Source of the DNA: an uncultured Granulosicoccaceae bacterium | GTDB lineage: Bacteria; Pseudomonadota; Gammaproteobacteria; Granulosicoccales; Granulosicoccaceae | DNA length: 64,000 nucleotides | Assembly: GCA_938006335.1 (NCBI GenBank) | Contig: CALLMF010000009.1 | Location: 62,001-126,000, forward strand | Direction of reading: 5' to 3' | Part shown: piece after piece, positions 1 through 64,000 of the stretch | Layout of the letters: each line of letters opens with the position of its first letter | Numbering within the stretch: the stretch's first letter is position 1 | The notes under the pieces: model-generated | The model's database searches: none | Told to the model about the DNA's origin: nothing | What the model saw: only the letters and a program-made list of their open reading frames with translations | Position numbers and translations under genes: made by a program

Positions 1-1671
1 CAACTGATCCTCGAAGCCACTGGCAATGAAGCAGGCGTTCTCGGCGAGAACAGGATTCGCCGAAACCGCAAAAGCCTGCTCCGCAGTTTGCGGGCAGGCT
101 GTGTCGCCAGACGTGTTCAAGGTAAGCACGATGGGCACAACGCTACGGAACACACCGCTATCAGGCGCTGTCTCTCGCAACCACACCGTGGTGAATTGAT
201 TCCCCTCGACCGAGCCAAGCTCGACCGGTTGGTAACGTAGACCGTCCGGACCGTCGCGAGCACTGGCCGAGTCAGTCACACCGCTGTACTCGATATAGAC
301 AGCATCGCGCACGACATCATCATATTCAGGCCTGAACAGCACCGGATACACCTCGGTGTCAACAAAATCGGCATCAAGCTCGTGATGGGGTGCAACACCC
401 TGCTGCTGTAACTCCACCGCAGGCATCAGGAACCGCAGCTCGGGCTCCTGGGCAATAAATTGGGGTTGTATCTCGGGCTCAACCGGCTCTTCGGGTTGTT
501 CCTCCTCGGCTTCCTCCCCGGTCTCTTCCTCAGGCGTCTCGTCCGTGGGTTCACCTTCGTCTGACTCGTTGTCCGGTGGCTCGGCGACCTCAACGGTCAG
601 CACATGCTCACAGTCCGCGAACGCGGCAACATCATCAAGCGCATCGCCGTCGAGATCGATGCTCGCTGTGGGCAGCCACGTACCCGACACCTGCGCCGTG
701 AGGTCCAGAGACGCTGTCAACAACAGGGAAGCTGGCAGCAGCAGTGACTCCGGGTCGACGAACCACACCAGACGCTCAACCGACTCCACACTGGAAACAC
801 GCTCCCACCCTCCGTCTGACGAAGGTAGTACAGCGCTTGCAGACGCATGAGCGTGATCGACGGCGACGACGCCTTCAGGCAGTGGCACTTGTGCCAACAG
901 TCCAACGACAGGCTGCCCATCCACGATGATCTCTCGCGTCTGAATAGAGGAATCCGGCAGCCCCAGGAGAATCGACAGCTCAGGCGTATCACTCGAGGTC
1001 AGTGGCACCTCGCACTGCGCGTCAATCGTTATGGCCAGGCTTGGCTGACTGGGTTCGAGAACGCGCACGGTATCGACCACCTCGCGCGTATCGTCCAGGT
1101 CATCTTCAGTGGAGGCCTCCAACGTAGCCACCAGCAGCTCGTCCGGGCTGACGCCTGGCGCCACTACCGCAGTGAATACCAGGTTGACCGACTGGGACGG
1201 CTCTATATCCAGAATCCCGACAACATCCGGCTCATCGTCGTCTGCAACACCGTTGGCATTGAGGTCGAAGACCAGACGAGGCTCGAGAAGCTGCGAATCG
1301 TGGTTAGCTATTGCGACGCGATAACGGTCGTCCGCGTTGCCCTGATTGCCCAGACGATGCGGAAAATGCACGCGTTCGCCCGTGAGTGCATCGGTATCAC
1401 CTGATGCATAGAATATGAATCGTCGCACTCGCGACACGGTCACAACAGAGGTGTTGGACGCTATCTGTACTTCGGTACCACTTTGCTCATCCTGATAACT
1501 GAGTACTGCCTGGTTTTTTATATCGACACCTGCCTCAGTCAAGGCGTGCGCCAAACCTGAACCCACTGACACGCTTCCAAGCAGGTGTCCACAGAAGATT
1601 CCTGCTACTGCAAATCCTGCCCACCTGCTTGCGCGGGTCACGCCAGAGCTGAGGAGAGGAAGGAGTTTCAT
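1..1671 (-). CDS. Secreted DUF11-type surface protein, C-terminus beyond window edge
   Basis: The reading frame is open from an ATG at 1671 to the left edge (557 codons visible), so the C-terminus is missing. A signal peptide is followed by a mature N-terminus beginning ALTEAGVDIKNQAVLSYQD. This matches the mature start of the upstream neighbour (TEAGTRITNTATVTYED), both continuing to an SN..V.TV motif. The middle holds beta-sandwich-like sequence resembling DUF11 domains, including DLNANGVADDDEPD, a calcium-site-like Asp-rich segment. A strongly acidic Glu/Pro/Asp linker lies at about 467-575. The visible end contains an LRETAPDSGVF motif of the kind repeated in large bacterial surface proteins. 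It is probably the last visible gene of the minus-strand run starting at 8823. The specific function is unknown. No clear Shine-Dalgarno precedes the ATG, so the start is moderately sure. Confidence 0.75.
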   Translation of the reverse strand, partial: MKLLPLLSSGVTRASRWAGFAVAGIFCGHLLGSVSVGSGLAHALTEAGVDIKNQAVLSYQDEQSGTEVQIASNTSVVTVSRVRRFIFYASGDTDALTGERVHFPHRLGNQGNADDRYRVAIANHDSQLLEPRLVFDLNANGVADDDEPDVVGILDIEPSQSVNLVFTAVVAPGVSPDELLVATLEASTEDDLDDTREVVDTVRVLEPSQPSLAITIDAQCEVPLTSSDTPELSILLGLPDSSIQTREIIVDGQPVVGLLAQVPLPEGVVAVDHAHASASAVLPSSDGGWERVSSVESVERLVWFVDPESLLLPASLLLTASLDLTAQVSGTWLPTASIDLDGDALDDVAAFADCEHVLTVEVAEPPDNESDEGEPTDETPEEETGEEAEEEQPEEPVEPEIQPQFIAQEPELRFLMPAVELQQQGVAPHHELDADFVDTEVYPVLFRPEYDDVVRDAVYIEYSGVTDSASARDGPDGLRYQPVELGSVEGNQFTTVWLRETAPDSGVFRSVVPIVLTLNTSGDTACPQTAEQAFAVSANPVLAENACFIASGFEDQL

Positions 1672-1690
1672 TTGCAGCAATGGGTGATCA

Positions 1691-1720
1691 CCGGAAGCCC
1701 TCCATGCAGAGGACTTCCGG
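1691..1720 (-). other. Intergenic stem-loop between two surface-protein genes
   Basis: Twelve bases pair with twelve (CCGGAAG outer arm, CTTCCGG return arm) with one mismatch and a six-base loop. It lies between the stop codon at 1741 and the next start at 1671. No U-tract follows on the minus strand, so it is more likely an mRNA-stability or attenuation element than a full terminator. This is inferred from sequence only. Confidence 0.45.
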
Positions 1721-1740
1721 CGTATCGGGCTCGCTACTGC

Positions 1741-4700
1741 TTAGTCGACTCGAACGCTGAAGCGTGCGGTCGCCTTCTCACCTGCAACCAGAGTACCGCC
1801 TTCATCTGTAGACGGTGAGCTATCGCTACCGACATAGAAGGTGATCAGATTGCCGTCGAGGGTGCCGTTGTCATCGCCCGCCGCATCAGTAACGCTGACA
1901 GGCGTGCAGTTGTTCGACAGGCAGTAGCTCAAACTTCCAGCTTCATAGGTGCTGAATGACGTCACCGCATCCGAAATCTTCACGTACAGGGCACTTGCAG
2001 AACCCTGGTTCTCGGCAACCACCTGCCAAATTGCACACTCACCCGGAGCGACATTGACAAGCTGAGTCGCTTCGAATCCGGTGTCGGGCAAGCCATCGCA
2101 GTCGTTGTCAACAGCAACTGTCTTGACCAGGGTCACCTTCTCGTCAACCACTGTCGTGACATCACTGACCTGGGCACTCGGTGCCTCGGCTGCGGTATCG
2201 ATATTGGTGGCAAACAAGGTCCACGTATCCACGGTGCCCGTCGCCGCTGTCGTCGGCGAGAACACGCTGACAGACAAGGGAATCTCAGCATTCGCCGGTA
2301 GCGTCAATTCTCGCAGACCGTCGCCATCGACATCAGTAACAGAAATCTGAACTGTCGATCCATCCGGTTGAGCCACCGTGATGACAGATCCCGATGTCAC
2401 TGCAAGGTTGCCGATTTCCGTATCTGCAACACCATCACCGTCCGTATCGATAGTGACGGTGGATGTAAACGAGGCCTGTGTGTGAGCAGAATCGATCTCG
2501 AGCACTTCCGGCACGTTGCCGACGTTGGACAGCACGTGACCGTAGTCCGCACGACCACCCGGATCTACCTGATTTGCACCCGCTGAAACGAGCGTGATGG
2601 AACGAGCAGCATCAACGTCGACAGCATCCAGCATGATGTCGCTTGCGCCGGTATTGCTCGACTCGATCTGGAAGAAGATCGGGTAATCGCCGTCACCGTC
2701 GTTGTTGCCGTCAAGCGTGTCGTCAGTGCCGTCAGCGTCGTTGTCGAAATCAACGTTACCTACAGCCAGTGTGGAATCACTGGGAATCGAGATCACGGCA
2801 ATGTACTCGAAGTCCGTGGTGTTCGCCGGTATCAGTGGAGAACTGGTGAGCGGAGCTCCTGTCGGGTTCCCTGCACCATCACTTTCAAAGAACTCGACGA
2901 CCCACCCTGAAGGCAAGGCACCCAGTGCGCTGCCATCCCAGCTCGATCCGGCCGTCAGAACGTAGCTGTCAGCGATATCGGACTCATTGTCGATATACAG
3001 CGGCAGAGTGATCGTTCCACCGGTTTCACCTTCGAGTGTGTCTACCGCTGCATAAGGCGCGGCACCCAGAAGATCTTCGTTGGTCGTCAAGCTGCCACCC
3101 GTTGCGGAGTGGATGTCCGTTGTGGACTGAACAACATCGCCCAAACTGATGTTTGCGGTATCCGATGTCGACGTTGCCGCCGGATCATTGAGGCTCGTCG
3201 CGGTGATGACGGCCTGGTACTCCGTTGCCGGAGGCGTAGCAGTCGCTGGCAAGGTCGCCTTGACCACGATCGTACGGCTGTCGCCAGCATCGATCGGACC
3301 AGTGTCACCTATGGTGACAATACCTGCTTCATCAAAGTACGTAAACACGGTGCCCGCAGGGAAGTTTCCAGGCGCTGCGCTCAGTGTGTATACATCCGAC
3401 TGATTGCCGATGTTGGATACCACCAGCTTGAACAGTACCTGACCACCCGCCGCACCGACGTCAACGAACTGGTCGTCATTGAGCGTGGCATCATCATCAC
3501 CACCGTCGTTGGTACCGGCCGCAGCATCCGCAGCGGTATCCGAAAGATCAACACCATACGCGGTGTTGATGGTGGTTGCCGTGACGTTGGACGACACCAA
3601 CTGGTTGGGTACTGCCGGGTCGCCGCCAGTCACGTCACCTGACACGTGACCCTGATTGAAGATCGTGTAACCACCACCCAGTGTCGTCGGATCATAGCTG
3701 ACCGTAAAGGTCAACGATACCGTTGACAACGGCGGCAACTCGCTATCAATGGCGTATACACCATTGACGCCAGAATCCGACTGATCACCGTCGTTGTTGA
3801 GGTCAAGCCCCAAGGTAGCTTCATCAGCGTCAGAGGAGTCCCCGTCAGCGTTAAGGTCACGAGACAGACCGCTTTCCGACAGCACCGACGCCGTGTTCAG
3901 CGTGTCGTCATTGCTCAGCAGAATGCCTGACACACTCGAAGACACCAGTGTGGTTCCTTCAGGAAGACCATCAAAAAGTATGACGTCAGTCGCCGCTTGT
4001 GATCCATTGTTGATCACGCTCACTGTGTAGGTGATCTGATTGTTCGCAGCATCGTGTGTTGCTGACTTGGTAGTCACCAGCACTGCGTCATCCGTAACAG
4101 TGATCAGACTTTCGTTGGTGCCGTCAGCGCCGTCACGTCCTCCACCGGGCGTAAGATCCGATACGGCAACAACTGCAGCCGCACCCTCTCGCGCGGTCGC
4201 GCCAAGAGTGACACCCAGTGTCTGTCCATCGGTAGCGGTGACAGGTACCTGAACTGCCACGATAAGATTTGCTGACTCACCTGCATCAAGCGACACATCG
4301 GAGATCGTGGGTTCGCCTGCATCGGGCTCGCCGCTGCCATTGCTATCGAGGTAGATCGTGATCCCCGTGCCGTCGATGTCATCACCACCAGTGATGCCGT
4401 TGTCGGCGGTCAGATCATAGATATCCGCCCCGTTACCAGCGTTGGTGAGGATGTAAGGGAGATAGACAGTCTGGCCAGGTGAGGCCGCCTTGTCGTTGTC
4501 ACTACCAATCGTTGCAGCATAGATTTGAGCAACGGTGATAACCGCAGGATTCGACTGGGCGCTATAGACGACACCACTGGCGTCTTCGTAGGTAACCGTC
4601 GCCGTGTTGGTAATACGGGTACCCGCTTCGGTTGCTGCATGCAGCACCTGTCCGAATGCGGACAGGCTACCGAGCGCAAGCACGGCAGCGCAGGTTCGCG

Positions 4701-4764
4701 CTACCGGCGTTCGCGGTAGTTCCGCCAGTCGAGACTGGCAGTTCATCGAGTGTGTTGATTTCAT
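1741..4764 (-). CDS. Large secreted DUF11-repeat surface protein
   Basis: This 1007-residue protein is predicted to be exported. An N-terminal signal peptide ends near residue 43 (QVLHA), after which the mature protein starts TEAGTRITNTATVTYED, an N-terminal block shared with the next gene downstream. The rest is a series of DUF11/conserved-repeat beta-sandwich domains, with phrases such as TYTVSVINNGSQAATDV, LPEGTTLVSS and FKLVVSNIGNQSDVYTL. Between them are Asp-rich loops (DLNNDGDQSD, VDNDCDGLPD) that resemble calcium-binding sites. There are few cysteines and no catalytic motif. DUF11 proteins are usually cell-surface or matrix components; a structural or adhesive role is an inference. An internal Met at residue 7 is an alternative start. 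It lies 25 bp after the preceding small DUF11 gene. Confidence 0.8.
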   Translation of the reverse strand: MKSTHSMNCQSRLAELPRTPVARTCAAVLALGSLSAFGQVLHAATEAGTRITNTATVTYEDASGVVYSAQSNPAVITVAQIYAATIGSDNDKAASPGQTVYLPYILTNAGNGADIYDLTADNGITGGDDIDGTGITIYLDSNGSGEPDAGEPTISDVSLDAGESANLIVAVQVPVTATDGQTLGVTLGATAREGAAAVVAVSDLTPGGGRDGADGTNESLITVTDDAVLVTTKSATHDAANNQITYTVSVINNGSQAATDVILFDGLPEGTTLVSSSVSGILLSNDDTLNTASVLSESGLSRDLNADGDSSDADEATLGLDLNNDGDQSDSGVNGVYAIDSELPPLSTVSLTFTVSYDPTTLGGGYTIFNQGHVSGDVTGGDPAVPNQLVSSNVTATTINTAYGVDLSDTAADAAAGTNDGGDDDATLNDDQFVDVGAAGGQVLFKLVVSNIGNQSDVYTLSAAPGNFPAGTVFTYFDEAGIVTIGDTGPIDAGDSRTIVVKATLPATATPPATEYQAVITATSLNDPAATSTSDTANISLGDVVQSTTDIHSATGGSLTTNEDLLGAAPYAAVDTLEGETGGTITLPLYIDNESDIADSYVLTAGSSWDGSALGALPSGWVVEFFESDGAGNPTGAPLTSSPLIPANTTDFEYIAVISIPSDSTLAVGNVDFDNDADGTDDTLDGNNDGDGDYPIFFQIESSNTGASDIMLDAVDVDAARSITLVSAGANQVDPGGRADYGHVLSNVGNVPEVLEIDSAHTQASFTSTVTIDTDGDGVADTEIGNLAVTSGSVITVAQPDGSTVQISVTDVDGDGLRELTLPANAEIPLSVSVFSPTTAATGTVDTWTLFATNIDTAAEAPSAQVSDVTTVVDEKVTLVKTVAVDNDCDGLPDTGFEATQLVNVAPGECAIWQVVAENQGSASALYVKISDAVTSFSTYEAGSLSYCLSNNCTPVSVTDAAGDDNGTLDGNLITFYVGSDSSPSTDEGGTLVAGEKATARFSVRVD

Positions 4765-4789
4765 GGTCTTTTGCTATTCCATTCGCCAA

Positions 4790-5317
4790 TCAGTTGATCG
4801 CAACGCGATAGCTGAACGCGTGACGGCCACCGTCTGCACCAAGGGCTTCCTCGGCCAACCAACGAACATGCGTGTACTCGGACGGATCGATGACGACTTC
4901 CTTCTGGCTGCCATCAGTTTGCGTTTCGATACGCGTGACAGGCTCGCGCTCAAAGGTCTCACCACCATCGATACTCACTTCGAAAGCCGCATCGACGTCC
5001 GCACTTTGTGATTCACCGATGAATCGTGTGTTTTCGGGAATGGGATCAACGACACGGATACCCGTGACCTCCTGATCACCCGCGTTGGTAAACGCGATTT
5101 GAAATTCCATCACTTCACCGGGAGCGGCGGTATCAGCAGGTATCAGCTGCTCTCCGTCTGCTGACTCGGTCACGAGAAAGGCCTCGATGTTTCCGGTCAC
5201 GTTCTCGGCGATTGCCGAGGAGCTCATCAGAACACCGACCACGATCGCGAAGACCTTCGCAATCGTTGCGGTGTGTACAACGCTTGCCGATAGGGGACGG
5301 CAGTTCTTGAACTTCAT
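4790..5317 (-). CDS. Small secreted single-domain DUF11 protein
   Basis: A signal peptide ending near SSSAIAEN is followed by one DUF11-like domain. Its core reads PGEVMEFQIAFTNAGDQEV, then VVDPIPENTRFIGES, and it ends in FSYRVAIN. The mature protein is only about 145 residues, much smaller than its neighbours, so it could be a cap, chaperone-like partner or minor subunit. This role is speculation from size and context. The start at 5317 was chosen because ACAGGAAGC, a good ribosome-binding site, lies 8 bases upstream. A longer frame to 5365 lacks one. It sits between two large surface-protein genes on the same strand. Confidence 0.78.
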   Translation of the reverse strand: MKFKNCRPLSASVVHTATIAKVFAIVVGVLMSSSAIAENVTGNIEAFLVTESADGEQLIPADTAAPGEVMEFQIAFTNAGDQEVTGIRVVDPIPENTRFIGESQSADVDAAFEVSIDGGETFEREPVTRIETQTDGSQKEVVIDPSEYTHVRWLAEEALGADGGRHAFSYRVAIN

Positions 5318-5414
5318 GGATTCAGCTTCCTGTGTTAAGTGCATCACAGAACGCCATGCAGCCATCAGGCCAACCTACAAAATCGCTCCAATCGGCCGAC
5401 GGGCGGGAGCTCAT

Positions 5415-5435
5415 CGCGAGCCGAGCAGGCTCGCG
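5415..5435 (-). other. Strong stem-loop just after the stop of the P-domain/GEVED gene
   Basis: A perfect 8-bp stem (CGCGAGCC / GGCTCGCG) with a 5-base loop lies 4 bases past the stop codon at 5440. No T-run follows in the direction of transcription. It may stabilise the upstream mRNA or set relative expression within the surface-protein run; terminator function is uncertain. Confidence 0.5.
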
Positions 5436-5439
5436 TCAA

Positions 5440-8400
5440 TCAATCCACCGTGACGCGGTAGCTGACAACACCCGACTGCCCTGCCCCGAGTTCGCCGGTA
5501 AACGTCCAATCGAGCAGGTCACTGGACTGCGTGTGACTACAGCTCATGCCGGCAGGTGCCACACCACAGTCACCCGATCCGGGAACAATCGTCGTGAATG
5601 GCGGTGCCGCGTCGGTCACGATCAGCCCTGGCAACGCTGCGTCTCCGGTGTTCTGGTAGGTCAGGCGATATTCGAGGGTTTCGCCTGGCAGAGCGCTGTT
5701 AGCGGTTGAGGCGCCCTCCCCTCGCGTCACATTACTGACAGACTTCTCGAGGGCAAGGATGCCGGCCCCACCCAACAGAACGGTGATGGTGTCGCGATTG
5801 CTCACGGTCATGAGCACCGAATGGCCTGCACCAGAGTCATCGCCTGGGGCCAAGCTGGCGTCCAATTGCCAAAGCTGCGTGCTGCCCGGGGCGACATCGG
5901 CGGCCAGTGCTATTTCGACGAGCAGGCACAGTGTCTGTTGGTGCACAACCGCGATGGATGATGGTGCCGTCAATTCGCCGACATCAATGGCGCCGTTGCA
6001 ATTGTCATCGACCGCTACCCGACCGCTACCCGACGTGGCGCCCTGAGGAGTCAAGGCCAGAGAGACGTCTCCGTAGGTCGGTGATACGTACACGTGCGGA
6101 AGTACAACGACGCCACCAGGGTCGGCACTCACGCTCCTGTCGATGTCCAGTTGCGCCGGTCCAATGACACCAAAATCGATGCCCTCGATCAGCACCCCGG
6201 CACCGAGCATCAATGACAGGCTCCCGTCATCCACAGCGCCTGACCCATGAACAGTCGACTCGCTGATGGATACCGTGCCATTGGCTGGCTGCAGGCGCAC
6301 GGTCACCGCCTCGTCGACGAACGCAGTGGGGACATCAACACTCCACGAACCATCGCCAAGAGTGATGGTGCTGACGATCACGCCATTGCCCGGTCCGAGT
6401 ACATCAACAACGCGTCCATCAAGTCCTACTTCGCCGCTATCGACGATGCCGTCATGTGCCAGAGTCGCGCCTTGTCCGGTATCGAGGAACACGCGCCCGG
6501 CAAGTCGTGCAGAACTGTTCAACACAATAGGCGTCGGCGCACTACCATCGACATCAAGGTCCAGCCCATCATTGGAGACATCGTTGATCTGACTGCCGTC
6601 ACTTACGGACGTCGCCGTGATCGTCGCGCTGTTTTCGTATTCACCGTACGGCACAGTGGGGAAGGCAGTGATGGTGACGACCAGCTCGATCGTCAGTGAT
6701 TGGCCGGGTGCAAGAACACCACTGATTCCCAGCAATTCCGTGTTTGAAGCGCCGTCAAAGGCCGAGTTGCCAGTAAAGCCGACAGGACCTGCGGTCACGC
6801 TTGGCGGACTCGTAATGACATAAGCCCCGGACCCGAACACGGGGTCCAGTGCGTCAATCAGCGATAGACCAATCAGTGCGGAATCACCTGTATTTTCAGC
6901 GATAAACGTCAGATTCACATCGCGCCCAGTGACCTGAGCCGCCTTGCCAAGTCGAATCTCCGGGTTGGAAGCAACGGCCGCACAAAGTTCGAGTGTCCAG
7001 CCGTTCAAGGTGCTGACGCTTCGGTTGGGTCGTGCATCGGTCACGGTCAGTACCCAGTCTCCGGAAGACGACTGCCCATCAAATACCGACAGCGGACTGA
7101 CCGGTGGATACGCGCCGCCGTCGGTTGGTGGGCACGGCGGTGTGCCAGACGATTCGTCATCCAGAGAAATAAAATAATCATCCTCCCTGCCGCAGCTGCG
7201 TCCATAGAGCGTGCTGCTAGCTCCGGCATGCGACAAGGTGAACTGCAAGTCGTTGATCCGAAACGCATCACCAACGAGGTCCACAACATTGACGTCGGTG
7301 ATCGTGACGTTGTCGGGCACCGAGATGACCGAACGTGCGCTGCTGACACCACGCCCCATGGGAATCGGCACATCCGTGGCGGAATATTGCGTTGCAACCG
7401 ATCCGACCGGACAGCTGCCCGCAGTGGTCGTCGAGGCCTGAAGCACGACCGGATGATCTTCGACCTCACCGTCGGAAGCGACGCCAACAGGGGAGGAGAT
7501 GGACGCGATGTTGGTCGATGCCCGCAACCGCAGGTAGCTATCGCCGGGGACCAACCCGGACAATACCGGCCATTCGAGGGACACGCTGCCGGAACTGCAC
7601 TCCGCCGGATGATTGGCGTTGCGCTCGCTTGTCTCGAAGGTACCGCTCCTGTCGAGATCGACCCAACCCGCCACGCGCGTACCGACCGAGCAATCAAGGG
7701 CGACGGTATAGGTGCCATCATCCTGGGAGATAACCGGCGTTCCCGAAATCGCGTCCTCGTCATCGGTTCCGTCGTTGTCGTCACCTGAACCGGACACCTG
7801 CCCAGTCGTGGCATTCAGCGTGCCCGACTCATTGTCAGCACCCAGCAGGCCGACACGCACGTCAGATGTTTGATCATTCTGACGATGAAACGCAGCACCG
7901 TAGCTGTCCGGAGCATCGCCAAAGTCGATAACGTAACCCGCGGTGAAGTCATAAATGGGTACAGACGTCGTAAACAGGGTTGTGCCGCTGGTTTGTCCGG
8001 TCACCGTGTCGACTTCGCGAATATCGTTTCCAACGTTTGAAAACAGGCGGTTGTCAAGACTTCGACTCATCTGACCGTTTGCGGCCGGGGCCAACAGTGT
8101 GAATTCACCGGTCGAGGGAACAAATCGCCAACGTCCCGCCACGGACCCTGTTCCTGCCGACAGCCCTGTGGTTGCACCAAAAATCACGGTCGTACCGCCT
8201 TCTTCGAGCGCAGCGATGTCGCCAAACCCACCGAGATCACCGGGGGTACAGTTGCAGGCGTCCAGTAATCCAAGCGCCGTAGCAGAAACGACCTGGGTCC
8301 CGTCCAGCGACATGTCCAATGCCCACAGTTCACGTACGGTTCCGTCTGTCGGGCTTTCTGACCCCACGAAGTAGGTACCGTCGAGATAGCTTCCGCCTGC

Positions 8401-8823
8401 GCTGTTCAGTTCGGTTATCGGTGCCGTCACCGGACCAAGGTCAAAATCCATCATCAAGGTGTGAGCCACGGGACCCGCACCCAATGCCGGGTCCCAGCGA
8501 TACACCGCGGTATCGTCACCGTAGTAGACGAATCCCGCTTCGGTGTTGAACGCCAACGCATTCGCCGCCGCAGCAACCGGTGAGGTCGTCAACAGCAAAT
8601 CCGTACTGCGGGTCAGATTCAGCCCGCGTATCTGATTGACCGACGAGTAGATGAAAACATTGTCGTTGGCAGCTGTCAGTGGGGAATATCCGCCCAGACA
8701 GAGGAGCAGACTCACACACAAGACGAACAGTGGAGACACATTCCACCGCCGAGCCACACGTAGGCTCAACCGCTTTACACACTGCAGAGCATGGTTTGCA
8801 GAGGTGGCAAGGCCGCAAAGCAT
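5440..8823 (-). CDS. Secreted multidomain surface protein with GEVED, P domain and DUF11
   Basis: This 1127-residue protein has a membrane-spanning signal region at about residues 30-50. Residues about 55-295 look like a beta-propeller (short repeats ending in VYRWDP, LWALDMS, REVDTVTG). A GEVED domain follows (DFGDAPDSYG at 300-309, AGWVDLDRSGTF near 385, DGEVEDHPV near 451-459). Next is a proprotein-convertase P-type jelly roll at about 490-615 (LSHAGASSTLYG, DGQSSSGDWVLTVTD, LNGWTLELC). The remainder holds DUF11-like domains (about 622-770 and 1020-1127) and a carboxypeptidase/SdrD-B-like segment (AGRVFLDTGQ...). No protease catalytic domain is present, so the P domain is probably structural. 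It is the first gene of the minus-strand surface run. No good Shine-Dalgarno precedes the ATG. Confidence 0.8.
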   Translation of the reverse strand: MLCGLATSANHALQCVKRLSLRVARRWNVSPLFVLCVSLLLCLGGYSPLTAANDNVFIYSSVNQIRGLNLTRSTDLLLTTSPVAAAANALAFNTEAGFVYYGDDTAVYRWDPALGAGPVAHTLMMDFDLGPVTAPITELNSAGGSYLDGTYFVGSESPTDGTVRELWALDMSLDGTQVVSATALGLLDACNCTPGDLGGFGDIAALEEGGTTVIFGATTGLSAGTGSVAGRWRFVPSTGEFTLLAPAANGQMSRSLDNRLFSNVGNDIREVDTVTGQTSGTTLFTTSVPIYDFTAGYVIDFGDAPDSYGAAFHRQNDQTSDVRVGLLGADNESGTLNATTGQVSGSGDDNDGTDDEDAISGTPVISQDDGTYTVALDCSVGTRVAGWVDLDRSGTFETSERNANHPAECSSGSVSLEWPVLSGLVPGDSYLRLRASTNIASISSPVGVASDGEVEDHPVVLQASTTTAGSCPVGSVATQYSATDVPIPMGRGVSSARSVISVPDNVTITDVNVVDLVGDAFRINDLQFTLSHAGASSTLYGRSCGREDDYFISLDDESSGTPPCPPTDGGAYPPVSPLSVFDGQSSSGDWVLTVTDARPNRSVSTLNGWTLELCAAVASNPEIRLGKAAQVTGRDVNLTFIAENTGDSALIGLSLIDALDPVFGSGAYVITSPPSVTAGPVGFTGNSAFDGASNTELLGISGVLAPGQSLTIELVVTITAFPTVPYGEYENSATITATSVSDGSQINDVSNDGLDLDVDGSAPTPIVLNSSARLAGRVFLDTGQGATLAHDGIVDSGEVGLDGRVVDVLGPGNGVIVSTITLGDGSWSVDVPTAFVDEAVTVRLQPANGTVSISESTVHGSGAVDDGSLSLMLGAGVLIEGIDFGVIGPAQLDIDRSVSADPGGVVVLPHVYVSPTYGDVSLALTPQGATSGSGRVAVDDNCNGAIDVGELTAPSSIAVVHQQTLCLLVEIALAADVAPGSTQLWQLDASLAPGDDSGAGHSVLMTVSNRDTITVLLGGAGILALEKSVSNVTRGEGASTANSALPGETLEYRLTYQNTGDAALPGLIVTDAAPPFTTIVPGSGDCGVAPAGMSCSHTQSSDLLDWTFTGELGAGQSGVVSYRVTVD

Positions 8824-8930
8824 TGATCAATCGGGAGATTGGATAGACTGCTGACGTACTGCATCAATCGAACCTGAACCTTTGGCCGCAGATCCCGGAG
8901 AACATCAGCGCCGCGACTCAATCACATCAG

Positions 8931-8946
8931 CGTGACATGAGTCACG
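8931..8946. promoter_or_regulatory. CRP/FNR-family-like palindrome upstream of first surface operon
   Basis: A perfect 6-bp inverted repeat, CGTGAC-ATGA-GTCACG, contains the GTGA-N6-TCAC half-sites of CRP-type operators. It lies about 110 bp upstream of the surface-protein gene starting at 8823 and downstream of the YajD-like gene. A weak sigma70-like pair (TTGATG, 16 bases, TATCCA on the minus strand, -10 at about 8840-8845) lies between it and the gene. The rest of the 248-bp gap holds nothing else recognisable. Function is inferred. Confidence 0.45.
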
Positions 8947-9071
8947 TTTTCAAGGGTACTGGACACCTTACCAATGGCTAGGGCAGGGCGCGCCAAACGT
9001 GACGGAGGGAAAGATCGCCTCTCGTCGTTTTCTTGCTCGCGCAAGCCACATCGTTTCGCCCAATCAGCACG

Positions 9072-9440
9072 TCACGCCTTGTCACTTTCCCCATCCAACA
9101 GACCCCTCAGAGCTTCGAACGGATTGTGCGTCGCCTCTTCCCCGCGCTCGTTGCCGCCGTAGGTCACCTGCTCGACAAATCGCTGATGCTCGTTGTCATG
9201 ACAATACACACACAGCAATTCCCAGTTACTGCCATCCGCGGGGTTGTTGTCGTGATCGTGATCGCGGTGATGAACCGTCAGCTCACGCAGATTCGACGCT
9301 TCGAACTCACGCATGCAGCGACCACACACCCAGGGATAGAGCTTGAGTGCGCGTTGGCGATATCCGTCTGCGCGCTTCTCGTATGCCGCCCGTGCGTCGG
9401 CCACGAGCTTGTCGAGCTTGCGTGTATCAGGTGACTTCAT
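9072..9440 (-). CDS. yajD: YajD-family HNH nuclease domain protein
   Basis: This 122-residue protein aligns by eye along its whole length with E. coli YajD. A YR..ALK.YPWVCGRC segment is followed by F..SNLRELTVHH, the HNH-type core (RDHDHDNNPADGSNWELLC) and CVYCHDNEH, then NPFEALRGLL near the end. Two CxxC pairs probably bind a structural zinc, and the His-rich HH.DHDH stretch is the putative metal-dependent nuclease site. YajD has no firmly established role; nuclease activity is a family inference. AGGA lies 8 bases before the ATG. It follows the PLP-enzyme gene by 36 bp on the same strand, so the two may be cotranscribed. Confidence 0.9.
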   Translation of the reverse strand: MKSPDTRKLDKLVADARAAYEKRADGYRQRALKLYPWVCGRCMREFEASNLRELTVHHRDHDHDNNPADGSNWELLCVYCHDNEHQRFVEQVTYGGNERGEEATHNPFEALRGLLDGESDKA

Positions 9441-9476
9441 GGATCCGTCCTACGAGAACGTCGAGACAACCAGGGA

Positions 9477-10442
9477 TCAAGCCGGAACTTGATGCAATAA
9501 AACACGTGCAAAAACGTCCGAGTCAACATTCCCACCGCAGAGAATGATGCCTACCCGCTTGCCTGCCATACGCTTTTGCTCTTGCATCAAAGCGGCAAGC
9601 GGTGCCGCACCCGCACCTTCAGATACGTTGTGCGTCGTGCGGTAGTACAGCCTCATTGCGTCGGCGATCTCGTCTTCAGATACTGCCACGATACGCTCCG
9701 CACCGACCGAGTACACCTCGAAGGCTTCGGGAACAACGACTCGAACCGCCATCCCGTCAGCAATCGTCACAGCAGATGCAGTCTCACCTGGGATACCCGT
9801 TTCAAACGCCTGCTTTGCCGCATCAGCGTTGGCGGATACAACACCCACTATTCGCGTGTCCAGCCCGAGCGCATCTCTGGCAGCGATAAGCGCACAGATA
9901 CCCGAACCACAGCCGATCGGTACGTACACGGTGTGCAGTTCCGGTTGTGCGGTAAATAGCTCAAACGCATAGGTCGCCACTCCGACCACGAGGTCTCGAT
10001 GAAACGGTGGCACCATGGCAAGCCCGCGTTCCTCCGCCATGCGGCCAGCCTCGATACGCGCTTCATCAAAGTCATCGCCGTGTTCAATGACCTGCGCGCC
10101 AAAAGCGCGCATGGCCGCATTCTTTTCCACTGAGTTTCCATGCGGGACGAGCACCACTGCGTCCAGACCAGCTGCGGTGGCAGCTCTCGCCTGGCTTTGT
10201 CCGTGGTTACCTCGGGTTGCCGTAATGACGCCACGTACCGACGGCTCACGTCGCAACAAGCTATCGATGAAGGTGATACCACCACGGATCTTGAAGGCTC
10301 CCGTAGGCGTATGATTCTCATGCTTGACCCAGGTCTCTGTCCCTGTCGAACGCTCCAGCAATGGCCAACGGTACTGTGGTGTTGGCGGCATGGACTCATG
10401 CACCAATCGGGTTGCTTGCTCAAGTTCCTGTCGGGTAAACAT
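9477..10442 (-). CDS. Threonine/serine dehydratase-like PLP enzyme (fold type II)
   Basis: This 321-residue protein of the threonine dehydratase/serine racemase group would deaminate or epimerise a beta-hydroxy amino acid using pyridoxal phosphate. The PLP-lysine lies in TPTGAFKIRGG (K51). ATRGNHGQS is the substrate-binding loop, GCGSG is the phosphate-binding loop in place of the more usual GGGG, and CGGNVD lies near the C-terminus. There is no C-terminal ACT regulatory domain, so it is a catabolic-type short enzyme. The start at the ATG at 10442 begins MFTRQELEQA as in relatives and has AAGGA about 12 bases upstream. A frame extending to 10571 adds residues unlike the family. The substrate is not determined; the gene precedes yajD. 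Confidence 0.85.
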   Translation of the reverse strand: MFTRQELEQATRLVHESMPPTPQYRWPLLERSTGTETWVKHENHTPTGAFKIRGGITFIDSLLRREPSVRGVITATRGNHGQSQARAATAAGLDAVVLVPHGNSVEKNAAMRAFGAQVIEHGDDFDEARIEAGRMAEERGLAMVPPFHRDLVVGVATYAFELFTAQPELHTVYVPIGCGSGICALIAARDALGLDTRIVGVVSANADAAKQAFETGIPGETASAVTIADGMAVRVVVPEAFEVYSVGAERIVAVSEDEIADAMRLYYRTTHNVSEGAGAAPLAALMQEQKRMAGKRVGIILCGGNVDSDVFARVLLHQVPA

Positions 10443-10598
10443 GTCTTGCACATTTCCTTTTTTGCCAGACTGCCGGTATGGCATCAAGCAATCCGATACG
10501 AGAACATACGTGATCGCAGCCGCTGAGGGAGATCCAGCCGTCAGGCCGCTCAATTCCAGCGACGAGCACAATGCAGTGAATAATACTGGACTACAGAC

Positions 10599-11411
10599 TT
10601 GAAACGCCTACTCAAGATCGGGCTGGTGATTTTCCTGTTGCATGCGCTGGTGATGGCGGTTGTGTACACAAACCAACGGAAATTCATCTACTACCCGCCG
10701 AAAAACGTGCCCATGATGGAGGTGGTCGAACAACTGGGCTTTCAGCACTGGCCTGAAAGGCAAAACTACAGAGGGTTGACGAAAACGCCCCCAGCCCCCC
10801 ACAGCCTGATGGTCTACTTTCATGGCAATGCAAGCCTGGCAAGTAGCCGACCAGACCTTGCAGATTCACTCGTCGAAGAGGGATTTCGGGTGCTCATGAT
10901 CGAATATCCAGGGTACGGACACAGGACTGGCTCGCCAAGCGAGCATCGAATTATCGCGGATGCAGTGGAATCGATAAGACTGAAACTCGGCGCCACTGAT
11001 CTACCCCTGTACCTGTGGGGGGAGTCGTTGGGTAGTGGCGTCGCAGCTGGCGTCGCATACACACTACAAAACCACTCGGATTCGATTCCCGTTGAAGGAC
11101 TGATTCTACAGGTGCCTTTCGACAGCATGACCAATGTGGCCCGACATCACGCCGGCTTTGTCCCAACCGACAGAGCCTTCAAGGACCGCTACGAGAGCGC
11201 CAGGCGGCTCAAGGAATTCAGTGGAAGTGTGGCCGTCATCGTCGGTGCCAACGATGTGGTGGTACCCCCGGAGCTCGGACTCAACCTGTTTGAATCGTTG
11301 AACACCCGCAAGAAGCTCTGGCTACTTGACGACGCCGGTCATGTGGTACCGACAAACAGGAGCTCCCCCTGGTGGGAGGACGTGATCAACTTCATCCGCG
11401 CACGCGGGTAG
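10599..11411 (+). CDS. Alpha/beta hydrolase (YfhR/BEM46-like), membrane-anchored
   Basis: This 270-residue serine hydrolase has an N-terminal membrane anchor (residues about 5-23) followed by RKFIYYPP, typical of the YfhR/ABHD13-like group. YFHGNA forms the oxyanion region, GESLGSG carries the nucleophilic Ser, GANDVVVPP supplies the acid Asp and DDAGHVV the catalytic His. The substrate is unknown; relatives are esterase- or thioesterase-like. The gene is divergent from the PLP-enzyme gene and converges on a small lipoprotein gene. Confidence 0.88.
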   Translation: MKRLLKIGLVIFLLHALVMAVVYTNQRKFIYYPPKNVPMMEVVEQLGFQHWPERQNYRGLTKTPPAPHSLMVYFHGNASLASSRPDLADSLVEEGFRVLMIEYPGYGHRTGSPSEHRIIADAVESIRLKLGATDLPLYLWGESLGSGVAAGVAYTLQNHSDSIPVEGLILQVPFDSMTNVARHHAGFVPTDRAFKDRYESARRLKEFSGSVAVIVGANDVVVPPELGLNLFESLNTRKKLWLLDDAGHVVPTNRSSPWWEDVINFIRARG

Positions 11412-11461
11412 CAGACACTACCGGGCGCCTGCAATGGCTACCCGGCAGTATCCGTTCAACG

Positions 11462-11719
11462 CTACCAGGTCGTGCCCATGACCGGAAGCGCGAGCCGTCG
11501 CTCACCAGCATTGGTGCGAGTGTCAGCATCGTCTTGATCACGCGCAATGCTGTATACGACAGCCACGCCTATTGCCGCGACAATTGCAGTCACGACGATT
11601 CTGTCCTGAATCTGCCGTGGAGAGCGAAACACCCGCGGCCCGTCAACAACGACACAGCCGGAAAGGAACACCGCGGCCAACAGGCCAATACCCATTGAAA
11701 GTCGTCTTCTTTTCTGCAT
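11462..11719 (-). CDS. Small putative lipoprotein
   Basis: This short protein of about 85 residues starts MQKRRRLSMGIGLL and has a lipobox (FLSGC) around residue 21. A second hydrophobic segment (VVTAIVAAIGVAVVYSIA) follows, then a polar tail. The lipobox suggests anchoring in the inner or outer membrane. No family was recognised. The start is uncertain: the frame continues upstream to 11830, where it would overlap the neighbouring gene, but the lipobox fits the shorter form. No convincing ribosome-binding site was seen. Confidence 0.6.
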   Translation of the reverse strand: MQKRRRLSMGIGLLAAVFLSGCVVVDGPRVFRSPRQIQDRIVVTAIVAAIGVAVVYSIARDQDDADTRTNAGERRLALPVMGTTW

Positions 11720-11819
11720 GGGATCGATTGGATTGCGAGTCGAGTGAATGTCAACGGCCTGGTCTGAGTCACCACAGTCAAGTGGACAGCCTAGGTCATC
11801 TCGACGTGGCATGTCACCC

Positions 11820-12308
11820 TCAGGCGGCAACGAGTACAGCGGAGCTACCCTTCATGTGAGCGCCAAGTGGAATCAATCGCGTGCCATTGGGTAGACGATT
11901 GACGCCCGAATGGACATCCAGGTACTCCCCGGCTGGCGAGCCGAGGTTGTTGGAGATCCGAGAGGAAACCTGCACTGCTACCTCTCGCCCTGCCGGCACT
12001 CGTATTGCGCCAGACGCACATGCGTTGTTGCAGTCGACAATGCCACCATCAAAAACCAGACGGTGCGCGTGGAAGCGCGTGACGCTGATGTCATTGGATG
12101 TGTTGTTGCGCAACAACAAGGTATCTTCTGCAACATCAGGCGAGCTGATCAGCTCAAGGCTCATGTCAAGTGGGGTTTCGACGGATGCGCTTGCCGTCGT
12201 AGAAAGCGAAGTACCGACAACGCCGGTGATGGTGGGAAGAAGGCCGGCTGCACTTGCCGCTGTCATGGTCTTGAGGGTGCGGCGCTTGCCGAGGTTGATC
12301 GAACTCAT
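11820..12308 (-). CDS. Exported hypothetical protein, possible Tat substrate
   Basis: This 162-residue protein has an N-terminal KRRTLK motif followed by a moderately hydrophobic Ala/Thr/Gly-rich stretch ending ASAS, which resembles a twin-arginine signal. The mature part is a compact beta-rich domain (LLLRNNTSNDISVTRFHAHR; an IVDCNNAC cysteine pair) and ends with a hydrophobic SSAVLVAA tail. No family was recognised. The start at 12308 is supported by AGGAGG 10 bases upstream. It is on the same strand as, and 117 bp downstream of, the metallopeptidase gene, and could be its partner. Confidence 0.72.
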   Translation of the reverse strand: MSSINLGKRRTLKTMTAASAAGLLPTITGVVGTSLSTTASASVETPLDMSLELISSPDVAEDTLLLRNNTSNDISVTRFHAHRLVFDGGIVDCNNACASGAIRVPAGREVAVQVSSRISNNLGSPAGEYLDVHSGVNRLPNGTRLIPLGAHMKGSSAVLVAA

Positions 12309-12425
12309 TGTTGGTGTCCTCCTGTGGACTATTGCAGACTGCCTGCACAACTTAACGTATGGGCGATTACCCTGAAACAGAGCCAAGTTAACGTTCGTTG
12401 ACGATGCACCATGAACAGCGAGCAA

Positions 12426-13316
12426 CTACCCGCACACCTCGTAGGTATTGCCGATCGACTCAAAGCCCGCCTTGAGCGCACGCGTACGATACGGCTGCAA
12501 CGCCGACTGAGAAGACATCCACGAGATTTTCTTTTGCTGTCCTGGCGTTTCAGCTCGCACCCCCAGAACGTACGCAGCAAAGGCCTCGGCAAAGTCCTCT
12601 TCAGGATGACTCGCTGCGTATGGTCCGAAAAACGAGTCATCCAGCGCACATCGACCTTCGCCGTCGGCTACGAGCGCCACGTCACCTGGCGTCAATGTAC
12701 TCAGCGCCTCAGCACTCCAGAAGGCGAGTATCCAGCGCCACAGCAGAGAATCTTCCGCGAGGCAATCGCTACCGTTCCAGAAAGTGGTGCAGCTTGATCC
12801 CGTAGCACCAGGCAATCGCTGTTCGTCGGCCCAGGTCAGTATGTGGGCAAACTCGTGTGTGAGCGTAAGCAGTGCGTCATCCGGATTCGCGTCAAACTCG
12901 GCGATGTTGATAGCCATGACCAACTCGCTGAGACTGTTCTCATCCGATATGACATAGGCGTGTGTGGTCTCGTCACTATCACCTAGCCACGCAAAACCAG
13001 CGAAGTAATCAAGTTGACGCAAGTGTTCTTGCGGCATTACCAGCGCCAACATTTCAAACGCTTGGCGTACCTCGACACTCGGAGTGCCAAGGCAACGTGT
13101 GCCCAGCGTACCGTTCTCAATCCGATACGCGGATAGGATGCGAGTCTCACTGTCGGCACCGATGGTTGTTTCGTCGCATCCGGACATACCGAGTGCGCTC
13201 GTCTGGCTGGACGATACCGTCGGATAATCCGACCTCCGCTCAACTATCTCACTGACGATAACGGCACCACAAGCACACAGGATCAGTAGCGAGAAATATA
13301 CTGAAACTCTTTTCAT
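12426..13316 (-). CDS. Secreted putative zinc metallopeptidase (HExxH)
   Basis: This 296-residue protein has an N-terminal signal or lipoprotein signal (LLILCACG). The motif LTHEFAHILTW supplies an HExxH zinc site near residues 158-162. A downstream EEDFAEAFAAYV segment carries acidic residues that could give the third zinc ligand, as in gluzincins. Several cysteines suggest disulphides in the periplasm or outside the cell. The sequence is not obviously a member of a named peptidase family that I can recall. The downstream exported protein and lipoprotein genes lie in the same orientation. Substrate unknown. Confidence 0.75.
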   Translation of the reverse strand: MKRVSVYFSLLILCACGAVIVSEIVERRSDYPTVSSSQTSALGMSGCDETTIGADSETRILSAYRIENGTLGTRCLGTPSVEVRQAFEMLALVMPQEHLRQLDYFAGFAWLGDSDETTHAYVISDENSLSELVMAINIAEFDANPDDALLTLTHEFAHILTWADEQRLPGATGSSCTTFWNGSDCLAEDSLLWRWILAFWSAEALSTLTPGDVALVADGEGRCALDDSFFGPYAASHPEEDFAEAFAAYVLGVRAETPGQQKKISWMSSQSALQPYRTRALKAGFESIGNTYEVCG

Positions 13317-13353
13317 GTCAGTTTGACTATCTATTCAGCCAATCTCAATCAGA

Positions 13354-14592
13354 CTATTCCGGGCCTGGCCACAGGCCTGCACGCGCGCCCTCCGTGAGGG
13401 CGAGCACTACATGGTAGTGAAGTCGGCTCAGCGCATCCGCCCACAGGACACTACCGCATGCATCGAGCTGGTTGATGAACGCTGCGCGGCCGGCAAAATA
13501 CGCAGTGAACATCAGTCGTGTCAGGTCACGTGCCGCGTTGGCGTGTTCCGCATTGTTCTTGCGCACCGCAAACGCCTTGATGGCCTCTGTTTGCGGCCAG
13601 AGAAGAAACCGTTCCTCACACCAGTCTTGATCTGCGGAAACGGCATCCAGAGCTGCGCCAGCCATGACCCCGCTGGTCGCGTATCCCGCCGTGTCGGCAA
13701 ACTCGAGCAAGCGCTCGGCCACCGTGAGCATATTGGCATCTCCGCCAAGCTCGACCTCACGCAAGAGTAACCATGCCCATTCGCACTGGTGTCCGATTTC
13801 ACGTCGCTCGCCATCGCGTCCGGGAAGAGCAGAAAGCTCGGGGGTGATGAATTCAGTCACCGTGCCACTACTCGTGTCGAAAAAATATTCCAGCCCTTTC
13901 AGGCGGATTCTGCAAGCGCGCTCCAACCACACCGCGTCTTGTGTCATCTCATACGCCTGCAATGCCGCTTCATACAAATGCATATGAGGGTTCTGCGAAA
14001 AATGAGGGTAAAGCGCTGGGTCCGAACCCACGAGGCCGTCGTGCTCCACGAGCATTCCCGTGGCCCAATCGACCAGTCTTGTCTCGATCGCCGCCCAGCA
14101 CGCTTCCAGCTCTGCCGACACATCTTCGTCAGGATTCAAGCGCCCCCATGTCGATAGCCCCAGTATCACGAAGCTCTGATCATATGAATAGGCAAGGTCG
14201 TCCAGGCGATCACCGGTCGGCGATCGATCAGCGGCTCGCGCACGACTGTACAAGCCCGGAGACTTCCGGAATGCATCAATCGCGTCGCGCGCAGTGGTTG
14301 CAGCCGATCTGAACACGGGGTTGCGGGAACCCAGCGCGAGGTGCGAGAACGTGAACAACAGCCTCGCCTGTGAGAGTACCGTCCGACGATCGGTATTCGA
14401 AGGCTCACCGCAATGACCAAGCTGATCAAAGAATCCGAAGCCCTCAGGGTCTGTCGCACGCTGCACCCAGCCAGGGAGAAAGCGTGACCAGAACCACTCA
14501 ACCCAAACGTCAACCGAAGCGTCAGCAGAGGGGTGTCCACTGACTATTGGCTGACTCTCGATTTCTACCCTCACCACATTCTCCGAACACAC
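13354..14592 (-). CDS. AGE-family sugar epimerase/isomerase
   Basis: This 412-residue protein has the alpha/alpha-barrel signature of the N-acylglucosamine 2-epimerase/mannose isomerase family: RRTVLSQARLLFTFSHLAL near residue 70, DQSFVILGLSTWG, the QNPHMHLYEAALQAYE helix pair, GHQCEWAWLLLR and LLWPQTEAIKAF. Histidines in the last three blocks correspond to the active-site positions of the family. The family isomerises mannose/fructose or epimerises N-acylglucosamine or cellobiose; the exact substrate cannot be read here. It stands alone on the minus strand, divergent from the next gene. Confidence 0.87.
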   Translation of the reverse strand: MCSENVVRVEIESQPIVSGHPSADASVDVWVEWFWSRFLPGWVQRATDPEGFGFFDQLGHCGEPSNTDRRTVLSQARLLFTFSHLALGSRNPVFRSAATTARDAIDAFRKSPGLYSRARAADRSPTGDRLDDLAYSYDQSFVILGLSTWGRLNPDEDVSAELEACWAAIETRLVDWATGMLVEHDGLVGSDPALYPHFSQNPHMHLYEAALQAYEMTQDAVWLERACRIRLKGLEYFFDTSSGTVTEFITPELSALPGRDGERREIGHQCEWAWLLLREVELGGDANMLTVAERLLEFADTAGYATSGVMAGAALDAVSADQDWCEERFLLWPQTEAIKAFAVRKNNAEHANAARDLTRLMFTAYFAGRAAFINQLDACGSVLWADALSRLHYHVVLALTEGARAGLWPGPE

Positions 14593-14666
14593 CCGCCCGA
14601 TTCACCCCCTGTCCACCGCAGTATCGCTCATGAAGCGGCAGTGCCAAGTGCTTTCCCGGCGAATCG

Positions 14667-15707
14667 ATGTGGCGTACATGCGATCATCGCCGTCTTCATG
14701 AGCAAAAACGACGATGCCTGGTGTCACCCGCAAGCCAAGATAGACATCAAGCAGGCAGAAGGCGGAGCCTTGGCTCCTCACTTGGGTTTATCGTACGAGC
14801 TCTTTTCTGGCTGGGAGTAGCGGTAAGCGTTGCTGTTGTAGCGCTGGGTCTTGGGCAGCAACTGCATCCAGCTCTGGACAGTTTCAGCCATTTCCGTGTG
14901 CACGGGCTCGTCAGCTCATGCATCGGACTGATGCTGTTGGGCATTGGGGCCCGCCGCTACCGAAAAACGCTGCTGTTGGTCGCAGGCATCCCCGCACTGT
15001 GGGCCCTGTCGATTCAATGGCATCGGCTGCCTGAGGAGTCCCGCGAGTCGGATTTTCGTGTAGCGCAGTTCAACCTCAACGTGGAAAACCAACGTACGGA
15101 TCTCTATCTCGACGGGCTCCGTGCCCTGGATGCCGACGTCTTGCTTCTCCAGGAAATCACGCATCAGAACGTCTCGGGTCTTGCAGCGCTTGATGACGTC
15201 TACCCCTATCAGAGCATCTGTCTGAATGCAGACAGTCAGCATGGCGTCGGCATCCTGTCAAAGACACCGATGGAAGGCGGAGGGTGCCGTCCGGCACAGC
15301 GCTTCACATGGCGGGAGCTACCAGAACACGACATCAACGTCGCGTCCATCCACGCGGTGTGGCCATGGCCAGACCGCCAGCATCAACACGTACGCGCATG
15401 GGGCCCTCAACTTCGCGCTGCCCGGGGCCTCGACACTACGGCTGAGCCGTCCCTGAACCGCTTGATTCTTGGCGGTGATTTCAACGCCGCACCGTGGAGT
15501 GAAACGATGCGCCAGATACAGATCATGGGACAACTGGAGCCATTGCCAGGCGCACCCATAACGATCAAAGTCATGGGGGTGCCGCTGCCAATCGATCACC
15601 AATTGCACACACCGGATATTTGCCCGCAAGCACGACGCCACGGCCCATCGAGCCTGGGATCGGACCATACTCCAGTGATTGTCGAGTACCTGTTGCAAGC
15701 CTGTTGA
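14667..15707 (+). CDS. Membrane-anchored endonuclease/exonuclease/phosphatase-family protein
   Basis: An N-terminal region with about three hydrophobic helices is followed by a complete EEP fold: FRVAQFNLNVEN, VLLLQEIT (metal-binding Glu), HGVGILSKTP, LILGGDFNAAPWSE and GSDHTPV (catalytic His). EEP proteins hydrolyse phosphodiester or phosphomonoester bonds in a Mg-dependent way; the target of this membrane form is unknown. The start is unsure: the first 30 residues (Arg/His-rich) look unlike coding sequence and a GTG at 14721 is an alternative. No strong ribosome-binding site precedes either. Confidence 0.8.
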   Translation: MWRTCDHRRLHEQKRRCLVSPASQDRHQAGRRRSLGSSLGFIVRALFWLGVAVSVAVVALGLGQQLHPALDSFSHFRVHGLVSSCIGLMLLGIGARRYRKTLLLVAGIPALWALSIQWHRLPEESRESDFRVAQFNLNVENQRTDLYLDGLRALDADVLLLQEITHQNVSGLAALDDVYPYQSICLNADSQHGVGILSKTPMEGGGCRPAQRFTWRELPEHDINVASIHAVWPWPDRQHQHVRAWGPQLRAARGLDTTAEPSLNRLILGGDFNAAPWSETMRQIQIMGQLEPLPGAPITIKVMGVPLPIDHQLHTPDICPQARRHGPSSLGSDHTPVIVEYLLQAC

Positions 15708-15803
15708 CTGCAGAACAACGGCCAGGGCAACAGCAACACGCCAAGTAATTGAATTTACAGGGAATGTCCCCACATTCTCTCATCGGATCAAGGAAAACTG
15801 AAT

Positions 15804-16757
15804 ATGGAATACCTGATGAACTCCGGACTCGCGTTCTGGATCGGCCTCGCTGCGGTGGTGTTGCTGATCCTCAACTCGTCCGTGAAATTTGTTCCGCAGA
15901 ACACCGCGCTCGTGGTCGAGCGCTTCGGAAAGTTTCACAAGACAATGACCGCTGGTCTGAACTTCGTCGTGCCATTCATTGACCGCGTCGCCTATCGCGT
16001 GTCGCTCAAGGAGATGGCGCTGGATGTGCCGGGCCAGACAGCGATAACCAAGGACAACATCACACTGAATGTAGATGGCGTTCTGTATATGAAAGTACTC
16101 GATCCGGAAAAAGCCAGCTACGGCATCGACAGTTACGTCTTCGGTGTGACTCAACTGGCCCAGACGACCATGCGCTCCGAGATCGGCAAGATCACACTCG
16201 ACAAGACATTCGAGGAGCGAGACTCACTCAACATCGCGATTGTCAATACGATCAACGAAGCGGGCGCAGCATGGGGCACGACATGCCTCCGATATGAAAT
16301 CAAGGACATCACACCGCCCAAAAGCGTACTGGAAGCGATGGAGCGGCAAATGAAGGCCGAGCGAGACAAGCGAGCGGTCATCCTGGAATCCGAGGGATCG
16401 CGTCAGTCAGCGATCAATACTGCCGAAGGAGAAAAACGGGCGCAGGTTCTGGCCGCCGAGGCCGAACGGGAGCAGCGCATCCTTGAGGCACAGGGTGAAG
16501 CACAAGCCATCAAGACCGTTGCGGGCGCACAGGCTGAAGCACTTGAACTCATCGGCCAGGCGGCATCCACTCCAGAGGGTCAGAAAGCGGTGCAACTCGA
16601 CCTTGCGACCAAGGCAATCGCTGCCAAGGAAAAAATCGCGAAAGACTCGACCATTGTTCTCATGGACGGTGACAAGAGCGAAGCGGGCAAGGTCGTTGCC
16701 GAGAGTATGGCAGTGGTCGCAGCGATGAATTCCAGCGGCTCATTTGGCGCCCCCTGA
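15804..16757 (+). CDS. qmcA: SPFH/Band 7 (stomatin-like) membrane protein, QmcA type
   Basis: This 317-residue protein has one N-terminal transmembrane helix (about residues 9-24) and an SPFH domain (about 27-190; VPQNTALVVERFGKF, GLNFVVPFIDRVAYRV, DNITLNVDGVLYMKV). A long charged Ala/Glu-rich coiled coil follows at about 190-265, and a hydrophobic Ala-rich end. The layout matches QmcA/paraslipin proteins that form membrane-microdomain rings. The next gene encodes an NfeD-family protein, the usual partner (as in the E. coli qmcA-ybbK pair). Scaffold function is a family inference. Confidence 0.9.
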   Translation: MEYLMNSGLAFWIGLAAVVLLILNSSVKFVPQNTALVVERFGKFHKTMTAGLNFVVPFIDRVAYRVSLKEMALDVPGQTAITKDNITLNVDGVLYMKVLDPEKASYGIDSYVFGVTQLAQTTMRSEIGKITLDKTFEERDSLNIAIVNTINEAGAAWGTTCLRYEIKDITPPKSVLEAMERQMKAERDKRAVILESEGSRQSAINTAEGEKRAQVLAAEAEREQRILEAQGEAQAIKTVAGAQAEALELIGQAASTPEGQKAVQLDLATKAIAAKEKIAKDSTIVLMDGDKSEAGKVVAESMAVVAAMNSSGSFGAP

Positions 16758-16771
16758 AAGAGGACATGACG

Positions 16772-17254
16772 ATGAACGGATTGCTTGAAAGCATCTTGAA
16801 CAACCCGAGCGCGTTCTGGTTTGTCGTAGGATTTTCTCTACTGGCAATCGAAGTGGTGGCATTCGGACTGGGCAGCGGCGTGCTGTTGTTCGGCAGTATT
16901 GGTGCCTTGATAACAGGCGCCTTGCTGCACTTCGAGGTCATTCCAGCGAACTGGATAATCAGCGTTGCAAGCTTTGCGATCGCGTCAGCCCTCGCCACCG
17001 CAGTTCTCTGGATGCCCTTGAAGCGATTGCAAAGCGGAGCTGAACTCGGAAATGACCGTAGCAGTGACCTCATCGGTTATCAGTTCCGCCTGGATAGCAC
17101 AGTGACGCCTACCAACGTGGGGACGCATCGCTACTCGGGTATCCACTGGCAGGTTCGTATCAGTGATGAAACAAGTGAAACGACCTTGAACAAGGGCAGT
17201 TCTGTGCGGGTCGCTGGCGTTGATCCGGGCGTCTTCCATGTCGTACCGATTTGA
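16772..17254 (+). CDS. NfeD-family membrane protein, partner of the SPFH protein
   Basis: This protein of about 160 residues has two or three N-terminal transmembrane segments (WFVVGFSLLAIEVVAFGLG, ISVASFAIASALATAVLW) and a C-terminal small beta-barrel of the NfeD OB-fold type (DLIGYQFRLD, GIHWQVR, GSSVRVAGV). It starts 14 bp after the qmcA-like gene. An ATG at 16766 is only 2 bases from AAAGAGG, while the ATG at 16772 is 8 bases away, so the second start is preferred. NfeD proteins work with SPFH partners in membrane organisation. Confidence 0.88.
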   Translation: MNGLLESILNNPSAFWFVVGFSLLAIEVVAFGLGSGVLLFGSIGALITGALLHFEVIPANWIISVASFAIASALATAVLWMPLKRLQSGAELGNDRSSDLIGYQFRLDSTVTPTNVGTHRYSGIHWQVRISDETSETTLNKGSSVRVAGVDPGVFHVVPI

Positions 17255-17382
17255 ATTGATATCACGCACACCCACCGCCCTTTACGCGCTCAGTGTGTCG
17301 TTTGACGACTATCAGACTAGCGAGTAGCCTTGGCACGCAAGCTCGACAGTCAGAGCACTTCATTTCAAGGGAGCACGACCCT

Positions 17383-18090
17383 GTGCCTGATTTCAATTTT
17401 CAGACAGTTGTTCGCCCTTTGCGTCTGGCATTCATTTTTACAACTGCCGTGCTGTCCGGATGTGCGACTGGCAAATCAGTGAGCAAAGCTGCGGACGTGA
17501 TCGACGACGGCGAGCGTAACACCGTCCTGATCTCCTACGACGTATCGCTCAACGCCACCGATCGCTACAACACGGACTCCAGCACATCACTGATCGTCCG
17601 GTGTGGAGACCGAAACAGCCTGGGTCTGGTGCCCGAATGCTTTTCTCTCGCCATACCTTTTGCCGGACGCCGAAACGTCGATGGCTTTGACTACTTCACT
17701 TTTCAGGACTCGGGGGCACGGTTGCTTCAGATGCCATACGGCACCTTCGGTATCGAGTCGTTCGCGTACAGCGTGGTTGTCGATATTGATACACAACAGA
17801 ATTGCACGACGTCAGTCGAGAAGAACAAGCTTGTACAACGATGCAATCCTGTGCGAACACCAATCACCGCAAACCATCGCAATAACGCACCTGAGGTCAA
17901 CGTCCTGAATGTCGAGCCTGGTGATGGGTGCTATGCCGGACACCTCACACTCGTCATGAACGATGGTGCCGTTGTCGAATACTCGCTCGATCAGTCTGGA
18001 ACAGTACCGAGCGAGGACGTGTTCCGGTCGCTACCCTCTGCCGTACAAGCCGCAGCAAAGCGTCGAGTCACAGGCGCGTGCACGTCCTGA
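17383..18090 (+). CDS. Putative lipoprotein of unknown function
   Basis: A GTG start at 17383 preceded by AAGGGAG (9-base spacing) gives a 235-residue protein. Its signal sequence ends in a VLSGC lipobox, so it should be lipid-anchored in the envelope. The mature domain is beta-rich, with several cysteines (RCGDRNSLGLVPECFS, DTQQNCTTS, GDGCYAG) that may form disulphides. A frame extending to 17293 would bury the lipobox and lacks a ribosome site. No family was recognised. Confidence 0.75.
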   Translation: MPDFNFQTVVRPLRLAFIFTTAVLSGCATGKSVSKAADVIDDGERNTVLISYDVSLNATDRYNTDSSTSLIVRCGDRNSLGLVPECFSLAIPFAGRRNVDGFDYFTFQDSGARLLQMPYGTFGIESFAYSVVVDIDTQQNCTTSVEKNKLVQRCNPVRTPITANHRNNAPEVNVLNVEPGDGCYAGHLTLVMNDGAVVEYSLDQSGTVPSEDVFRSLPSAVQAAAKRRVTGACTS

Positions 18091-18128
18091 ATATTGTCAG
18101 CAGATGCGTTCCTGGCGACTGATCAGAC

Positions 18129-19133
18129 ATGACCGTGAACGCGACTGATCATCAGCAGCTCATCACAGCCGGCAACGACGGAAAGCGCTTTTATAGCTCA
18201 GCGGGTCCTGCGCTGGCAAAACCGACGGACGTCTTGCGATGGATGATCACGCGCAAGCCAACGCGGTGGCCGAAATGGTTGGAAAACCCATCCCCTTCCA
18301 TCGTCAAGTCGCAGGTAGATGGCGACGAGCTCAGGGTCACCTTTATCAACCATGCAACCATGCTGATCCAGTACGGCGGAGTGAACATCCTGACCGATCC
18401 GGTATTTTCCTACCGCGCAAGTCCCTTCCGGTTCGCGGGCCCCAGGCGTCACCGTGCCGCTGGACTTTCCATGGATCAACTGCCGAGCATTCATGCCGTG
18501 TTGATCAGTCATACCCACTACGACCACCTGGACTTGAAGTCTCTTGAAGCCATATGCGCAAAGCACAGGCCACAACTGATCGCGCCGCTCAATACCCGGC
18601 ACTTGCTGGACCACATGAACTACGCGAGTATTCAGGAACTTGATTGGTGGGCTTCCGCGACATTCGACAACGCTACCGTCGTAACGATGGTGCCCGCCCT
18701 GCACTGGACCTCGCGCAAGCTCGGCGACGAGAACACGAGTCTTTGGGGAGGCTACGTGGTCAAAAGCGGACACGATGCCGTGTACTTCGCGGGCGATACC
18801 GGGTTTGGTGACGGCCTTCTCTTCGAGCAGATCAGGCAACAGTTTCCTCGAATACGCTGCGCCTTGTTGCCCATTGGCGCCTACGAGCCGCGCTGGTTCA
18901 TGCAACCCCAGCACATGAATCCAGCCGAAGCGGTGGCAGCGTTTTCGCTCTTGCAGGCGAAACATGCAGTGGGCATTCACCACGGCACATTCCAGCTGAC
19001 CGATGAGGCTCACGACGAACCGCGCAAACATCTTCTGGAAGCCCTTGAGGCTGAGCGCATTGACGACCGTCGCTTCATTACCCTGGAGAACGGGCAAGCG
19101 TGGGATGTACCCGAGTTTCGGATCCATGAATGA
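18129..19133 (+). CDS. Metallo-beta-lactamase-fold hydrolase, NAPE-PLD/UlaG-like
   Basis: This 334-residue protein is built on the MBL fold. It has the zinc motif SHTHYDHLD, FINHATMLIQ and NILTDPVFSYRASPFRFAGPRR upstream of it, then FAGDTGFGD and HHGTFQLTDE supplying later ligands. This pattern is that of the N-acyl-phosphatidylethanolamine-hydrolysing phospholipase D/RomA group. It lacks a signal peptide and is probably cytoplasmic or peripheral. Its substrate may be a phospholipid or another phosphodiester, by family only. Its stop overlaps the next start by 8 bp, suggesting coupling to the acetyltransferase gene. Confidence 0.87.
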   Translation: MTVNATDHQQLITAGNDGKRFYSSAGPALAKPTDVLRWMITRKPTRWPKWLENPSPSIVKSQVDGDELRVTFINHATMLIQYGGVNILTDPVFSYRASPFRFAGPRRHRAAGLSMDQLPSIHAVLISHTHYDHLDLKSLEAICAKHRPQLIAPLNTRHLLDHMNYASIQELDWWASATFDNATVVTMVPALHWTSRKLGDENTSLWGGYVVKSGHDAVYFAGDTGFGDGLLFEQIRQQFPRIRCALLPIGAYEPRWFMQPQHMNPAEAVAAFSLLQAKHAVGIHHGTFQLTDEAHDEPRKHLLEALEAERIDDRRFITLENGQAWDVPEFRIHE

Positions 19134-19848
19134 GCATCGCCCTATCGGACCACGTGTCGATGGCCCGGATGCCTTGCGACCTGATCGCCACATCCTCATC
19201 GGTCGGACCGTTCGCCTTGAAACGCTCAGACCTGCGGAACACGGCGCGCTGATATGGCCTCATATCAAGGATCATCCACACGTATGGGACTATCTGTACG
19301 AAACGCCTCCCCACACGATCGCCGAATTCGTCGAGACACTCGAGCTGGCCATCGCCAAGCCCGACTGGTTTGGTTACGCCATATGCCTGCCTGACAACAA
19401 GGTGTTGGGTTATGCCTTCTACCTGAACTGCGTGTCATCCATGCGCACGATAGAAGTCGGCAACATCAACTACTCCCCGTCGATGCAGCGACGCACAGCG
19501 GCCACCGAGGCAATGTATCTCATGATGGATGAAGCGTTCCGACTCGGCTACCGACGCTACGAATGGAAGTGCAATGCCCTCAACGCACCATCAAGACGCG
19601 CAGCACAACGTCTGGGGTTTTCGTGGGAAGGCATTTTTCGTCAACACCTGATCGTCAAGGGGCACAACCGGGATACCGCATGGTTCGCGCTCACGGACAA
19701 GGAGTGGCCAGCTATCCGTCGAGCCTTCAACACGTGGCTCGCGGAAGAAAACTTCGATACCGACGGCCGACAACGCCAGAGCTTGTCAGACCTGACGGCT
19801 CCACACCGTGTCGCCGGTGATCCCGACCAAGCTGAACGAGCCATCTGA
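19126..19848 (+). CDS. GNAT-family N-acetyltransferase (RimJ/RimL-like)
   Basis: This 240-residue GNAT protein contains RTVRLETLRPAEHGAL at the start of the fold. The central segment reads GYAFYLNCVSSMRTIEVGNI. The acetyl-CoA-binding region follows (SPSMQRRTAATEAMYLMM), then YRRYEWKCNALNAPSRRAAQRLGF, a typical RimJ/RimL pattern. Length and motifs match acetyltransferases in which the acceptor may be a small amine or protein N-terminus. The ATG at 19126 overlaps the preceding stop by 8 bp. Confidence 0.87.
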   Translation: MNEHRPIGPRVDGPDALRPDRHILIGRTVRLETLRPAEHGALIWPHIKDHPHVWDYLYETPPHTIAEFVETLELAIAKPDWFGYAICLPDNKVLGYAFYLNCVSSMRTIEVGNINYSPSMQRRTAATEAMYLMMDEAFRLGYRRYEWKCNALNAPSRRAAQRLGFSWEGIFRQHLIVKGHNRDTAWFALTDKEWPAIRRAFNTWLAEENFDTDGRQRQSLSDLTAPHRVAGDPDQAERAI

Positions 19849-19849
19849 G

Positions 19850-20296
19850 ATGCGTTCGTTCTCAGAGAGTATCGACGTCATGGCGTCACCAGCAGATGTC
19901 TTCCTGCTCTGGTCCACGCCGTCTGGCTGGCCACATTGGGATCCAGACATCGAAGCTGCATCACTTGACGGGGTCTTCGAAGTCGGCAGCACCGGCACCA
20001 TCAAACCGAAAGCAGGCCCACAGACACGCATCGTGTTGACGAGCGTACAACCTGACAAAAGCTTTGTCGCCGAAGCCAGGCTACCGCTCTGCTCGATGAT
20101 ATTCGAGCACAATCTGGTATCCATCGAATCCGGGTGCCGGGTCACTCACGCCGTTCGTCTTACAGGCCCGCTTGCCCCGGTGTTTTTCTGGTTGCTCGGT
20201 GGTCAATTGACGCGGGGCTTGCCTGGCACCATGGCTGGACTCAAGGCAGCCTTGGAGTCAGGCAATCACCGGCCGGCTGCGTCAAGAAACCACTGA
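19850..20296 (+). CDS. SRPBCC/polyketide-cyclase-like protein
   Basis: This protein of about 148 residues has the START/SRPBCC pattern: an opening beta strand SFSESIDVMASPADVFLLWS, then GWPHWDPDIEAA and GSTGTIKPK, and a closing hydrophobic helix (VFFWLLGG). The fold binds hydrophobic ligands; no specific substrate is suggested. The ATG at 19850 lies 1 base after the preceding stop, indicating translational coupling. A GTG at 19808 is an alternative start. Confidence 0.78.
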   Translation: MRSFSESIDVMASPADVFLLWSTPSGWPHWDPDIEAASLDGVFEVGSTGTIKPKAGPQTRIVLTSVQPDKSFVAEARLPLCSMIFEHNLVSIESGCRVTHAVRLTGPLAPVFFWLLGGQLTRGLPGTMAGLKAALESGNHRPAASRNH

Positions 20297-20423
20297 TCAC
20301 TGCATCTGGTCCCGAGTACAACAGCGTTCGCGATAATCCTACTGTGGGAACGAGAGTCACTGTGTTAGTCTCGGATTTGTGTGCCTTTGGGCATCGAAAA
20401 ACCACATCAACGAGGATATGGAT

Positions 20424-20837
20424 ATGGCTCGACGTTCCACGGTTTCGAACTTGTCTGTGATCACAGTTGCTGCGACTCTCGCCGCTGCTTGTGCATCCAC
20501 ACCGCCCAGAGAGGCACTGCCCCAGGTCAGTAAGGTTGGGGATCCTCCCATCACCTGGGCCGGCAGCTACGATGTCGAGAACAACCGACTGACACTCACT
20601 GCCAACGACCAGCCCGTCATGCGCGGTTCGTTCCCGCCTTTCACTCCAGTGATGAACCTCGACGGCACCTTCGAAGACTCGAGTATTCGTGCCGAGTGCT
20701 ATTTCGCTTCTGTGCTCAATGAGCAGGGTGGACTGTTTGGTGCGATATCCACGGCCGTACAAAGCAAAAATGCGAAGACCTCTGATACATGCAAGATGAT
20801 GGTCAACGCGGAAGAAGCAGCTACCCTGAACTTCTGA
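20424..20837 (+). CDS. Small exported hypothetical protein
   Basis: This 137-residue protein starts MARRSTVS and has a signal peptide, probably a lipoprotein signal (LAAACAST). The mature part is a small domain with two cysteines (RAECYF, TCKMMV). An AGGA motif lies 7 bases before the ATG at 20424; another ATG at 20418 is too close. A clear intrinsic terminator follows. No family was recognised. Confidence 0.72.
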   Translation: MARRSTVSNLSVITVAATLAAACASTPPREALPQVSKVGDPPITWAGSYDVENNRLTLTANDQPVMRGSFPPFTPVMNLDGTFEDSSIRAECYFASVLNEQGGLFGAISTAVQSKNAKTSDTCKMMVNAEEAATLNF

Positions 20838-20862
20838 CGGCACGCACCCATCGGATATCAAG

Positions 20863-20892
20863 AAGGGCCGGCACTATTCGCCGGCCTTTTTT
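20863..20892 (+). terminator. Rho-independent terminator
   Basis: A 7-bp GC-rich stem (GGCCGGC / GCCGGCC) with a 7-base loop is followed by six T residues. This is the cleanest intrinsic terminator in the window and ends the plus-strand run that includes the small exported protein gene. Confidence 0.92.
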
Positions 20893-20932
20893 ATGGGAAC
20901 GGCTGAGATCGCTCTATCACGTGGTTGATGGT

Positions 20933-21625
20933 CTATTGATCAATTGGCGTCTGTTGAGATTCCACACGCTCGGTCGTGGGCACTGAAACACGCGCGCCAG
21001 CACTCCCGCCGTCCAGATAGATCATCACCTCCTTTGTGTCGCCATCCTGGTTGGCATCCATTTGTTCTCGCGTTTTCTGCCTTGCAGTCAGCAAGCTCCC
21101 ATCAGTTACGTTGGTGATGTTGTAGACAATATCGGGGGACGCTTGTTGAACCTCTGCGGAGTCGACTCCGACGGTATCAATCGAGCTATCAGCACCTGCC
21201 CCCGTCATATCTTGTGTCCCGGCCACTAGCGCTTGGGTATTGGCCTCTCCACGCAGTCTCTGGTTCTCGACCTCCAGATCGATGATCTGACTTCGAAGCG
21301 CCACATTCTCGATATCGAGGGTCTCCGACCTCCCCTGCAAATTCATGACGCGCTCGAGAAGATCTCCGGTATCCACAGCTTGGCGAGTCGAGCGTGGCAG
21401 TTCCGCTGTGGGGGTCTGCACATCAGCCACGCTGCGCGTGGCCATCTCGCTGGCGATCAACTCATGAGCACGATCACGATGCCCCAGCCAGTAACCGAGG
21501 AGTCCCGAGATGATCGCTACGGCGGCAAACGGAATCGCGAAAAACAGCATACTTCCTCTACTGACAGGGGTAGCGCTCCCTCGGATACGCCTTCGTTGAA
21601 ACCAACGGTTGAGGCGTAGTCGCAT
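20933..21625 (-). CDS. Membrane-anchored coiled-coil protein
   Basis: A 230-residue form starting MRLRLNRWFQ has an Arg-rich cytoplasmic start and one strong transmembrane helix (MLFFAIPFAAVAIISGLLGYW). A coiled coil follows (LLERVMNLQGRSETLDIEN through NQRLRGEA), then an acidic, Ser/Thr-rich tail. The frame extends upstream to 21886, but the extra residues look non-coding and no ribosome site marks either start. The function is unknown; the layout would fit an envelope-spanning scaffold or accessory protein. The gene shares a 272-bp divergent interval with hemJ, in which nothing else was recognised. Confidence 0.6.
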   Translation of the reverse strand: MRLRLNRWFQRRRIRGSATPVSRGSMLFFAIPFAAVAIISGLLGYWLGHRDRAHELIASEMATRSVADVQTPTAELPRSTRQAVDTGDLLERVMNLQGRSETLDIENVALRSQIIDLEVENQRLRGEANTQALVAGTQDMTGAGADSSIDTVGVDSAEVQQASPDIVYNITNVTDGSLLTARQKTREQMDANQDGDTKEVMIYLDGGSAGARVSVPTTERVESQQTPIDQ

Positions 21626-21897
21626 GATCGCGACGCGGGCTCTACACACACGTAGTCGATGGTCAACGTCCGCTCCAATCTTGGTTCGGTTCGAACTGGG
21701 CGCGCGTGTCATCATGTCGAGCAAAGGATGCCTGCCGCAGGCGATCTGTGCAAATCTCCATGCTGGATCTGTGCTCGCAGCCCCTGTGGTGCCTGGTTCG
21801 GAAATGACATCGTCAAGATAGCTGCAATCATGACGAACGTGGCGAAGAGTCGAGCCAGGCGCTAGTATCGCCTGTCCAACAACCAAATCCGAAAACC

Positions 21898-22323
21898 ATG
21901 TACCTCTGGGTCAAAGCGTTCCACATCATAGCCATGGTGGCCTGGATGGCCTCGCTACTGATATATCCGCGGTACAAGCTGCACCAGGCGAAGAGTCAGC
22001 CCGGGGACGCGCTGTTCGAGACCATGAAGGACTCGTCCCTGCTGCTGCGCAAGATCATCATGATTCCCTCGATGATCGCGACCTGGGTTTTTGGCATCAC
22101 GCTGATTGGATACAACCCGGGACTTTTTCAGCTGAAGTTCATGTGGGTGAAACTGGTGCTGGTCATCGGCTTGACCGGTCTGCACATCTACTTCACCAAG
22201 ATGGGTCGGACGATGGACAACGGCGTGAACACCGTTGCGGTCCGACGGCTCAAGCTCCTCAATGAGCTGCCGTTTGTCGCACTCATCGCGATCGTGATTC
22301 TGGTTGTTGTCAAACCGTTCTAG
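21898..22323 (+). CDS. hemJ: Protoporphyrinogen IX oxidase HemJ-like membrane protein
   Basis: This 141-residue protein has four transmembrane helices of the HemJ/UPF0093 family: YLWVKAFHIIAMVAWMAS contains the conserved His, followed by LIYPRYKLH, LLLRKIIMIPSMIATWVFG, MWVKLVLVIGLTGLHIYF and RRLKLLNELPF. HemJ converts protoporphyrinogen IX to protoporphyrin IX in the inner membrane during haem synthesis. Its length and motifs match the family. It stands alone between envelope genes. Confidence 0.9.
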   Translation: MYLWVKAFHIIAMVAWMASLLIYPRYKLHQAKSQPGDALFETMKDSSLLLRKIIMIPSMIATWVFGITLIGYNPGLFQLKFMWVKLVLVIGLTGLHIYFTKMGRTMDNGVNTVAVRRLKLLNELPFVALIAIVILVVVKPF

Positions 22324-22347
22324 CACTACCGTTTGCTGCTATCGGTG

Positions 22348-25300
22348 TCAGTACGTACCCACGAGGTTCACGAACCAGCCACGCGCGTCGTAGCTGTCGT
22401 CACCAAGATCGTCATCAAACGACGTGAAGTTGTATCCGATAGCAAAGTTCAAGTTGTCAGAGATGCGACGCCCCACCGTGAAGAGCGCGCCATGCCGCTC
22501 ACTCTGGGTGCTGCCTGAGATCAGCCAATGGTATGAGCCGGTCACGTCGAACCCGAACGGCACCTTGTAACGTACGCGGCCGGACACCAGGCCCGCGTCA
22601 TTTCCTATCCAGACTCCCGAGTCCCGTCGCAGCCGAATCTCACTCTCTCGACGAGCCAGCTTGCCACCCACACTCCAGTGACGGGTCAGTTCGTAATAGC
22701 CCTCGATGCTGGCGATCAGTGATCGCTCGTCCGTTCCCGTACTCTGCGACAACGGCTGCAAATCGTTCAGATAAGTTACTCGCCCGAGCATGTTCAGCCG
22801 ATCTTGGCTGATGGGGCGAAAGGCAAAGCCGACGCCCGCTTCCACAAATCGAGCGTCTTCCACACCAATACGATCGTCGGTGACCGACGCATTGAGCTTG
22901 ACTTGCCAGCGCAGTGACGCCGACGGTCGAAGCTCAAGACGGTTCGTCGTCACCCACTGCCGAGTCTCAACTGTAGATCCATCATCCCAACGGTATTCAA
23001 ACTTTGAATTGAATCGAGTGGTGTCAGCTTGATACGCAAACGCCGTTGACACCGAATCCCGATCGATCCTCGTGCCATCTTCACTGTCCAGCGCCGCACG
23101 CTGTGCCGTCAAGCCAACGGTCGCGTGCCTGGTAAGACGTTGATCCAATCCGACAGTATGCGCATAACCATTGCGACCATCCTCGTCCGAGAACTGATGT
23201 TCCGTATACACCTTGAGCTGACTGGAGACAGAGAGCCGCTGACCGAGCACCAAGGCGTGCCTGTCAATCTGCTCGCTGTTGAGCGAATACAGGTAGTTCG
23301 AGTAGATACTGTAGTTACTGGTCAGACTGGCCTCCAGGCCGAGCAATGCGCCATCACCCCTGTCGCCGGTACTTATCTCACCATTGATGCTGGTTCTGTC
23401 GCTCAGGTCGTAGCGGGCACCCAGCGCCGTGAGGTTATTTCGGGTGTAGGAGCCGGTGTAGGTCAGGGTCTCCTGCTGAACTGCGTAGATATTCAGCCGG
23501 TCACTTGCATCGAATGACAATTTGGCCCCGACAAGTGTCGCCTCACCACGAGTATCGGCAATTCTGTTTCTCTCGGTCTTTCGACTCAGCTCCGTCGATA
23601 CTGTCAAACGGTCGAACAGCAGGTAGTCAATCTGAGCGGCAAGGCCAGTATCAACGCTCTCATCCCTACGGTCTCTCCAGGTACCACGAGCAGACACTCC
23701 GATTCGATTACTCGGACGGGCAGCCATCTCCACACCCGCCTCGGAGGTATCCACATCGGTTCGGAGCGTGGACGTCGAGAATCCGGATTCGGTTCGGCGA
23801 GCCCAGACACCAATATCAAGGGGGCGGCTTCCCGGCTTGAAATCAACAAGCGAGGCCCGTGCCTCGAGGCTGAACGCATTGCCACTGGTCGTTGACGCGA
23901 CTGCGCCCACCTCGTCAAAGGACAGGCCGCCATCCGATGATAGGAAACTGCCTGCCGTTTGCTGCGCAGACGACTGAGCAAACTCACCCTTGATGTACGT
24001 CTGCTCCGACTTCTTGATGGTTACGTCAGCGCCCTTGATATCGTAGTCCGCGCCGTCGCGTTGCTCGTGCGCCCATGTGCCACCCACGCCGATGTGATTA
24101 CCAAGCCACTTCTTGACACGAGCACCCACGCTCGTGTCGTTGAAGTCAAGGTTATCCGGACTGTATTCATAGTCCACAACCAGATAGGTCTGGTTCCCCG
24201 CCAAGGGAACATCACGAATGATGGAAGGCCCACTCTGCGCAGTCACACTGACCAGTGGCCGGCGGAGCAACAGACGACCCTGAAAGTCGTCAATGTCGTA
24301 GTCGCGGCCCGCTATCAGTACAACGCGATCGACAACGCGTCCGGAATCCGATTGCCGCACTTCAACAGCCACCTTCTCCGATCCTGCGACGATTTGCGTA
24401 TCGCGGAGGTAGTACAAACTACCGCCCGTGCCTAGGAATTCGTTTCGACGCAACAGACTTTGAGGGCGTGATGCGAACGTACTGACAGAGTGCCTGGCAT
24501 CGCCAAGATCGGTATCCCGAGTGCTCTCATGCAGTAGCTGCGCTCCGTACAAACTACGATTGAGTGACGCCAGCTCCGTTCCTGTGAAGTTCGTGTTGAA
24601 GCTGCCCCAAATGAAACGAGAGCGATCCCAGTCCACGCGCACATAGAGTTTGCCTTGGCTGTCAGTGTCATCGATCAGTATGGAATCATCCCCGTAGACG
24701 GGATAGTACTGATCCGGATCCAGATGCCGGAATACACTTCGGGAATCTCTCTCATGGAAATTGTCGAACAGACTGCCAAAGTCATCAGTACCGGTGTCCA
24801 TCTGTGCGGTAACCAGGTACTTGCCCTTGACCTTGCCCTTCAGATAGAACGCAAGCCGCCCGTCTACAAAGATGTCACCACCATAGCGGTCCTCATCGAC
24901 GCTCAAGGGCTCGACTGAGCCGGTGACCCGGTTGGCTCCCACGGTGACATCCGCCAGACCCACCATGAACAGATAGTTGCTATCTATGTCGACACTGAGT
25001 GTCTGCAGGAGATCCGAGGACTCCTCATCCAGCCGTACGGCAAATTCATGCTTTCCGTCTGGCATGAGCAGCTCAAGGGCAAACCGGCCCTCCTTGTCGA
25101 CCTGCACTGTCTGAGAGTTAATTCGCAATCGCTGGCTTGCAGGAAGATCCTGGCCGAGAATTCGAACCGTCGCGCCGCGCACCGGAATACTTTCCCTGAT
25201 CAGCGCGCTATCAGATTCCACTCCATCATCAAATTCTCCACCGAATGAGACAACAGGCAGCTCAAAGCCGTCGGTGATTGCATCACCCTGCTCGATGTAA

Positions 25301-25932
25301 ACCAACGATTGGCGCTCCGTCATGTCGCTGTGTCCGTCAGTGCCAATCGCTCGCAGGGCATATTCAAGCCGCACGCCCTCGGCACGTTCAAGCGAGTCAG
25401 ACAGCTGCGTATCCCAGTTCCACTCCTGTCGATACAGCGACGCATCAAGCGCCTGTACCAGCAAGGGCTTGGTTGTCACCGAACTGCCCGAACGCCAGAT
25501 CAACAACTCAAGCCGATCGATGAAGCTTGCGTAGTTGTTGATGACTTCGAAGGTGTGCTCAGTGTCAGATTCAAGCGATACCCGAGGCGCCGACTTGACC
25601 GTCAATACTCGTTGCAGTGAACCCGGATCCTGTGACAACCAGATCGTACCTCCGGATTCCAGAGTGACGCTGCGTGCCTCCAGAGGCGTCTCCGTTACCG
25701 TCTCCGTATGCGTCAGAGTGACGTCTACCCGTCGGTTCTCCTGCCGAGAATCAGGGGAGCTGTTGCTCGAACGAGGATCCGCCTCACCTGAATTGATGAT
25801 GCGCAAGACGTAAGGCGCCTCCTCGGCGCAGGCCGCGGAGGTGCATTCCGGCTCATTCGCAGAAAGCCACTGGGGCAAGAGAGCAAGACCGACCACACAT
25901 GCGATCAGAAGCTTGTAGCGCGATCGCATCAT
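22348..25932 (-). CDS. Giant outer-membrane beta-barrel protein of surface operon
   Basis: This 1194-residue protein has a signal peptide (ending SAN at about residues 24-26). Residues about 40-330 hold beta-sandwich-like segments, including an ENRRVDVTL stretch resembling sequences near OmpA proteins. A conserved block around residues 350-470 reads YYPVYGDDS, GKLYVRVDWDRSRFIWGSF and LNRSLYGAQLL. From about 600 on, amphipathic beta strands alternate with short turns to a C-terminal aromatic residue (LVGTY), which is typical of outer-membrane barrels. It could be the translocator or anchor for the upstream secreted proteins, by context only. Its start overlaps the OmpA-tailed gene by 4 bp (ATGA). 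Confidence 0.8.
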   Translation of the reverse strand: MMRSRYKLLIACVVGLALLPQWLSANEPECTSAACAEEAPYVLRIINSGEADPRSSNSSPDSRQENRRVDVTLTHTETVTETPLEARSVTLESGGTIWLSQDPGSLQRVLTVKSAPRVSLESDTEHTFEVINNYASFIDRLELLIWRSGSSVTTKPLLVQALDASLYRQEWNWDTQLSDSLERAEGVRLEYALRAIGTDGHSDMTERQSLVYIEQGDAITDGFELPVVSFGGEFDDGVESDSALIRESIPVRGATVRILGQDLPASQRLRINSQTVQVDKEGRFALELLMPDGKHEFAVRLDEESSDLLQTLSVDIDSNYLFMVGLADVTVGANRVTGSVEPLSVDEDRYGGDIFVDGRLAFYLKGKVKGKYLVTAQMDTGTDDFGSLFDNFHERDSRSVFRHLDPDQYYPVYGDDSILIDDTDSQGKLYVRVDWDRSRFIWGSFNTNFTGTELASLNRSLYGAQLLHESTRDTDLGDARHSVSTFASRPQSLLRRNEFLGTGGSLYYLRDTQIVAGSEKVAVEVRQSDSGRVVDRVVLIAGRDYDIDDFQGRLLLRRPLVSVTAQSGPSIIRDVPLAGNQTYLVVDYEYSPDNLDFNDTSVGARVKKWLGNHIGVGGTWAHEQRDGADYDIKGADVTIKKSEQTYIKGEFAQSSAQQTAGSFLSSDGGLSFDEVGAVASTTSGNAFSLEARASLVDFKPGSRPLDIGVWARRTESGFSTSTLRTDVDTSEAGVEMAARPSNRIGVSARGTWRDRRDESVDTGLAAQIDYLLFDRLTVSTELSRKTERNRIADTRGEATLVGAKLSFDASDRLNIYAVQQETLTYTGSYTRNNLTALGARYDLSDRTSINGEISTGDRGDGALLGLEASLTSNYSIYSNYLYSLNSEQIDRHALVLGQRLSVSSQLKVYTEHQFSDEDGRNGYAHTVGLDQRLTRHATVGLTAQRAALDSEDGTRIDRDSVSTAFAYQADTTRFNSKFEYRWDDGSTVETRQWVTTNRLELRPSASLRWQVKLNASVTDDRIGVEDARFVEAGVGFAFRPISQDRLNMLGRVTYLNDLQPLSQSTGTDERSLIASIEGYYELTRHWSVGGKLARRESEIRLRRDSGVWIGNDAGLVSGRVRYKVPFGFDVTGSYHWLISGSTQSERHGALFTVGRRISDNLNFAIGYNFTSFDDDLGDDSYDARGWFVNLVGTY

Positions 25933-28900
25933 CGATCCTGCTCCTCGTAAGCAGCTGGATTCACTTCGACACTGACAAGTTTGACGAGCTCCGGACCCAG
26001 GGCGTCAGCCAGCAGACCGCGAATGGTCTCAGCGCGCTTCTCGGCCAACTCCAGGTTGTAGCGGGCACTCCCTCTCGAATCCGTATGGGTTTCGATCAGT
26101 ATCGATCCTCCACCGTAGGCTTTCAGTTTGCTGACGATATCGGCAACGATGCCCCGCTGATCTTCGCGTACGGTGTTCTTGTCGGTATCAAAGAACACCG
26201 ATCCAAGCTGCACTTCGACCTTGCTTGAGGTGCCGGTGTTAGCTACTGCCTTGCAGAGATCGCTCGTAACACCTGAGTACAGATCAGTATCAGGAACAAG
26301 TACACCAAAATTGATCTTGTTCAGTGTCTCGCTGACGATCCTGAGAACGTATGGATTTTCGGTAGTGAAGCGAGACCCTTGCGGAAGACTGGAAGGATCC
26401 ACCTTGAGCACAACGTTCTGCCCGATGCCTGTCGATCCAGCATCAACGTCAGGGATGCTGTATCGCCCGTAAGCATCCGTCTCGATAAGAAGGCCCGTGA
26501 CTGTCGCGAGGCGAACACCCGGGATTCCAGATTCGTCGATACCGTAGTTCTGTACGACGATACGGAGTACATCAGTGGGTGCGAGGTTTACCGGAGTCAG
26601 TCCGTCCTGGGAGGTTGGAACGTCAACCGTGTGCTGAGTGCAAACACGGATGTCCTGGCCCGTCAGCCCCCGCGCCTTGGCGCCGACATGTGCTTCCGAC
26701 ACTGTGCCAGTCTCGTTCACATGAATTCGCGTGCCCTCATCGGTCAACACCGTGAACGAGTTGTTGTCGGACAAGGGCATATGAACCACGACGGCGGTCT
26801 CCGCCGGATCGTCCTGAGCAGTGTTGCGCCCAGGCAGTGATGGCAAGCTGAGACTGTTCCAACCGAAGTAATCGCTACGTAGAGAAACGCCCGTCGCATC
26901 AGCAGGATCCTGTGCGCCGTCCTGATCCCTGTCGTGGAATACCTTTCCGATCAGCGTGGCCTGTTCCAGTACCGGATCCGAAACGATCTCTACTGTCGCG
27001 GATACCGCATTACTGGCCACCCCGTTTGGACCTGAAGCTACTGCGTCGTTTCGATAACTGCCAGAGACAACACCCACCCCGACTCGCATCAGATAGGTGA
27101 TACGCACCGTTTCCAGCGGATCGATATCCAGACCCGAAATACGCAGAGGGTCCACATTTGCAACCACGGGAGCGGTGACTACATCATCATCGGTATCCAG
27201 GTCCCCATCGGGTCCGGGCTGCACCAATTGAACCGATTCTGGCACCAGCAGGAAACCCGCAGGCGGTGTGTCGACAATCTCGATGTCGACCGACGGTGCA
27301 TCCTTGGTGTTCTCCGCGTTCAGTGTGTACTGCACCAGACCACCGATCGAGGCGCTGCCGACATCTGCAGTCTTGCTGAGCAGAATCTCGGCATCGTTGG
27401 CACGAGCATCGATTGGAATGTGATTGAAGATCACGTTCCTGTCGCCCGCTTCGATGTCAAATTGAACGTAGTACTGGGTCTGCTGCCCGTCGAGCGGCGC
27501 ATCCGGTTGCTCCTGGACTTCGCAGGCGTTGGAGCTCGGAATCGTGTCGATAGTGCAGTCGTGCTCCGCAATTGCCGAGTCGAATACGCTTGAGAGCGCA
27601 CAGCCAAGCGTCGCATCACCGCAGTCTCCTGCGCCTGCTTCACGAATGATCGTCGAATAGTCTGCTCGATACTCCTCGGGTGCTGCACTGATCTCGATGC
27701 GGTAGGTATCACCTGATGTACACGATGCATGCGCATCCGTATTCAGGTTGAAGGCGTAGAGACCGTCGTCTTCAGTTACCTGACCCTGCTGGCTTTCGAG
27801 CAGGCAACTCTCGTCGACTGCCACATCCTGACTATTGAGGAGGTTGAGCGTTACGCCGGCCACCGGAAATCGGGATACGCTGTCATAGACGACACCACCC
27901 GGATCGACCGGCAGCGGCAGATTGACAACCTGACCCGCCAGAATCGCACCATCAGTCGTCTGGCTGTCCATGAACACGCCACTTTCGTTGTAGAACTCGA
28001 CCGTGAATGCACCAGGTACCAGGCCAGTCACGCTGTAGTAGCCCTGGTCATCAGATATCGCGGTGGCCACAAGCTCGCCACTCGCATCGATGATCCTCAG
28101 CTGCCACCCGACCTTGCGCTCTTCATCAGGGTCGACAACACCATCCCGGTCCCGATCGAGCCATACGATGCCCTCGAGCGAGGCCGGTGCCTCGTAGGTC
28201 ACGGTTACCGATGCGTTGTTGGACACAAGGCCTGTGTTGTCACTGACCGTGTACTCGACGGGTGCCGGATCACCCAGGAACCCCGTCTCGGGAGCGAAAG
28301 AGATAACACCAGTACCTTCCTCAACGCTCCAGAGCCCTTCACCCTCGACGAGTAGTGAGGTCACTGAGTCGCCACTTACAGGGTCGATCAACACGACCGT
28401 TGCCGTATCGATGTTGTCTTCCGGGTCGGTGTCATTATCCAGCGGGTTCAACGAGACCACTTGCGCCAGGGGTTGATCAAGGCGCTGATCATCATTGGCC
28501 ACCGGGGCTGTCTGCGGATAGTCGATCGTGATCAGCGCTTCATTGGATACAAGTCCATTGATATCAGCCACGGTGTACGCAACAGGTGCCGGATCTCCAA
28601 GGAATCCCGCTTGCGGTACGAAGGTGACATCCCCTGTCGTATCGTCCACCGACCAGACACCTTCTCCAACAACAATCAGGGTGTCGCGGTCACCATCTCC
28701 ATCCGAATCCACGGCAGCACTGTCCGACAACTGCACTCGCGTCACGTCGATGTCGTTTTCCGGATCACTATCGGCGCCGTTACCGTTGTCGGCCAACACA
28801 TTGAGTGTTGTCGGGTTGGACGGACTGGCAACCTCCGGATTGACCACGCGATCATCCTGGGCTACCGGTGCGGTCTGCGGGTACTCGACGACCAGCAGCG

Positions 28901-31481
28901 CATCGTTGGATACGAGTCCGGTAGCGTCAGACACGGTGTAGCTTACGGGCTCAGGATCAGCAGTGAAGCCCGCGACGGGAGCAAACGATACTTCTCCAGT
29001 GGCGTCGTTGACAGTCCACGTACCCTCACCCGCTACGGTCAACACGTCATTGTCGCCATCGCCATCGATGTCCACGGCATCAGCGCTTATCAGACTCACC
29101 GTGCTCGGGTCCAGGTCTCCATTCTCGTCGCTGTCGCTGGCGGCGCCCGGCAGCGTGACCAATACAGCGCTGTACGGTGAAACGTGTGTATCGTCAGTCG
29201 CAACAGGTGCCAGTCTCTGCATCGGCACGATGACCTCATTACTCAGCGCGTCCACCACGTTGCCGGATGGATCCAGCGCGTCGACCGTAGCCTGATTCAG
29301 CACGTTGGTTGAGGCGATATCAGAATCCACGATGGTTCTGGAAGCAGAGCAGGTCAACTGCTCTCCAGGTAGAAGCTCCACGACGTCGTCAGCATCGCAG
29401 GTCACCGATCCCGCATCTGCCATCAGATCTTCAACACGGATATCCGACAGCACAAGATTTCCGGTGTTGCTCACGGTAAGGCTGTAGGTCAGTACATCGT
29501 CTACGGCAACATAGTCCGATTCGTTGGCTACCTTGACGATCTGCAGCGCTGGCGCCTGATCCACCAGCGTCACCGCTGTGTCCTCACGCTGTCCAGCCTC
29601 AGCGGTCGATACGGAAATCGTATTGGTCAGAGCCGTTCCGGCATCTACGTCATCTTGAGTGACCACGTACTCACCCGTAAGCGTCCAGCGTTCCCCCACA
29701 TCGAGCACGCCGGGCAACCCATCGTCCACCAGAGGTCCAGTCAAAGACGCGGTCGTACCGTCTGGCAGGGTGTCGTCAAACAGCAGATCGGTCAGTGATG
29801 TATTGCCGGTGTTCTCGACAACGATCTCGTAGTTCAGCGGACCCGGCGAAGAGACTGCAGCTGCATCCACGGACTTCGAGACCTCAAAGTCCGGTGATTG
29901 AGTGATGGTCGTCTGAGCGCTGTCACTGAATGCATCCGCACCTGTCTCGTTGCTGGTCACCTCAACGACATTGACCCTCGCCCAACCCTGATCAATCTCG
30001 ACTTGAGAGACGTCGTAGCTCGCCGCGTATGCCCAGGTCTCACCCACATCGATCTGGTCGGGCAATCCCGTATCGTCCAACGGCCCCACAAGACTTGCTA
30101 CGGTCCCATCTGGCAAAGTGTCCACAGCCACGACGCCAGTGAGGCTGACGTTGCCCGTGTTCTGCACGGAGATCGTGTAGTTCAGCGCACCAGGACTGCC
30201 GATAGACGCCAGATCGACCTGCTTCAGCACACTCATTGCGGGCTCTGAAGACACTGCCGTCACGGCCGTATCGAGCACCTCGTCGGTGCCGGTTTCGTCA
30301 GCGGTTGCCCGTACGGTATTGACAAGAGGATCACCGCTATCAAGGTCTGCCTGGGTTACCTGATAGCTACCACTGAACTCCCACGCCTCCCCGACATCAA
30401 GCACGTCAGCCAGGCCCGCATCCAGCACGGGGCCAATCAACACGGCAGCATTGCCGTCAGGAAGTTCGTCTACCAGCGTGACGTTGTTCAGGCTCACGTT
30501 GCCGACGTTCTCGACTACAACGGAGTAGACAAGCTCACCGGGAGTGTTGATGGTTGCGAGATCGACGATCTTGCGTACCGCAAGCTCTGGCTCGCTCGTC
30601 ACGCTGGTAACCGCTGAGTCCTCAACGGGGTTCGGCCCCGTCTCCAGTGCGGTCACCGATACCGTATTCTCAAGCAGATCACCGGCATCAATGTCAGCCT
30701 GCGTCACCGTGTACTCGGCCACGTAAGTCCAGGTCTCTCCGACATCGAGCGCACCGGCGGTACCTACATCAGTAGAAGGGCCACTCAAGGTGCCGGCAGC
30801 ACCATCGGGCAAGATGTCGGTCAATACGAGGCCATTAAGCGTCTGATTACCGGTATTGCTGACATCGATGTCATAGCTCAGCACCCCAGGAGAAGCTATG
30901 GCACTCGAGTCCACACGCTTGTCGACGCTGAAGCCTGGCGCCTGTGTCACTGCTACCTCAGCAGTCGCCGTGACAGGAAGCAGCTCATTGCTACTCACCG
31001 ATACAAGATTGTCGATGTCTCCATCGCCGCCACCAAACGTATCGATGTCACTCTGCTGGACGGTATACACCCCTGTGTACACCCAGATCTCATCGCCATC
31101 AAGCACACCGTCATCATTGGTGTCTCCTGACGTCAAGGACAGTTCGGCGGCAGGAATGATCGAATCGTCCAGCGTGATCCCGGTGAGCCCCAACAAGCCG
31201 AGATTATCCAGGGTGATCGTGTAGGTGACCGTGTCACCCGCCGCTGTGGGCGTCGACAAAGCGGAAGTATCCGCCCGCTTTTGAACCGCCAGGCCCTTCG
31301 GCCGAACCAGAACAGTGCCCTGATTGTTGGTGTCGTTGTTCTCGAACTGAGAAGAGGTTGAGATAACGATACCGGTATTGGTGAAGTCCTCGTCCGTCAA
31401 GGCATAGACCGACGCCAACCCTGATCCGAAGAACAGGGCCGCCGTCGATGTCAACAGCCTTGAGATACGAGAACCGCACAT
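25929..31481 (-). CDS. 1850-residue repeat surface protein with C-terminal OmpA domain
   Basis: After a signal peptide (ASVYA) the mature start ALTDEDFTNTGIVISTSSQF resembles the downstream end of its partner's signal region. Residues about 65-650 hold at least five tandem DUF11/DUF7507-like repeats of about 115 residues (LPDG..ASL.GP, LDVGE.W.Y, TQ.DID.G). Residues about 785-1095 hold three CshA-fibril-like repeats (APVA.DD, GEG.WSV, GF.GDP.PV.YTV). SdrD-B-like domains follow (GIVWLDRDRDGVVD; GKVFHDRDQDGAQD), with another DUF11 domain between. The C-terminus is an OmpA-type peptidoglycan-binding domain (VFFDTDKNTVRE, THTDSRGSARYN, LAEKRAETI). It would be tethered to the cell wall with the repeats outward. 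The fifth repeat and some linkers diverge. Confidence 0.85.
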   Translation of the reverse strand: MCGSRISRLLTSTAALFFGSGLASVYALTDEDFTNTGIVISTSSQFENNDTNNQGTVLVRPKGLAVQKRADTSALSTPTAAGDTVTYTITLDNLGLLGLTGITLDDSIIPAAELSLTSGDTNDDGVLDGDEIWVYTGVYTVQQSDIDTFGGGDGDIDNLVSVSSNELLPVTATAEVAVTQAPGFSVDKRVDSSAIASPGVLSYDIDVSNTGNQTLNGLVLTDILPDGAAGTLSGPSTDVGTAGALDVGETWTYVAEYTVTQADIDAGDLLENTVSVTALETGPNPVEDSAVTSVTSEPELAVRKIVDLATINTPGELVYSVVVENVGNVSLNNVTLVDELPDGNAAVLIGPVLDAGLADVLDVGEAWEFSGSYQVTQADLDSGDPLVNTVRATADETGTDEVLDTAVTAVSSEPAMSVLKQVDLASIGSPGALNYTISVQNTGNVSLTGVVAVDTLPDGTVASLVGPLDDTGLPDQIDVGETWAYAASYDVSQVEIDQGWARVNVVEVTSNETGADAFSDSAQTTITQSPDFEVSKSVDAAAVSSPGPLNYEIVVENTGNTSLTDLLFDDTLPDGTTASLTGPLVDDGLPGVLDVGERWTLTGEYVVTQDDVDAGTALTNTISVSTAEAGQREDTAVTLVDQAPALQIVKVANESDYVAVDDVLTYSLTVSNTGNLVLSDIRVEDLMADAGSVTCDADDVVELLPGEQLTCSASRTIVDSDIASTNVLNQATVDALDPSGNVVDALSNEVIVPMQRLAPVATDDTHVSPYSAVLVTLPGAASDSDENGDLDPSTVSLISADAVDIDGDGDNDVLTVAGEGTWTVNDATGEVSFAPVAGFTADPEPVSYTVSDATGLVSNDALLVVEYPQTAPVAQDDRVVNPEVASPSNPTTLNVLADNGNGADSDPENDIDVTRVQLSDSAAVDSDGDGDRDTLIVVGEGVWSVDDTTGDVTFVPQAGFLGDPAPVAYTVADINGLVSNEALITIDYPQTAPVANDDQRLDQPLAQVVSLNPLDNDTDPEDNIDTATVVLIDPVSGDSVTSLLVEGEGLWSVEEGTGVISFAPETGFLGDPAPVEYTVSDNTGLVSNNASVTVTYEAPASLEGIVWLDRDRDGVVDPDEERKVGWQLRIIDASGELVATAISDDQGYYSVTGLVPGAFTVEFYNESGVFMDSQTTDGAILAGQVVNLPLPVDPGGVVYDSVSRFPVAGVTLNLLNSQDVAVDESCLLESQQGQVTEDDGLYAFNLNTDAHASCTSGDTYRIEISAAPEEYRADYSTIIREAGAGDCGDATLGCALSSVFDSAIAEHDCTIDTIPSSNACEVQEQPDAPLDGQQTQYYVQFDIEAGDRNVIFNHIPIDARANDAEILLSKTADVGSASIGGLVQYTLNAENTKDAPSVDIEIVDTPPAGFLLVPESVQLVQPGPDGDLDTDDDVVTAPVVANVDPLRISGLDIDPLETVRITYLMRVGVGVVSGSYRNDAVASGPNGVASNAVSATVEIVSDPVLEQATLIGKVFHDRDQDGAQDPADATGVSLRSDYFGWNSLSLPSLPGRNTAQDDPAETAVVVHMPLSDNNSFTVLTDEGTRIHVNETGTVSEAHVGAKARGLTGQDIRVCTQHTVDVPTSQDGLTPVNLAPTDVLRIVVQNYGIDESGIPGVRLATVTGLLIETDAYGRYSIPDVDAGSTGIGQNVVLKVDPSSLPQGSRFTTENPYVLRIVSETLNKINFGVLVPDTDLYSGVTSDLCKAVANTGTSSKVEVQLGSVFFDTDKNTVREDQRGIVADIVSKLKAYGGGSILIETHTDSRGSARYNLELAEKRAETIRGLLADALGPELVKLVSVEVNPAAYEEQDR

Positions 31482-31485
31482 GGTC

Positions 31486-32928
31486 TTACGGTGCGTTGAC
31501 TACCGCGTCGAACGTGACGAAGATCGGCGTGCCAACCGGCACGCTGTTGAGCGTCCACGACAGGCCGGCTCCTGCAGGATCGCTTTCATCGAATGCATCA
31601 CCACCTCCAATGGAGCCACCCACATAGGTGAATCCCGCGGGCACCGGATCGACGACCGTCACATCAGTCGCGACATCAGGTCCCGCATTTGTGATCTCAA
31701 GCGAGAACGTGATGGTCTGACCGATATTCGGCGTAGCGTCGTCCACGCTCTTGGCGATGGACAAATCGATACCCAGATCGTTGTTGGTGATCGAGCATGT
31801 CACGTCCGAGCCAGGCAACAAGGTGATGTCCGTTCCCGTTGCGACGCCGGCACCGGGCAGACCCGTGGTGATCGTGTTGGCGTCCACACATGCCCATGTG
31901 CCTTCGGCATAGGCGGCAAGGTCCAGCTCGCTGATCGTGATGATCTCGTTTGCCAATACGGTTGTTGCCACGCCACTGCTGACGACTGCGCCATCAACAG
32001 AGATGTCGAAGTCCGCAATAACGCCATCACCACCGTTGTCATTGACGACGTTCTTGACGAGAGTCAGCGTCGGTGCAATATCGTCGTTGGTGATCGAGCA
32101 GGTCACATCTGCACCGGATGCAAGCACGATGGACTCGCCTGCAGCCGCGCCGGCCAGCGGAAGGCCACCGGTCAAGCTGTTGTTGTCCACGCATTCCCAT
32201 GCACCTTCCGTGTAGCCCGGAACGATCGCTTCACTGATCGTGATCGATGTGTTGGCAAGTACCGTCGTTGGATCACCGCTGGTGACCGCGTTGCCATCCA
32301 CCTCAAGCGAAAAGTCAGCGTCAGTCAGCAGACCACCATTGTCGTTGGTGACTGATTTGGCGAGCGTCAGCGTCGGCGCAATGTCGTCGTTGACAATCGT
32401 GCAAACGGTCTGTTGCCCGATAGACAGGGTGACCGAGCCTGAACTGAAGGTCGTGTCCATCATGGCGCCTTCGGTACAAGACCAGCTACCCTCGGCATAT
32501 CCGTCAACATCCGCCTCGGTTAGCGAGTAGGCGCCGGGCGGAATGTATAGTGTGTTGGATGTATAGGTAGTCGTTGAGCCCGCAGTCACACCAGCGTCAA
32601 ACGTGAGTACGCTGCCACTCGCCGCTTCTGCATCCGTGGCAATCGAGAAATCGCCCAGTACACCTACACCGCCATCGTCATTGACAACTTCCTTGACGAT
32701 GATCAACTCGGCATTGGGGATGATCTGTATCGAGTCGACGTTGTTGGAGGTATCCACCTCGAACTGCGATGACGATGCGATGACAGTGGACTGATTGAGA
32801 TAGTCCGAGAGTGTCAACGACCATGCGGTCAACGGCACTCCTGCTGCAACGAGGAGTATCGCGAGAGGCGCTCCAAACGAGCCTCCCCTCCTCTGCTTCA
32901 CCGATACTGGATGTCTTCTGATTTTCAT
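31486..32928 (-). CDS. Secreted protein with prealbumin-like repeats and C-terminal DUF11 domain
   Basis: This 480-residue protein has a signal peptide ending near AWSLT and a mature start LTLSDYLNQSTVIASSSQFE that echoes the OmpA-tailed neighbour (LT..D..N...VI..SSQFE). Three repeats of about 100 residues follow, each with a VKxVxNDDGGxGVLxDF/DNGG core, a GY.EG.W.C motif and a CxIxNDD end. These resemble prealbumin-like domains of SpaA/Cna-B type surface proteins. The C-terminal domain is DUF11 (KSVDDATPNIGQTITFSL). AGGTAG lies near the ATG at 32928. It is 4 bp from the next gene, so it is cotranscribed. A role as a surface subunit is inferred. Confidence 0.82.
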   Translation of the reverse strand: MKIRRHPVSVKQRRGGSFGAPLAILLVAAGVPLTAWSLTLSDYLNQSTVIASSSQFEVDTSNNVDSIQIIPNAELIIVKEVVNDDGGVGVLGDFSIATDAEAASGSVLTFDAGVTAGSTTTYTSNTLYIPPGAYSLTEADVDGYAEGSWSCTEGAMMDTTFSSGSVTLSIGQQTVCTIVNDDIAPTLTLAKSVTNDNGGLLTDADFSLEVDGNAVTSGDPTTVLANTSITISEAIVPGYTEGAWECVDNNSLTGGLPLAGAAAGESIVLASGADVTCSITNDDIAPTLTLVKNVVNDNGGDGVIADFDISVDGAVVSSGVATTVLANEIITISELDLAAYAEGTWACVDANTITTGLPGAGVATGTDITLLPGSDVTCSITNNDLGIDLSIAKSVDDATPNIGQTITFSLEITNAGPDVATDVTVVDPVPAGFTYVGGSIGGGDAFDESDPAGAGLSWTLNSVPVGTPIFVTFDAVVNAP

Positions 32929-32943
32929 GATCGCTACCTGGAA

Positions 32944-34869
32944 TTAGGGGGCTAACACCACGGCTCTGAAGCTCAACGTGGTAGATGCACCTGGTGCAAG
33001 AGAATTGATCGACCAATCGAGTCCGGTACCCGAGGGGGAGCTGTCATCTCGGACATCAGCACCCGTCATGGATAGGGGTACATAGGAAAACCCGGCAGGC
33101 AAGGGGTCGATAACCTGTAGGTCAGTGGCCACGTCTGGCCCTGTGTTGGTGACCAGCAGACTGAAAGTGATCGTCTGACCAACGTTCGGGGAGAGATCGT
33201 CAACCGACTTGACGATCGTCAGGTCGACACCTTGATCATCATTGTTGAACGTGCAGGTGACGTCTTCGCCGGCTTGAATCTGCACACCATCGCTACCGTC
33301 CGGATCAGTTCCGTCGCAGCTGATGCTTGTGAGCTCGTAGCCGGCCACTGCGCTTTCACTCAGCATGTACAAGCCTGAGACCACATTCGCCGACGTCACT
33401 GAAGCATCCCCGGTCACACCGGCTCCGGACTGGGTGGGTCCCGTGAATTCAAGCGTGAAATCGCCAACCACCGCTGTGCCACCGGCATCGTTGGTCAAGT
33501 TCTTGACCAGCGTCAGTGTCGTTGCCGCCTCATCGTCGTTGCTGATCGTGCAAACGGCGTGATCGCCGCTTGCGAGAGTGACAGTGCTACCCGACAGCCC
33601 GCTTGCGCCCACGCAACTCCAGCTGGATGCGTCGTATCCCGCTACCAGCGTCTCGGAGAGCACGTAGTCACCGGGCTGTACTACAGCTGTAGTTACCGCT
33701 GCGGTCCCGCTTGTGCCACTGATCGGGCTCGGGCCTGTTGCACTGAGCGTGAAGTCGGAAAGAACAGCCGTTCCACCGTCATCGTTGATCAGATCCTTGA
33801 CCAGTGTGAGCTCCGCTCCCGCGAACGCCCAGTAATAGATTGGCTCTCGCGTGTGGTTGCGGCTGGTATCACCCGTGAACACCTCCTCGTCGACGACAAG
33901 CCCTATCGCACCGGATGTCAGAGGCGTACTTCCATACAAGACGGCCCATGATCCGTTGCCACCATCCTCCGCCGCTTGCGACAACACGGCCATCGTGTGA
34001 TGCCGCGCTGCCGGGTAGCTGTAGCCGGAGTTCGCCCCGTTGTTGCCAGCAACGATATCGGCACCCATTCCCAGCTCGTAGAACACGTTGTTTACTGTTC
34101 CACTACCGGATTCGGCCACGATATAGCCGATCGTCTCCGGGCTACGGGAGTCCGCGATCTGGCCGATGTGCTTGCCAACGCAGATGCCATCAGCCATGCC
34201 TGCATTGAACGGCTCGCTCTGTCGCGAGTCACAGTCGGTCATGTAGATGACGCTGGCGCGTGAGTCGTTGTAACTCATCACTTGCCCGAAGACAGCTGGA
34301 TCGGCGTAGGATTGGACGATGTCGCCGCTGACATCCTCCATCAGACTCAGGTTCCAGCCACCGTCTGTCGCGAACTGCCCGTTGGTCTGATCGGAGACGA
34401 CCTTGTGCGCTTCTACCAGACGTCCGTCCGGCAAGATGTGCGCACCCTCGTCCATCACCATGCAGTGGACATCGCCGGGTGTCGCTGCCGAGTTCTCCCA
34501 GCCTTGAATCCTCAACTCGAAGGATGAAGCTCCGATGTTTCGGATACGTGGAACGGCAGGCGGGCTTGAATAGCTTCCGGCCGCACCGGCAAACGTTTCC
34601 AGTACGTAGGTGCAGACAGGAATGGCGTCGACATAGCTGTTGTCGAGCGTCACTGTGGTCCAGCTGGTGGACACATCAGGTACGAGTACAGACTCGAAGT
34701 ACGGCGTCAGGACCAGGGCACGAGCACTATCAATAGGCAACAGCAGTCCAATAAAGGCGAATAGTGCTGTCGCCCATCGTGACCAATAGACCGATGTTGA
34801 GTGCTCTGTTTCCACCTTCCTTACACTCGCCACGATGTGTGAACAGCAGGATTGCTGCGCGTGACTCAA
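32944..34869 (-). CDS. Secreted protein with unique N-terminal domain, prealbumin-like repeats and DUF11
   Basis: This 641-residue protein starts at an apparent TTG (34869); a GTG at 34833 is possible and neither has a good ribosome site. A signal peptide ends near DSARA. Residues about 55-345 form a domain without a recognised family (LTPYFESVLVPDVS, RIQGWENSA, YWAFAGAELTLV at its end). It contains paired cysteines and a possible metal-like GDVHCMV segment. Two NDDGGTAVLSDF/NDAGGTAVVGDF repeats and a DUF11 domain follow, closely like the next gene. It is probably the first gene of the operon. An adhesive or structural surface role is inferred. Confidence 0.78.
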   Translation of the reverse strand: MSHAQQSCCSHIVASVRKVETEHSTSVYWSRWATALFAFIGLLLPIDSARALVLTPYFESVLVPDVSTSWTTVTLDNSYVDAIPVCTYVLETFAGAAGSYSSPPAVPRIRNIGASSFELRIQGWENSAATPGDVHCMVMDEGAHILPDGRLVEAHKVVSDQTNGQFATDGGWNLSLMEDVSGDIVQSYADPAVFGQVMSYNDSRASVIYMTDCDSRQSEPFNAGMADGICVGKHIGQIADSRSPETIGYIVAESGSGTVNNVFYELGMGADIVAGNNGANSGYSYPAARHHTMAVLSQAAEDGGNGSWAVLYGSTPLTSGAIGLVVDEEVFTGDTSRNHTREPIYYWAFAGAELTLVKDLINDDGGTAVLSDFTLSATGPSPISGTSGTAAVTTAVVQPGDYVLSETLVAGYDASSWSCVGASGLSGSTVTLASGDHAVCTISNDDEAATTLTLVKNLTNDAGGTAVVGDFTLEFTGPTQSGAGVTGDASVTSANVVSGLYMLSESAVAGYELTSISCDGTDPDGSDGVQIQAGEDVTCTFNNDDQGVDLTIVKSVDDLSPNVGQTITFSLLVTNTGPDVATDLQVIDPLPAGFSYVPLSMTGADVRDDSSPSGTGLDWSINSLAPGASTTLSFRAVVLAP

Positions 34870-35039
34870 TGCTTGAAGGGGTCAATTCAATAAACAGGCC
34901 GAACAGTTGCCGCACGACAGCGTTGCAACAATTGCCACCGACGATTTGCGGAATAGATCAATATTCACTCGCCGTGTGCACTTGGTTAAGGCAATACAAC
35001 GGCGATAAGACACAATAGGACACGTTTGTAACAGCCCAA

Positions 35040-35057
35040 GACACAGTTTGATGTGTC
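35040..35057 (-). terminator. Inverted repeat after the PhyH-like gene, weak terminator candidate
   Basis: A perfect GACACA-N6-TGTGTC inverted repeat lies 6 bases beyond the stop of the minus-strand dioxygenase gene. The following bases (TTGGGCTGTT) are only partly T-rich. It could be a weak terminator or a binding site in the 194-bp gap upstream of the surface operon starting at 34869. Nothing else in that gap could be supported. Confidence 0.35.
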
Positions 35058-35063
35058 GCCTGA

Positions 35064-35897
35064 TCAGTAGTTTCGGCGCTGCGTCGCGCCGTGATAGAGG
35101 ATGTCGCCAAAGTTCTTGTTGACTCTCTCGCGCAATGCCACGGACTCTGCACTCATGCTCCTGACAGGCCTCGACAACACGGTGGTATCGGATGACGATC
35201 TACCCTCACCTCTGACAGGCAGCCACATGTTCTCTCCGATCACTTGGCGAACATCATTGCGCGTGTAAGACTGAAGAGCAAAACCGACTCGGCGCTGTGT
35301 GCTGCGATTGGGTTGCGAGCCGTGAATGATTTCGCCGTGGTGCAGTGACATCTGACCTGGCTTGAGGATCAGATCAACTGCTTGCGATTCATCTACGTCA
35401 GCGACGGCTTGTCCGCGCGTGAGGATGTTGTCTTCACCGTAGGTATCCTCGTGCGGCCTGATGGCGGCCTTGTGGCTCCCCGGAATCATCGACATGCAGC
35501 CTGTCTCCTGATTACTGGGCGACAGTGCGATCCATGGTGTCACGTAGTCATGGCTGGACAAGCCTGCGTACGTCGCATCCTGATGCCAGCTCACAAAGTA
35601 CTTGCTGGACGGTTCCTTGATGAACAAGACACTCCCCCACAAGGAGAAGTCGGGTCCAAGCACATCCTCGACCGCGTCAAGCACAATCGGGTTGAACGCG
35701 AGTTGGTCCAGAAACGTGAGTACCAGATGCGCGTTGTTGCGGTTTTCGGCACCCAGGTGTTCGGGGTGCTCCGACTCGGCCGCCTCCAGATGCGCCAGTA
35801 GGTCAGCAGCGTCAGACTCCGACATCACATCTATCGGTGATAGATACCCTTGCTCGTGGTAGTGACTGACCTGCTGACTCGAAAGGAATTTGGGCAT
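35064..35897 (-). CDS. Phytanoyl-CoA dioxygenase (PhyH)-family Fe(II)/2-oxoglutarate oxygenase
   Basis: This 277-residue protein shows the PhyH double-stranded beta-helix signature: SWHQD gives the first two iron ligands, LHHGEIIHGS holds the third ligand and NRSTQRRVGF carries the Arg that binds 2-oxoglutarate. EQGYLSPIDV is a typical N-terminal segment. The family hydroxylates varied small molecules; the substrate is unknown. The start at 35897 (AGGA 9 bases upstream) is preferred to one 87 bp farther upstream. It is divergent from the racemase-like gene, leaving a 129-bp shared region. Confidence 0.85.
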   Translation of the reverse strand: MPKFLSSQQVSHYHEQGYLSPIDVMSESDAADLLAHLEAAESEHPEHLGAENRNNAHLVLTFLDQLAFNPIVLDAVEDVLGPDFSLWGSVLFIKEPSSKYFVSWHQDATYAGLSSHDYVTPWIALSPSNQETGCMSMIPGSHKAAIRPHEDTYGEDNILTRGQAVADVDESQAVDLILKPGQMSLHHGEIIHGSQPNRSTQRRVGFALQSYTRNDVRQVIGENMWLPVRGEGRSSSDTTVLSRPVRSMSAESVALRERVNKNFGDILYHGATQRRNY

Positions 35898-36026
35898 ATG
35901 AACGTCCTGTGAAGCTTCTCCTGAACTCACTGGCGTGACGTGCGTACTGCCCGATGCAGTCGATGTGTCGATGCCGAGTGTCACGGTAGACTACCCCGAA
36001 GTCGATGGCGAGTGACGATCGAGCTA

Positions 36027-36782
36027 ATGACAACCCGAGGCGGAACCGTGCGCAGCAGTACTAGCGGAGCGGTCGGTGTACTCATGCTGGATACTGGCTT
36101 CAAGCGTTTTGCACGTGATATCGGCAACGCGGATTCGCTGCCGTTTGACACGATGCAGCGATGCGTCGAGAAGGCCTATGTCAACGACGTGGTGTCCGAG
36201 CACGGCCTCACCGAGGAAATGATCTTCGCGTTTGTTGATGCAGGCGAACACCTCGTATCTCAAGGCGCGTCGCTCATCACCACCAGCTGCGGCTTTCTGT
36301 TCAGCGCACAAGCCCGGATGGCGGACGCCCTGCCCGTACCGGTGGTAACAAGCTCCCTGATCGCTCTACCACAGCTACAACAGACCTATGCGGACGCAGG
36401 TCCCGTGGGAATACTCACCTTTGATGCGCAAGCGCTAGGGAACCAACTTGCAACAACAACGTACGATGCCTGCACGGCACCACCTTGCATCGTTGGAATG
36501 GACCCGAGCTCACATTTTGCTGACGTGATACACGAGCGCAAGGAGGCTTACGCCAAGCAGCTGAAACAGGATGTCGCCCACGCGGCAGAAAAGCTCGCCC
36601 GGCATCAACCTGCCGCGGTCCTGCTGGAATGCACCAACCTTGCCCCGTGGCGCATAGAAGTCGAGCGCGTGTGCAAGGTACCCGTCGTAGACCTTGTTGA
36701 CGTAATCCTGTGGGTACGCGAACACGGCTTGTCCGCACTTGATCCTCAACAAGGCAATCAGGAACTCGGCCTGACCGACTAA
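36027..36782 (+). CDS. Aspartate/glutamate racemase-superfamily protein
   Basis: This 251-residue protein has two Cys-containing motifs characteristic of cofactor-independent Asp/Glu racemase-like enzymes: TTSCGF near the N-domain end and LLECTNL in the C-domain. VGVLMLDTGF marks the opening strand, with AGPVGILTFD in the middle. Relatives include racemases, decarboxylases and hydantoin racemases, so the reaction is not assigned. The ATG at 36027 starts close to the first beta strand. It converges with the TRAP permease gene with a 4-bp overlap of stops, and may act on the transported compound. Confidence 0.8.
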   Translation: MTTRGGTVRSSTSGAVGVLMLDTGFKRFARDIGNADSLPFDTMQRCVEKAYVNDVVSEHGLTEEMIFAFVDAGEHLVSQGASLITTSCGFLFSAQARMADALPVPVVTSSLIALPQLQQTYADAGPVGILTFDAQALGNQLATTTYDACTAPPCIVGMDPSSHFADVIHERKEAYAKQLKQDVAHAAEKLARHQPAAVLLECTNLAPWRIEVERVCKVPVVDLVDVILWVREHGLSALDPQQGNQELGLTD

Positions 36783-38698
36783 CCGCCCGGTGTCTGCCTG
36801 ACCTGCTCCGGCAACCAGGTAGCGAGCTCGGGGAACACGGTGAGTATCGCGACCATCAACACCATGATAAGAAACATCGGCACGGCGGTTCTCGATATAT
36901 ACGCGATGTCGTGATTCGTCATGCCTTGCAGCACGAACAGATTGAAGCCTATCGGCGGTGTGATCTGCGCCATCTCGACAACGACGACAATAAAGATGCC
37001 GAACCAGATGAGATCGATACCCGCTGCGCGGATCATCGGATCGATGATTGCCATTGTCAGCACGACCGCAGAAATCCCGTCCAGAAACATGCCGATGATG
37101 ATGTAGAACACGGTCAGCGCCATGATGAGCGCAACCGGAGACAGACCCAGCTCTGCAATCCACTCGGCAAGCGCCCGTGGTAGTCCCGTAAAGCCCATCG
37201 ACAGCGACAGAAAACCTGCTCCCATCAAGATCAGCGCAATCATGGCTGAGGTACGCGTGGCCCCGAGCACACTCTCCACGAAGGTGGCCCGCGTCAGCGA
37301 GCCCTGCATCATCGCCAACAGCAACGCACCGATCACACCGAACGCCGCAGCTTCCGTCGCGGTGGCATAACCGGCATACATCGAACCGATCACCAGCAAC
37401 ACCAGGGCAATGACAGGAATCAGCAGCTTCGAATTGGCGAGCGCTGCCATGAATGGCACACGCGGCTCAGGCTCTGGTCGTTCTCCCGGTTTCAGGTAGT
37501 ACCAGGCAACGATGTACAACATGAACAGCCCAGCCAGCACCAGCCCGGGAAGTACGCCAGCGATGAACAGCTTGCTGATGCTCTCCTTGACCGTTACTCC
37601 GTAGACGATCAGCGTCAGCGATGGAGGGATCATCAGCCCAAGCGTTGCCGCACCCGCCAAGGTGCCTATCGTCATGAACTCGGGATAACCGCGCTTTCGC
37701 AGTTCGGGTATCGACATCTTGCCGACCGTGGTCAGCGTTGCCGCCGAGGAACCGGACACCGCTGCAAAAACGGTACAGCCGACGACATTGGTATGCAGCA
37801 AGCCGCCCGGAATCCGCGACATCCACGGCGCGAGTCCCTTGAACATGTCCTCGGACAAACGGGTGCGGTAGAGAATCTCCCCCATCCAGATGAACAGAGG
37901 CAAAGCGGTGAGTGTCCAGCTGCTGGCACCGGTCCACACCGTGATGATCATCGCGTTGCCAGGGTCACGCGTGGTGAATCCGATCATGCCGATGTAGGCA
38001 ACGCCCATGAGCGCAAGCCCGACCCAGAGCCCTGAGCCCAACAGGAAGAACAGCACGACGAGGAAGATGCCGATCTTCAGGGCAACCGCATCGCGGTCAA
38101 AGCCTGTCATCAAAACGGTGGCCAACCAGACGGCGAGCAACACCCCCGCGACCAGCGTCAGCCGTGCGCGGCGAGATCTCACGAGATTGTTGAGCCACTC
38201 GCTGGCGTCCACGCGACCCTCAACGCCCTGATGCTCGCTGAACACGATACGCACCAGGTTATCGATGACCGCAATGGCGAAGATCACGGCGCCCACGGCC
38301 ATGAAGGTCTGCGGAATCCACAACGGCGTTGCGTCCTGGCCCTGAGATACATCATTGATCCGATGTGACAACCGCGTTGCCTTGATCGCGTACCAGGCGA
38401 GAAAGCACGCCGCAAGGGACGCCAGCGTGTAGCACCAGATTTCCATCGCACGCCGCCACTGCCCCGAGCGCGACACAAACAACGACACGCGGATGTGTGC
38501 GTTGTGATTGAAGGTGTAGGCCAGCGCCAGAAAGGACGTTGTGGCCATGGCATAGCCGGCGTAGTTGGCACCACCGGTGAAGATCAGTCCCAGCCAGCGC
38601 GCCACCATCTGTGCGGTGACAAGGACAAGAATGGCAATCAAGGCAACAGCGGAGGCCAGTCCACTGAACCGGTAAAGCGCATCAAGTAGGGAACGCAA
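36779..38698 (-). CDS. Fused TRAP transporter permease (DctQ-DctM)
   Basis: This 639-residue protein fuses both TRAP membrane subunits. Residues about 1-170 form the small DctQ-like part (four helices, including WLGLIFTGGANYAGYAMA). Residues about 185-630 form the large DctM-like part with many helices (FTGLPRALAEWIAELGLSPV, GMFLDGISAVVLTM, MAQITPPIGFNLFVLQG). The GMFLDG and ITPPIG motifs are typical of DctM. It imports a carboxylate-type solute captured by the periplasmic protein encoded upstream, driven by a sodium gradient as in the family. It is 120 bp downstream of the binding-protein gene, with two stem-loops between them. Confidence 0.92.
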   Translation of the reverse strand: MRSLLDALYRFSGLASAVALIAILVLVTAQMVARWLGLIFTGGANYAGYAMATTSFLALAYTFNHNAHIRVSLFVSRSGQWRRAMEIWCYTLASLAACFLAWYAIKATRLSHRINDVSQGQDATPLWIPQTFMAVGAVIFAIAVIDNLVRIVFSEHQGVEGRVDASEWLNNLVRSRRARLTLVAGVLLAVWLATVLMTGFDRDAVALKIGIFLVVLFFLLGSGLWVGLALMGVAYIGMIGFTTRDPGNAMIITVWTGASSWTLTALPLFIWMGEILYRTRLSEDMFKGLAPWMSRIPGGLLHTNVVGCTVFAAVSGSSAATLTTVGKMSIPELRKRGYPEFMTIGTLAGAATLGLMIPPSLTLIVYGVTVKESISKLFIAGVLPGLVLAGLFMLYIVAWYYLKPGERPEPEPRVPFMAALANSKLLIPVIALVLLVIGSMYAGYATATEAAAFGVIGALLLAMMQGSLTRATFVESVLGATRTSAMIALILMGAGFLSLSMGFTGLPRALAEWIAELGLSPVALIMALTVFYIIIGMFLDGISAVVLTMAIIDPMIRAAGIDLIWFGIFIVVVVEMAQITPPIGFNLFVLQGMTNHDIAYISRTAVPMFLIMVLMVAILTVFPELATWLPEQVRQTPGG

Positions 38699-38731
38699 GA
38701 CTCACCTCGAACACCAGATCAGGCAACAGAA

Positions 38732-38760
38732 AGTGAGCGGCGCAACGGCGCTCGCTCACT
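38732..38760 (-). other. Second stem-loop in the TRAP intergenic region
   Basis: AGTGAGCG pairs with CGCTCACT (8 bp) around an inner GCGC/GCGC stem with one bulge and an AACG loop. It lies just upstream of the permease gene start at 38698. Together with the hairpin at 38778-38803 it may reduce permease expression relative to the binding protein. Inferred from pairing only. Confidence 0.5.
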
Positions 38761-38777
38761 ATCAAGAGCAGCGATGA

Positions 38778-38803
38778 ACTCCCCGGCGACATCGCCAGGG
38801 AGT
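38778..38803 (-). other. Stem-loop after TRAP binding-protein gene, shared core with tmoX hairpin
   Basis: The minus-strand sequence reads ACTCCC-TGGCGA-TG-TCGCCG-GGGAGT, a nearly perfect 12-bp stem with one mismatch and a 2-base loop, starting 15 bases after the stop codon. No T-run follows. The inner CCTGGCGA...TCGCCGGG core also occurs after tmoX (45401-45429). Such stem-loops often protect the binding-protein segment of an operon mRNA from decay. Confidence 0.6.
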
Positions 38804-38818
38804 CATCGGTTTGGTGAC

Positions 38819-39796
38819 CTATTCGGCCGTGAACGCATCCACGATCGACGCGCCGTCGTCACCTGCGCTTTCCAGCCACTCACCGGTCATGGTCTCGCCA
38901 ATACCGGCGAGATCTGCAGCCAGCTGCTCGCCCGGCTCTTCGACAGACATGCCGTTCTCAGCGAGTGTGTCGAGAAACCCACCGGCAAGCTCTTCCGCTG
39001 TCGCGAGGCCCCGCGCCTGAGCTTCAGCCGCATGCGTGGTCAGACATCCTTGCTCGGTATCGCCGAGGGCATTGAAGGCTTCGCTGTTCACGAAGATCGT
39101 GTTGCGGGGCAACCACGCCTTGGCGTCATAGAAGTTCGTCAGATCTTCCCAGACCTTCTCGTCCACGCCGGTGGAGCCGGATGAAATGAACGCAGCGATG
39201 ACGCCGGTAGAGAGCGCCTGCTTCAGTTCAGCGGCCTCGATTTGCGTCGGGATCATGCCGGCAAGCTCTGCCACGCGAGCGGTCGCTGCGTTGTACGCAC
39301 GGAACTTGATGCCCGCCATATCGGCGGTGGACTCGATGCTCTTGGCAAAATACAAGCCTTGTGGCGGCCATGGCACCGAGTAGAGCATGGTCAGCCCTTG
39401 CGCCTGCAGTACCTTGTCCAGCGTGGGAGTAGCCGCTTCACGCAGCTTGTCCGACGCCTCGAAGGAAGTCGCGAGGAACGGCACGGAGTCGTAGCCGAAC
39501 ACGGAGTTCTCGTTGGCGTGTGCCGACAGCAAACGCTCACCGATCTGCGCCTCGCCGACCTGCACCGCACGCTTTATCTCGCTGCCCTTGAACAGCGAAC
39601 CGCCTGCGTGAATCGTGATCTTCAATTCACCACCCGTGCACTCGTCCACGGCATCAACGAACATCTGCGCGTTTTCGGTGTGGTAGTTGTCTGCTGGGTA
39701 CGCCATCGGCATGTCCCAGTTTTCCGCCGCGAGGGCGACGGACGTACCTGCTGTGGTTGCAGCCGCGATTACCACGGCTAGTCCTAGTGACTTCAT
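38819..39796 (-). CDS. TRAP transporter solute-binding protein (DctP family)
   Basis: This 325-residue periplasmic protein has a signal peptide ending SVALA. The mature fold is DctP-like: MAYPADNYHTENAQMFVDAV at the start, GGELKITIHAGGSLFKGSE, then GIKFRAYN, whose Arg normally binds the carboxylate of the ligand. PWPPQGLYF and AAFISSGSTGVDEKVWEDL line the later part of the cleft. The ligand is unknown. It is 99 bp downstream of tdm on the same strand, so it may be part of the TMAO-cluster transcript. A shared-core hairpin follows the stop. Confidence 0.92.
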   Translation of the reverse strand: MKSLGLAVVIAAATTAGTSVALAAENWDMPMAYPADNYHTENAQMFVDAVDECTGGELKITIHAGGSLFKGSEIKRAVQVGEAQIGERLLSAHANENSVFGYDSVPFLATSFEASDKLREAATPTLDKVLQAQGLTMLYSVPWPPQGLYFAKSIESTADMAGIKFRAYNAATARVAELAGMIPTQIEAAELKQALSTGVIAAFISSGSTGVDEKVWEDLTNFYDAKAWLPRNTIFVNSEAFNALGDTEQGCLTTHAAEAQARGLATAEELAGGFLDTLAENGMSVEEPGEQLAADLAGIGETMTGEWLESAGDDGASIVDAFTAE

Positions 39797-39895
39797 TGCC
39801 TCTCCTGTCAGGTTTCTTGGTGATCTCTCACCAAACGACTATCGCTCAATTGCGATAGCAGGTAAACCCTTGCAGGCCCGGCACACGCCGAACGA

Positions 39896-42310
39896 TCAGT
39901 GCGCCTCCTCCGGATAGTTGCCCTTCACCCGCTCCTTGGTCGGATCAAAGTGGGGAATGCTGACCACCGTTGCCTTCAGACGCTTTTGAAGACCATCCAG
40001 CTGACCCACCTCTATCGACGTGCCCGGCTCCGCATGCGTGACGTCGACACGCGCCAGCGCAATCGTCTTGCCAAGCACAGGCGACTTGACCGCGGATGTG
40101 ATCTCGCCGACCTGCGCCCTCCCGACACGAATGCAATCTCCGTTGGCAGGCACCACACCGCCCTCGATGTCCAGACCGACAAGCTTCTTCTGTGGGTGCA
40201 GCTTGCGTTGCTCCAGCGCCGCACGACCCACAAAGTCATCCGGCTTGGACTTCAGCGGAACGGTAAAGCCGATACCCGCTTCAAACGGGTCTGTCTGGTC
40301 GGAAAACTCGTAGCCTGCGAAGATCAAGCCGGCCTCTATGCGTAGCCAGTCAAGTGCTGCCAGACCGAGAGGCACAAGCCCGAACGGCTCACCCGCTTCC
40401 CACACCGCATCAAAGACCGCAGTTGCATCGCGCGGATGACAGAAGACTTCATAGCCAAGCTCTCCCGAGTAGCCGGTACGACTCACGACAACCGCAGGAC
40501 CATCAAAGCCGCCGATACGCGCGACACAAAACCGGAACCAGCCAAGCTCCGACACGGTGGCCTGCGCAGGCGGTGTCCAGATGATCTTCTCCAGGATGTC
40601 TCTCGACCGTGGCCCTTGTACTGCAACATTGGCAAGCTGGTCCGTGGAGTTGCGCACCCATGCGTTGAGGCCATTGACCTCGGCCAGTTCGCGCAGGCTC
40701 AAACCGGAATCGTCCGTGCCGCCAATCCATCGGAAGTTGTTGTCACCAAGCCGAAACAGAGTGCCGTCATCGATCATGCCGCCGTGTTCGTAACACATGG
40801 CGGTGTACACCACCTGCCCCGTACTGAGCTTCTTGACATCGCGCGTCAATGCCAGCTGCAACAGCTGCTCGGCATCGGGACCTGTGACCTCATACTTGCG
40901 AAGCGGTGAGAGATCCATGATGGCCGCACGCTCTCTACATGCCCAGTATTCGGCAACTGTGCCGTGCTGGGTCATGGTGTTCGGCAACCAGTAACCGTTG
41001 TATTCGATGAAATCGCGCGTGTGCTTCGCGAATGAATCATGAAAACCGGTCTTTCGGGTTTCCTCCACGTCTGCCTCCGGGGTCTTGCGCCAACCGATCG
41101 AGCGCTTGAAAAGTTCCTGCTCGCCGTAGACCCGCACTTGAATATCTGTCGGGTTCCAGCCGTTGGCAGGATCAACATCGCAGGGGCAGGCTGTCGACAC
41201 GCACACAAGATCCGACAGTGCACGTAGCAGCACATAGTCGCCTGGTCGCGACCAGGGATCATCCATCAGTATCGCGTTGCTGTCGTCGAGCAGGGTATTG
41301 AAAAAGAAGTTGATCGCAGGCCACCCTCCTCGAGGACGTACACCAAAATGAGCGAGCCCGCGGTTCATGTTGTCGCTGCAATTGACGTGTCCCGGATAAC
41401 CGAGATCTTCGTAATAGCGCGCGGTGCAGGCGAGGCCAAAGGTGTCATGCCTGCCGCAGGTGTCCTGCACGATCTCCACCAGAGGCTCGTGGTCGGAACT
41501 GAAGTACTTCGAGTAGATGCCCGGCGCAGGGTACAACGAGCCCATCAACGAACGCGTGGTCGTCGGGTCGATATCACGCTCAAGTCCCTTGTCGAGTGCG
41601 CGTTGGCTGAACGCTTGAAAATCCGAGCACTCACGGCCCTGCACATCGAGAATCTGGATGTACTGTCCCTGGCGCACTTCAAAGCAGTGTGCCTGTCCAG
41701 GCTGAATATTCTGATCGAGCAAGGCATCGGCCAGCGGGTCTGCAACAGCTGGCTTTGCGTTGGCTTCGCGGGCGTTGATGCGCTCGATATACACCACGAC
41801 ATCGGTCGCCGTATCCTGCTCATGGGGCGACATCGGCGCAGCCACCGCAGCAACGATCAGCAAGCCATTTTCTGCCACGGTGACAGAACGTATTTCACCG
41901 GCCCGGGACTCGCCGTCGAACAAGCGCACCACATCGGCATTGGCGACATCAAAGCCGCTACGACTCAGGGCAGCAGCCACACGGGTGGCAGAGGCGTCGC
42001 CCTCGAGTAGTGTGCTCTGCAGGGAGGCCTTGCCGACAACCGCCCCCTTGCGTCCGGTCATCCCGAGCGCACCCGCATCGGATCGGCCATCAGGAAGAAA
42101 CAAGGCAAGCTCGACCGCTTGCAGCCCCTCGGTATCAAGCACCGATACGACATCGCCCGCACTTACTTCCATGGCGCGTGAACCGCCGCCCGGTACCGGG
42201 TGACGCTCCACATTGTCCGGCAGCACCGGCATGCCCGGCACGCTGACGCCGCTGCGCAGGAAAGGCGATTCCAGTCGAGAGCTCTTGACAGGGGCTACCA
42301 CTGCGCTCAT
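39896..42310 (-). CDS. tdm: Trimethylamine N-oxide demethylase Tdm
   Basis: Tdm splits TMAO into dimethylamine and formaldehyde, or transfers the methyl to tetrahydrofolate. This 804-residue protein has the Tdm layout. Residues about 27-180 form a degenerate copy of the DUF1989 fold. Residues about 201-395 are the active DUF1989 domain, with Cys/His candidates for the metal site (GRECSDF, DTCGRHDTFGLAC at 283-295, HVNCSDN at 308-314, STACPCD at 372-378). Residues about 425-780 form a GcvT/aminomethyltransferase domain (RKYEVTGPDAEQLLQL, VQGPRSRDIL, SRTGYSGELGYEV, LGLAALDWLRIEAG). The ATG at 42310 overlaps the tmoV stop by 4 bp. It is cytoplasmic and downstream of the TMAO importer, which supports the call. 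Confidence 0.93.
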   Translation of the reverse strand: MSAVVAPVKSSRLESPFLRSGVSVPGMPVLPDNVERHPVPGGGSRAMEVSAGDVVSVLDTEGLQAVELALFLPDGRSDAGALGMTGRKGAVVGKASLQSTLLEGDASATRVAAALSRSGFDVANADVVRLFDGESRAGEIRSVTVAENGLLIVAAVAAPMSPHEQDTATDVVVYIERINAREANAKPAVADPLADALLDQNIQPGQAHCFEVRQGQYIQILDVQGRECSDFQAFSQRALDKGLERDIDPTTTRSLMGSLYPAPGIYSKYFSSDHEPLVEIVQDTCGRHDTFGLACTARYYEDLGYPGHVNCSDNMNRGLAHFGVRPRGGWPAINFFFNTLLDDSNAILMDDPWSRPGDYVLLRALSDLVCVSTACPCDVDPANGWNPTDIQVRVYGEQELFKRSIGWRKTPEADVEETRKTGFHDSFAKHTRDFIEYNGYWLPNTMTQHGTVAEYWACRERAAIMDLSPLRKYEVTGPDAEQLLQLALTRDVKKLSTGQVVYTAMCYEHGGMIDDGTLFRLGDNNFRWIGGTDDSGLSLRELAEVNGLNAWVRNSTDQLANVAVQGPRSRDILEKIIWTPPAQATVSELGWFRFCVARIGGFDGPAVVVSRTGYSGELGYEVFCHPRDATAVFDAVWEAGEPFGLVPLGLAALDWLRIEAGLIFAGYEFSDQTDPFEAGIGFTVPLKSKPDDFVGRAALEQRKLHPQKKLVGLDIEGGVVPANGDCIRVGRAQVGEITSAVKSPVLGKTIALARVDVTHAEPGTSIEVGQLDGLQKRLKATVVSIPHFDPTKERVKGNYPEEAH

Positions 42311-44301
42311 GCGGATACTCCTGCCGTACGCGCATGCCGCGCGCCCCACTGGGTGATCAGATGATCGACCAGCAATCCCATGAAGGCCACACAGAGTCCA
42401 AGCACAAGACCCTTGCCCACATCCGTTGAAGACAAGGCACGCTGCATCTCCTGACCGAGATCCTGCGTGCCGATGAAGGCCGCGATGATGACCATGAACA
42501 ACGAAAACATGACCGTCTGGTTCAGGCCGACCATGATGGTGGGTACTGCCATCGGCAACGACACGCGCGTGAGCTTCTGCCAGCGATTGGCGCCCGACAT
42601 GTCTGCAGCCTCCAGGAGACTGGTCGGGACTCCACGAAGTCCTTCGATGGTGTAACGAGTCATCGGCACCACGCCAAAGACGATGACGGCAGCGATCGCT
42701 GCAACATCGTTGACACCGAACAACATGATGACGGGTATCAGATAGATGAAACTCGGAAACGTCTGCATGGTGTCGCAGGCGAGCAAGGCGCGACGCGCAC
42801 GCGATTCCTTGCTTGCCGCCCAGATGCCAAGAGGCAGACCGATCAGGGCTGACAGGAACACCGCAAAGCTGACCATATAGGCGGTGATCATGGCCCTGTC
42901 CCACCAACCGCTCATGCTGATCAAGCCTACGAAGGCAAAGCAGATGAGTGCGCTACGCCAGCCGCCGAGGCGCCAACCGAGGCCTGCAAAAAAGATCACC
43001 ACGGCACTGAACGGCAACCACAGATAGGCATCACGCAACGGGATCAGCACGCTGGTGATCAGAAACGCACGAATGGACAGAGTCACCGGATCCACGAAGG
43101 TCAGAAACACGTCGACGACAGCATCGAACTCCTTTGACAAGGTCAATGCTTGACGCCTGCCGACCTCAGCTGCCAGCGGAAACACCTGCGCGAGCAGATA
43201 GAAACCTACGCACAACACGACCCATGCAACGAGCACCTTGTGCCGTTGCAGCCATGGCACCCCCTTGTCGAAGTGGACCGGCTGTCGCATCGCCCACGCT
43301 CTGGACAAACGATCAAGCATCACGGCAAGCAGCACGATGGTGATGCCGAGCTCGATGGATCGACCGATCTTCAGTGACTGCAATAGCTGCAACAGCTTTT
43401 GCCCAAGGCCCGGCATGCCGATGAAACTTGCGAGCACCACCATGGCAAGTGATTGCATGATCACCTGATTCACACCGATCAGGATCTCGGTGCGGGCCGT
43501 AGGTATACGCACATGGCGCAACAGTTGCCAACGCGTCGAACCGCACATCTCCCCACTCTCCACGACCTCCGGTGCGACCTTGCGCAAGCCGAGCAGCGTC
43601 ATGCGGATCATCGGCGGTACGGCAAAGATGATGGTGACGATAGCCCCTGCCTTGGGCCCCACTCCCACAAAGATGACAACGGGAATCATGTAGGCGAAAT
43701 GCGGTAGGGACTGGGCGATGTTCAGTATCGGATTAAGGATGCGCTCGGCCCGTTGGCTCTTCCATGCCAGTACGCCAAGGCAAAGCCCAAGCAGTACTGC
43801 AAGCGGCACAGCAACGATGAGCACCGACAGCGTTTCCATGGTCCATTGCCATTGTCCCAATACGGCAACCCATATGAATGTGCCAGTACCGAGCAATGCC
43901 AAGCGCCACCCGCCCAGCCAGTAGCCTAGACAACCGGCGGTCGCCGCAACAACGGTCCAGGGGATGGGCTCCAGACGCGGCCAGCGATTCTTGCCGTAGA
44001 GCAGATTGCCAGTGACATCCAGCAACCACTCCACAGCGCCGGCAAAGGCACGTGTGACATGGACAAAACCCAGGTCGTCCTTTACAAATTCAAACAGCCA
44101 GTTGAGTGCATCCGCAAAAGGCAGAACGAACAATGAAGGCAGCCGTACCAGCGCATCGGGCAACCAGGGCTTGAGCAGCACCAGCGCGCCCGCCAGCAGG
44201 ATCAGCCCCAGACCGACGGTGTTGGCCGAGGATGGCGCCAATATCCATGACGCTTTCGCCGGCTGTCCGCCAACCGCCGGCAAAGCGGGCGATGCGCTCA
44301 T
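42307..44301 (-). CDS. tmoV: TMAO ABC transporter permease TmoV (double-domain)
   Basis: This 664-residue integral membrane protein contains two ProW-like permease domains. The first (about 110-330) has SLPHFAYMIPVVIFVGVGPKAG and EILIGVNQVIMQSLAMVV. The second (about 430-655) has FPSFIYLIPVIMLFGVNDVA and TIMVGLNQTVMFSLFMVI. It is about twice the length of an ordinary ProW. Between tmoW and tdm, overlapping each by 4 bp, it is read as the membrane subunit of a TMAO importer; glycine betaine or choline is an alternative ligand class. Confidence 0.9.
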   Translation of the reverse strand: MSASPALPAVGGQPAKASWILAPSSANTVGLGLILLAGALVLLKPWLPDALVRLPSLFVLPFADALNWLFEFVKDDLGFVHVTRAFAGAVEWLLDVTGNLLYGKNRWPRLEPIPWTVVAATAGCLGYWLGGWRLALLGTGTFIWVAVLGQWQWTMETLSVLIVAVPLAVLLGLCLGVLAWKSQRAERILNPILNIAQSLPHFAYMIPVVIFVGVGPKAGAIVTIIFAVPPMIRMTLLGLRKVAPEVVESGEMCGSTRWQLLRHVRIPTARTEILIGVNQVIMQSLAMVVLASFIGMPGLGQKLLQLLQSLKIGRSIELGITIVLLAVMLDRLSRAWAMRQPVHFDKGVPWLQRHKVLVAWVVLCVGFYLLAQVFPLAAEVGRRQALTLSKEFDAVVDVFLTFVDPVTLSIRAFLITSVLIPLRDAYLWLPFSAVVIFFAGLGWRLGGWRSALICFAFVGLISMSGWWDRAMITAYMVSFAVFLSALIGLPLGIWAASKESRARRALLACDTMQTFPSFIYLIPVIMLFGVNDVAAIAAVIVFGVVPMTRYTIEGLRGVPTSLLEAADMSGANRWQKLTRVSLPMAVPTIMVGLNQTVMFSLFMVIIAAFIGTQDLGQEMQRALSSTDVGKGLVLGLCVAFMGLLVDHLITQWGARHARTAGVSA

Positions 44302-45332
44302 GCAGCCCCGCCCTCCGACCCGAGCAATACATCCAGTGCAGCGCTGCGAGCGAGTTGACCGACGGCCTTGCCGGCCTCGTCGACAACAACGTAGTGTTCG
44401 CGAGTGTCGTTGACCAAACGTCTTGCCAGCGAATGAATCGTTGCGGTCTCCAACACGGTGTCACCCTGAGCCACTGAGGCGGCCATGGGCTCGGCCAGGG
44501 TGCCTGCGTGTACGACTCGAGCGCGTTCGACATGTTCGGTAAACCGGGCAACGTACTCGGTTGCCGGCTGCAACACGATACGGTCCGGGGTGTCGATCTG
44601 TTCGACGGCACCGTCCTTCATGATGGCGATGCGGTCTGCGAGGCGCAGCGCCTCATCGAAGTCGTGAGTGATGAACACGATGGTCTTCCCGAGCATCTCC
44701 TGCAACCTCAGGAATTCATCCTGCATGTCGCGCCGTATCAAGGGGTCGAGTGCCGAGAACGGCTCATCCAGAAACCAGATATCCGGCTCGATAGCGAGGC
44801 TTCGGGCGATACCCACGCGCTGCTGCTGACCACCTGACAACTCTCGTGGAAAGTAGTCCTCGCGCCCGGCGAGGCCCACCAGTTCGATCACTTCGAGCGC
44901 ACGCGCTCGGCGGGTATGACGGTCCTGTCCTCGCATCTGTAGAGGAAACGACACGTTTTCGAGCACCGTACGGTTGGGCAACAGTGCAAAGTTCTGAAAC
45001 ACCATGCCCATCTTGTTGCGCCGCAAGTCGATCAGGCCCTTCTTGTCGAGCTCCCCGAGATTCTGGCCATCGACAACGACGTCCCCACTGCTCGCATCCA
45101 GCAGTCGGGACAGGCAACGAAGCAACGTCGATTTACCCGAACCGGACAAACCCATGATGACGAGCATCTCGGCGCGAGCGATGTCGAGTGACACATCGCA
45201 TACGGCGGGCAAGCATCCTTGTTCGACCAGACTTGCATAGTCTGCTTCACCGCTTTGCAGCGCTCGCGAAAGGTCCGTGTGAGCAGACTCACCAAACACC
45301 TTCCACAGGTTTCGACAACTGATTACAGACAC
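44298..45332 (-). CDS. tmoW: TMAO ABC transporter ATP-binding protein TmoW
   Basis: This 344-residue ProV-like ATPase has Walker A GLSGSGKST, signature LSGGQQQRVGIARSLA, Walker B PDIWFLDEPFSALDPLIR and the H-loop FITHDFDEALRLADR. It contains a glycine-betaine-type insertion and ends in a short CBS-like regulatory region (HYVVVDEAGKAVGQLARSAAL). It energises import through TmoV. It overlaps tmoV by 4 bp and lies 121 bp after tmoX, separated by a strong hairpin. Confidence 0.93.
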   Translation of the reverse strand: MSVISCRNLWKVFGESAHTDLSRALQSGEADYASLVEQGCLPAVCDVSLDIARAEMLVIMGLSGSGKSTLLRCLSRLLDASSGDVVVDGQNLGELDKKGLIDLRRNKMGMVFQNFALLPNRTVLENVSFPLQMRGQDRHTRRARALEVIELVGLAGREDYFPRELSGGQQQRVGIARSLAIEPDIWFLDEPFSALDPLIRRDMQDEFLRLQEMLGKTIVFITHDFDEALRLADRIAIMKDGAVEQIDTPDRIVLQPATEYVARFTEHVERARVVHAGTLAEPMAASVAQGDTVLETATIHSLARRLVNDTREHYVVVDEAGKAVGQLARSAALDVLLGSEGGAA

Positions 45333-45400
45333 GGAAGTCCAGCTCTCGGGATCATCATTTCAACCAGCCGTAACGATCCGCCTGGTATTGAGTGCACACA

Positions 45401-45429
45401 CGCACCCGGCGAAGGACTCGCCAGGTGCG
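45401..45429 (-). other. Stem-loop between tmoX and tmoW, shared core with TRAP hairpin
   Basis: CGCACC(C)GGCGA pairs with TCGCC(A)GGTGCG, with a 5-base loop and one mismatch. It starts 24 bases after the tmoX stop. On the minus strand it reads ...CCTGGCGA...TCGCCGGG..., the same core and mismatch as the hairpin after the TRAP binding-protein gene, with different outer arms. It lacks a T-run and probably sets a high binding-protein to ATPase ratio. Confidence 0.6.
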
Positions 45430-45453
45430 CGGTGCGAGGTCACTTGACCAACC

Positions 45454-46554
<1,101 letters not shown>

Positions 46555-46557
46555 CTA

Positions 46558-46572
46558 TTTCATTTGTTGAAA
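46558..46572. promoter_or_regulatory. Inverted repeat overlapping the mgsA promoter
   Basis: TTTCA-N5-TGAAA overlaps the proposed -35 element of mgsA in the 211-bp divergent tmoX/mgsA region. Its position and symmetry fit a repressor operator, possibly for the cluster's XRE-cupin regulator. No second copy was found elsewhere by eye. Confidence 0.35.
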
Positions 46573-46595
46573 CTTGCATTTCGCGGTGGTAGTGT
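46567..46595 (+). promoter_or_regulatory. Candidate sigma70 promoter of mgsABC
   Basis: TTGAAA (-35) at 46567-46572 and TAGTGT (-10) at 46590-46595 are separated by 17 bases. Transcription would start about 30 bases before the mgsA ATG. The -10 is weak, which would suit activator- or repressor-controlled expression. The rest of the divergent gap shows no other supported element. Confidence 0.4.
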
Positions 46596-46633
46596 CCCGG
46601 GACGTTTTCTCAACCCGGTTTACAGACGTCGCA

Positions 46634-47569
46634 ATGTGTGGAATCGTCGGGCTTTACCTTAAAAACAAGGCACTTTATCCGCAGCTCGGCGAACTGTTCA
46701 AGCCGATGCTCATCGAGATGACAAGTCGAGGCCCGGACTCTGCCGGGGTTGCGATTTATCGCGACGCGGTTCCAGAGGGTGAGCTGAAATATTCGCTCGC
46801 ACACGACGAGACCACACACGATTGGGCGGCCCTTGCCACCGCACTCGCCAAGGATCTGTCGGCAAAGGCGCGCATTACCCAATGCGACACGCATGCACTC
46901 CTGATCACCGACGCGCCGGAGCACAAGGTGCAGGCCTGGCTACGCGACAATGCAACCGGCGTTCGCCTGGTCGGCAGTGGCAAGAGTGTCGAGATCTACA
47001 AGGAAACCGGGCTCCCTGAAGAGGTGTACGCACGCTTCGACCTGGCCTCTGCCGCTGGCAAACACATGATCGGTCACACACGTATGGCGACAGAAAGTGC
47101 GGTGACTACCGCGGGCTCGCACCCCTTTGCGACTGGTGCTGATCTCTGCCTGGTTCACAACGGATCGTTGTCCAACCACAACCGGCTGCGCGAAGAACTG
47201 ATCCGCAAGGGTGTGAGCTTTGGTAGCGAAAACGACAGCGAAGTCGCCGCGGCCTACCTCACCTGGAAGCTGCGCAATGGCGTGTCCCTGAAGCAGGCAC
47301 TGGAAGATGCGCTCGACGATCTCGATGGCTTTTTCACCTTCTGTGTAGGCACCAGCGAGGGTTTTGCCGTAGTGCGCGATCCCATTGCCTGCAAACATGC
47401 CGTACTTGCAGAAACCGACGACTGGGTGGCCATGGCCACTGAATACCGAGCGATTGCGAGTCTGCCGGGCAGCGACAAGGCGCGCATCTGGGAACCGAAG
47501 CCTGCCACGGTCTACAGCTGGGGTGATGAAGGAATGAACATCGAAGAACTGGCACGGGGTGCCGCATGA
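46634..47569 (+). CDS. mgsA: N-methylglutamate synthase subunit A (class II glutamine amidotransferase)
   Basis: This 311-residue protein starts MCGIVG. After Met removal, Cys2 is the N-terminal nucleophile of the class II amidotransferase fold. HTRMATESAVTTAGSHPF and the LCLVHNGSLSNHNRLRE block are typical family sites. In N-methylglutamate synthase it corresponds to the GlxB/amidotransferase-like subunit, which with MgsB and MgsC transfers methylamine from gamma-glutamylmethylamide onto 2-oxoglutarate. The nearby gmaS and mgsBC genes support this reading over a general glutamate synthase. The start at 46634 places Cys at residue 2; a longer frame upstream would destroy it. Confidence 0.93.
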   Translation: MCGIVGLYLKNKALYPQLGELFKPMLIEMTSRGPDSAGVAIYRDAVPEGELKYSLAHDETTHDWAALATALAKDLSAKARITQCDTHALLITDAPEHKVQAWLRDNATGVRLVGSGKSVEIYKETGLPEEVYARFDLASAAGKHMIGHTRMATESAVTTAGSHPFATGADLCLVHNGSLSNHNRLREELIRKGVSFGSENDSEVAAAYLTWKLRNGVSLKQALEDALDDLDGFFTFCVGTSEGFAVVRDPIACKHAVLAETDDWVAMATEYRAIASLPGSDKARIWEPKPATVYSWGDEGMNIEELARGAA

Positions 47570-48237
47570 GCACACTGGATCTGCAGGAGCTTGGCCTGCG
47601 CAAGGTCAACAGTACCCTGCACAACGCCGACGCCGGCGAATGGACAGTCTCCAACCCCAGCGGCCAGCACGCCATCGCCTGTGGTCTGGACAAACCGATG
47701 ACCGTGGACATCCAGGGGCACGTCGGCTTCTACTGTGCCGGCATGAATCAGCAGGCGGACGTCACCGTGCACGGCCATGCTGGTGTCGGTGTTGGCGAGA
47801 ACATGATGAGTGGCGTGGTACGCGTCAAGGGCAATGCCAGTCAGGCGGCTGGGGCGACGGCGCACGGCGGGCTGCTGGTCATTGAAGGTGATGCATCATC
47901 ACGATGCGGCATCTCCATGAAAGGTGTCGATATTGTTGTTGGTGGTTCTGTCGGTCACATGTCGGCCTTCATGGCGCAGGTCGGCAACCTGGTGATCTGC
48001 GGAGACGCTGGCGAGGCCTTGGGTGATTCGATCTATGAAGCGCGACTGTTTGTCGCAGGCTCGGTCGAGAGCCTCGGGGCCGACTGCATCGAAAAGGAGA
48101 TGACACCAGAACATCTCGCAACCCTGACCGACCTCCTGACACGTGCGGGTATCGACGCTGATCCCGCCTCGTTCCGCCGTTACGGATCGGCACGGCAGCT
48201 CTATCACTTCGACATCGACAAGGCGGACGCGTACTGA
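47566..48237 (+). CDS. mgsB: N-methylglutamate synthase subunit B (GXGXG domain)
   Basis: This 223-residue protein is a right-handed beta-helix of the glutamate-synthase alpha-subunit C-terminal (GXGXG) type, with repeated G.V.V.G-like turns (VHGHAGVGVGENMMSG, VRVKGNASQAAGA, VIEGDASSRCGISM, IVVGGSVGHMSAFM). It carries no known active site of its own and probably forms part of the ammonia/methylamine channel. It overlaps mgsA by 4 bp (ATGA) and precedes mgsC by 1 base. Confidence 0.92.
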   Translation: MSTLDLQELGLRKVNSTLHNADAGEWTVSNPSGQHAIACGLDKPMTVDIQGHVGFYCAGMNQQADVTVHGHAGVGVGENMMSGVVRVKGNASQAAGATAHGGLLVIEGDASSRCGISMKGVDIVVGGSVGHMSAFMAQVGNLVICGDAGEALGDSIYEARLFVAGSVESLGADCIEKEMTPEHLATLTDLLTRAGIDADPASFRRYGSARQLYHFDIDKADAY

Positions 48238-48238
48238 G

Positions 48239-49582
48239 ATGGATGACGTAACAGACCAGAAGGGCGTAGCGCGAGCCGCACCGCGAGCATCCGCCACCTT
48301 CGACGAGTACACGCTCTCGGAGATCCGCCGTGCAGCGACCACCGGCATCTACGACATACGCGGTGCTGGCGCCAAGCGTGCCTTGCCACACTTCGATGAC
48401 CTGCTGTTTCTTGGTGCATCGATCTCTCGCTACCCGCTTGAGGGTTACCGTGAAAAGTGCGGCACCGATGTCATCCTCGGTGATCGCTTCGCCTCCAAGC
48501 CCCTCGAGCTCAAGATACCGATCACCATCGCAGGCATGAGCTTTGGCTCCTTGTCCGGACAGGCTAAGGAAGCACTGGGGCGCGGTGCCAACGCGGCCGG
48601 CACATCAACCACTACCGGTGACGGTGGCATGACCGTGGAAGAGCGCGGTCATTCCAAGCAGCTCGTCTACCAGTACCTGCCGTCACGCTACGGCATGAAT
48701 CCCGACGACCTGCGCAAGGCGGATGCCATCGAGATCGTGGTCGGTCAAGGCGCCAAACCCGGTGGTGGCGGCATGCTGCTTGGACAGAAAATCACTGAAC
48801 GTGTTGCAGGCATGCGCTCCCTGCCCGTCGGTATCGATCAACGCTCCGCGTGTCGGCACCCGGACTGGACCGGCCCTGATGATCTTGAAATCAAGATTCT
48901 CGAACTGCGCGAAATCACCAATTGGGAAAAACCGATCTTCGTGAAGATCGGTGGTTCCCGTCCCTACTACGACACCGCACTTGCCGTGAAGTCGGGTGCA
49001 GACGTGATCGTCCTTGATGGCATGCAAGGCGGCACGGCGGCCACACAGAACGTGTTTATCGAACACGTTGGCCTGCCCACACTGGGTTGCATTCGTCCCG
49101 CTGTCAAAGCGCTGCAGGAACTTGACATGCATCGCAAGGTTCAGCTGATCGTCTCTGGCGGTATCCGCAATGGTGCAGACGTTGCCAAAGCGCTCGCTCT
49201 TGGTGCAGATGCAGTATCAGTCGGTACGGCAGCACTGGTTGCACTGGGCGACAACGATCCACGTTGGGAATCTGACTATCAGGCCCTTGGCAGTACCGCT
49301 GGCGCATACGACGCCTGGCACGAAGGACGTGATCCGGCAGGCATCACCACTCAGGACCCGAAACTCGCGAGTCGACTGGATCCAGTGGTTGCAGGTAAGC
49401 GCCTCGCGAATTATCTTGGGGTCATGACACTCGAAGCACAGACCATTGCCCGTGCCTGCGGCAAGAACCACGTGCACAACCTCGAGCCGGAAGATCTTTG
49501 CGCCCTCACCGTTGAAAGCGCAGCAATGGCACAGGTACCTCTGGCAGGTACTGCATGGGTGCCCGGCACTCCCCTGGGCTGA
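48239..49582 (+). CDS. mgsC: N-methylglutamate synthase subunit C (FMN/Fe-S glutamate synthase-like)
   Basis: This 447-residue protein has the FMN-binding glutamate synthase core: GMSFGSLSGQAKEALGRGA, NTGDGGM-type sequence (TTTGDGGMT), GQGAKPGGGG, VFVKIGGSRPY-like FVKIGG, VIVLDGMQGGTAAT and LIVSGGIRNGADVAKALALGADAVSVG. It reduces the imine formed between 2-oxoglutarate and methylamine to N-methylglutamate in the complex. The ATG at 48239 follows the mgsB stop by 1 base. It is followed by gmaS, consistent with the pathway. Confidence 0.93.
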   Translation: MDDVTDQKGVARAAPRASATFDEYTLSEIRRAATTGIYDIRGAGAKRALPHFDDLLFLGASISRYPLEGYREKCGTDVILGDRFASKPLELKIPITIAGMSFGSLSGQAKEALGRGANAAGTSTTTGDGGMTVEERGHSKQLVYQYLPSRYGMNPDDLRKADAIEIVVGQGAKPGGGGMLLGQKITERVAGMRSLPVGIDQRSACRHPDWTGPDDLEIKILELREITNWEKPIFVKIGGSRPYYDTALAVKSGADVIVLDGMQGGTAATQNVFIEHVGLPTLGCIRPAVKALQELDMHRKVQLIVSGGIRNGADVAKALALGADAVSVGTAALVALGDNDPRWESDYQALGSTAGAYDAWHEGRDPAGITTQDPKLASRLDPVVAGKRLANYLGVMTLEAQTIARACGKNHVHNLEPEDLCALTVESAAMAQVPLAGTAWVPGTPLG

Positions 49583-49641
49583 CTTCACAATACAAGCCAG
49601 TCTCCACTCCAAACATCACACCTAACAAGCGAACAGAGGGC

Positions 49642-50949
49642 ATGACACAGGATCTCGGAGACTACGCCAAAGAACGCGGCGTCAAGTATTTTCTCTTCAA
49701 CTTCACGGACCTCTTTGGCACGCAGCGCGCCAAGCTGGTACCGGCCGAAGCCGCTTCCGGGATGCAGAAGAGCGGTGCGGGCTTCGCCGGTTTTGCCGCC
49801 TGGCTCGACTTCACCCCGGCGCACCCGGACATGTTCGTGAAGCCCGACCCGGCGTCGGTCATCCAACTGCCATGGAAGCCCGAGGTTGCGTGGGTAGCAG
49901 GCGATCCATGGATGAACGGCGAGCCCGTGGCGCAGGGGCCGCGCAATGTGCTCAAACGCCTGATGGCAGAGTCCGCCGAAAAAGGCATGCTGATGAAGTC
50001 GGGCGTGGAGCCGGAATTCCATCTCATCAATGCCGATGGCAGTGATATCTCCGACGACCGAGACACACAAGAGAAGCCCTGCTACGACCAGTCTGCTGTG
50101 ATGCGTCGCTACGATGTCATCGCAGAGATCTGCTCCACGATGACCGCGCTGGGTTGGGGTCCGTATCAAAACGACCACGAGGACGCGAACGGTCAGTTCG
50201 AGATCAACTGGGATTTCAACGATGCACTGACCACCGCAGACCAGTTGTGCTTCTTCAAGTTCATGGTCAAGTCCATTGCGGAAAATCACGGCCTGCGCGC
50301 CACCTTCATGCCGAAGCCCTTCAGCCACCTGACCGGCAACGGTTGTCACGTGCACGTCTCGGTCTGGGACAACGAGGGCAAGACCAATCGCTTCGGTGAC
50401 GACAACGGCGAGTTGGGACTCTCGCAAGAGGCCTACCACTTCATTGGTGGACTACTCGATCATGGTGAAGCACTCGCTGCGATCACCAATCCGACCGTCA
50501 ATTCCTACAAGCGCATCAACGCACCACCCACACTCTCCGGCGCAACCTGGTCACCGAGTTCCATCACCTTCGGCGGCAACAACCGCACGCACATGATCCG
50601 CATTCCGGACGACGGACGCATCGAACTGCGACTGCCTGATGGAGCTGCCAATCCTTATCTGTTGATGGCAGTGATCCTTGCCGCTGGCATGGATGGCACC
50701 GACAAGAAGACCAGCCCGGGCGAGCGACTGGACATCGACATGTATACCGAAGGGCATACGATCAAGAATGCCAAGAAGCTGCCCTTGAACCTTCTCGATG
50801 CCCTGCGCAACCTCGAAGCTGATACGACACTGTGCAAGGCGATGGGCACGGAATTCACCGAAGCCTACTTGAAGCTCAAGCACAATGACTGGAACAAGTT
50901 CAGCCAGTCGCTAAGCCAGTGGGAGCGCGACAACACGCTCGACTGCTGA
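49642..50949 (+). CDS. gmaS: Gamma-glutamylmethylamide synthetase GmaS
   Basis: GmaS joins glutamate to monomethylamine with ATP. This 435-residue protein is a type III glutamine synthetase-like enzyme: GVEPEFHLI contains metal-binding Glu, EDANGQFEINWDF is a key catalytic block, FMPKPFSHLTGNGCHVHVS carries the His, and TFGGNNRTHMIRIPDDGRIELRLPD lies at the ATP/glutamate site. Relative to ordinary glutamine synthetase it is short and lacks an adenylylation-type motif that I can see. AGAGGG lies just upstream of the ATG. The neighbouring mgsABC genes favour GmaS over a plain glutamine synthetase. Confidence 0.92.
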   Translation: MTQDLGDYAKERGVKYFLFNFTDLFGTQRAKLVPAEAASGMQKSGAGFAGFAAWLDFTPAHPDMFVKPDPASVIQLPWKPEVAWVAGDPWMNGEPVAQGPRNVLKRLMAESAEKGMLMKSGVEPEFHLINADGSDISDDRDTQEKPCYDQSAVMRRYDVIAEICSTMTALGWGPYQNDHEDANGQFEINWDFNDALTTADQLCFFKFMVKSIAENHGLRATFMPKPFSHLTGNGCHVHVSVWDNEGKTNRFGDDNGELGLSQEAYHFIGGLLDHGEALAAITNPTVNSYKRINAPPTLSGATWSPSSITFGGNNRTHMIRIPDDGRIELRLPDGAANPYLLMAVILAAGMDGTDKKTSPGERLDIDMYTEGHTIKNAKKLPLNLLDALRNLEADTTLCKAMGTEFTEAYLKLKHNDWNKFSQSLSQWERDNTLDC

Positions 50950-50981
50950 CACTGCAACGCACCGCCTTACCGGCCGCTCCG

Positions 50982-51018
50982 GCTAGGAGGGGCCACTGTC
51001 CCCCCGCCCCTACCTAGC
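50982..51018 (+). other. Stem-loop between gmaS and amt
   Basis: GCTAGGAGGGGC pairs with GCCCCT(A)CCTAGC, a 12-bp stem with one bulged A and a 12-base loop. It has no T-run and lies 20 bases before the amt ATG, so it could attenuate or tune amt expression. Inferred from pairing. Confidence 0.5.
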
Positions 51019-51038
51019 AACCGGAGCCACTACTCGAT

Positions 51039-52439
51039 ATGGAAGAAGAAATCGCGCGACTCAGTGCGGAGCTCGCGACCCTCACTGAAGTCGCGACTTT
51101 CAACAACACCGCGTTTTCCGAGGTGTACTACTACCTGACCATCCCGTTGATGGTGATCATCCACGCGGGCTTTCTCGCCTACGAGATGGGTGCTTCGCGT
51201 CAGAAGAACGTGTTGTCTTCAGGCGTCAAGAACATCCTGGCCTTTGCCTTTCTGGTACCGGCCTTCTATTACATCGGCTGGTTCGTCTACTGGGCGTTCC
51301 CGACGGGTATCGACATGTCCGCCGGCTTCTACGAAATCTCCGGTTGGGACTACGCAGTTGCCGTCGCCAACCCGATGGGTGAGGTGATGGGGCCATACCT
51401 CGGTGATAACGCGACCGGTGTGTTCTGGGGTGCGTTCACGTTGTTTGCCGCGACCACCGCATCGATCATGTCGGGCGCCGTCATCGAACGCATCCAGCTG
51501 TTCGGATTCATCCTGCTCGCGATCGTGCTAGGGGCAATGGCGTGGGTATTGGGTGCCGCCTGGGGCTGGCACGCCGATGGCTGGCTGGTTCAGAAGTACG
51601 GCTATCACGACTTTGGCGCCGCAGGCGTCGTACACATGATCGCGGGCTTCTTCGCGCTCGGTGTGCTCATCAACCTCGGGCCGCGTATCGGCAAGTACAA
51701 CGCCGACGGTTCTTCCAACCACATCGCGGGGCACAGCATGCCCATGACCCTCGTCGGCCTGATGCTCATCATCGTCGGCTTCTGGGGCTTCCTGATGGCC
51801 TGTGTCATCGTGCCGGGTGAAGCCTGGTCATGGTCGACGACCACGTTCAACAGCATCTACGGGACTCCGGTCACGCTGTCTGCACTGGCGTTCAACATCC
51901 TCATGGGTTTTGGCGGTGGCATCATCGGCGCCTGGATGGTCACGCGCGATCCCTTCTGGATGATGTCGGGCGCACTAGGCGGCATCATCTCCTGCGCAGC
52001 AGGGCTTGATCTCTACTGGCCGCCATTGGCTTTCGCCATCGGCTTCGTCGGTGCCTGCATCATGCCGATTTCGGCGAAGTTCTTCGAGAAACTCGGAGTC
52101 GACGATGCAGTGGGCGCGGTCACGGTCCACGGCACGCTCGGTATCTGGGGTGTACTCGCTGCTGGCATCTTCGCGTCGGGCTACCCGGCGCTGCAAGGCG
52201 AGGCGGGCGTTGCCACGATCAGTATCGTTGGCCAGGCAATCGGCGTCGGCGTCATGTTCTCTCTGGGCTTCTTCCCGGGTTACATCCTGTCCTTGATTCT
52301 CCGAATCTTCGGATTGCTGCGTGTACCGCAATCATCCGAACTCGCTGGACTTGACCTGACCAAGGTGCCGGCCGTGGCTTACCCGGAAGGGACACACGCC
52401 AGTGCTGACACAGCATCCACTTACCGGCCGCACGGCTGA
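51039..52439 (+). CDS. amt: Amt-family ammonium/methylammonium transporter
   Basis: This 466-residue protein has about 11 membrane helices of the Amt family. The twin-His pore is visible in DFGAAGVVHMIAG and DDAVGAVTVHGTLGIWG, and GAVIERIQLFGF matches the conserved GA..ER block. The N-terminus is an unusual Glu-rich 20-residue cytoplasmic or lumenal stretch (MEEEIARLSAELATL). No glnK gene is adjacent. Its place between gmaS and the dimethylamine oxygenase genes suggests it carries methylammonium or recaptures ammonium; the substrate is an inference. Confidence 0.92.
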   Translation: MEEEIARLSAELATLTEVATFNNTAFSEVYYYLTIPLMVIIHAGFLAYEMGASRQKNVLSSGVKNILAFAFLVPAFYYIGWFVYWAFPTGIDMSAGFYEISGWDYAVAVANPMGEVMGPYLGDNATGVFWGAFTLFAATTASIMSGAVIERIQLFGFILLAIVLGAMAWVLGAAWGWHADGWLVQKYGYHDFGAAGVVHMIAGFFALGVLINLGPRIGKYNADGSSNHIAGHSMPMTLVGLMLIIVGFWGFLMACVIVPGEAWSWSTTTFNSIYGTPVTLSALAFNILMGFGGGIIGAWMVTRDPFWMMSGALGGIISCAAGLDLYWPPLAFAIGFVGACIMPISAKFFEKLGVDDAVGAVTVHGTLGIWGVLAAGIFASGYPALQGEAGVATISIVGQAIGVGVMFSLGFFPGYILSLILRIFGLLRVPQSSELAGLDLTKVPAVAYPEGTHASADTASTYRPHG

Positions 52440-52467
52440 TCCAATCATCACCTAGGAGATCACGATC

Positions 52468-52653
52468 ATGGGTTCACCTCTACCCGAAGCGAGCTGGGAT
52501 GGTTTTTCAGGCGCTTACTACACCGGTGCCGGCGGAGTCTGGGAGCCGATCTGGCTGTTCGTCTCGATCGGCCTGTGTGTGCTCGCGCTGTTTGTCGGAC
52601 TCACACACGAAAAACTCGCTCACCGACGCATGAAAAAGCAAGACAAGGCGTAG
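52468..52653 (+). CDS. Single-helix membrane microprotein next to amt
   Basis: This 61-residue protein has one transmembrane helix (WLFVSIGLCVLALFVGLTHE) after a Gly/Tyr/Trp-rich N-terminus and ends in a Lys-rich tail (HRRMKKQDKA). AGGAGATCACG is a good ribosome-binding site. It begins 28 bp after the amt stop, with which it is probably cotranslated. The basic C-terminus suggests cytoplasmic orientation; a regulatory partner of Amt is possible. No family was recognised. Confidence 0.75.
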   Translation: MGSPLPEASWDGFSGAYYTGAGGVWEPIWLFVSIGLCVLALFVGLTHEKLAHRRMKKQDKA

Positions 52654-52678
52654 CCACACAGCTACTGCTTATTGAAGA

Positions 52679-52704
52679 GTCAGGCCGCCTGCGGGCGGCC
52701 TGAC
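52679..52704 (+). terminator. Perfect stem-loop, terminator or attenuator before dmmD
   Basis: A perfect 11-bp GC-rich stem (GTCAGGCCGCC / GGCGGCCTGAC) closes a TGCG tetraloop. TTCGC follows, not a T-run. Its position in the 109-bp gap between the microprotein gene and dmmD suits partial termination or an mRNA-processing site. The rest of the gap shows a CCGGAG ribosome site for dmmD only. Confidence 0.55.
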
Positions 52705-52762
52705 TTCGCAAGCAACACGTACTTCCACACAAGAACAGTTACCACTTTTCCGGAGAATTTCC

Positions 52763-53896
52763 ATGACTGCCAGCTGGCGCTTTTCCACACTCGCCGATCG
52801 ACATCGAGCCTTGGGTTCAACACTTGAGGACTGGAGCGGCATGGGTACCGCCTGGACCTACGACAAGGACCAGACCGAGGAATACCTTGCGATCCGCACC
52901 AAGGCGGGTTTCATGGATGTGTCCGGACTCAAGAAGGTCCACATCTCCGGACCACACGCCTCACACGTCATTGATCGTGCGACCACTCGCGACGTGGAGA
53001 GAATCTCACCCGGACGTGCAAGCTACGCCTGCATGCTCAACGACGCTGGAAAATTCATCGATGACTGCGTCATCTACCGCATGGGTCCCAACAGCTTCAT
53101 GGTGGTCCACGGCTCCGGCGAGGGTCACGAACAACTGACACGCGCAGCCATCGGGCGCGATGTGTCGATTCGCTTTGACGACAACCTGCACGACATCTCG
53201 CTGCAAGGTCCACTCTCTGTAGACCTGCTTGAAAAGCACGTCGAGGGCATCCGTCACCTGCCCTACTTCGCTCACATGCCGACGCGCCTGTTCGGACACC
53301 CGGTCACCATCTCCCGCACCGGCTACACTGGCGAACGCGGCTATGAAATCTTTTGCCGGGGTCAGGATGCCGTGGACATCTGGGACAACCTCGAGAAGGA
53401 AGGCAAGCCCATGGGCATCATCCCCACGCGCTTCACGACACTCGATTTGCTGCGTGCAGAGAGCTACCTGTTGTTCTACCCGTACGACAACTCCGAGATG
53501 TACCCCTTCGACGACGACGTGACTGGCGACACCCTGTGGGAGCTCGGTCTGGACTTTACCGTCTCTGAGGGCAAGACCGGCTTTCGTGGCGCGGAAGAGC
53601 ACTACCGCCTGAAGGGCCGGGAACGCTTCAAGATCTACGGCCTGAAACTCACCGGCGAAGAACCGGCAGAAGAAGGCGCACCACTGATGCAGGACGGCAA
53701 GCAGGTAGGCGTTGCGACCATTGGCATGTACTCACCGCTCAACAAGCACAACGTCGCCATCGCCCGCATGCCGGTCGACTGCGCCACGCCTGGTGTGAAA
53801 TTGCAGGTACAGAACTCAACCGGTACGATCGACTGCGAAGCCGCGCCCATGCCTTTCTACGATGTAGACAAGGCACGACGCACAGCAAAGGGCTGA
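52763..53896 (+). CDS. dmmD: GcvT-type THF-binding protein of dimethylamine monooxygenase cluster (DmmD)
   Basis: This 377-residue aminomethyltransferase-like protein contains ADRHRALGSTLEDWSGMGT, SGLKKVHISGPHASHVID, GRASYACMLNDAGKFIDDCV, SLQGPLSVDLLEKH, SRTGYTGERGYEIF and FTTLDLLRAESY. These are GcvT folate-binding motifs. By gene order (D-A-B-C) it is the DmmD component that may transfer the released one-carbon unit to tetrahydrofolate. Dimethylsulfoniopropionate demethylase (DmdA) is a homologous alternative, made less likely by the following genes. Letters are assigned by order and remain tentative. Confidence 0.85.
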   Translation: MTASWRFSTLADRHRALGSTLEDWSGMGTAWTYDKDQTEEYLAIRTKAGFMDVSGLKKVHISGPHASHVIDRATTRDVERISPGRASYACMLNDAGKFIDDCVIYRMGPNSFMVVHGSGEGHEQLTRAAIGRDVSIRFDDNLHDISLQGPLSVDLLEKHVEGIRHLPYFAHMPTRLFGHPVTISRTGYTGERGYEIFCRGQDAVDIWDNLEKEGKPMGIIPTRFTTLDLLRAESYLLFYPYDNSEMYPFDDDVTGDTLWELGLDFTVSEGKTGFRGAEEHYRLKGRERFKIYGLKLTGEEPAEEGAPLMQDGKQVGVATIGMYSPLNKHNVAIARMPVDCATPGVKLQVQNSTGTIDCEAAPMPFYDVDKARRTAKG

Positions 53897-53947
53897 ACGT
53901 TTCCCAGTCCTGACTACAGCGATAGCCACGTCATACCAGGAGCATCA

Positions 53948-54553
53948 ATGAGTTCCCGTATTGTCCCGACCATCCTGAGTCGACCGGTGTATGGCACCTT
54001 GACACCCACCACCGCATCCGCACATCTATTGATTGCGGATGCGGATGGCGGTACTGCCATTCTGGACCTCGCCAAGGCAGCGCCTGCGGGGTTCTTTGAT
54101 AGCGCCGAGGTCTGTTACGTGCCCGGTGCAGATGCCGACTTCAGCGATGAGCTGCAGCAACTGTCTCCGCGACAGTTTCATACCAGCCCGACCATACAGG
54201 CGCTGTTGCCACGCCTGTCTCGTACCTTCGAGCGATTGCACATGGGCACCAGCGTGTACCTGGCTGGCAGCGAGTCACTGATTGGCCTGGCCACGCAATC
54301 GGCCATGCAGGCTGGTCTTGACTATCAGGCCCTGCAAACCGAGCATCGCGGCACGCTGGCCAGACGCGTGCAGTGCGTGCACTGCAAGGGCACCACGGAA
54401 AATGTCACTACACAGCCTGCCGAGTGTGCACACTGCGGCCTGCTTCTGTTCGTCAGGGATCACTACTCGCGTCGTCTTGCCGCTTTTCAGGGCGTCAACA
54501 TCAACGCCGAAGACCCGACGGATGTCCCACCCAAGATCGAGGAGTTCACATGA
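53948..54553 (+). CDS. dmmA: Dimethylamine monooxygenase small subunit DmmA-like
   Basis: This 201-residue protein has a compact N-terminal domain (STLTPTTASAHLLIAD-type start, ILDLAKAAPAGFFDSAEV) and a C-terminal zinc-ribbon-like segment with CVHC (Cys143/146) and CAHC (Cys160/163). The combination matches the DmmA-like subunit found between GcvT and ferredoxin-reductase genes in dimethylamine oxygenase clusters. It may pass electrons to or stabilise the haem subunit. Its stop overlaps the dmmB start by 4 bp, indicating translational coupling. Confidence 0.82.
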   Translation: MSSRIVPTILSRPVYGTLTPTTASAHLLIADADGGTAILDLAKAAPAGFFDSAEVCYVPGADADFSDELQQLSPRQFHTSPTIQALLPRLSRTFERLHMGTSVYLAGSESLIGLATQSAMQAGLDYQALQTEHRGTLARRVQCVHCKGTTENVTTQPAECAHCGLLLFVRDHYSRRLAAFQGVNINAEDPTDVPPKIEEFT

Positions 54554-55524
54554 GTGCAGGCCATCGCCTCCTCGGAGCCATTGACGTTGTTGTCACCGAC
54601 GTTGTCGAGCTGAACCCCGAGGTCAAGCGCTTCCATTTTGCACGCCCTGACGGGCAGCCACTACCCGCATTCTCTGGTGGTGCGCACATCGTCATCGAGA
54701 TGAAGGATGGCGACGTTACGCGTCGCACACCCTATTCACTCTCCAGCTCACCCTTCGAGACCGACGACTACCAGGTCAGCATTCGTCGTGATGACAACGG
54801 CCGTGGCGGCTCCTTGTACATGCACCGCTCGGTCACGCCCGGCATGGCCATGACCATCTCGCATCCGAGCAACCTGTTCTCACTGGACAAGCGCGCCACA
54901 CGGCACCTCATGCTCACTGGCGGTATCGGCATCACGCCGTTTCTCGCACAGACAGCCCAGCTGATCCGCACCGGCGGAGAATTCGAAGTGCACTACGGCT
55001 TCAGAAGCCATGATGTTGCAGCCTATGTCGACGAGCTGACAGCTCGCATCGGGCATCGCCTGCATTGCTACGCAGACGATCAAGGCCAGCGTATCGACTA
55101 CGACCGGCTACTGAGTTCGCAACCGGCGGGCACCCACGTGTACGTGTGCGGGCCTACCCCAATGATTGACCTGGTGCTATCGAAGGCGAAGGAGCACGGC
55201 TGGCCTGATGCTCATGTACATTTCGAGCACTTCGCCAAGGCGCCGCCCGGAGAAGCATTCACCGTCGAACTCAAGGCGTCCGGAATCACCATAGCGGTCG
55301 GTGAGGAGCAGTCTCTGCTCGAAGCCATCGAGGCCGCAGGGGTCGATGCACCTTACATGTGCCGTGGCGGTGCCTGCGGTCAGTGTGAGACCGCTGTCGT
55401 CGAATACGACGGCGAGCTTCTTCATTCAGATCACTGGCTCGAGGACGAGGAACGTAGCGCCGGGCAAAAGATCATGCCGTGCGTATCGCGGTTCCGCGGC
55501 AAGCGGCTCGTACTCGATCTCTGA
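54550..55524 (+). CDS. dmmB: Dimethylamine monooxygenase reductase DmmB (flavin, [2Fe-2S])
   Basis: This 324-residue reductase has an FAD/FMN-binding barrel (RRTPYSLSSSPFETDDYQVSI), an NAD(P)H-binding lobe (LTGGIGITPFLAQTAQ, VYVCGPTPMI) and a C-terminal plant-type ferredoxin domain with Cys271, Cys276, Cys279 and Cys311 (CRGGACGQC and MPC). It belongs to the phthalate dioxygenase reductase (PDR/VanB) group. It would pass electrons from NAD(P)H to the haem oxygenase subunit encoded next. The ATG at 54550 overlaps the dmmA stop. Confidence 0.88.
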   Translation: MSAGHRLLGAIDVVVTDVVELNPEVKRFHFARPDGQPLPAFSGGAHIVIEMKDGDVTRRTPYSLSSSPFETDDYQVSIRRDDNGRGGSLYMHRSVTPGMAMTISHPSNLFSLDKRATRHLMLTGGIGITPFLAQTAQLIRTGGEFEVHYGFRSHDVAAYVDELTARIGHRLHCYADDQGQRIDYDRLLSSQPAGTHVYVCGPTPMIDLVLSKAKEHGWPDAHVHFEHFAKAPPGEAFTVELKASGITIAVGEEQSLLEAIEAAGVDAPYMCRGGACGQCETAVVEYDGELLHSDHWLEDEERSAGQKIMPCVSRFRGKRLVLDL

Positions 55525-55570
55525 TCCATTCATCAGCACGCGCACGCGTCGAGCGCACAGGAATCACATC

Positions 55571-56626
55571 ATGGCAACACCTGCCGCATCACTACCCTTT
55601 CGCGACGAAACCTTTCGCGACGACTTCACCTTCCGCAACTCTCCCGAGACCGTCCTGCGAGCGCCGTTTCCTTTCGACAAGGACTCGTACATGTATGCCG
55701 TCAACATGGAGTTGCACAAGGACGGGCGCCCGGGTACGGCCTTTGAAGAGCCGATCGATGTCGATGAGCACTATGTCTCTGAAATGCGGGATCGGGCTCT
55801 CGTGCTGGATGAAGATCCGCTGCGCTGCCAATCCCTGCCGCACATGACCCTGGCGGGCTGGGACACGCTGGAGCTGTTGATGACCTGCAAGGCCGAGAGC
55901 TATCCGGAGTGGTTCTCACTCGAACGCAATGGAGACCAATGGCGATGGATCAACCGCCCGCTCGGTATCGACGACACCTTCACCTTTGGTGATGAGACGA
56001 CACTACCGTACGGTCCACTGGAGTACATCACCCGTCAGGCACAAGGGGACTTCTGCGTACTTGATGAAAGGCAGGGCAACTTCTGGATGGACGCCGGCAT
56101 CGTCACCACACAGGCCGACTGGTCACTGGACTTTGACATCGGCATGAACTTCTTCGAGTGGCATGCTCCGGTACCACTCGCTCACGAGAAGGGTATTTTC
56201 AAGCGTGCACTCAAGTACCTGTTGTCCATCCAGCAAGGCAACCCGGCCCGACGCCTGAACTGGACAATGACCGTTAATCCGCGCCTGGACACCAGCCCGG
56301 AAAACTATCATCAGTGGGGTCCGGAGAACACGCACATCACGCCCGAGAACGTCGGTGACAAGCTCTACCTGCGCATCGAGCTGCAGAGCTTCTGGCGCCT
56401 GCCCCGGTCCAACGCCTTGTTGTTCCCGATCCGTTGCTATCTCTTGTCCATGCATGACTTGACGACGGTGCCCAAGTGGGCCACCCGCATGCATCGGGTA
56501 CTCAAGGACCTGCCCGACGAGATTGCGTCCTACAAGGGGCTCGACAACTACCGCCAGATTGCCATCGACTATCTCGCCCCCTACGACGATGGCAAGCCGA
56601 CGAGCAAAGGTCCGTTTCCGGACTAG
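55571..56626 (+). CDS. dmmC: Haem-dependent oxidative N-demethylase subunit DmmC (DUF3445)
   Basis: This 351-residue protein is of the DUF3445 haem-dependent N-demethylase family. It contains PFPFDKDSYMYAVNMELH near the start, then CQSLPHMTLAGWDTLELLM, a long central part (DERQGNFWMDAGIVTTQADWSLDF) and LRIELQSFWRLPRSNALLFPI near the end. The family oxidises dimethylamine to methylamine and formaldehyde with O2 and electrons from DmmB. His and Trp residues in these blocks are candidate haem contacts; the ligand was not identified. AGGAA lies 8 bases before the ATG. It is convergent with the XRE-cupin gene. Confidence 0.88.
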   Translation: MATPAASLPFRDETFRDDFTFRNSPETVLRAPFPFDKDSYMYAVNMELHKDGRPGTAFEEPIDVDEHYVSEMRDRALVLDEDPLRCQSLPHMTLAGWDTLELLMTCKAESYPEWFSLERNGDQWRWINRPLGIDDTFTFGDETTLPYGPLEYITRQAQGDFCVLDERQGNFWMDAGIVTTQADWSLDFDIGMNFFEWHAPVPLAHEKGIFKRALKYLLSIQQGNPARRLNWTMTVNPRLDTSPENYHQWGPENTHITPENVGDKLYLRIELQSFWRLPRSNALLFPIRCYLLSMHDLTTVPKWATRMHRVLKDLPDEIASYKGLDNYRQIAIDYLAPYDDGKPTSKGPFPD

Positions 56627-56639
56627 TGGTCTGCGCGCG

Positions 56640-57317
56640 TTACTGTCCTACCTGCGGGTAGGAGATCACTGACAGGTATCGCGCAGGCAGCTCGACAAGG
56701 CGTTCGGGGCCGTGTGGTGCATCCGCGTCAAAGAACAATGCGTCGCCTGGCTGCATGAGAAATACATCGTCCCCATGCCGGTATTCCATCTGCCCGTCGA
56801 TCATGTAGAGGAGCTCAAGGCCATCGTGCTGGAAGGTAGGGAACACATCGGACTCGTTGGTCAACGTGATCAGATAAGGCTCCACGATGACACCAGAGCG
56901 ATTCGAACCGAGGTATCCGAGTAACTGGTACTGATGCCCGCTTCGGGTACCACGCCCCTCGGTCGTAACGCCTTCACCCGCCTTGACGTGTTGCGCGTTG
57001 CGGTCCTCTTCAAAGCGCCTCAACAACTGCGAGATCGGAACACCGAGAGCATGGGCAATCGACTGCAGTGTAGATAGCGACGGCGAGGTCAGCCCGTTCT
57101 CTATCTTGGACAGCATGCCGACCGATACGGCGCTACGCTCGGCAAGCTCAGCGACGGTCATGCTCGCGTGTTTGCGTAGCATGCGTACCTCACGCCCGAT
57201 GGCCACTTCCAGTCGCTTTTCGCCACTTGCGCGCAGCGCGTGCGGATCCTGATTCAGGCTGACATCACCGCCGATGGCTTCGGCCTCTGCGATCGAGATT
57301 GCCTGACGCGTGGTCAT
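56640..57317 (-). CDS. XRE-family transcriptional regulator with C-terminal cupin domain
   Basis: This 225-residue protein has an N-terminal helix-turn-helix (MTVAELAERSAVSVGMLSKI, ENGLTSPSLSTL) and a C-terminal cupin (VFPTFQHDGLELLYMIDGQM, PGDALFFDADAPHGPERL) with potential small-ligand or metal binding. Such regulators control polyamine, amine and amino-acid genes, usually as repressors released by the substrate. It is the last gene of the araC-tmm-eamA run. The ATG at 57317 has a weak upstream AGG. A target upstream of mgsA is possible (inverted repeat 46558-46572). Confidence 0.88.
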   Translation of the reverse strand: MTTRQAISIAEAEAIGGDVSLNQDPHALRASGEKRLEVAIGREVRMLRKHASMTVAELAERSAVSVGMLSKIENGLTSPSLSTLQSIAHALGVPISQLLRRFEEDRNAQHVKAGEGVTTEGRGTRSGHQYQLLGYLGSNRSGVIVEPYLITLTNESDVFPTFQHDGLELLYMIDGQMEYRHGDDVFLMQPGDALFFDADAPHGPERLVELPARYLSVISYPQVGQ

Positions 57318-57336
57318 TTGCCTGGATAGGTTTGCA

Positions 57337-58236
57337 CTAGAGCCCGAGTGCCGCAATAGCACCGAATGTGATGAGAACGCCCACCCATTGCCTGCGCGAC
57401 AGATGTTCGTTGAGAAACATCGATGCTAACAAAATGGTGATCACACCAAACAACGACGCGGTCACGGTTGCAAAAAGGCCACCAGGCAAGCGCCCGGCAT
57501 ACAACACCAAAGCGAGCGCTGCTGTGTCGAGCAAGCCCATCAACACCAGCACGGGGAGATCCCTCCGACGCGGCCACACGATTCCCCCGCGTTTGAGTAC
57601 CGCAAAGGCGAGCACGGCCGCGAGTGCCGCTACACGCGTCGTCAGTAGTAACGGTAGCGGCTCACCTTCTTCCAGGAGCCCCTGCCCCAGCCAGAAGGTC
57701 AAGCCAAAACAGACCGCCGCGCCAAGAGACCAGAGAAAGACCGACTTGCGTGAGTACTGCCCATCGTCATCCTCGCCTCCGGCAACGATCGCAATACCGA
57801 CAAGCACCACCAGCACCAGCGCTGCGCTGGTCACCGCAATGAGCTCACCTTCCAACAAGGCGAGTCCGAGGTGCAGTACCGGAAACGCCGAAACGATCGG
57901 CGTGACCATGCGTACCGGGCCTTCCGAAAACGCCCGCCACAGGCAGTAGGTGGCCATCGCGAACAGCAGCCCGGAGAGGCTGGCCAGTAGCAGCTGTGAG
58001 GTAACGAGTTGCCAAGGCGTGGACTGCACAACGCTGAGTGCAGTCATGCACACGACGCCGCTGAACAGCACAACCAGCATGCTCGCGACGATATCGGTCT
58101 TCTGACTCAGATACCGAACGCACAGGTCATGCACACCCCAACAGAGCGCAGCAATTCCTCCGAGTGCCAGCGCCAGCACCAGCCTCAGCCGTTTTGCAGA
58201 TAGCTCTCCTTGCTGTCGTCCAGAGCATCTTTCCAC
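57337..58236 (-). CDS. EamA/DMT-family membrane transporter
   Basis: This 299-residue protein has ten predicted transmembrane helices in two EamA repeats ([18 protein letters not shown]... and [19 protein letters not shown]...). It probably exports or imports a small metabolite or amine. The listed GTG start overlaps the tmm gene by 52 bp; another GTG at 58179 begins just before the first helix and may be the true start. It is 20 bp from the XRE-cupin start. Confidence 0.85.
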
Positions 58237-59531
58237 GGTGTGTGGTGGATCGGCGCCATGGTGCCTGTGATTACTGATTTGTAGGCGTTGTTGCGGAACG
58301 TCATGATTCCCTTCTTCTTGTCCTTTTTCCAGGCAAAAAAGGCTTCGTTGGCACCATCCACGTCGAAGCTCGGGTAGTCGGTCTCGGCGATCAGCTCCTT
58401 GACGTAGTCGCCCTGATAGCGGATGGCGCCGTAGTCATCTTCAATGGCGTCTTCGCTGGCAACGCGGTCCACGACATCCTGCTTCATGGCAGCGACATCC
58501 GGCAAGGCGATACGACCGAGGATGACATCCCTGGCCCACCACGCTTGTGCATCAAACAAGTTGAAGGTGTACCACTGGTCCTGCATGCCAAGGTAGAACA
58601 GCGCGGGATTGCCGTTGAACACCACTCCCTTGTAGAGGTCCGCCGTGGCGAGCCGGTTTGCCGTCTTCAGACGCAGGCTTGCGTCCATGAACGGAAAGTG
58701 GTGTTGGTATCCGGTACACAGGATGATCGCGTCGATCTCGGCGTGGTCGCCATCCTTGAAGTGACACGTGTTGCCATCGACCGACGTCAACAGCGGTACC
58801 TCTTTCCAGTTGTCGGGCCAGTCGTAGCCCATGGCGGCAGTACGGTGGCTGACGGTGATCGACTTGGCGCCGTACTTCCAGCACTGGGAACCGATGTCTT
58901 CTGCGGAGTAGCTGGTGCCGATGATCAGCACGTTCTTGTCCTTGAACTCCACGGCATCGCGGAAGTCGTGTGCGTGCAACACACGCCCATTGAACCGATC
59001 GAGTCCATCAAAGTGCGGCACGTTGGGCGTGGAAAAGTGCCCGCTGGCAACGACCACGTGGTCGAAGGTTTCCGAGTAGTCCTTCCCACTCACAAGATCG
59101 CAGGCACTGACCGTGAACGTGCCGGTCGACGCATCCCACTCCACGTTGCGCACCGGATGCCGAAAGCGCACCCAGTCCCTGACGCCCGCCTTCTTGACGC
59201 GCCCCTCGATGTAGTCGAGCAACACCGCGCGAGGCGGATAGGACGCAATCTGTTTTCCGAAGTGTTCCTCGAAGGAGTAATCCGCAAACTCGAGCCCTTC
59301 CTTGGGTCCGTTGGACCAGAGGTAGCGATACATCGAGCCGTGCACCGGCTCGCCGTATTCATCAAGCCCCGTGCGCCACGTGTAATTCCAGAGACCGCCC
59401 CAGTCGTCCTGCTTTTCGAAACACACGATCTCCGGGATATCAGCGCCTTGCTCCTCGGCACTCTTGAAGGCTCGCAGTTGAGCCAAGCCTGAGGGACCTG
59501 CACCGATCACTGCAACGCGCTTCGCGACCAT
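58185..59531 (-). CDS. tmm: Trimethylamine monooxygenase Tmm (flavin-containing)
   Basis: Tmm oxidises trimethylamine to TMAO with NADPH and O2. This 448-residue protein has the Rossmann FAD motif GAGPSGLAQ (from residue 10), the FMO-type motif [11 protein letters not shown] and the NADPH motif [20 protein letters not shown] and [15 protein letters not shown] lie in the C-terminal half. Its length fits bacterial Tmm. Alternative FMO functions exist, but tmo, tdm and dmm genes nearby make TMA the best substrate. The start at 59531 matches the family; a further upstream start has unrelated residues. Confidence 0.92.
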
Positions 59532-59639
59532 CAAAATTACCCATGAGGAAAGGAAGTTGAATTCCAGTAGATTACACTTGGCCTGCGCTGTCAAACCCTG
59601 ATTGGATGCGCTGGCAAAGGGCTGAATGAGCCCTTGAGC

Positions 59640-60617
59640 TCAGTCACGCTCGTGGCTTGGTGAGTGCCCAAACTGCTCCTTGTAAGCGCGCGAAAAGTGC
59701 GATGCGTTGACGAAGCCCGTCGCCCCAGCGATCTCGGCAACCGCCAATCCGCTCTGCCGCAACAACCTGCGCCCTTGCTCCAGACGAAGTTGCCGATAGA
59801 AGTCCATCGGCGTCGCTTGCAGGGCCTCGTCGAATAGACGGGTCAGATGCCGAGCACCAACCCCTGCTACCTGCGCAACATCATTCAATTGCAGCGGATC
59901 CGACATGTGTGACTCCATCGCGGCAAGTGCCTCGATCAGTGGCGCCTGATGCACGTTGTAACGCTCCACGATGCCTGCGCGCTGCGCACCACCGGCAGGG
60001 CGAACCTCGGTGTGCTGCAACCAGTCACTGACCTTGCGCGCAAGCTCCACCCCATGGTCTCGTGCCAGCATCACATGCATCAGGTCGAGCGGCGCCGTGC
60101 CTCCAGCGCAGGTCAGCCGGTCCCGATCGATCACGTACAAGGAGCGCTCGACGATGAGCTCCGGGTGTCGATCAATCAAGGCGCTGGCATGCTCCCAATG
60201 AAGCGTCATGCGGTAGCCCGACATGACACCGGCAGACGCCAGTACCGCAGGCCCACCCGAAACGCCGCCGAGTGCAATCTCCTGCCGCGCGAGGTGCCGC
60301 AGCCAATGGAACAAGCTCGTGTCGTTGACCGAAAAGGGGTCACCCGCGGCACAGACGATCACAAGCTCGAAGTCCGCATGTTCGCCGAGCTGCGCACCCG
60401 CAGGCACCCACACGCCACCCGAACTCGTTGCCGCTTCTCCCGCCAACGGGATCGCGCTGACGCTATACAGCTCGCGTTCCGCCAGCAGATTGGCGACGCG
60501 CAGCGGCTCTGTCACCGCCGCATAAGAGAGCAAGGCAAAGTCATCGACGAGCACCATGCCGACACGAATCGGCGGCGCATTGCCAGTACGCTGTTCCTTG
60601 ATTGTCGAATTGTCCAT
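59640..60617 (-). CDS. GlxA-family transcriptional regulator (DJ-1/PfpI-like + AraC HTH)
   Basis: This 325-residue regulator has an N-terminal DJ-1/PfpI-like ligand domain (IRVGMVLVDDFALLSYAAV, FELVIVCAAGD) and a C-terminal AraC double helix-turn-helix (LQLNDVAQVAGVGARHLTRLF, VAEIAGATGFVNASHFSRAYK). This is the layout of GbdR-type activators of methylated-amine catabolism. It stands divergent from the sox/mgd genes, with 91 bp between, and upstream of tmm, so it may regulate both. The inducer is unknown. Confidence 0.9.
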   Translation of the reverse strand: MDNSTIKEQRTGNAPPIRVGMVLVDDFALLSYAAVTEPLRVANLLAERELYSVSAIPLAGEAATSSGGVWVPAGAQLGEHADFELVIVCAAGDPFSVNDTSLFHWLRHLARQEIALGGVSGGPAVLASAGVMSGYRMTLHWEHASALIDRHPELIVERSLYVIDRDRLTCAGGTAPLDLMHVMLARDHGVELARKVSDWLQHTEVRPAGGAQRAGIVERYNVHQAPLIEALAAMESHMSDPLQLNDVAQVAGVGARHLTRLFDEALQATPMDFYRQLRLEQGRRLLRQSGLAVAEIAGATGFVNASHFSRAYKEQFGHSPSHERD

Positions 60618-60708
60618 TTCCGCACATATTACCTCTGAAACAGAACATCACGTGGCCCTTGAATCCCCCGAGACTCAATGAGGATTCTCTGCCCCCACCG
60701 AATCGCGC

Positions 60709-61959
60709 ATGCGCTACTCCGCCTGGCAAGTTCTCAAACAGGGACTCACCGGCCACACCGGCTGGAAGCCCGCGTTTCGGACGCCTGATCCCCGGCCGTC
60801 CTACGATGTCGTGATCATCGGCGGCGGTGGTCACGGTCTTGCCACGGCCTGGTACCTCGCAAGCGTCCACGGCATCACGAATGTCGCGGTGCTGGAGAAG
60901 GGCTGGCTGGGCTCGGGCAATATCGGGCGCAACACCACCATCATTCGCTCCAACTACCTGCTGCCGGGCAATGAGCCCTTCTACGAGCTCTCCATGAAAC
61001 TCTGGGAGGGCCTCGAGCAGGACGTCAACTACAACTCGATGGTGAGTCAACGCGGCATTCTCAACCTCGCGCACACGGATGCACAAATCGACAGCTACGC
61101 CCGACGCGGCAATGCCATGCACATGGCAGGCGCCGGCGGCAAGCTGCTCGATACCGACGGCGTACGCAAACTCTGCCCGTTCCTGGAATTCGATACCGCG
61201 CGATTTCCGATCAAGGGCGGGCTCTGGCAGCCACGCGCGGGCACGGCACGCCACGATGCGGTGGCCTGGGGTTTTGCACGCGCCGCAGACCAACGAGGCG
61301 TGGACATCATCCAGAACTGCGAGGTCACAGGCATCGTGCGCGAGGGTGGTCGCGTTACCGGAGTGGACACCAGCCGTGGGCGCATCAGCGCACCCAAGGT
61401 TGCTGTCTGCGTTGCGGGCAATTCCAGCCGCGTCATGGCCATGGCCGATCGGCGCCTGCCCATTGAAAGCCATGTGCTTCAGGCGTTTGTCAGTGAGGGC
61501 TTGAAACCGGTCATTCCCGGGGTCATCACCTTCGGGGCCGGGCACTTTTATGTGTCTCAGTCGGACAAGGGTGGTCTTGTGTTCGGTGGTGATCTCGACG
61601 GCTACAACTCCTATGCACAACGCGGCAACTTGCCGGTAGTACACGAGATTCTTGAAGCTGGAATGGCGATGATGCCTTCCATCGGACGCGCCAAGATGCT
61701 GCGTAGCTGGGGCGGCATCATGGACATGTCGATGGACGGCTCACCGTTCATTGATCGGACCGATATACCAGGCTTGTATTTCAATGGTGGCTGGTGCTAT
61801 GGCGGATTCAAGGCAACGCCTGCATCGGGCTACTGCTATGCACACCTGATCGCCACCGACAGTCCACACGAGACGGCCACGGCGTATCGCCTGGACCGTC
61901 TACGCAGCGGCCATCCCATCGACGAACGCGGCGCCGGCGCGCAGCCCAACCTGCATTGA
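60709..61959 (+). CDS. mgdA: N-methylglutamate dehydrogenase / sarcosine oxidase beta subunit (MgdA/SoxB)
   Basis: This 416-residue FAD/FMN protein is very close to SoxB: VVIIGGGGHGLATAWYLA binds FAD, GSGNIGRNTTIIRSNYLLPG follows, and the SHVLQAFVSEGLKPVIPGV, QSDKGGLVFGGDLDGYNS, GGIMDMSMDGSPFI and GGWCYGGFKATPASG blocks complete the pattern. SoxB oxidises sarcosine; the homologous MgdA oxidises N-methylglutamate. The N-methylglutamate pathway genes here otherwise lack a dehydrogenase, so MgdA is preferred, but SoxB cannot be excluded from sequence alone. The ATG at 60709 begins MRYSAW as in family members. Confidence 0.88.
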   Translation: MRYSAWQVLKQGLTGHTGWKPAFRTPDPRPSYDVVIIGGGGHGLATAWYLASVHGITNVAVLEKGWLGSGNIGRNTTIIRSNYLLPGNEPFYELSMKLWEGLEQDVNYNSMVSQRGILNLAHTDAQIDSYARRGNAMHMAGAGGKLLDTDGVRKLCPFLEFDTARFPIKGGLWQPRAGTARHDAVAWGFARAADQRGVDIIQNCEVTGIVREGGRVTGVDTSRGRISAPKVAVCVAGNSSRVMAMADRRLPIESHVLQAFVSEGLKPVIPGVITFGAGHFYVSQSDKGGLVFGGDLDGYNSYAQRGNLPVVHEILEAGMAMMPSIGRAKMLRSWGGIMDMSMDGSPFIDRTDIPGLYFNGGWCYGGFKATPASGYCYAHLIATDSPHETATAYRLDRLRSGHPIDERGAGAQPNLH

Positions 61960-61971
61960 CGGGGCAGAGCC

Positions 61972-62262
61972 ATGCAGATACCACACCCCTTGCTCGGCCT
62001 GCGCGACGCCAGCGAATTCGTCTATCTCGGCGATGCCTCGTTATTACAGCGTCCGGAGGTACCGGAAGGTGCCGACATGGGCGATAGCGTCCTTCTCGAC
62101 GCCTTTCATGAATACCTGCACCTGCGCGACAACCCGGCAGGTGAGCATCGGGAGCTGTGGTTCCATGAACAAGGCGACAGGAGCTGGCTGGTGGTCACAC
62201 GCAACACCACAACGCACGAGATCACCGACTGCGTGCTTGCACGAGATCTGGTCAGTCGATGA
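61972..62262 (+). CDS. mgdB: MgdB/SoxD-like delta subunit lacking zinc ligands
   Basis: This 96-residue protein is the small delta-type subunit. In canonical SoxD a CPxCG motif and a distal H..C bind zinc. Here the N-terminus is IPHPLLG (Cys replaced by His and Leu), and the distal site reads WFHEQGDRSW with Asp in place of Cys; only the His remains. It therefore likely folds without a structural zinc. It lies 12 bp after mgdA and overlaps the next gene by 4 bp. The role in the complex is as a spacer subunit, by family. Confidence 0.85.
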   Translation: MQIPHPLLGLRDASEFVYLGDASLLQRPEVPEGADMGDSVLLDAFHEYLHLRDNPAGEHRELWFHEQGDRSWLVVTRNTTTHEITDCVLARDLVSR

Positions 62263-64000
62263 AGCGCGTCAGCGATGGTCTGGTGGATCGCTCCCGCGAT
62301 CTGAATTTTTCCTTTGATGGCAAACAGTTCGCCGGACATCCCGGCGACACGCTGGCTTCCGCCTTGCTTGCCAACGGCCAAACACTGGTCGGCCGTTCAT
62401 TCAAGTACCACCGACCGCGCGGCATATTCTCGGCAGGCGTTGAAGAGCCGAACGCGCTGGTCGAGATCGGACGAGGCGCTCGCCTGGACCCTAATGTACG
62501 CGCGACGGTGCAGGAACTCTATGACGGCCTCAGTGCCGGGAGCCAGAACTGGCGCGGATCGCTACGTCACGACCTAATGGCCGTCAACGATCTCGCCGCA
62601 CCCTTGCTGGCGGCCGGCTTCTACTACAAGACCTTCATGTGGCCCAAGGCGTTCTGGGAGAAGCTCTACGAGCCGCTCATCCGCCATTCGGCAGGCCTTG
62701 GCAAGCTGTCGATGCAGCCCGACCCCGACGCCTACGATACCGGCTATCTGTTTGCCGACCTGTTGATCATCGGTACTGGACCCGCCGGCCTCGCCGCGGC
62801 CCTCGCTGCCGGTCGAAGTGGTGCGCGCGTCATCGTATGCGAGGAAGACTTCCTGATGGGCGGCCGACTCAACTCTGAGCAGCAGCACGTCGATGGTGTC
62901 GCCTCATCCACCTGGGCGGCGAACACGGTGGCCGAGCTCAAGGCGATGAGTAACGTTCGTGTCATGACTCGCACCAGCGTGTTCGGTGCGTACGACCATG
63001 GCGTGTTCGGTGCGCTGGAACGGATAACGGATCATGTCGGTCACCAGGATCAATCGGCCCGACAGATCATGTGGCGTATACGTGCCCGCCGTAGCATCCT
63101 TGCCGCAGGCGCGACCGAACGGCATATCGCGTACCCCGACAACGACCGCCCGGGGATCATGTTGGCGGGCGCCGTGCGCACCTACCTGAACCGGTACGGC
63201 GTGGCACCCGGCGAGCAGATCGCCGTGTATACCAACAACGATGATGGTTGGCGTACCGCTATCGATCTCGCAGCCGCCAATGTTGAAGTGACTGCGGTCA
63301 TCGACACTCGCGATACACCACCACCGGTGGACACCAGTGGTCTCGGCAACGCGGTCCTGGTACGCGGTGCCAACATCGTGAAGACCACAGGACGTCACGC
63401 GCTGACCAGCGTCACGCTGGATACCGGTGTCACTGTTCCGAGTGATTGCCTCGCGGTTTCCGGTGGCTGGAATCCCAACGTACATCTGTCCTGCCATCAA
63501 CGCGGGCGACCTGCGTGGCGAGAAGACATCGCAAGCTTTGTCCCGGCAGGCGACCTTCCCGTGGGCATGGGTATCGCGGGCGCTGCCAACGGCGAGCTGA
63601 GCCTGGGGGCTGCACTACGTAGCGGACATGACGCGACGGCGCAGGCGCTTGCCGCGCTGAGCCACGGCGCGGACATCGGGCAACCACCCCAAGCCGTTGA
63701 TGAAGCGTGTGAGATCACCCCGTGCTGGCACGTCGCTCACGAGGCCAAAGGCCTGCGCAAGGCCTGGTCACGTAGCTGGGTGGATCTGCAGAACGATGTC
63801 ACATCCAAGGATGTGACCCTCTCGGTACAGGAAGGCTTCACCGCGGTCGAACACGTCAAGCGATACACCACGCTCGGCATGGCAACCGATCAGGGCAAGA
63901 CATCCAACGTGCTTGGCCTTGCGATTCTTGCTGAAGCGACAGGCCAAAGTATCCCCGACACCGGCACCACCATCTTCCGCCCACCGTGGACGCCCGTACC
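62259..64000 (+). CDS. mgdC: MgdC/SoxA-like alpha subunit, truncated at window edge
   Basis: The frame is open from ATG at 62259 (overlapping the mgdB stop) to the window edge, giving the first 580 residues. The N-terminal ferredoxin-like segment (SRDLNFSFDGKQFAGHPGD; GRSFKYHRPRG) leads to a Rossmann NAD-binding motif GTGPAGLAAA (172-181), then AGATERHIAYPDNDRPGIM and GMATDQGKTSNVLGLA toward the end. Canonical SoxA also has a C-terminal GcvT domain that would lie beyond the window, followed by mgdD/soxG. It would handle formaldehyde transfer to folate in the complex. Confidence 0.9.
   Translation, partial: MKRVSDGLVDRSRDLNFSFDGKQFAGHPGDTLASALLANGQTLVGRSFKYHRPRGIFSAGVEEPNALVEIGRGARLDPNVRATVQELYDGLSAGSQNWRGSLRHDLMAVNDLAAPLLAAGFYYKTFMWPKAFWEKLYEPLIRHSAGLGKLSMQPDPDAYDTGYLFADLLIIGTGPAGLAAALAAGRSGARVIVCEEDFLMGGRLNSEQQHVDGVASSTWAANTVAELKAMSNVRVMTRTSVFGAYDHGVFGALERITDHVGHQDQSARQIMWRIRARRSILAAGATERHIAYPDNDRPGIMLAGAVRTYLNRYGVAPGEQIAVYTNNDDGWRTAIDLAAANVEVTAVIDTRDTPPPVDTSGLGNAVLVRGANIVKTTGRHALTSVTLDTGVTVPSDCLAVSGGWNPNVHLSCHQRGRPAWREDIASFVPAGDLPVGMGIAGAANGELSLGAALRSGHDATAQALAALSHGADIGQPPQAVDEACEITPCWHVAHEAKGLRKAWSRSWVDLQNDVTSKDVTLSVQEGFTAVEHVKRYTTLGMATDQGKTSNVLGLAILAEATGQSIPDTGTTIFRPPWTPV

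What the first reader, a model, noticed from the sequence alone, without database searches (positions are those of the whole stretch)
22348..34869. Four-gene envelope operon combining DUF11 proteins, an OmpA-tailed giant and an outer-membrane barrel
The genes are almost contiguous (spacings 15, 4 and -4 bp) on one strand. They encode two secreted DUF11/prealbumin-like proteins, an 1850-residue fibre-like protein anchored by OmpA, and a 1194-residue barrel. This looks like a self-contained surface-assembly system: subunits, wall anchor and outer-membrane part. I do not recognise a described system with exactly this set.
Basis: partly seen in the sequence, partly recalled or inferred. Interest (0 to 1): 0.7.

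Follow-up and report, generated by a model that had tools for sequence, protein, structure and literature searches.

The report
Giant adhesin split across four proteins
Four neighbouring genes of a marine bacterium seem to encode one very long surface adhesin in four separately exported pieces, cut inside folded domains so that the start of each piece completes the unfinished end of the piece before it, at two of the three joints probably by a self-forming chemical bond.

Summary
The four genes are real, contiguous and conserved in order. g1 and g2 both end in a DUF11 (CLIPPER) domain cut at profile position 84-85 of 114. The mature N-termini of g2 and g3 look like its missing end: joining tail and head restores 112-114 of 114 positions and adds 9-23 bits in 8 of 8 operon junctions tested. 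g3 ends in two thirds of an OmpA domain and g4 begins with what looks like the rest. DUF11 domains can form a Lys-Asn isopeptide bond with an Asp catalyst (PMC12617251). Here Lys and Asp sit in the tail (30 of 30) and an invariant Asn in the next protein's head (30 of 30 heads in hand). Two relatives fuse g3 and g4; a second cluster and a distant gene set follow the same pattern. Best reading: a lectin-tipped fibre, g1-g2-g3-g4, joined by domain complementation, probably covalently at two joints, on an outer-membrane protein. Assembly and bond are inferred; AlphaFold models were too poor to test them.

The parts
32944..34869 (-). g1, 641 aa, tip: secreted (by eye), H-type-lectin-like head, SpaA-type domains, DUF11 domain cut off at its C-terminus
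   Evidence: H_lectin PF09458 at E<=1 in 6 of 11 g1 sequences, best E 3.3e-4; not in P0001 itself
32947..33225 (-). g1 acceptor: truncated DUF11, residues 549-641, profile 1-84 of 114; Lys554 and Asp588 invariant in the 11 aligned g1 sequences
31486..32928 (-). g2, 480 aa, shaft: donor N-terminus, SpaA-type repeats (number differs between genomes; open frames 480-1606 aa), truncated DUF11 end
32716..32817 (-). g2 donor: mature N-terminus, residues 38-71 (cleavage site read by eye), with Asn45, residue 8 of the mature chain
31489..31767 (-). g2 acceptor: truncated DUF11, residues 388-480, profile 1-85 of 114; Lys393, Asp427
   Evidence: modelled with 7 strands; 9IFR is Foldseek's second match of the whole g2 model
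25929..31481 (-). g3, 1850 aa, stalk: donor N-terminus, DUF7507/DUF11 domains, CshA repeats, SdrD_B, first two thirds of an OmpA domain
31299..31400 (-). g3 donor: mature N-terminus, residues 28-61 (cleavage site read by eye), with Asn35, residue 8 of the mature chain
25932..26219 (-). g3 C-terminal part of the OmpA domain (profile 1-65/66 of 98)
22348..25932 (-). g4, 1194 aa: signal peptide (by eye), end of OmpA domain, putative outer-membrane barrel ending in an aromatic residue (..GWFVNLVGTY)
25714..25815 (-). g4 N-terminal remainder of the OmpA domain (residues 40-73, GE..P..N..NRRVDV)
   Evidence: residues 44-73 match positions 177-206 of 206 of NF053611, E 0.0036, below cut-off; aligns to 5u1h 90-117, g3 tail to 9-84 of the same chain; with 31 (g4 23-77 matches the second half of an OmpA domain on contig C1, E 0.003)

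Best explanation
The operon encodes one giant surface adhesin in four Sec-exported pieces that join head to tail in gene order. g1 is a lectin-like tip, g2 a shaft of variable length, g3 a stalk, g4 an outer-membrane protein. Joints 1 and 2: the truncated C-terminal DUF11 (CLIPPER, CnaA-like) domain of one protein lacks its last two strands, and the mature N-terminus of the next supplies them. Lys (first strand) and the catalytic Asp lie in the acceptor and the Asn in the donor, so the joint can seal itself as an intermolecular Lys-Asn isopeptide bond, a natural counterpart of an engineered split-domain tag/catcher pair. Joint 3: g3's C-terminal OmpA part and g4's N-terminal part make one periplasmic OmpA domain that would tie the fibre to peptidoglycan and to g4; the chain may pass through g4. 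Shown by sequence: cut points, restored profile coverage at joints 1 and 2, conserved residues, conserved order, natural g3-g4 fusions. Inferred: complementation in the cell, bond formation, route through g4, stoichiometry. Likelihoods: complementation about 0.8, covalent bond about 0.6, g4 as conduit about 0.5.
For: Cut point: DUF11 stops at profile 84-85 of 114 in both window tails and at 84-86 in 6 of 6 further operon tails tested; Lys is exactly 87 residues before the C-terminus in 27 of 30 tails, 85-88 in all 30. Completion: tail plus next head covers to 112-114 of 114 with +17.1, +13.0 bits and +23.1, +14.6, +14.5, +18.6, +13.6, +8.9 bits; the two controls gave +1.8 (g4 N-terminus) and +0.6 (shuffled donor). 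Residues: Lys and Asp in 30 of 30 tails, Asn in 30 of 30 heads in hand; 5 further g3 starts not in hand. 9IFR, the crystallised CLIPPER domain, aligns without gap over the Lys and Asp columns. OmpA: g3 tail and g4 head align to consecutive parts of one solved chain and the g4 head to the end of OmpA-type NCBIfam models. G031 carries one 2253-aa protein with DUF11, complete OmpA (1-98 of 98), then the g4 part. Acceptor and donor numbers balance in the operon (2 and 2): g1 has no donor, g3 no DUF11 acceptor. A gene set in another class of the phylum (L112) has both cuts at 84 and gains 14.8 and 12.4 bits on joining.
Against: AlphaFold did not dock the g2 donor in the g2 acceptor (model pLDDT 51.7, donor about 24-34, five sequences: uninformative rather than negative); g4 model pLDDT 32.6. 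Two home-made DUF11 profiles over 23 junctions were weak: the first gave a mean cognate gain of 3.2 bits (range -2.6 to 10.8) against -1.5 for shuffles and -0.5 for the g4 N-terminus; the second 2.5 against -2.2 for shuffles but 3.0 for the g4 N-terminus control, so it failed that control. The 9IFR alignment ends before the donor, so the Asn was not compared with 9IFR directly; in the joined chains Lys to Asn is 95-96 residues against 91 in the paper. g2's own donor fits its own tail as well as g3's does (87.7 against 85.7 bits), so partner choice is not settled. L132 has a donor-headed g3-like gene with no acceptor gene in the 3.3 kb before it; the extra tip gene in L111 is followed by g1, which has no donor. 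Joined OmpA gained only 3.7 bits in Pfam (control -0.5) and did not extend coverage; the g4 piece alone scores 4.8 bits on 5u1h; a strand-3-like stretch seems by eye to occur on both sides of that break. Nothing here shows expression, export or a bond.
Confidence: 0.72

Rival explanations
1. Domain complementation holds, but without a covalent bond: plain donor-strand complementation at the DUF11 joints.
For: [quoted passage not shown] no bond can be shown from sequence.
Against: Lys and Asp are kept in 30 of 30 tails and Asn in 30 of 30 heads in hand, and all three are seen in the distant L112 set.
Confidence: 0.25
2. The donor of g2 closes on its own tail, or g2 polymerises with itself into a long shaft, with g1 and g3 as rare ends.
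For: Joining g2's own head to its tail gives 87.7 bits, as good as g3's head (85.7). Polymerisation is compatible with the best explanation.
Against: Closure in cis leaves g1's acceptor and g3's donor unpaired; donors of g2 and g3 are distinct conserved types (mean identity 0.63 and 0.50 within, 0.39 between).
Confidence: 0.2
3. The breaks are relics of gene fission or of repeat phase: terminal part-domains are tolerated leftovers and the proteins act apart.
For: In tandem arrays of one domain, ends in any phase can arise; L132 shows a donor-like start without an adjacent acceptor.
Against: The same breaks persist among genomes 43-60% identical to the window in g4, the DUF11 break recurs in a paralogous cluster and in another class; two unrelated domain types are both cut; in L111 both OmpA parts have lost their motifs together.
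Confidence: 0.08
4. One reading: separate subunits, a complete OmpA-anchored fibre and an independent barrel.
For: Gene order and domain content.
Against: OmpA is incomplete in g3 and its apparent end is in g4; fused relative G031.
Confidence: 0.05

Closest known systems
CLIPPER-stalk fibrillar adhesin with OmpA-like anchor (Acinetobacter silvestris B9T28_05395; PMC12617251: abstract, passages and section 2.4 seen)
   Same: Adhesive N-terminal part, DUF11/CLIPPER stalk, C-terminal OmpA-like domain; Lys, Asp, Asn isopeptide triad in DUF11
   Different: There one 2129-aa polypeptide with the bond inside one chain; here four polypeptides with the triad and the OmpA domain divided between neighbours; the terms split and donor strand have 0 occurrences in that paper's main text
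Chaperone-usher pili (recalled; search listing)
   Same: An N-terminal strand of one subunit completes an unfinished Ig-like domain of the next
   Different: No chaperone, usher or pilin family over its cut-off in the four proteins (one insignificant CooC_C match in g3, E 0.085); multidomain subunits; DUF11 and OmpA instead of pilin folds; possible covalent closure
Archaeal thread filament of Sulfolobus (PMC9715654, passages seen)
   Same: Donor strand complementation plus a proposed intermolecular isopeptide bond, without a known sortase
   Different: Single repeated subunit; bond between N-terminal Asp and an Asn two subunits away; type-I-pilin-like fold; archaeal
SpyTag/SpyCatcher (PMC6539128, search listing with abstract start only)
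   Same: A peptide and the rest of an isopeptide domain on two chains join by themselves
   Different: Engineered, Lys-Asp (CnaB type, recalled); here natural, CnaA-type, Lys-Asn
Autotransporters (type V secretion; recalled)
   Same: Fused relatives have stalk, OmpA and putative barrel in one chain
   Different: Window version is in four chains; barrel not shown

Membership tests
DUF11 / CLIPPER isopeptide domain (PF01345) | Complete CnaA-like domain in one chain | tested here: not met
   8 of 8 operon tails scanned stop at 84-86 of 114; near-complete (112-114) only when joined to the next protein's N-terminus
DUF11 / CLIPPER isopeptide domain (PF01345) | Lys, Asp, Asn triad | tested here: met
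   Across two chains: Lys and Asp 30 of 30 tails, Asn 30 of 30 heads in hand; Lys and Asp columns align with 9IFR, the Asn was not compared with 9IFR
DUF11 / CLIPPER isopeptide domain (PF01345) | Isopeptide bond actually formed | not testable with these tools
   needs mass spectrometry or a structure
OmpA-tailed fibrillar adhesin | Complete C-terminal OmpA domain | tested here: not met
   g3 has profile 1-65/66 of 98; the rest appears to be in g4
Chaperone-usher pilus | Periplasmic chaperone, usher and pilin families | tested here: not met
   No such Pfam or NCBIfam hit over a cut-off in the four proteins; a CooC_C match in g3 is insignificant (E 0.085); apart from three cluster-2 proteins other window genes were not scanned
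Chaperone-usher pilus | N-terminal strand completes the preceding subunit | tested here: inconclusive
   Profile completion supports it; no complex model could be made
Sortase-assembled pilus | C-terminal sorting signal (LPXTG-type motif, membrane helix, charged tail; recalled) | tested here: not met
   g1 and g2 end abruptly in ..VLAP and ..VNAP (by eye)
Autotransporter (type V) | Passenger and C-terminal barrel in one chain | tested here: not met
   Four chains in the window; fused only in relatives such as G031 and G272
Outer-membrane beta-barrel (g4) | Barrel fold | tested here: inconclusive
   AF2 pLDDT 32.6; OMP_b-brl below cut-off in fused relative L035

The most novel reading that the evidence does not exclude
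A chaperone-free, sortase-free class of bacterial surface fibre in which separately secreted proteins weld themselves end to end: each joint is a domain cut between two polypeptides, DUF11/CLIPPER joints closing by autocatalytic intermolecular Lys-Asn isopeptide bonds and an OmpA joint clasping the fibre to its outer-membrane base. The same donor/acceptor code would run in several gene clusters across Pseudomonadota.
Probability: 0.55. Interest if true: 0.92.

Novelty: new variant of a known kind. Interest (0 to 1): 0.8.

Why it matters
If true, DUF11/CLIPPER domains are not only stabilised stalk modules but also natural self-welding connectors between proteins, which would add a way to build surface fibres in Gram-negative bacteria without chaperone, usher or sortase. 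It would explain DUF11 genes that stop early and secreted proteins that start with a lone N-A-V strand, suggest an outer-membrane partner for OmpA-tailed adhesins, and offer natural Lys-Asn pairs of the CnaA type beside the engineered tags. The joints can be tested with small domains and peptides in vitro.

Tried and rejected
Rejected: four independent proteins, since all three junctions cut domains. Rejected: one protein made by read-through or frameshift in the window, since each downstream gene has its own start and, by eye, its own signal peptide.

Led nowhere or against: two home-made DUF11 profiles were too mixed to be trusted; the first separated means only, the second failed the g4 N-terminus control (an earlier version of the second script failed). 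phmmer of g4 and of g2 against PDB sequences found nothing at E<=1 and E<=0.01; the joined g1-g2 end found only antibody chains, best E 0.078. AlphaFold of g2 and g4 with five-row alignments was poor. Rfam (gathering scores) and tRNA scans of the window found nothing. The promoter scan of 22000-35300 found none (5.8 expected from shuffles) and the terminator scan three sites (7.3 expected).
Full report
What is there. On the minus strand of the window four ORFs stand at 32944-34869 (g1, 641 aa), 31486-32928 (g2, 480 aa), 25929-31481 (g3, 1850 aa) and 22348-25932 (g4, 1194 aa), with gaps of 15 bp, 4 bp and a 4-bp overlap. Pfam finds SpaA-type and DUF11 domains in g1 and g2; DUF7507/DUF11, CshA repeats, SdrD_B and OmpA in g3; nothing over a cut-off in g4. 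All four begin with a signal-peptide-like stretch by eye; no predictor was run, and the TTG start of g1 is uncertain.

Every junction cuts a domain. The DUF11 match at the end of g1 covers profile 1-84 of 114 and at the end of g2 1-85 of 114, ending 3 and 2 residues before the stop codon; the OmpA match at the end of g3 covers 1-65 of 98. The start of g4 matches the end of OmpA-type models, weakly: residues 44-73 on positions 177-206 of 206 of NF053611 (E 0.0036) and 44-82 on 258-296 of 304 of NF006508 (E 0.0096). In the own genome g4 23-77 also matches contig C1:24290-24457 (E 0.003), which is the second half of an OmpA domain at C1:24140-24427. In the joined g3-g4 query the g3 tail aligns to residues 9-84 of the OmpA-like chain 5u1h and the g4 head to 90-117; the second piece scores only 4.8 bits there, but in 2lca and 2lbt the g4 part is the best-scoring stretch.

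Completion test for the DUF11 joints. With the Pfam model PF01345, the g1 tail scores 73.9 bits (1-84) alone and 91.0 (1-113) when the mature g2 N-terminus is added; the g2 tail 72.7 (1-85) and 85.7 (1-112) with the g3 N-terminus, 87.7 with g2's own. Adding the g4 N-terminus to the g1 tail gave 75.7 (1-85). In three more distant genomes: L033 g1 73.2 to 96.3, L033 g2 73.3 to 87.9, L031 g1 87.3 to 101.8, L031 g2 83.0 to 101.6, L028 g1 75.3 to 88.9, L028 g2 74.8 to 83.7; a shuffled donor on L033 g1 gave 73.8 (1-98). So 8 of 8 operon junctions tested, from 4 of the 14 genomes with all four genes, gained 8.9-23.1 bits, with two control joins at 1.8 and 0.6. Against this, two profiles that I built myself from mixed domains were poor over 23 junctions: the first gave mean gains of 3.2 (cognate), -1.5 (shuffled), -1.1 (random g3 stretches) and -0.5 (g4 N-terminus), with some cognate gains negative; the second 2.5, -2.2 and 3.0 for cognate, shuffled and g4 N-terminus, so it failed that control. 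I rely on the Pfam model, whose controls behave. For OmpA the join added 3.7 bits in Pfam without longer coverage (control with the g2 head: -0.5); that joint rests and on the fusions.

The chemistry. A 2025 paper (PMC12617251; abstract and passages, section 2.4) renames DUF11 'CLIPPER', reports crystal structure 9IFR with a Lys715-Asn806 isopeptide bond presumably catalysed by Asp748, and states that in CnaA-like domains the bonded residues lie on the first and penultimate strands. A profile of eight joined ends finds 9IFR as best PDB sequence (E 0.002) with the Lys and Asp columns aligned without gap, 34 residues apart in both by my count (the paper's numbers give 33); that alignment ends at profile position 61, so the Asn was not compared with 9IFR. 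In the joined chains Lys to donor Asn is 95-96 residues in 8 of 8 against 91 in the paper. In the operon set the Lys and the Asp (34 residues later in 29 of 30, 36 in one tail that contains unknown bases) are present in 30 of 30 tails (14 g1, 15 g2, 1 extra tip) and the Asn in 30 of 30 heads in hand (15 g2, 15 g3; five further g3 starts lie outside the fetched DNA). Lys is exactly 87 residues before the C-terminus in 27 of 30, 85-88 in all. The Asn is residue 8 of the mature protein in both g2 and g3 of the window, if the signal peptides end where I read them. The residue that should be bonded to the Lys is therefore on the next protein. That a bond forms is inference.

Conservation. g4 relatives at E<=1e-30 occur in 22 of 48 genomes of the order and at E<=1e-40 in 31 of 369 genomes drawn from the class, own genome included in both. 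Of the 22, 20 have g3 and g4 as separate neighbours with the OmpA break; one (G031) is fused and one (G001) is a contig-edge fragment. g1-g2-g3-g4 in this order were read in 14 genomes (g4 cut by a contig end in L045). In the other six, L026, L029, L030, L108 and L110 reach a contig end, and in L109 the g3 frame (5057 aa) runs to the end of the fetched stretch, so earlier genes were not seen there. g2 open frames range from 480 to 1606 aa through SpaA repeat number.

Natural fusions. In G031 one 2253-aa frame carries DUF11, a complete OmpA (1-98 of 98, 43.5 bits) and then the g4 part, with an outer-membrane-barrel hit just below the Pfam cut-off (25.6 against 28.7 bits). In G272 an 11777-aa frame contains g3- and g4-like parts in one frame, with a signal-peptide-like stretch still lying in the OmpA break by eye. 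These show that g3 and g4 can be one chain in this order.

The same code elsewhere. A second cluster in the same genome (window 8823 down to 1 and beyond) has a tip-like protein without donor but with a truncated DUF11 end, two shafts with donor and truncated end, and a base with donor; the base's barrel part is by eye. Joining tip tail and shaft head raises PF01345 from 24.1 (10-84) to 38.0 (10-100); the two shaft tails have no hit alone at E<=0.01 and reach 18.6 (13-113) and 24.4 (18-113), below the Pfam cut-off, with the base's head. In another class of the phylum, L112 has four neighbouring genes that look like the same order (the last two judged by eye), with both DUF11 cuts at profile 84, gains of 14.8 and 12.4 bits, and Lys, Asp and Asn in place. 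Exceptions: L132 has a donor-headed gene with no acceptor gene in the 3.3 kb before it; the extra tip of L111 is followed by g1, which has no donor; in cluster 2 the tip is followed by a 191-aa single-domain protein without donor, and the last shaft by a gene that is no DUF11 protein by eye.

How it most likely works. Pieces are exported by Sec, each mature N-terminus carrying the strands that the piece before lacks. Since g1 has no donor and g3 no DUF11 acceptor, the books balance only between proteins: g1-g2-g3. g2 could also repeat, because its head fits its own tail; whether it does is open. g3 and g4 share an OmpA domain under the outer membrane, g4 being the base and perhaps the conduit. 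g1 probably binds sugars: H_lectin matched 6 of 11 g1 sequences at E<=1 (best 3.3e-4), not the window's own.

Structure. AlphaFold of g2 (five sequences) gave pLDDT 51.7, with the truncated DUF11 (391-480) at 56-90 in ten-residue means and seven strands, against nine in 9IFR; the donor was not modelled. Foldseek ranked 9IFR second after an integrin, TM 0.60 by target length. The g4 model is useless beyond hinting at many strands (pLDDT 32.6).

Novelty. Full-text searches of the open-access library for DUF11 with donor strand (1 paper, F-ENA; passages seen, DUF11 only as a domain of an anchor protein), DUF11 with isopeptide (5 papers; PMC12617251 seen in part, the other four only as listings), and intermolecular isopeptide bond with donor strand and filament (2 papers: the thread paper, passages, and one listing) showed no description of DUF11 or OmpA domains divided between proteins; the listings showed none by title or abstract start. 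Subscription papers and preprint servers are not covered. The principle (strand complementation) is known, so I file it as a new variant; by the tests above it is not a member of chaperone-usher, sortase or autotransporter systems.

Noticed in passing
window 1-8823 (minus strand), continuing on L085: Second, paralogous DUF11 cluster in the same genome: tip (GEVED domain) 5440-8823, small protein 4790-5365, shaft 1741-4764, base ending at 1740, then an OmpA lipoprotein-like gene and a second shaft; same donor/acceptor logic.
   Followed up: partly
window 4790-5365 (minus strand): 191-aa protein with a single truncated DUF11-like domain, no donor and, by eye, no Lys at the usual place; could cap or chaperone free donors.
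   Followed up: no
L111, 3667-5232: Extra 521-aa frame before g1 with a different (LamG-like, recalled) head and the same truncated DUF11 end: an alternative tip.
   Followed up: no
L111, end of g3 and start of g4: Both parts of the OmpA domain have lost their motifs in the same genome, as if they decay as one unit.
   Followed up: no
L130 and L131 (G272): A single 11777-aa open frame ending in g3- and g4-like parts, with a signal-peptide-like stretch inside the OmpA break.
   Followed up: partly
L112 (G141): Four-gene set in another class of the phylum with the same DUF11 cut points and triad.
   Followed up: partly
L036 (G054): Other arrangement: a 2818-aa frame with DUF11-like repeats next to a 1725-aa g4-like frame with three OmpA matches at its N-terminus.
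   Followed up: no
L132, 3344-14779: g3-like 3811-aa frame with a donor-like N-terminus but no acceptor gene in the 3.3 kb before it.
   Followed up: partly
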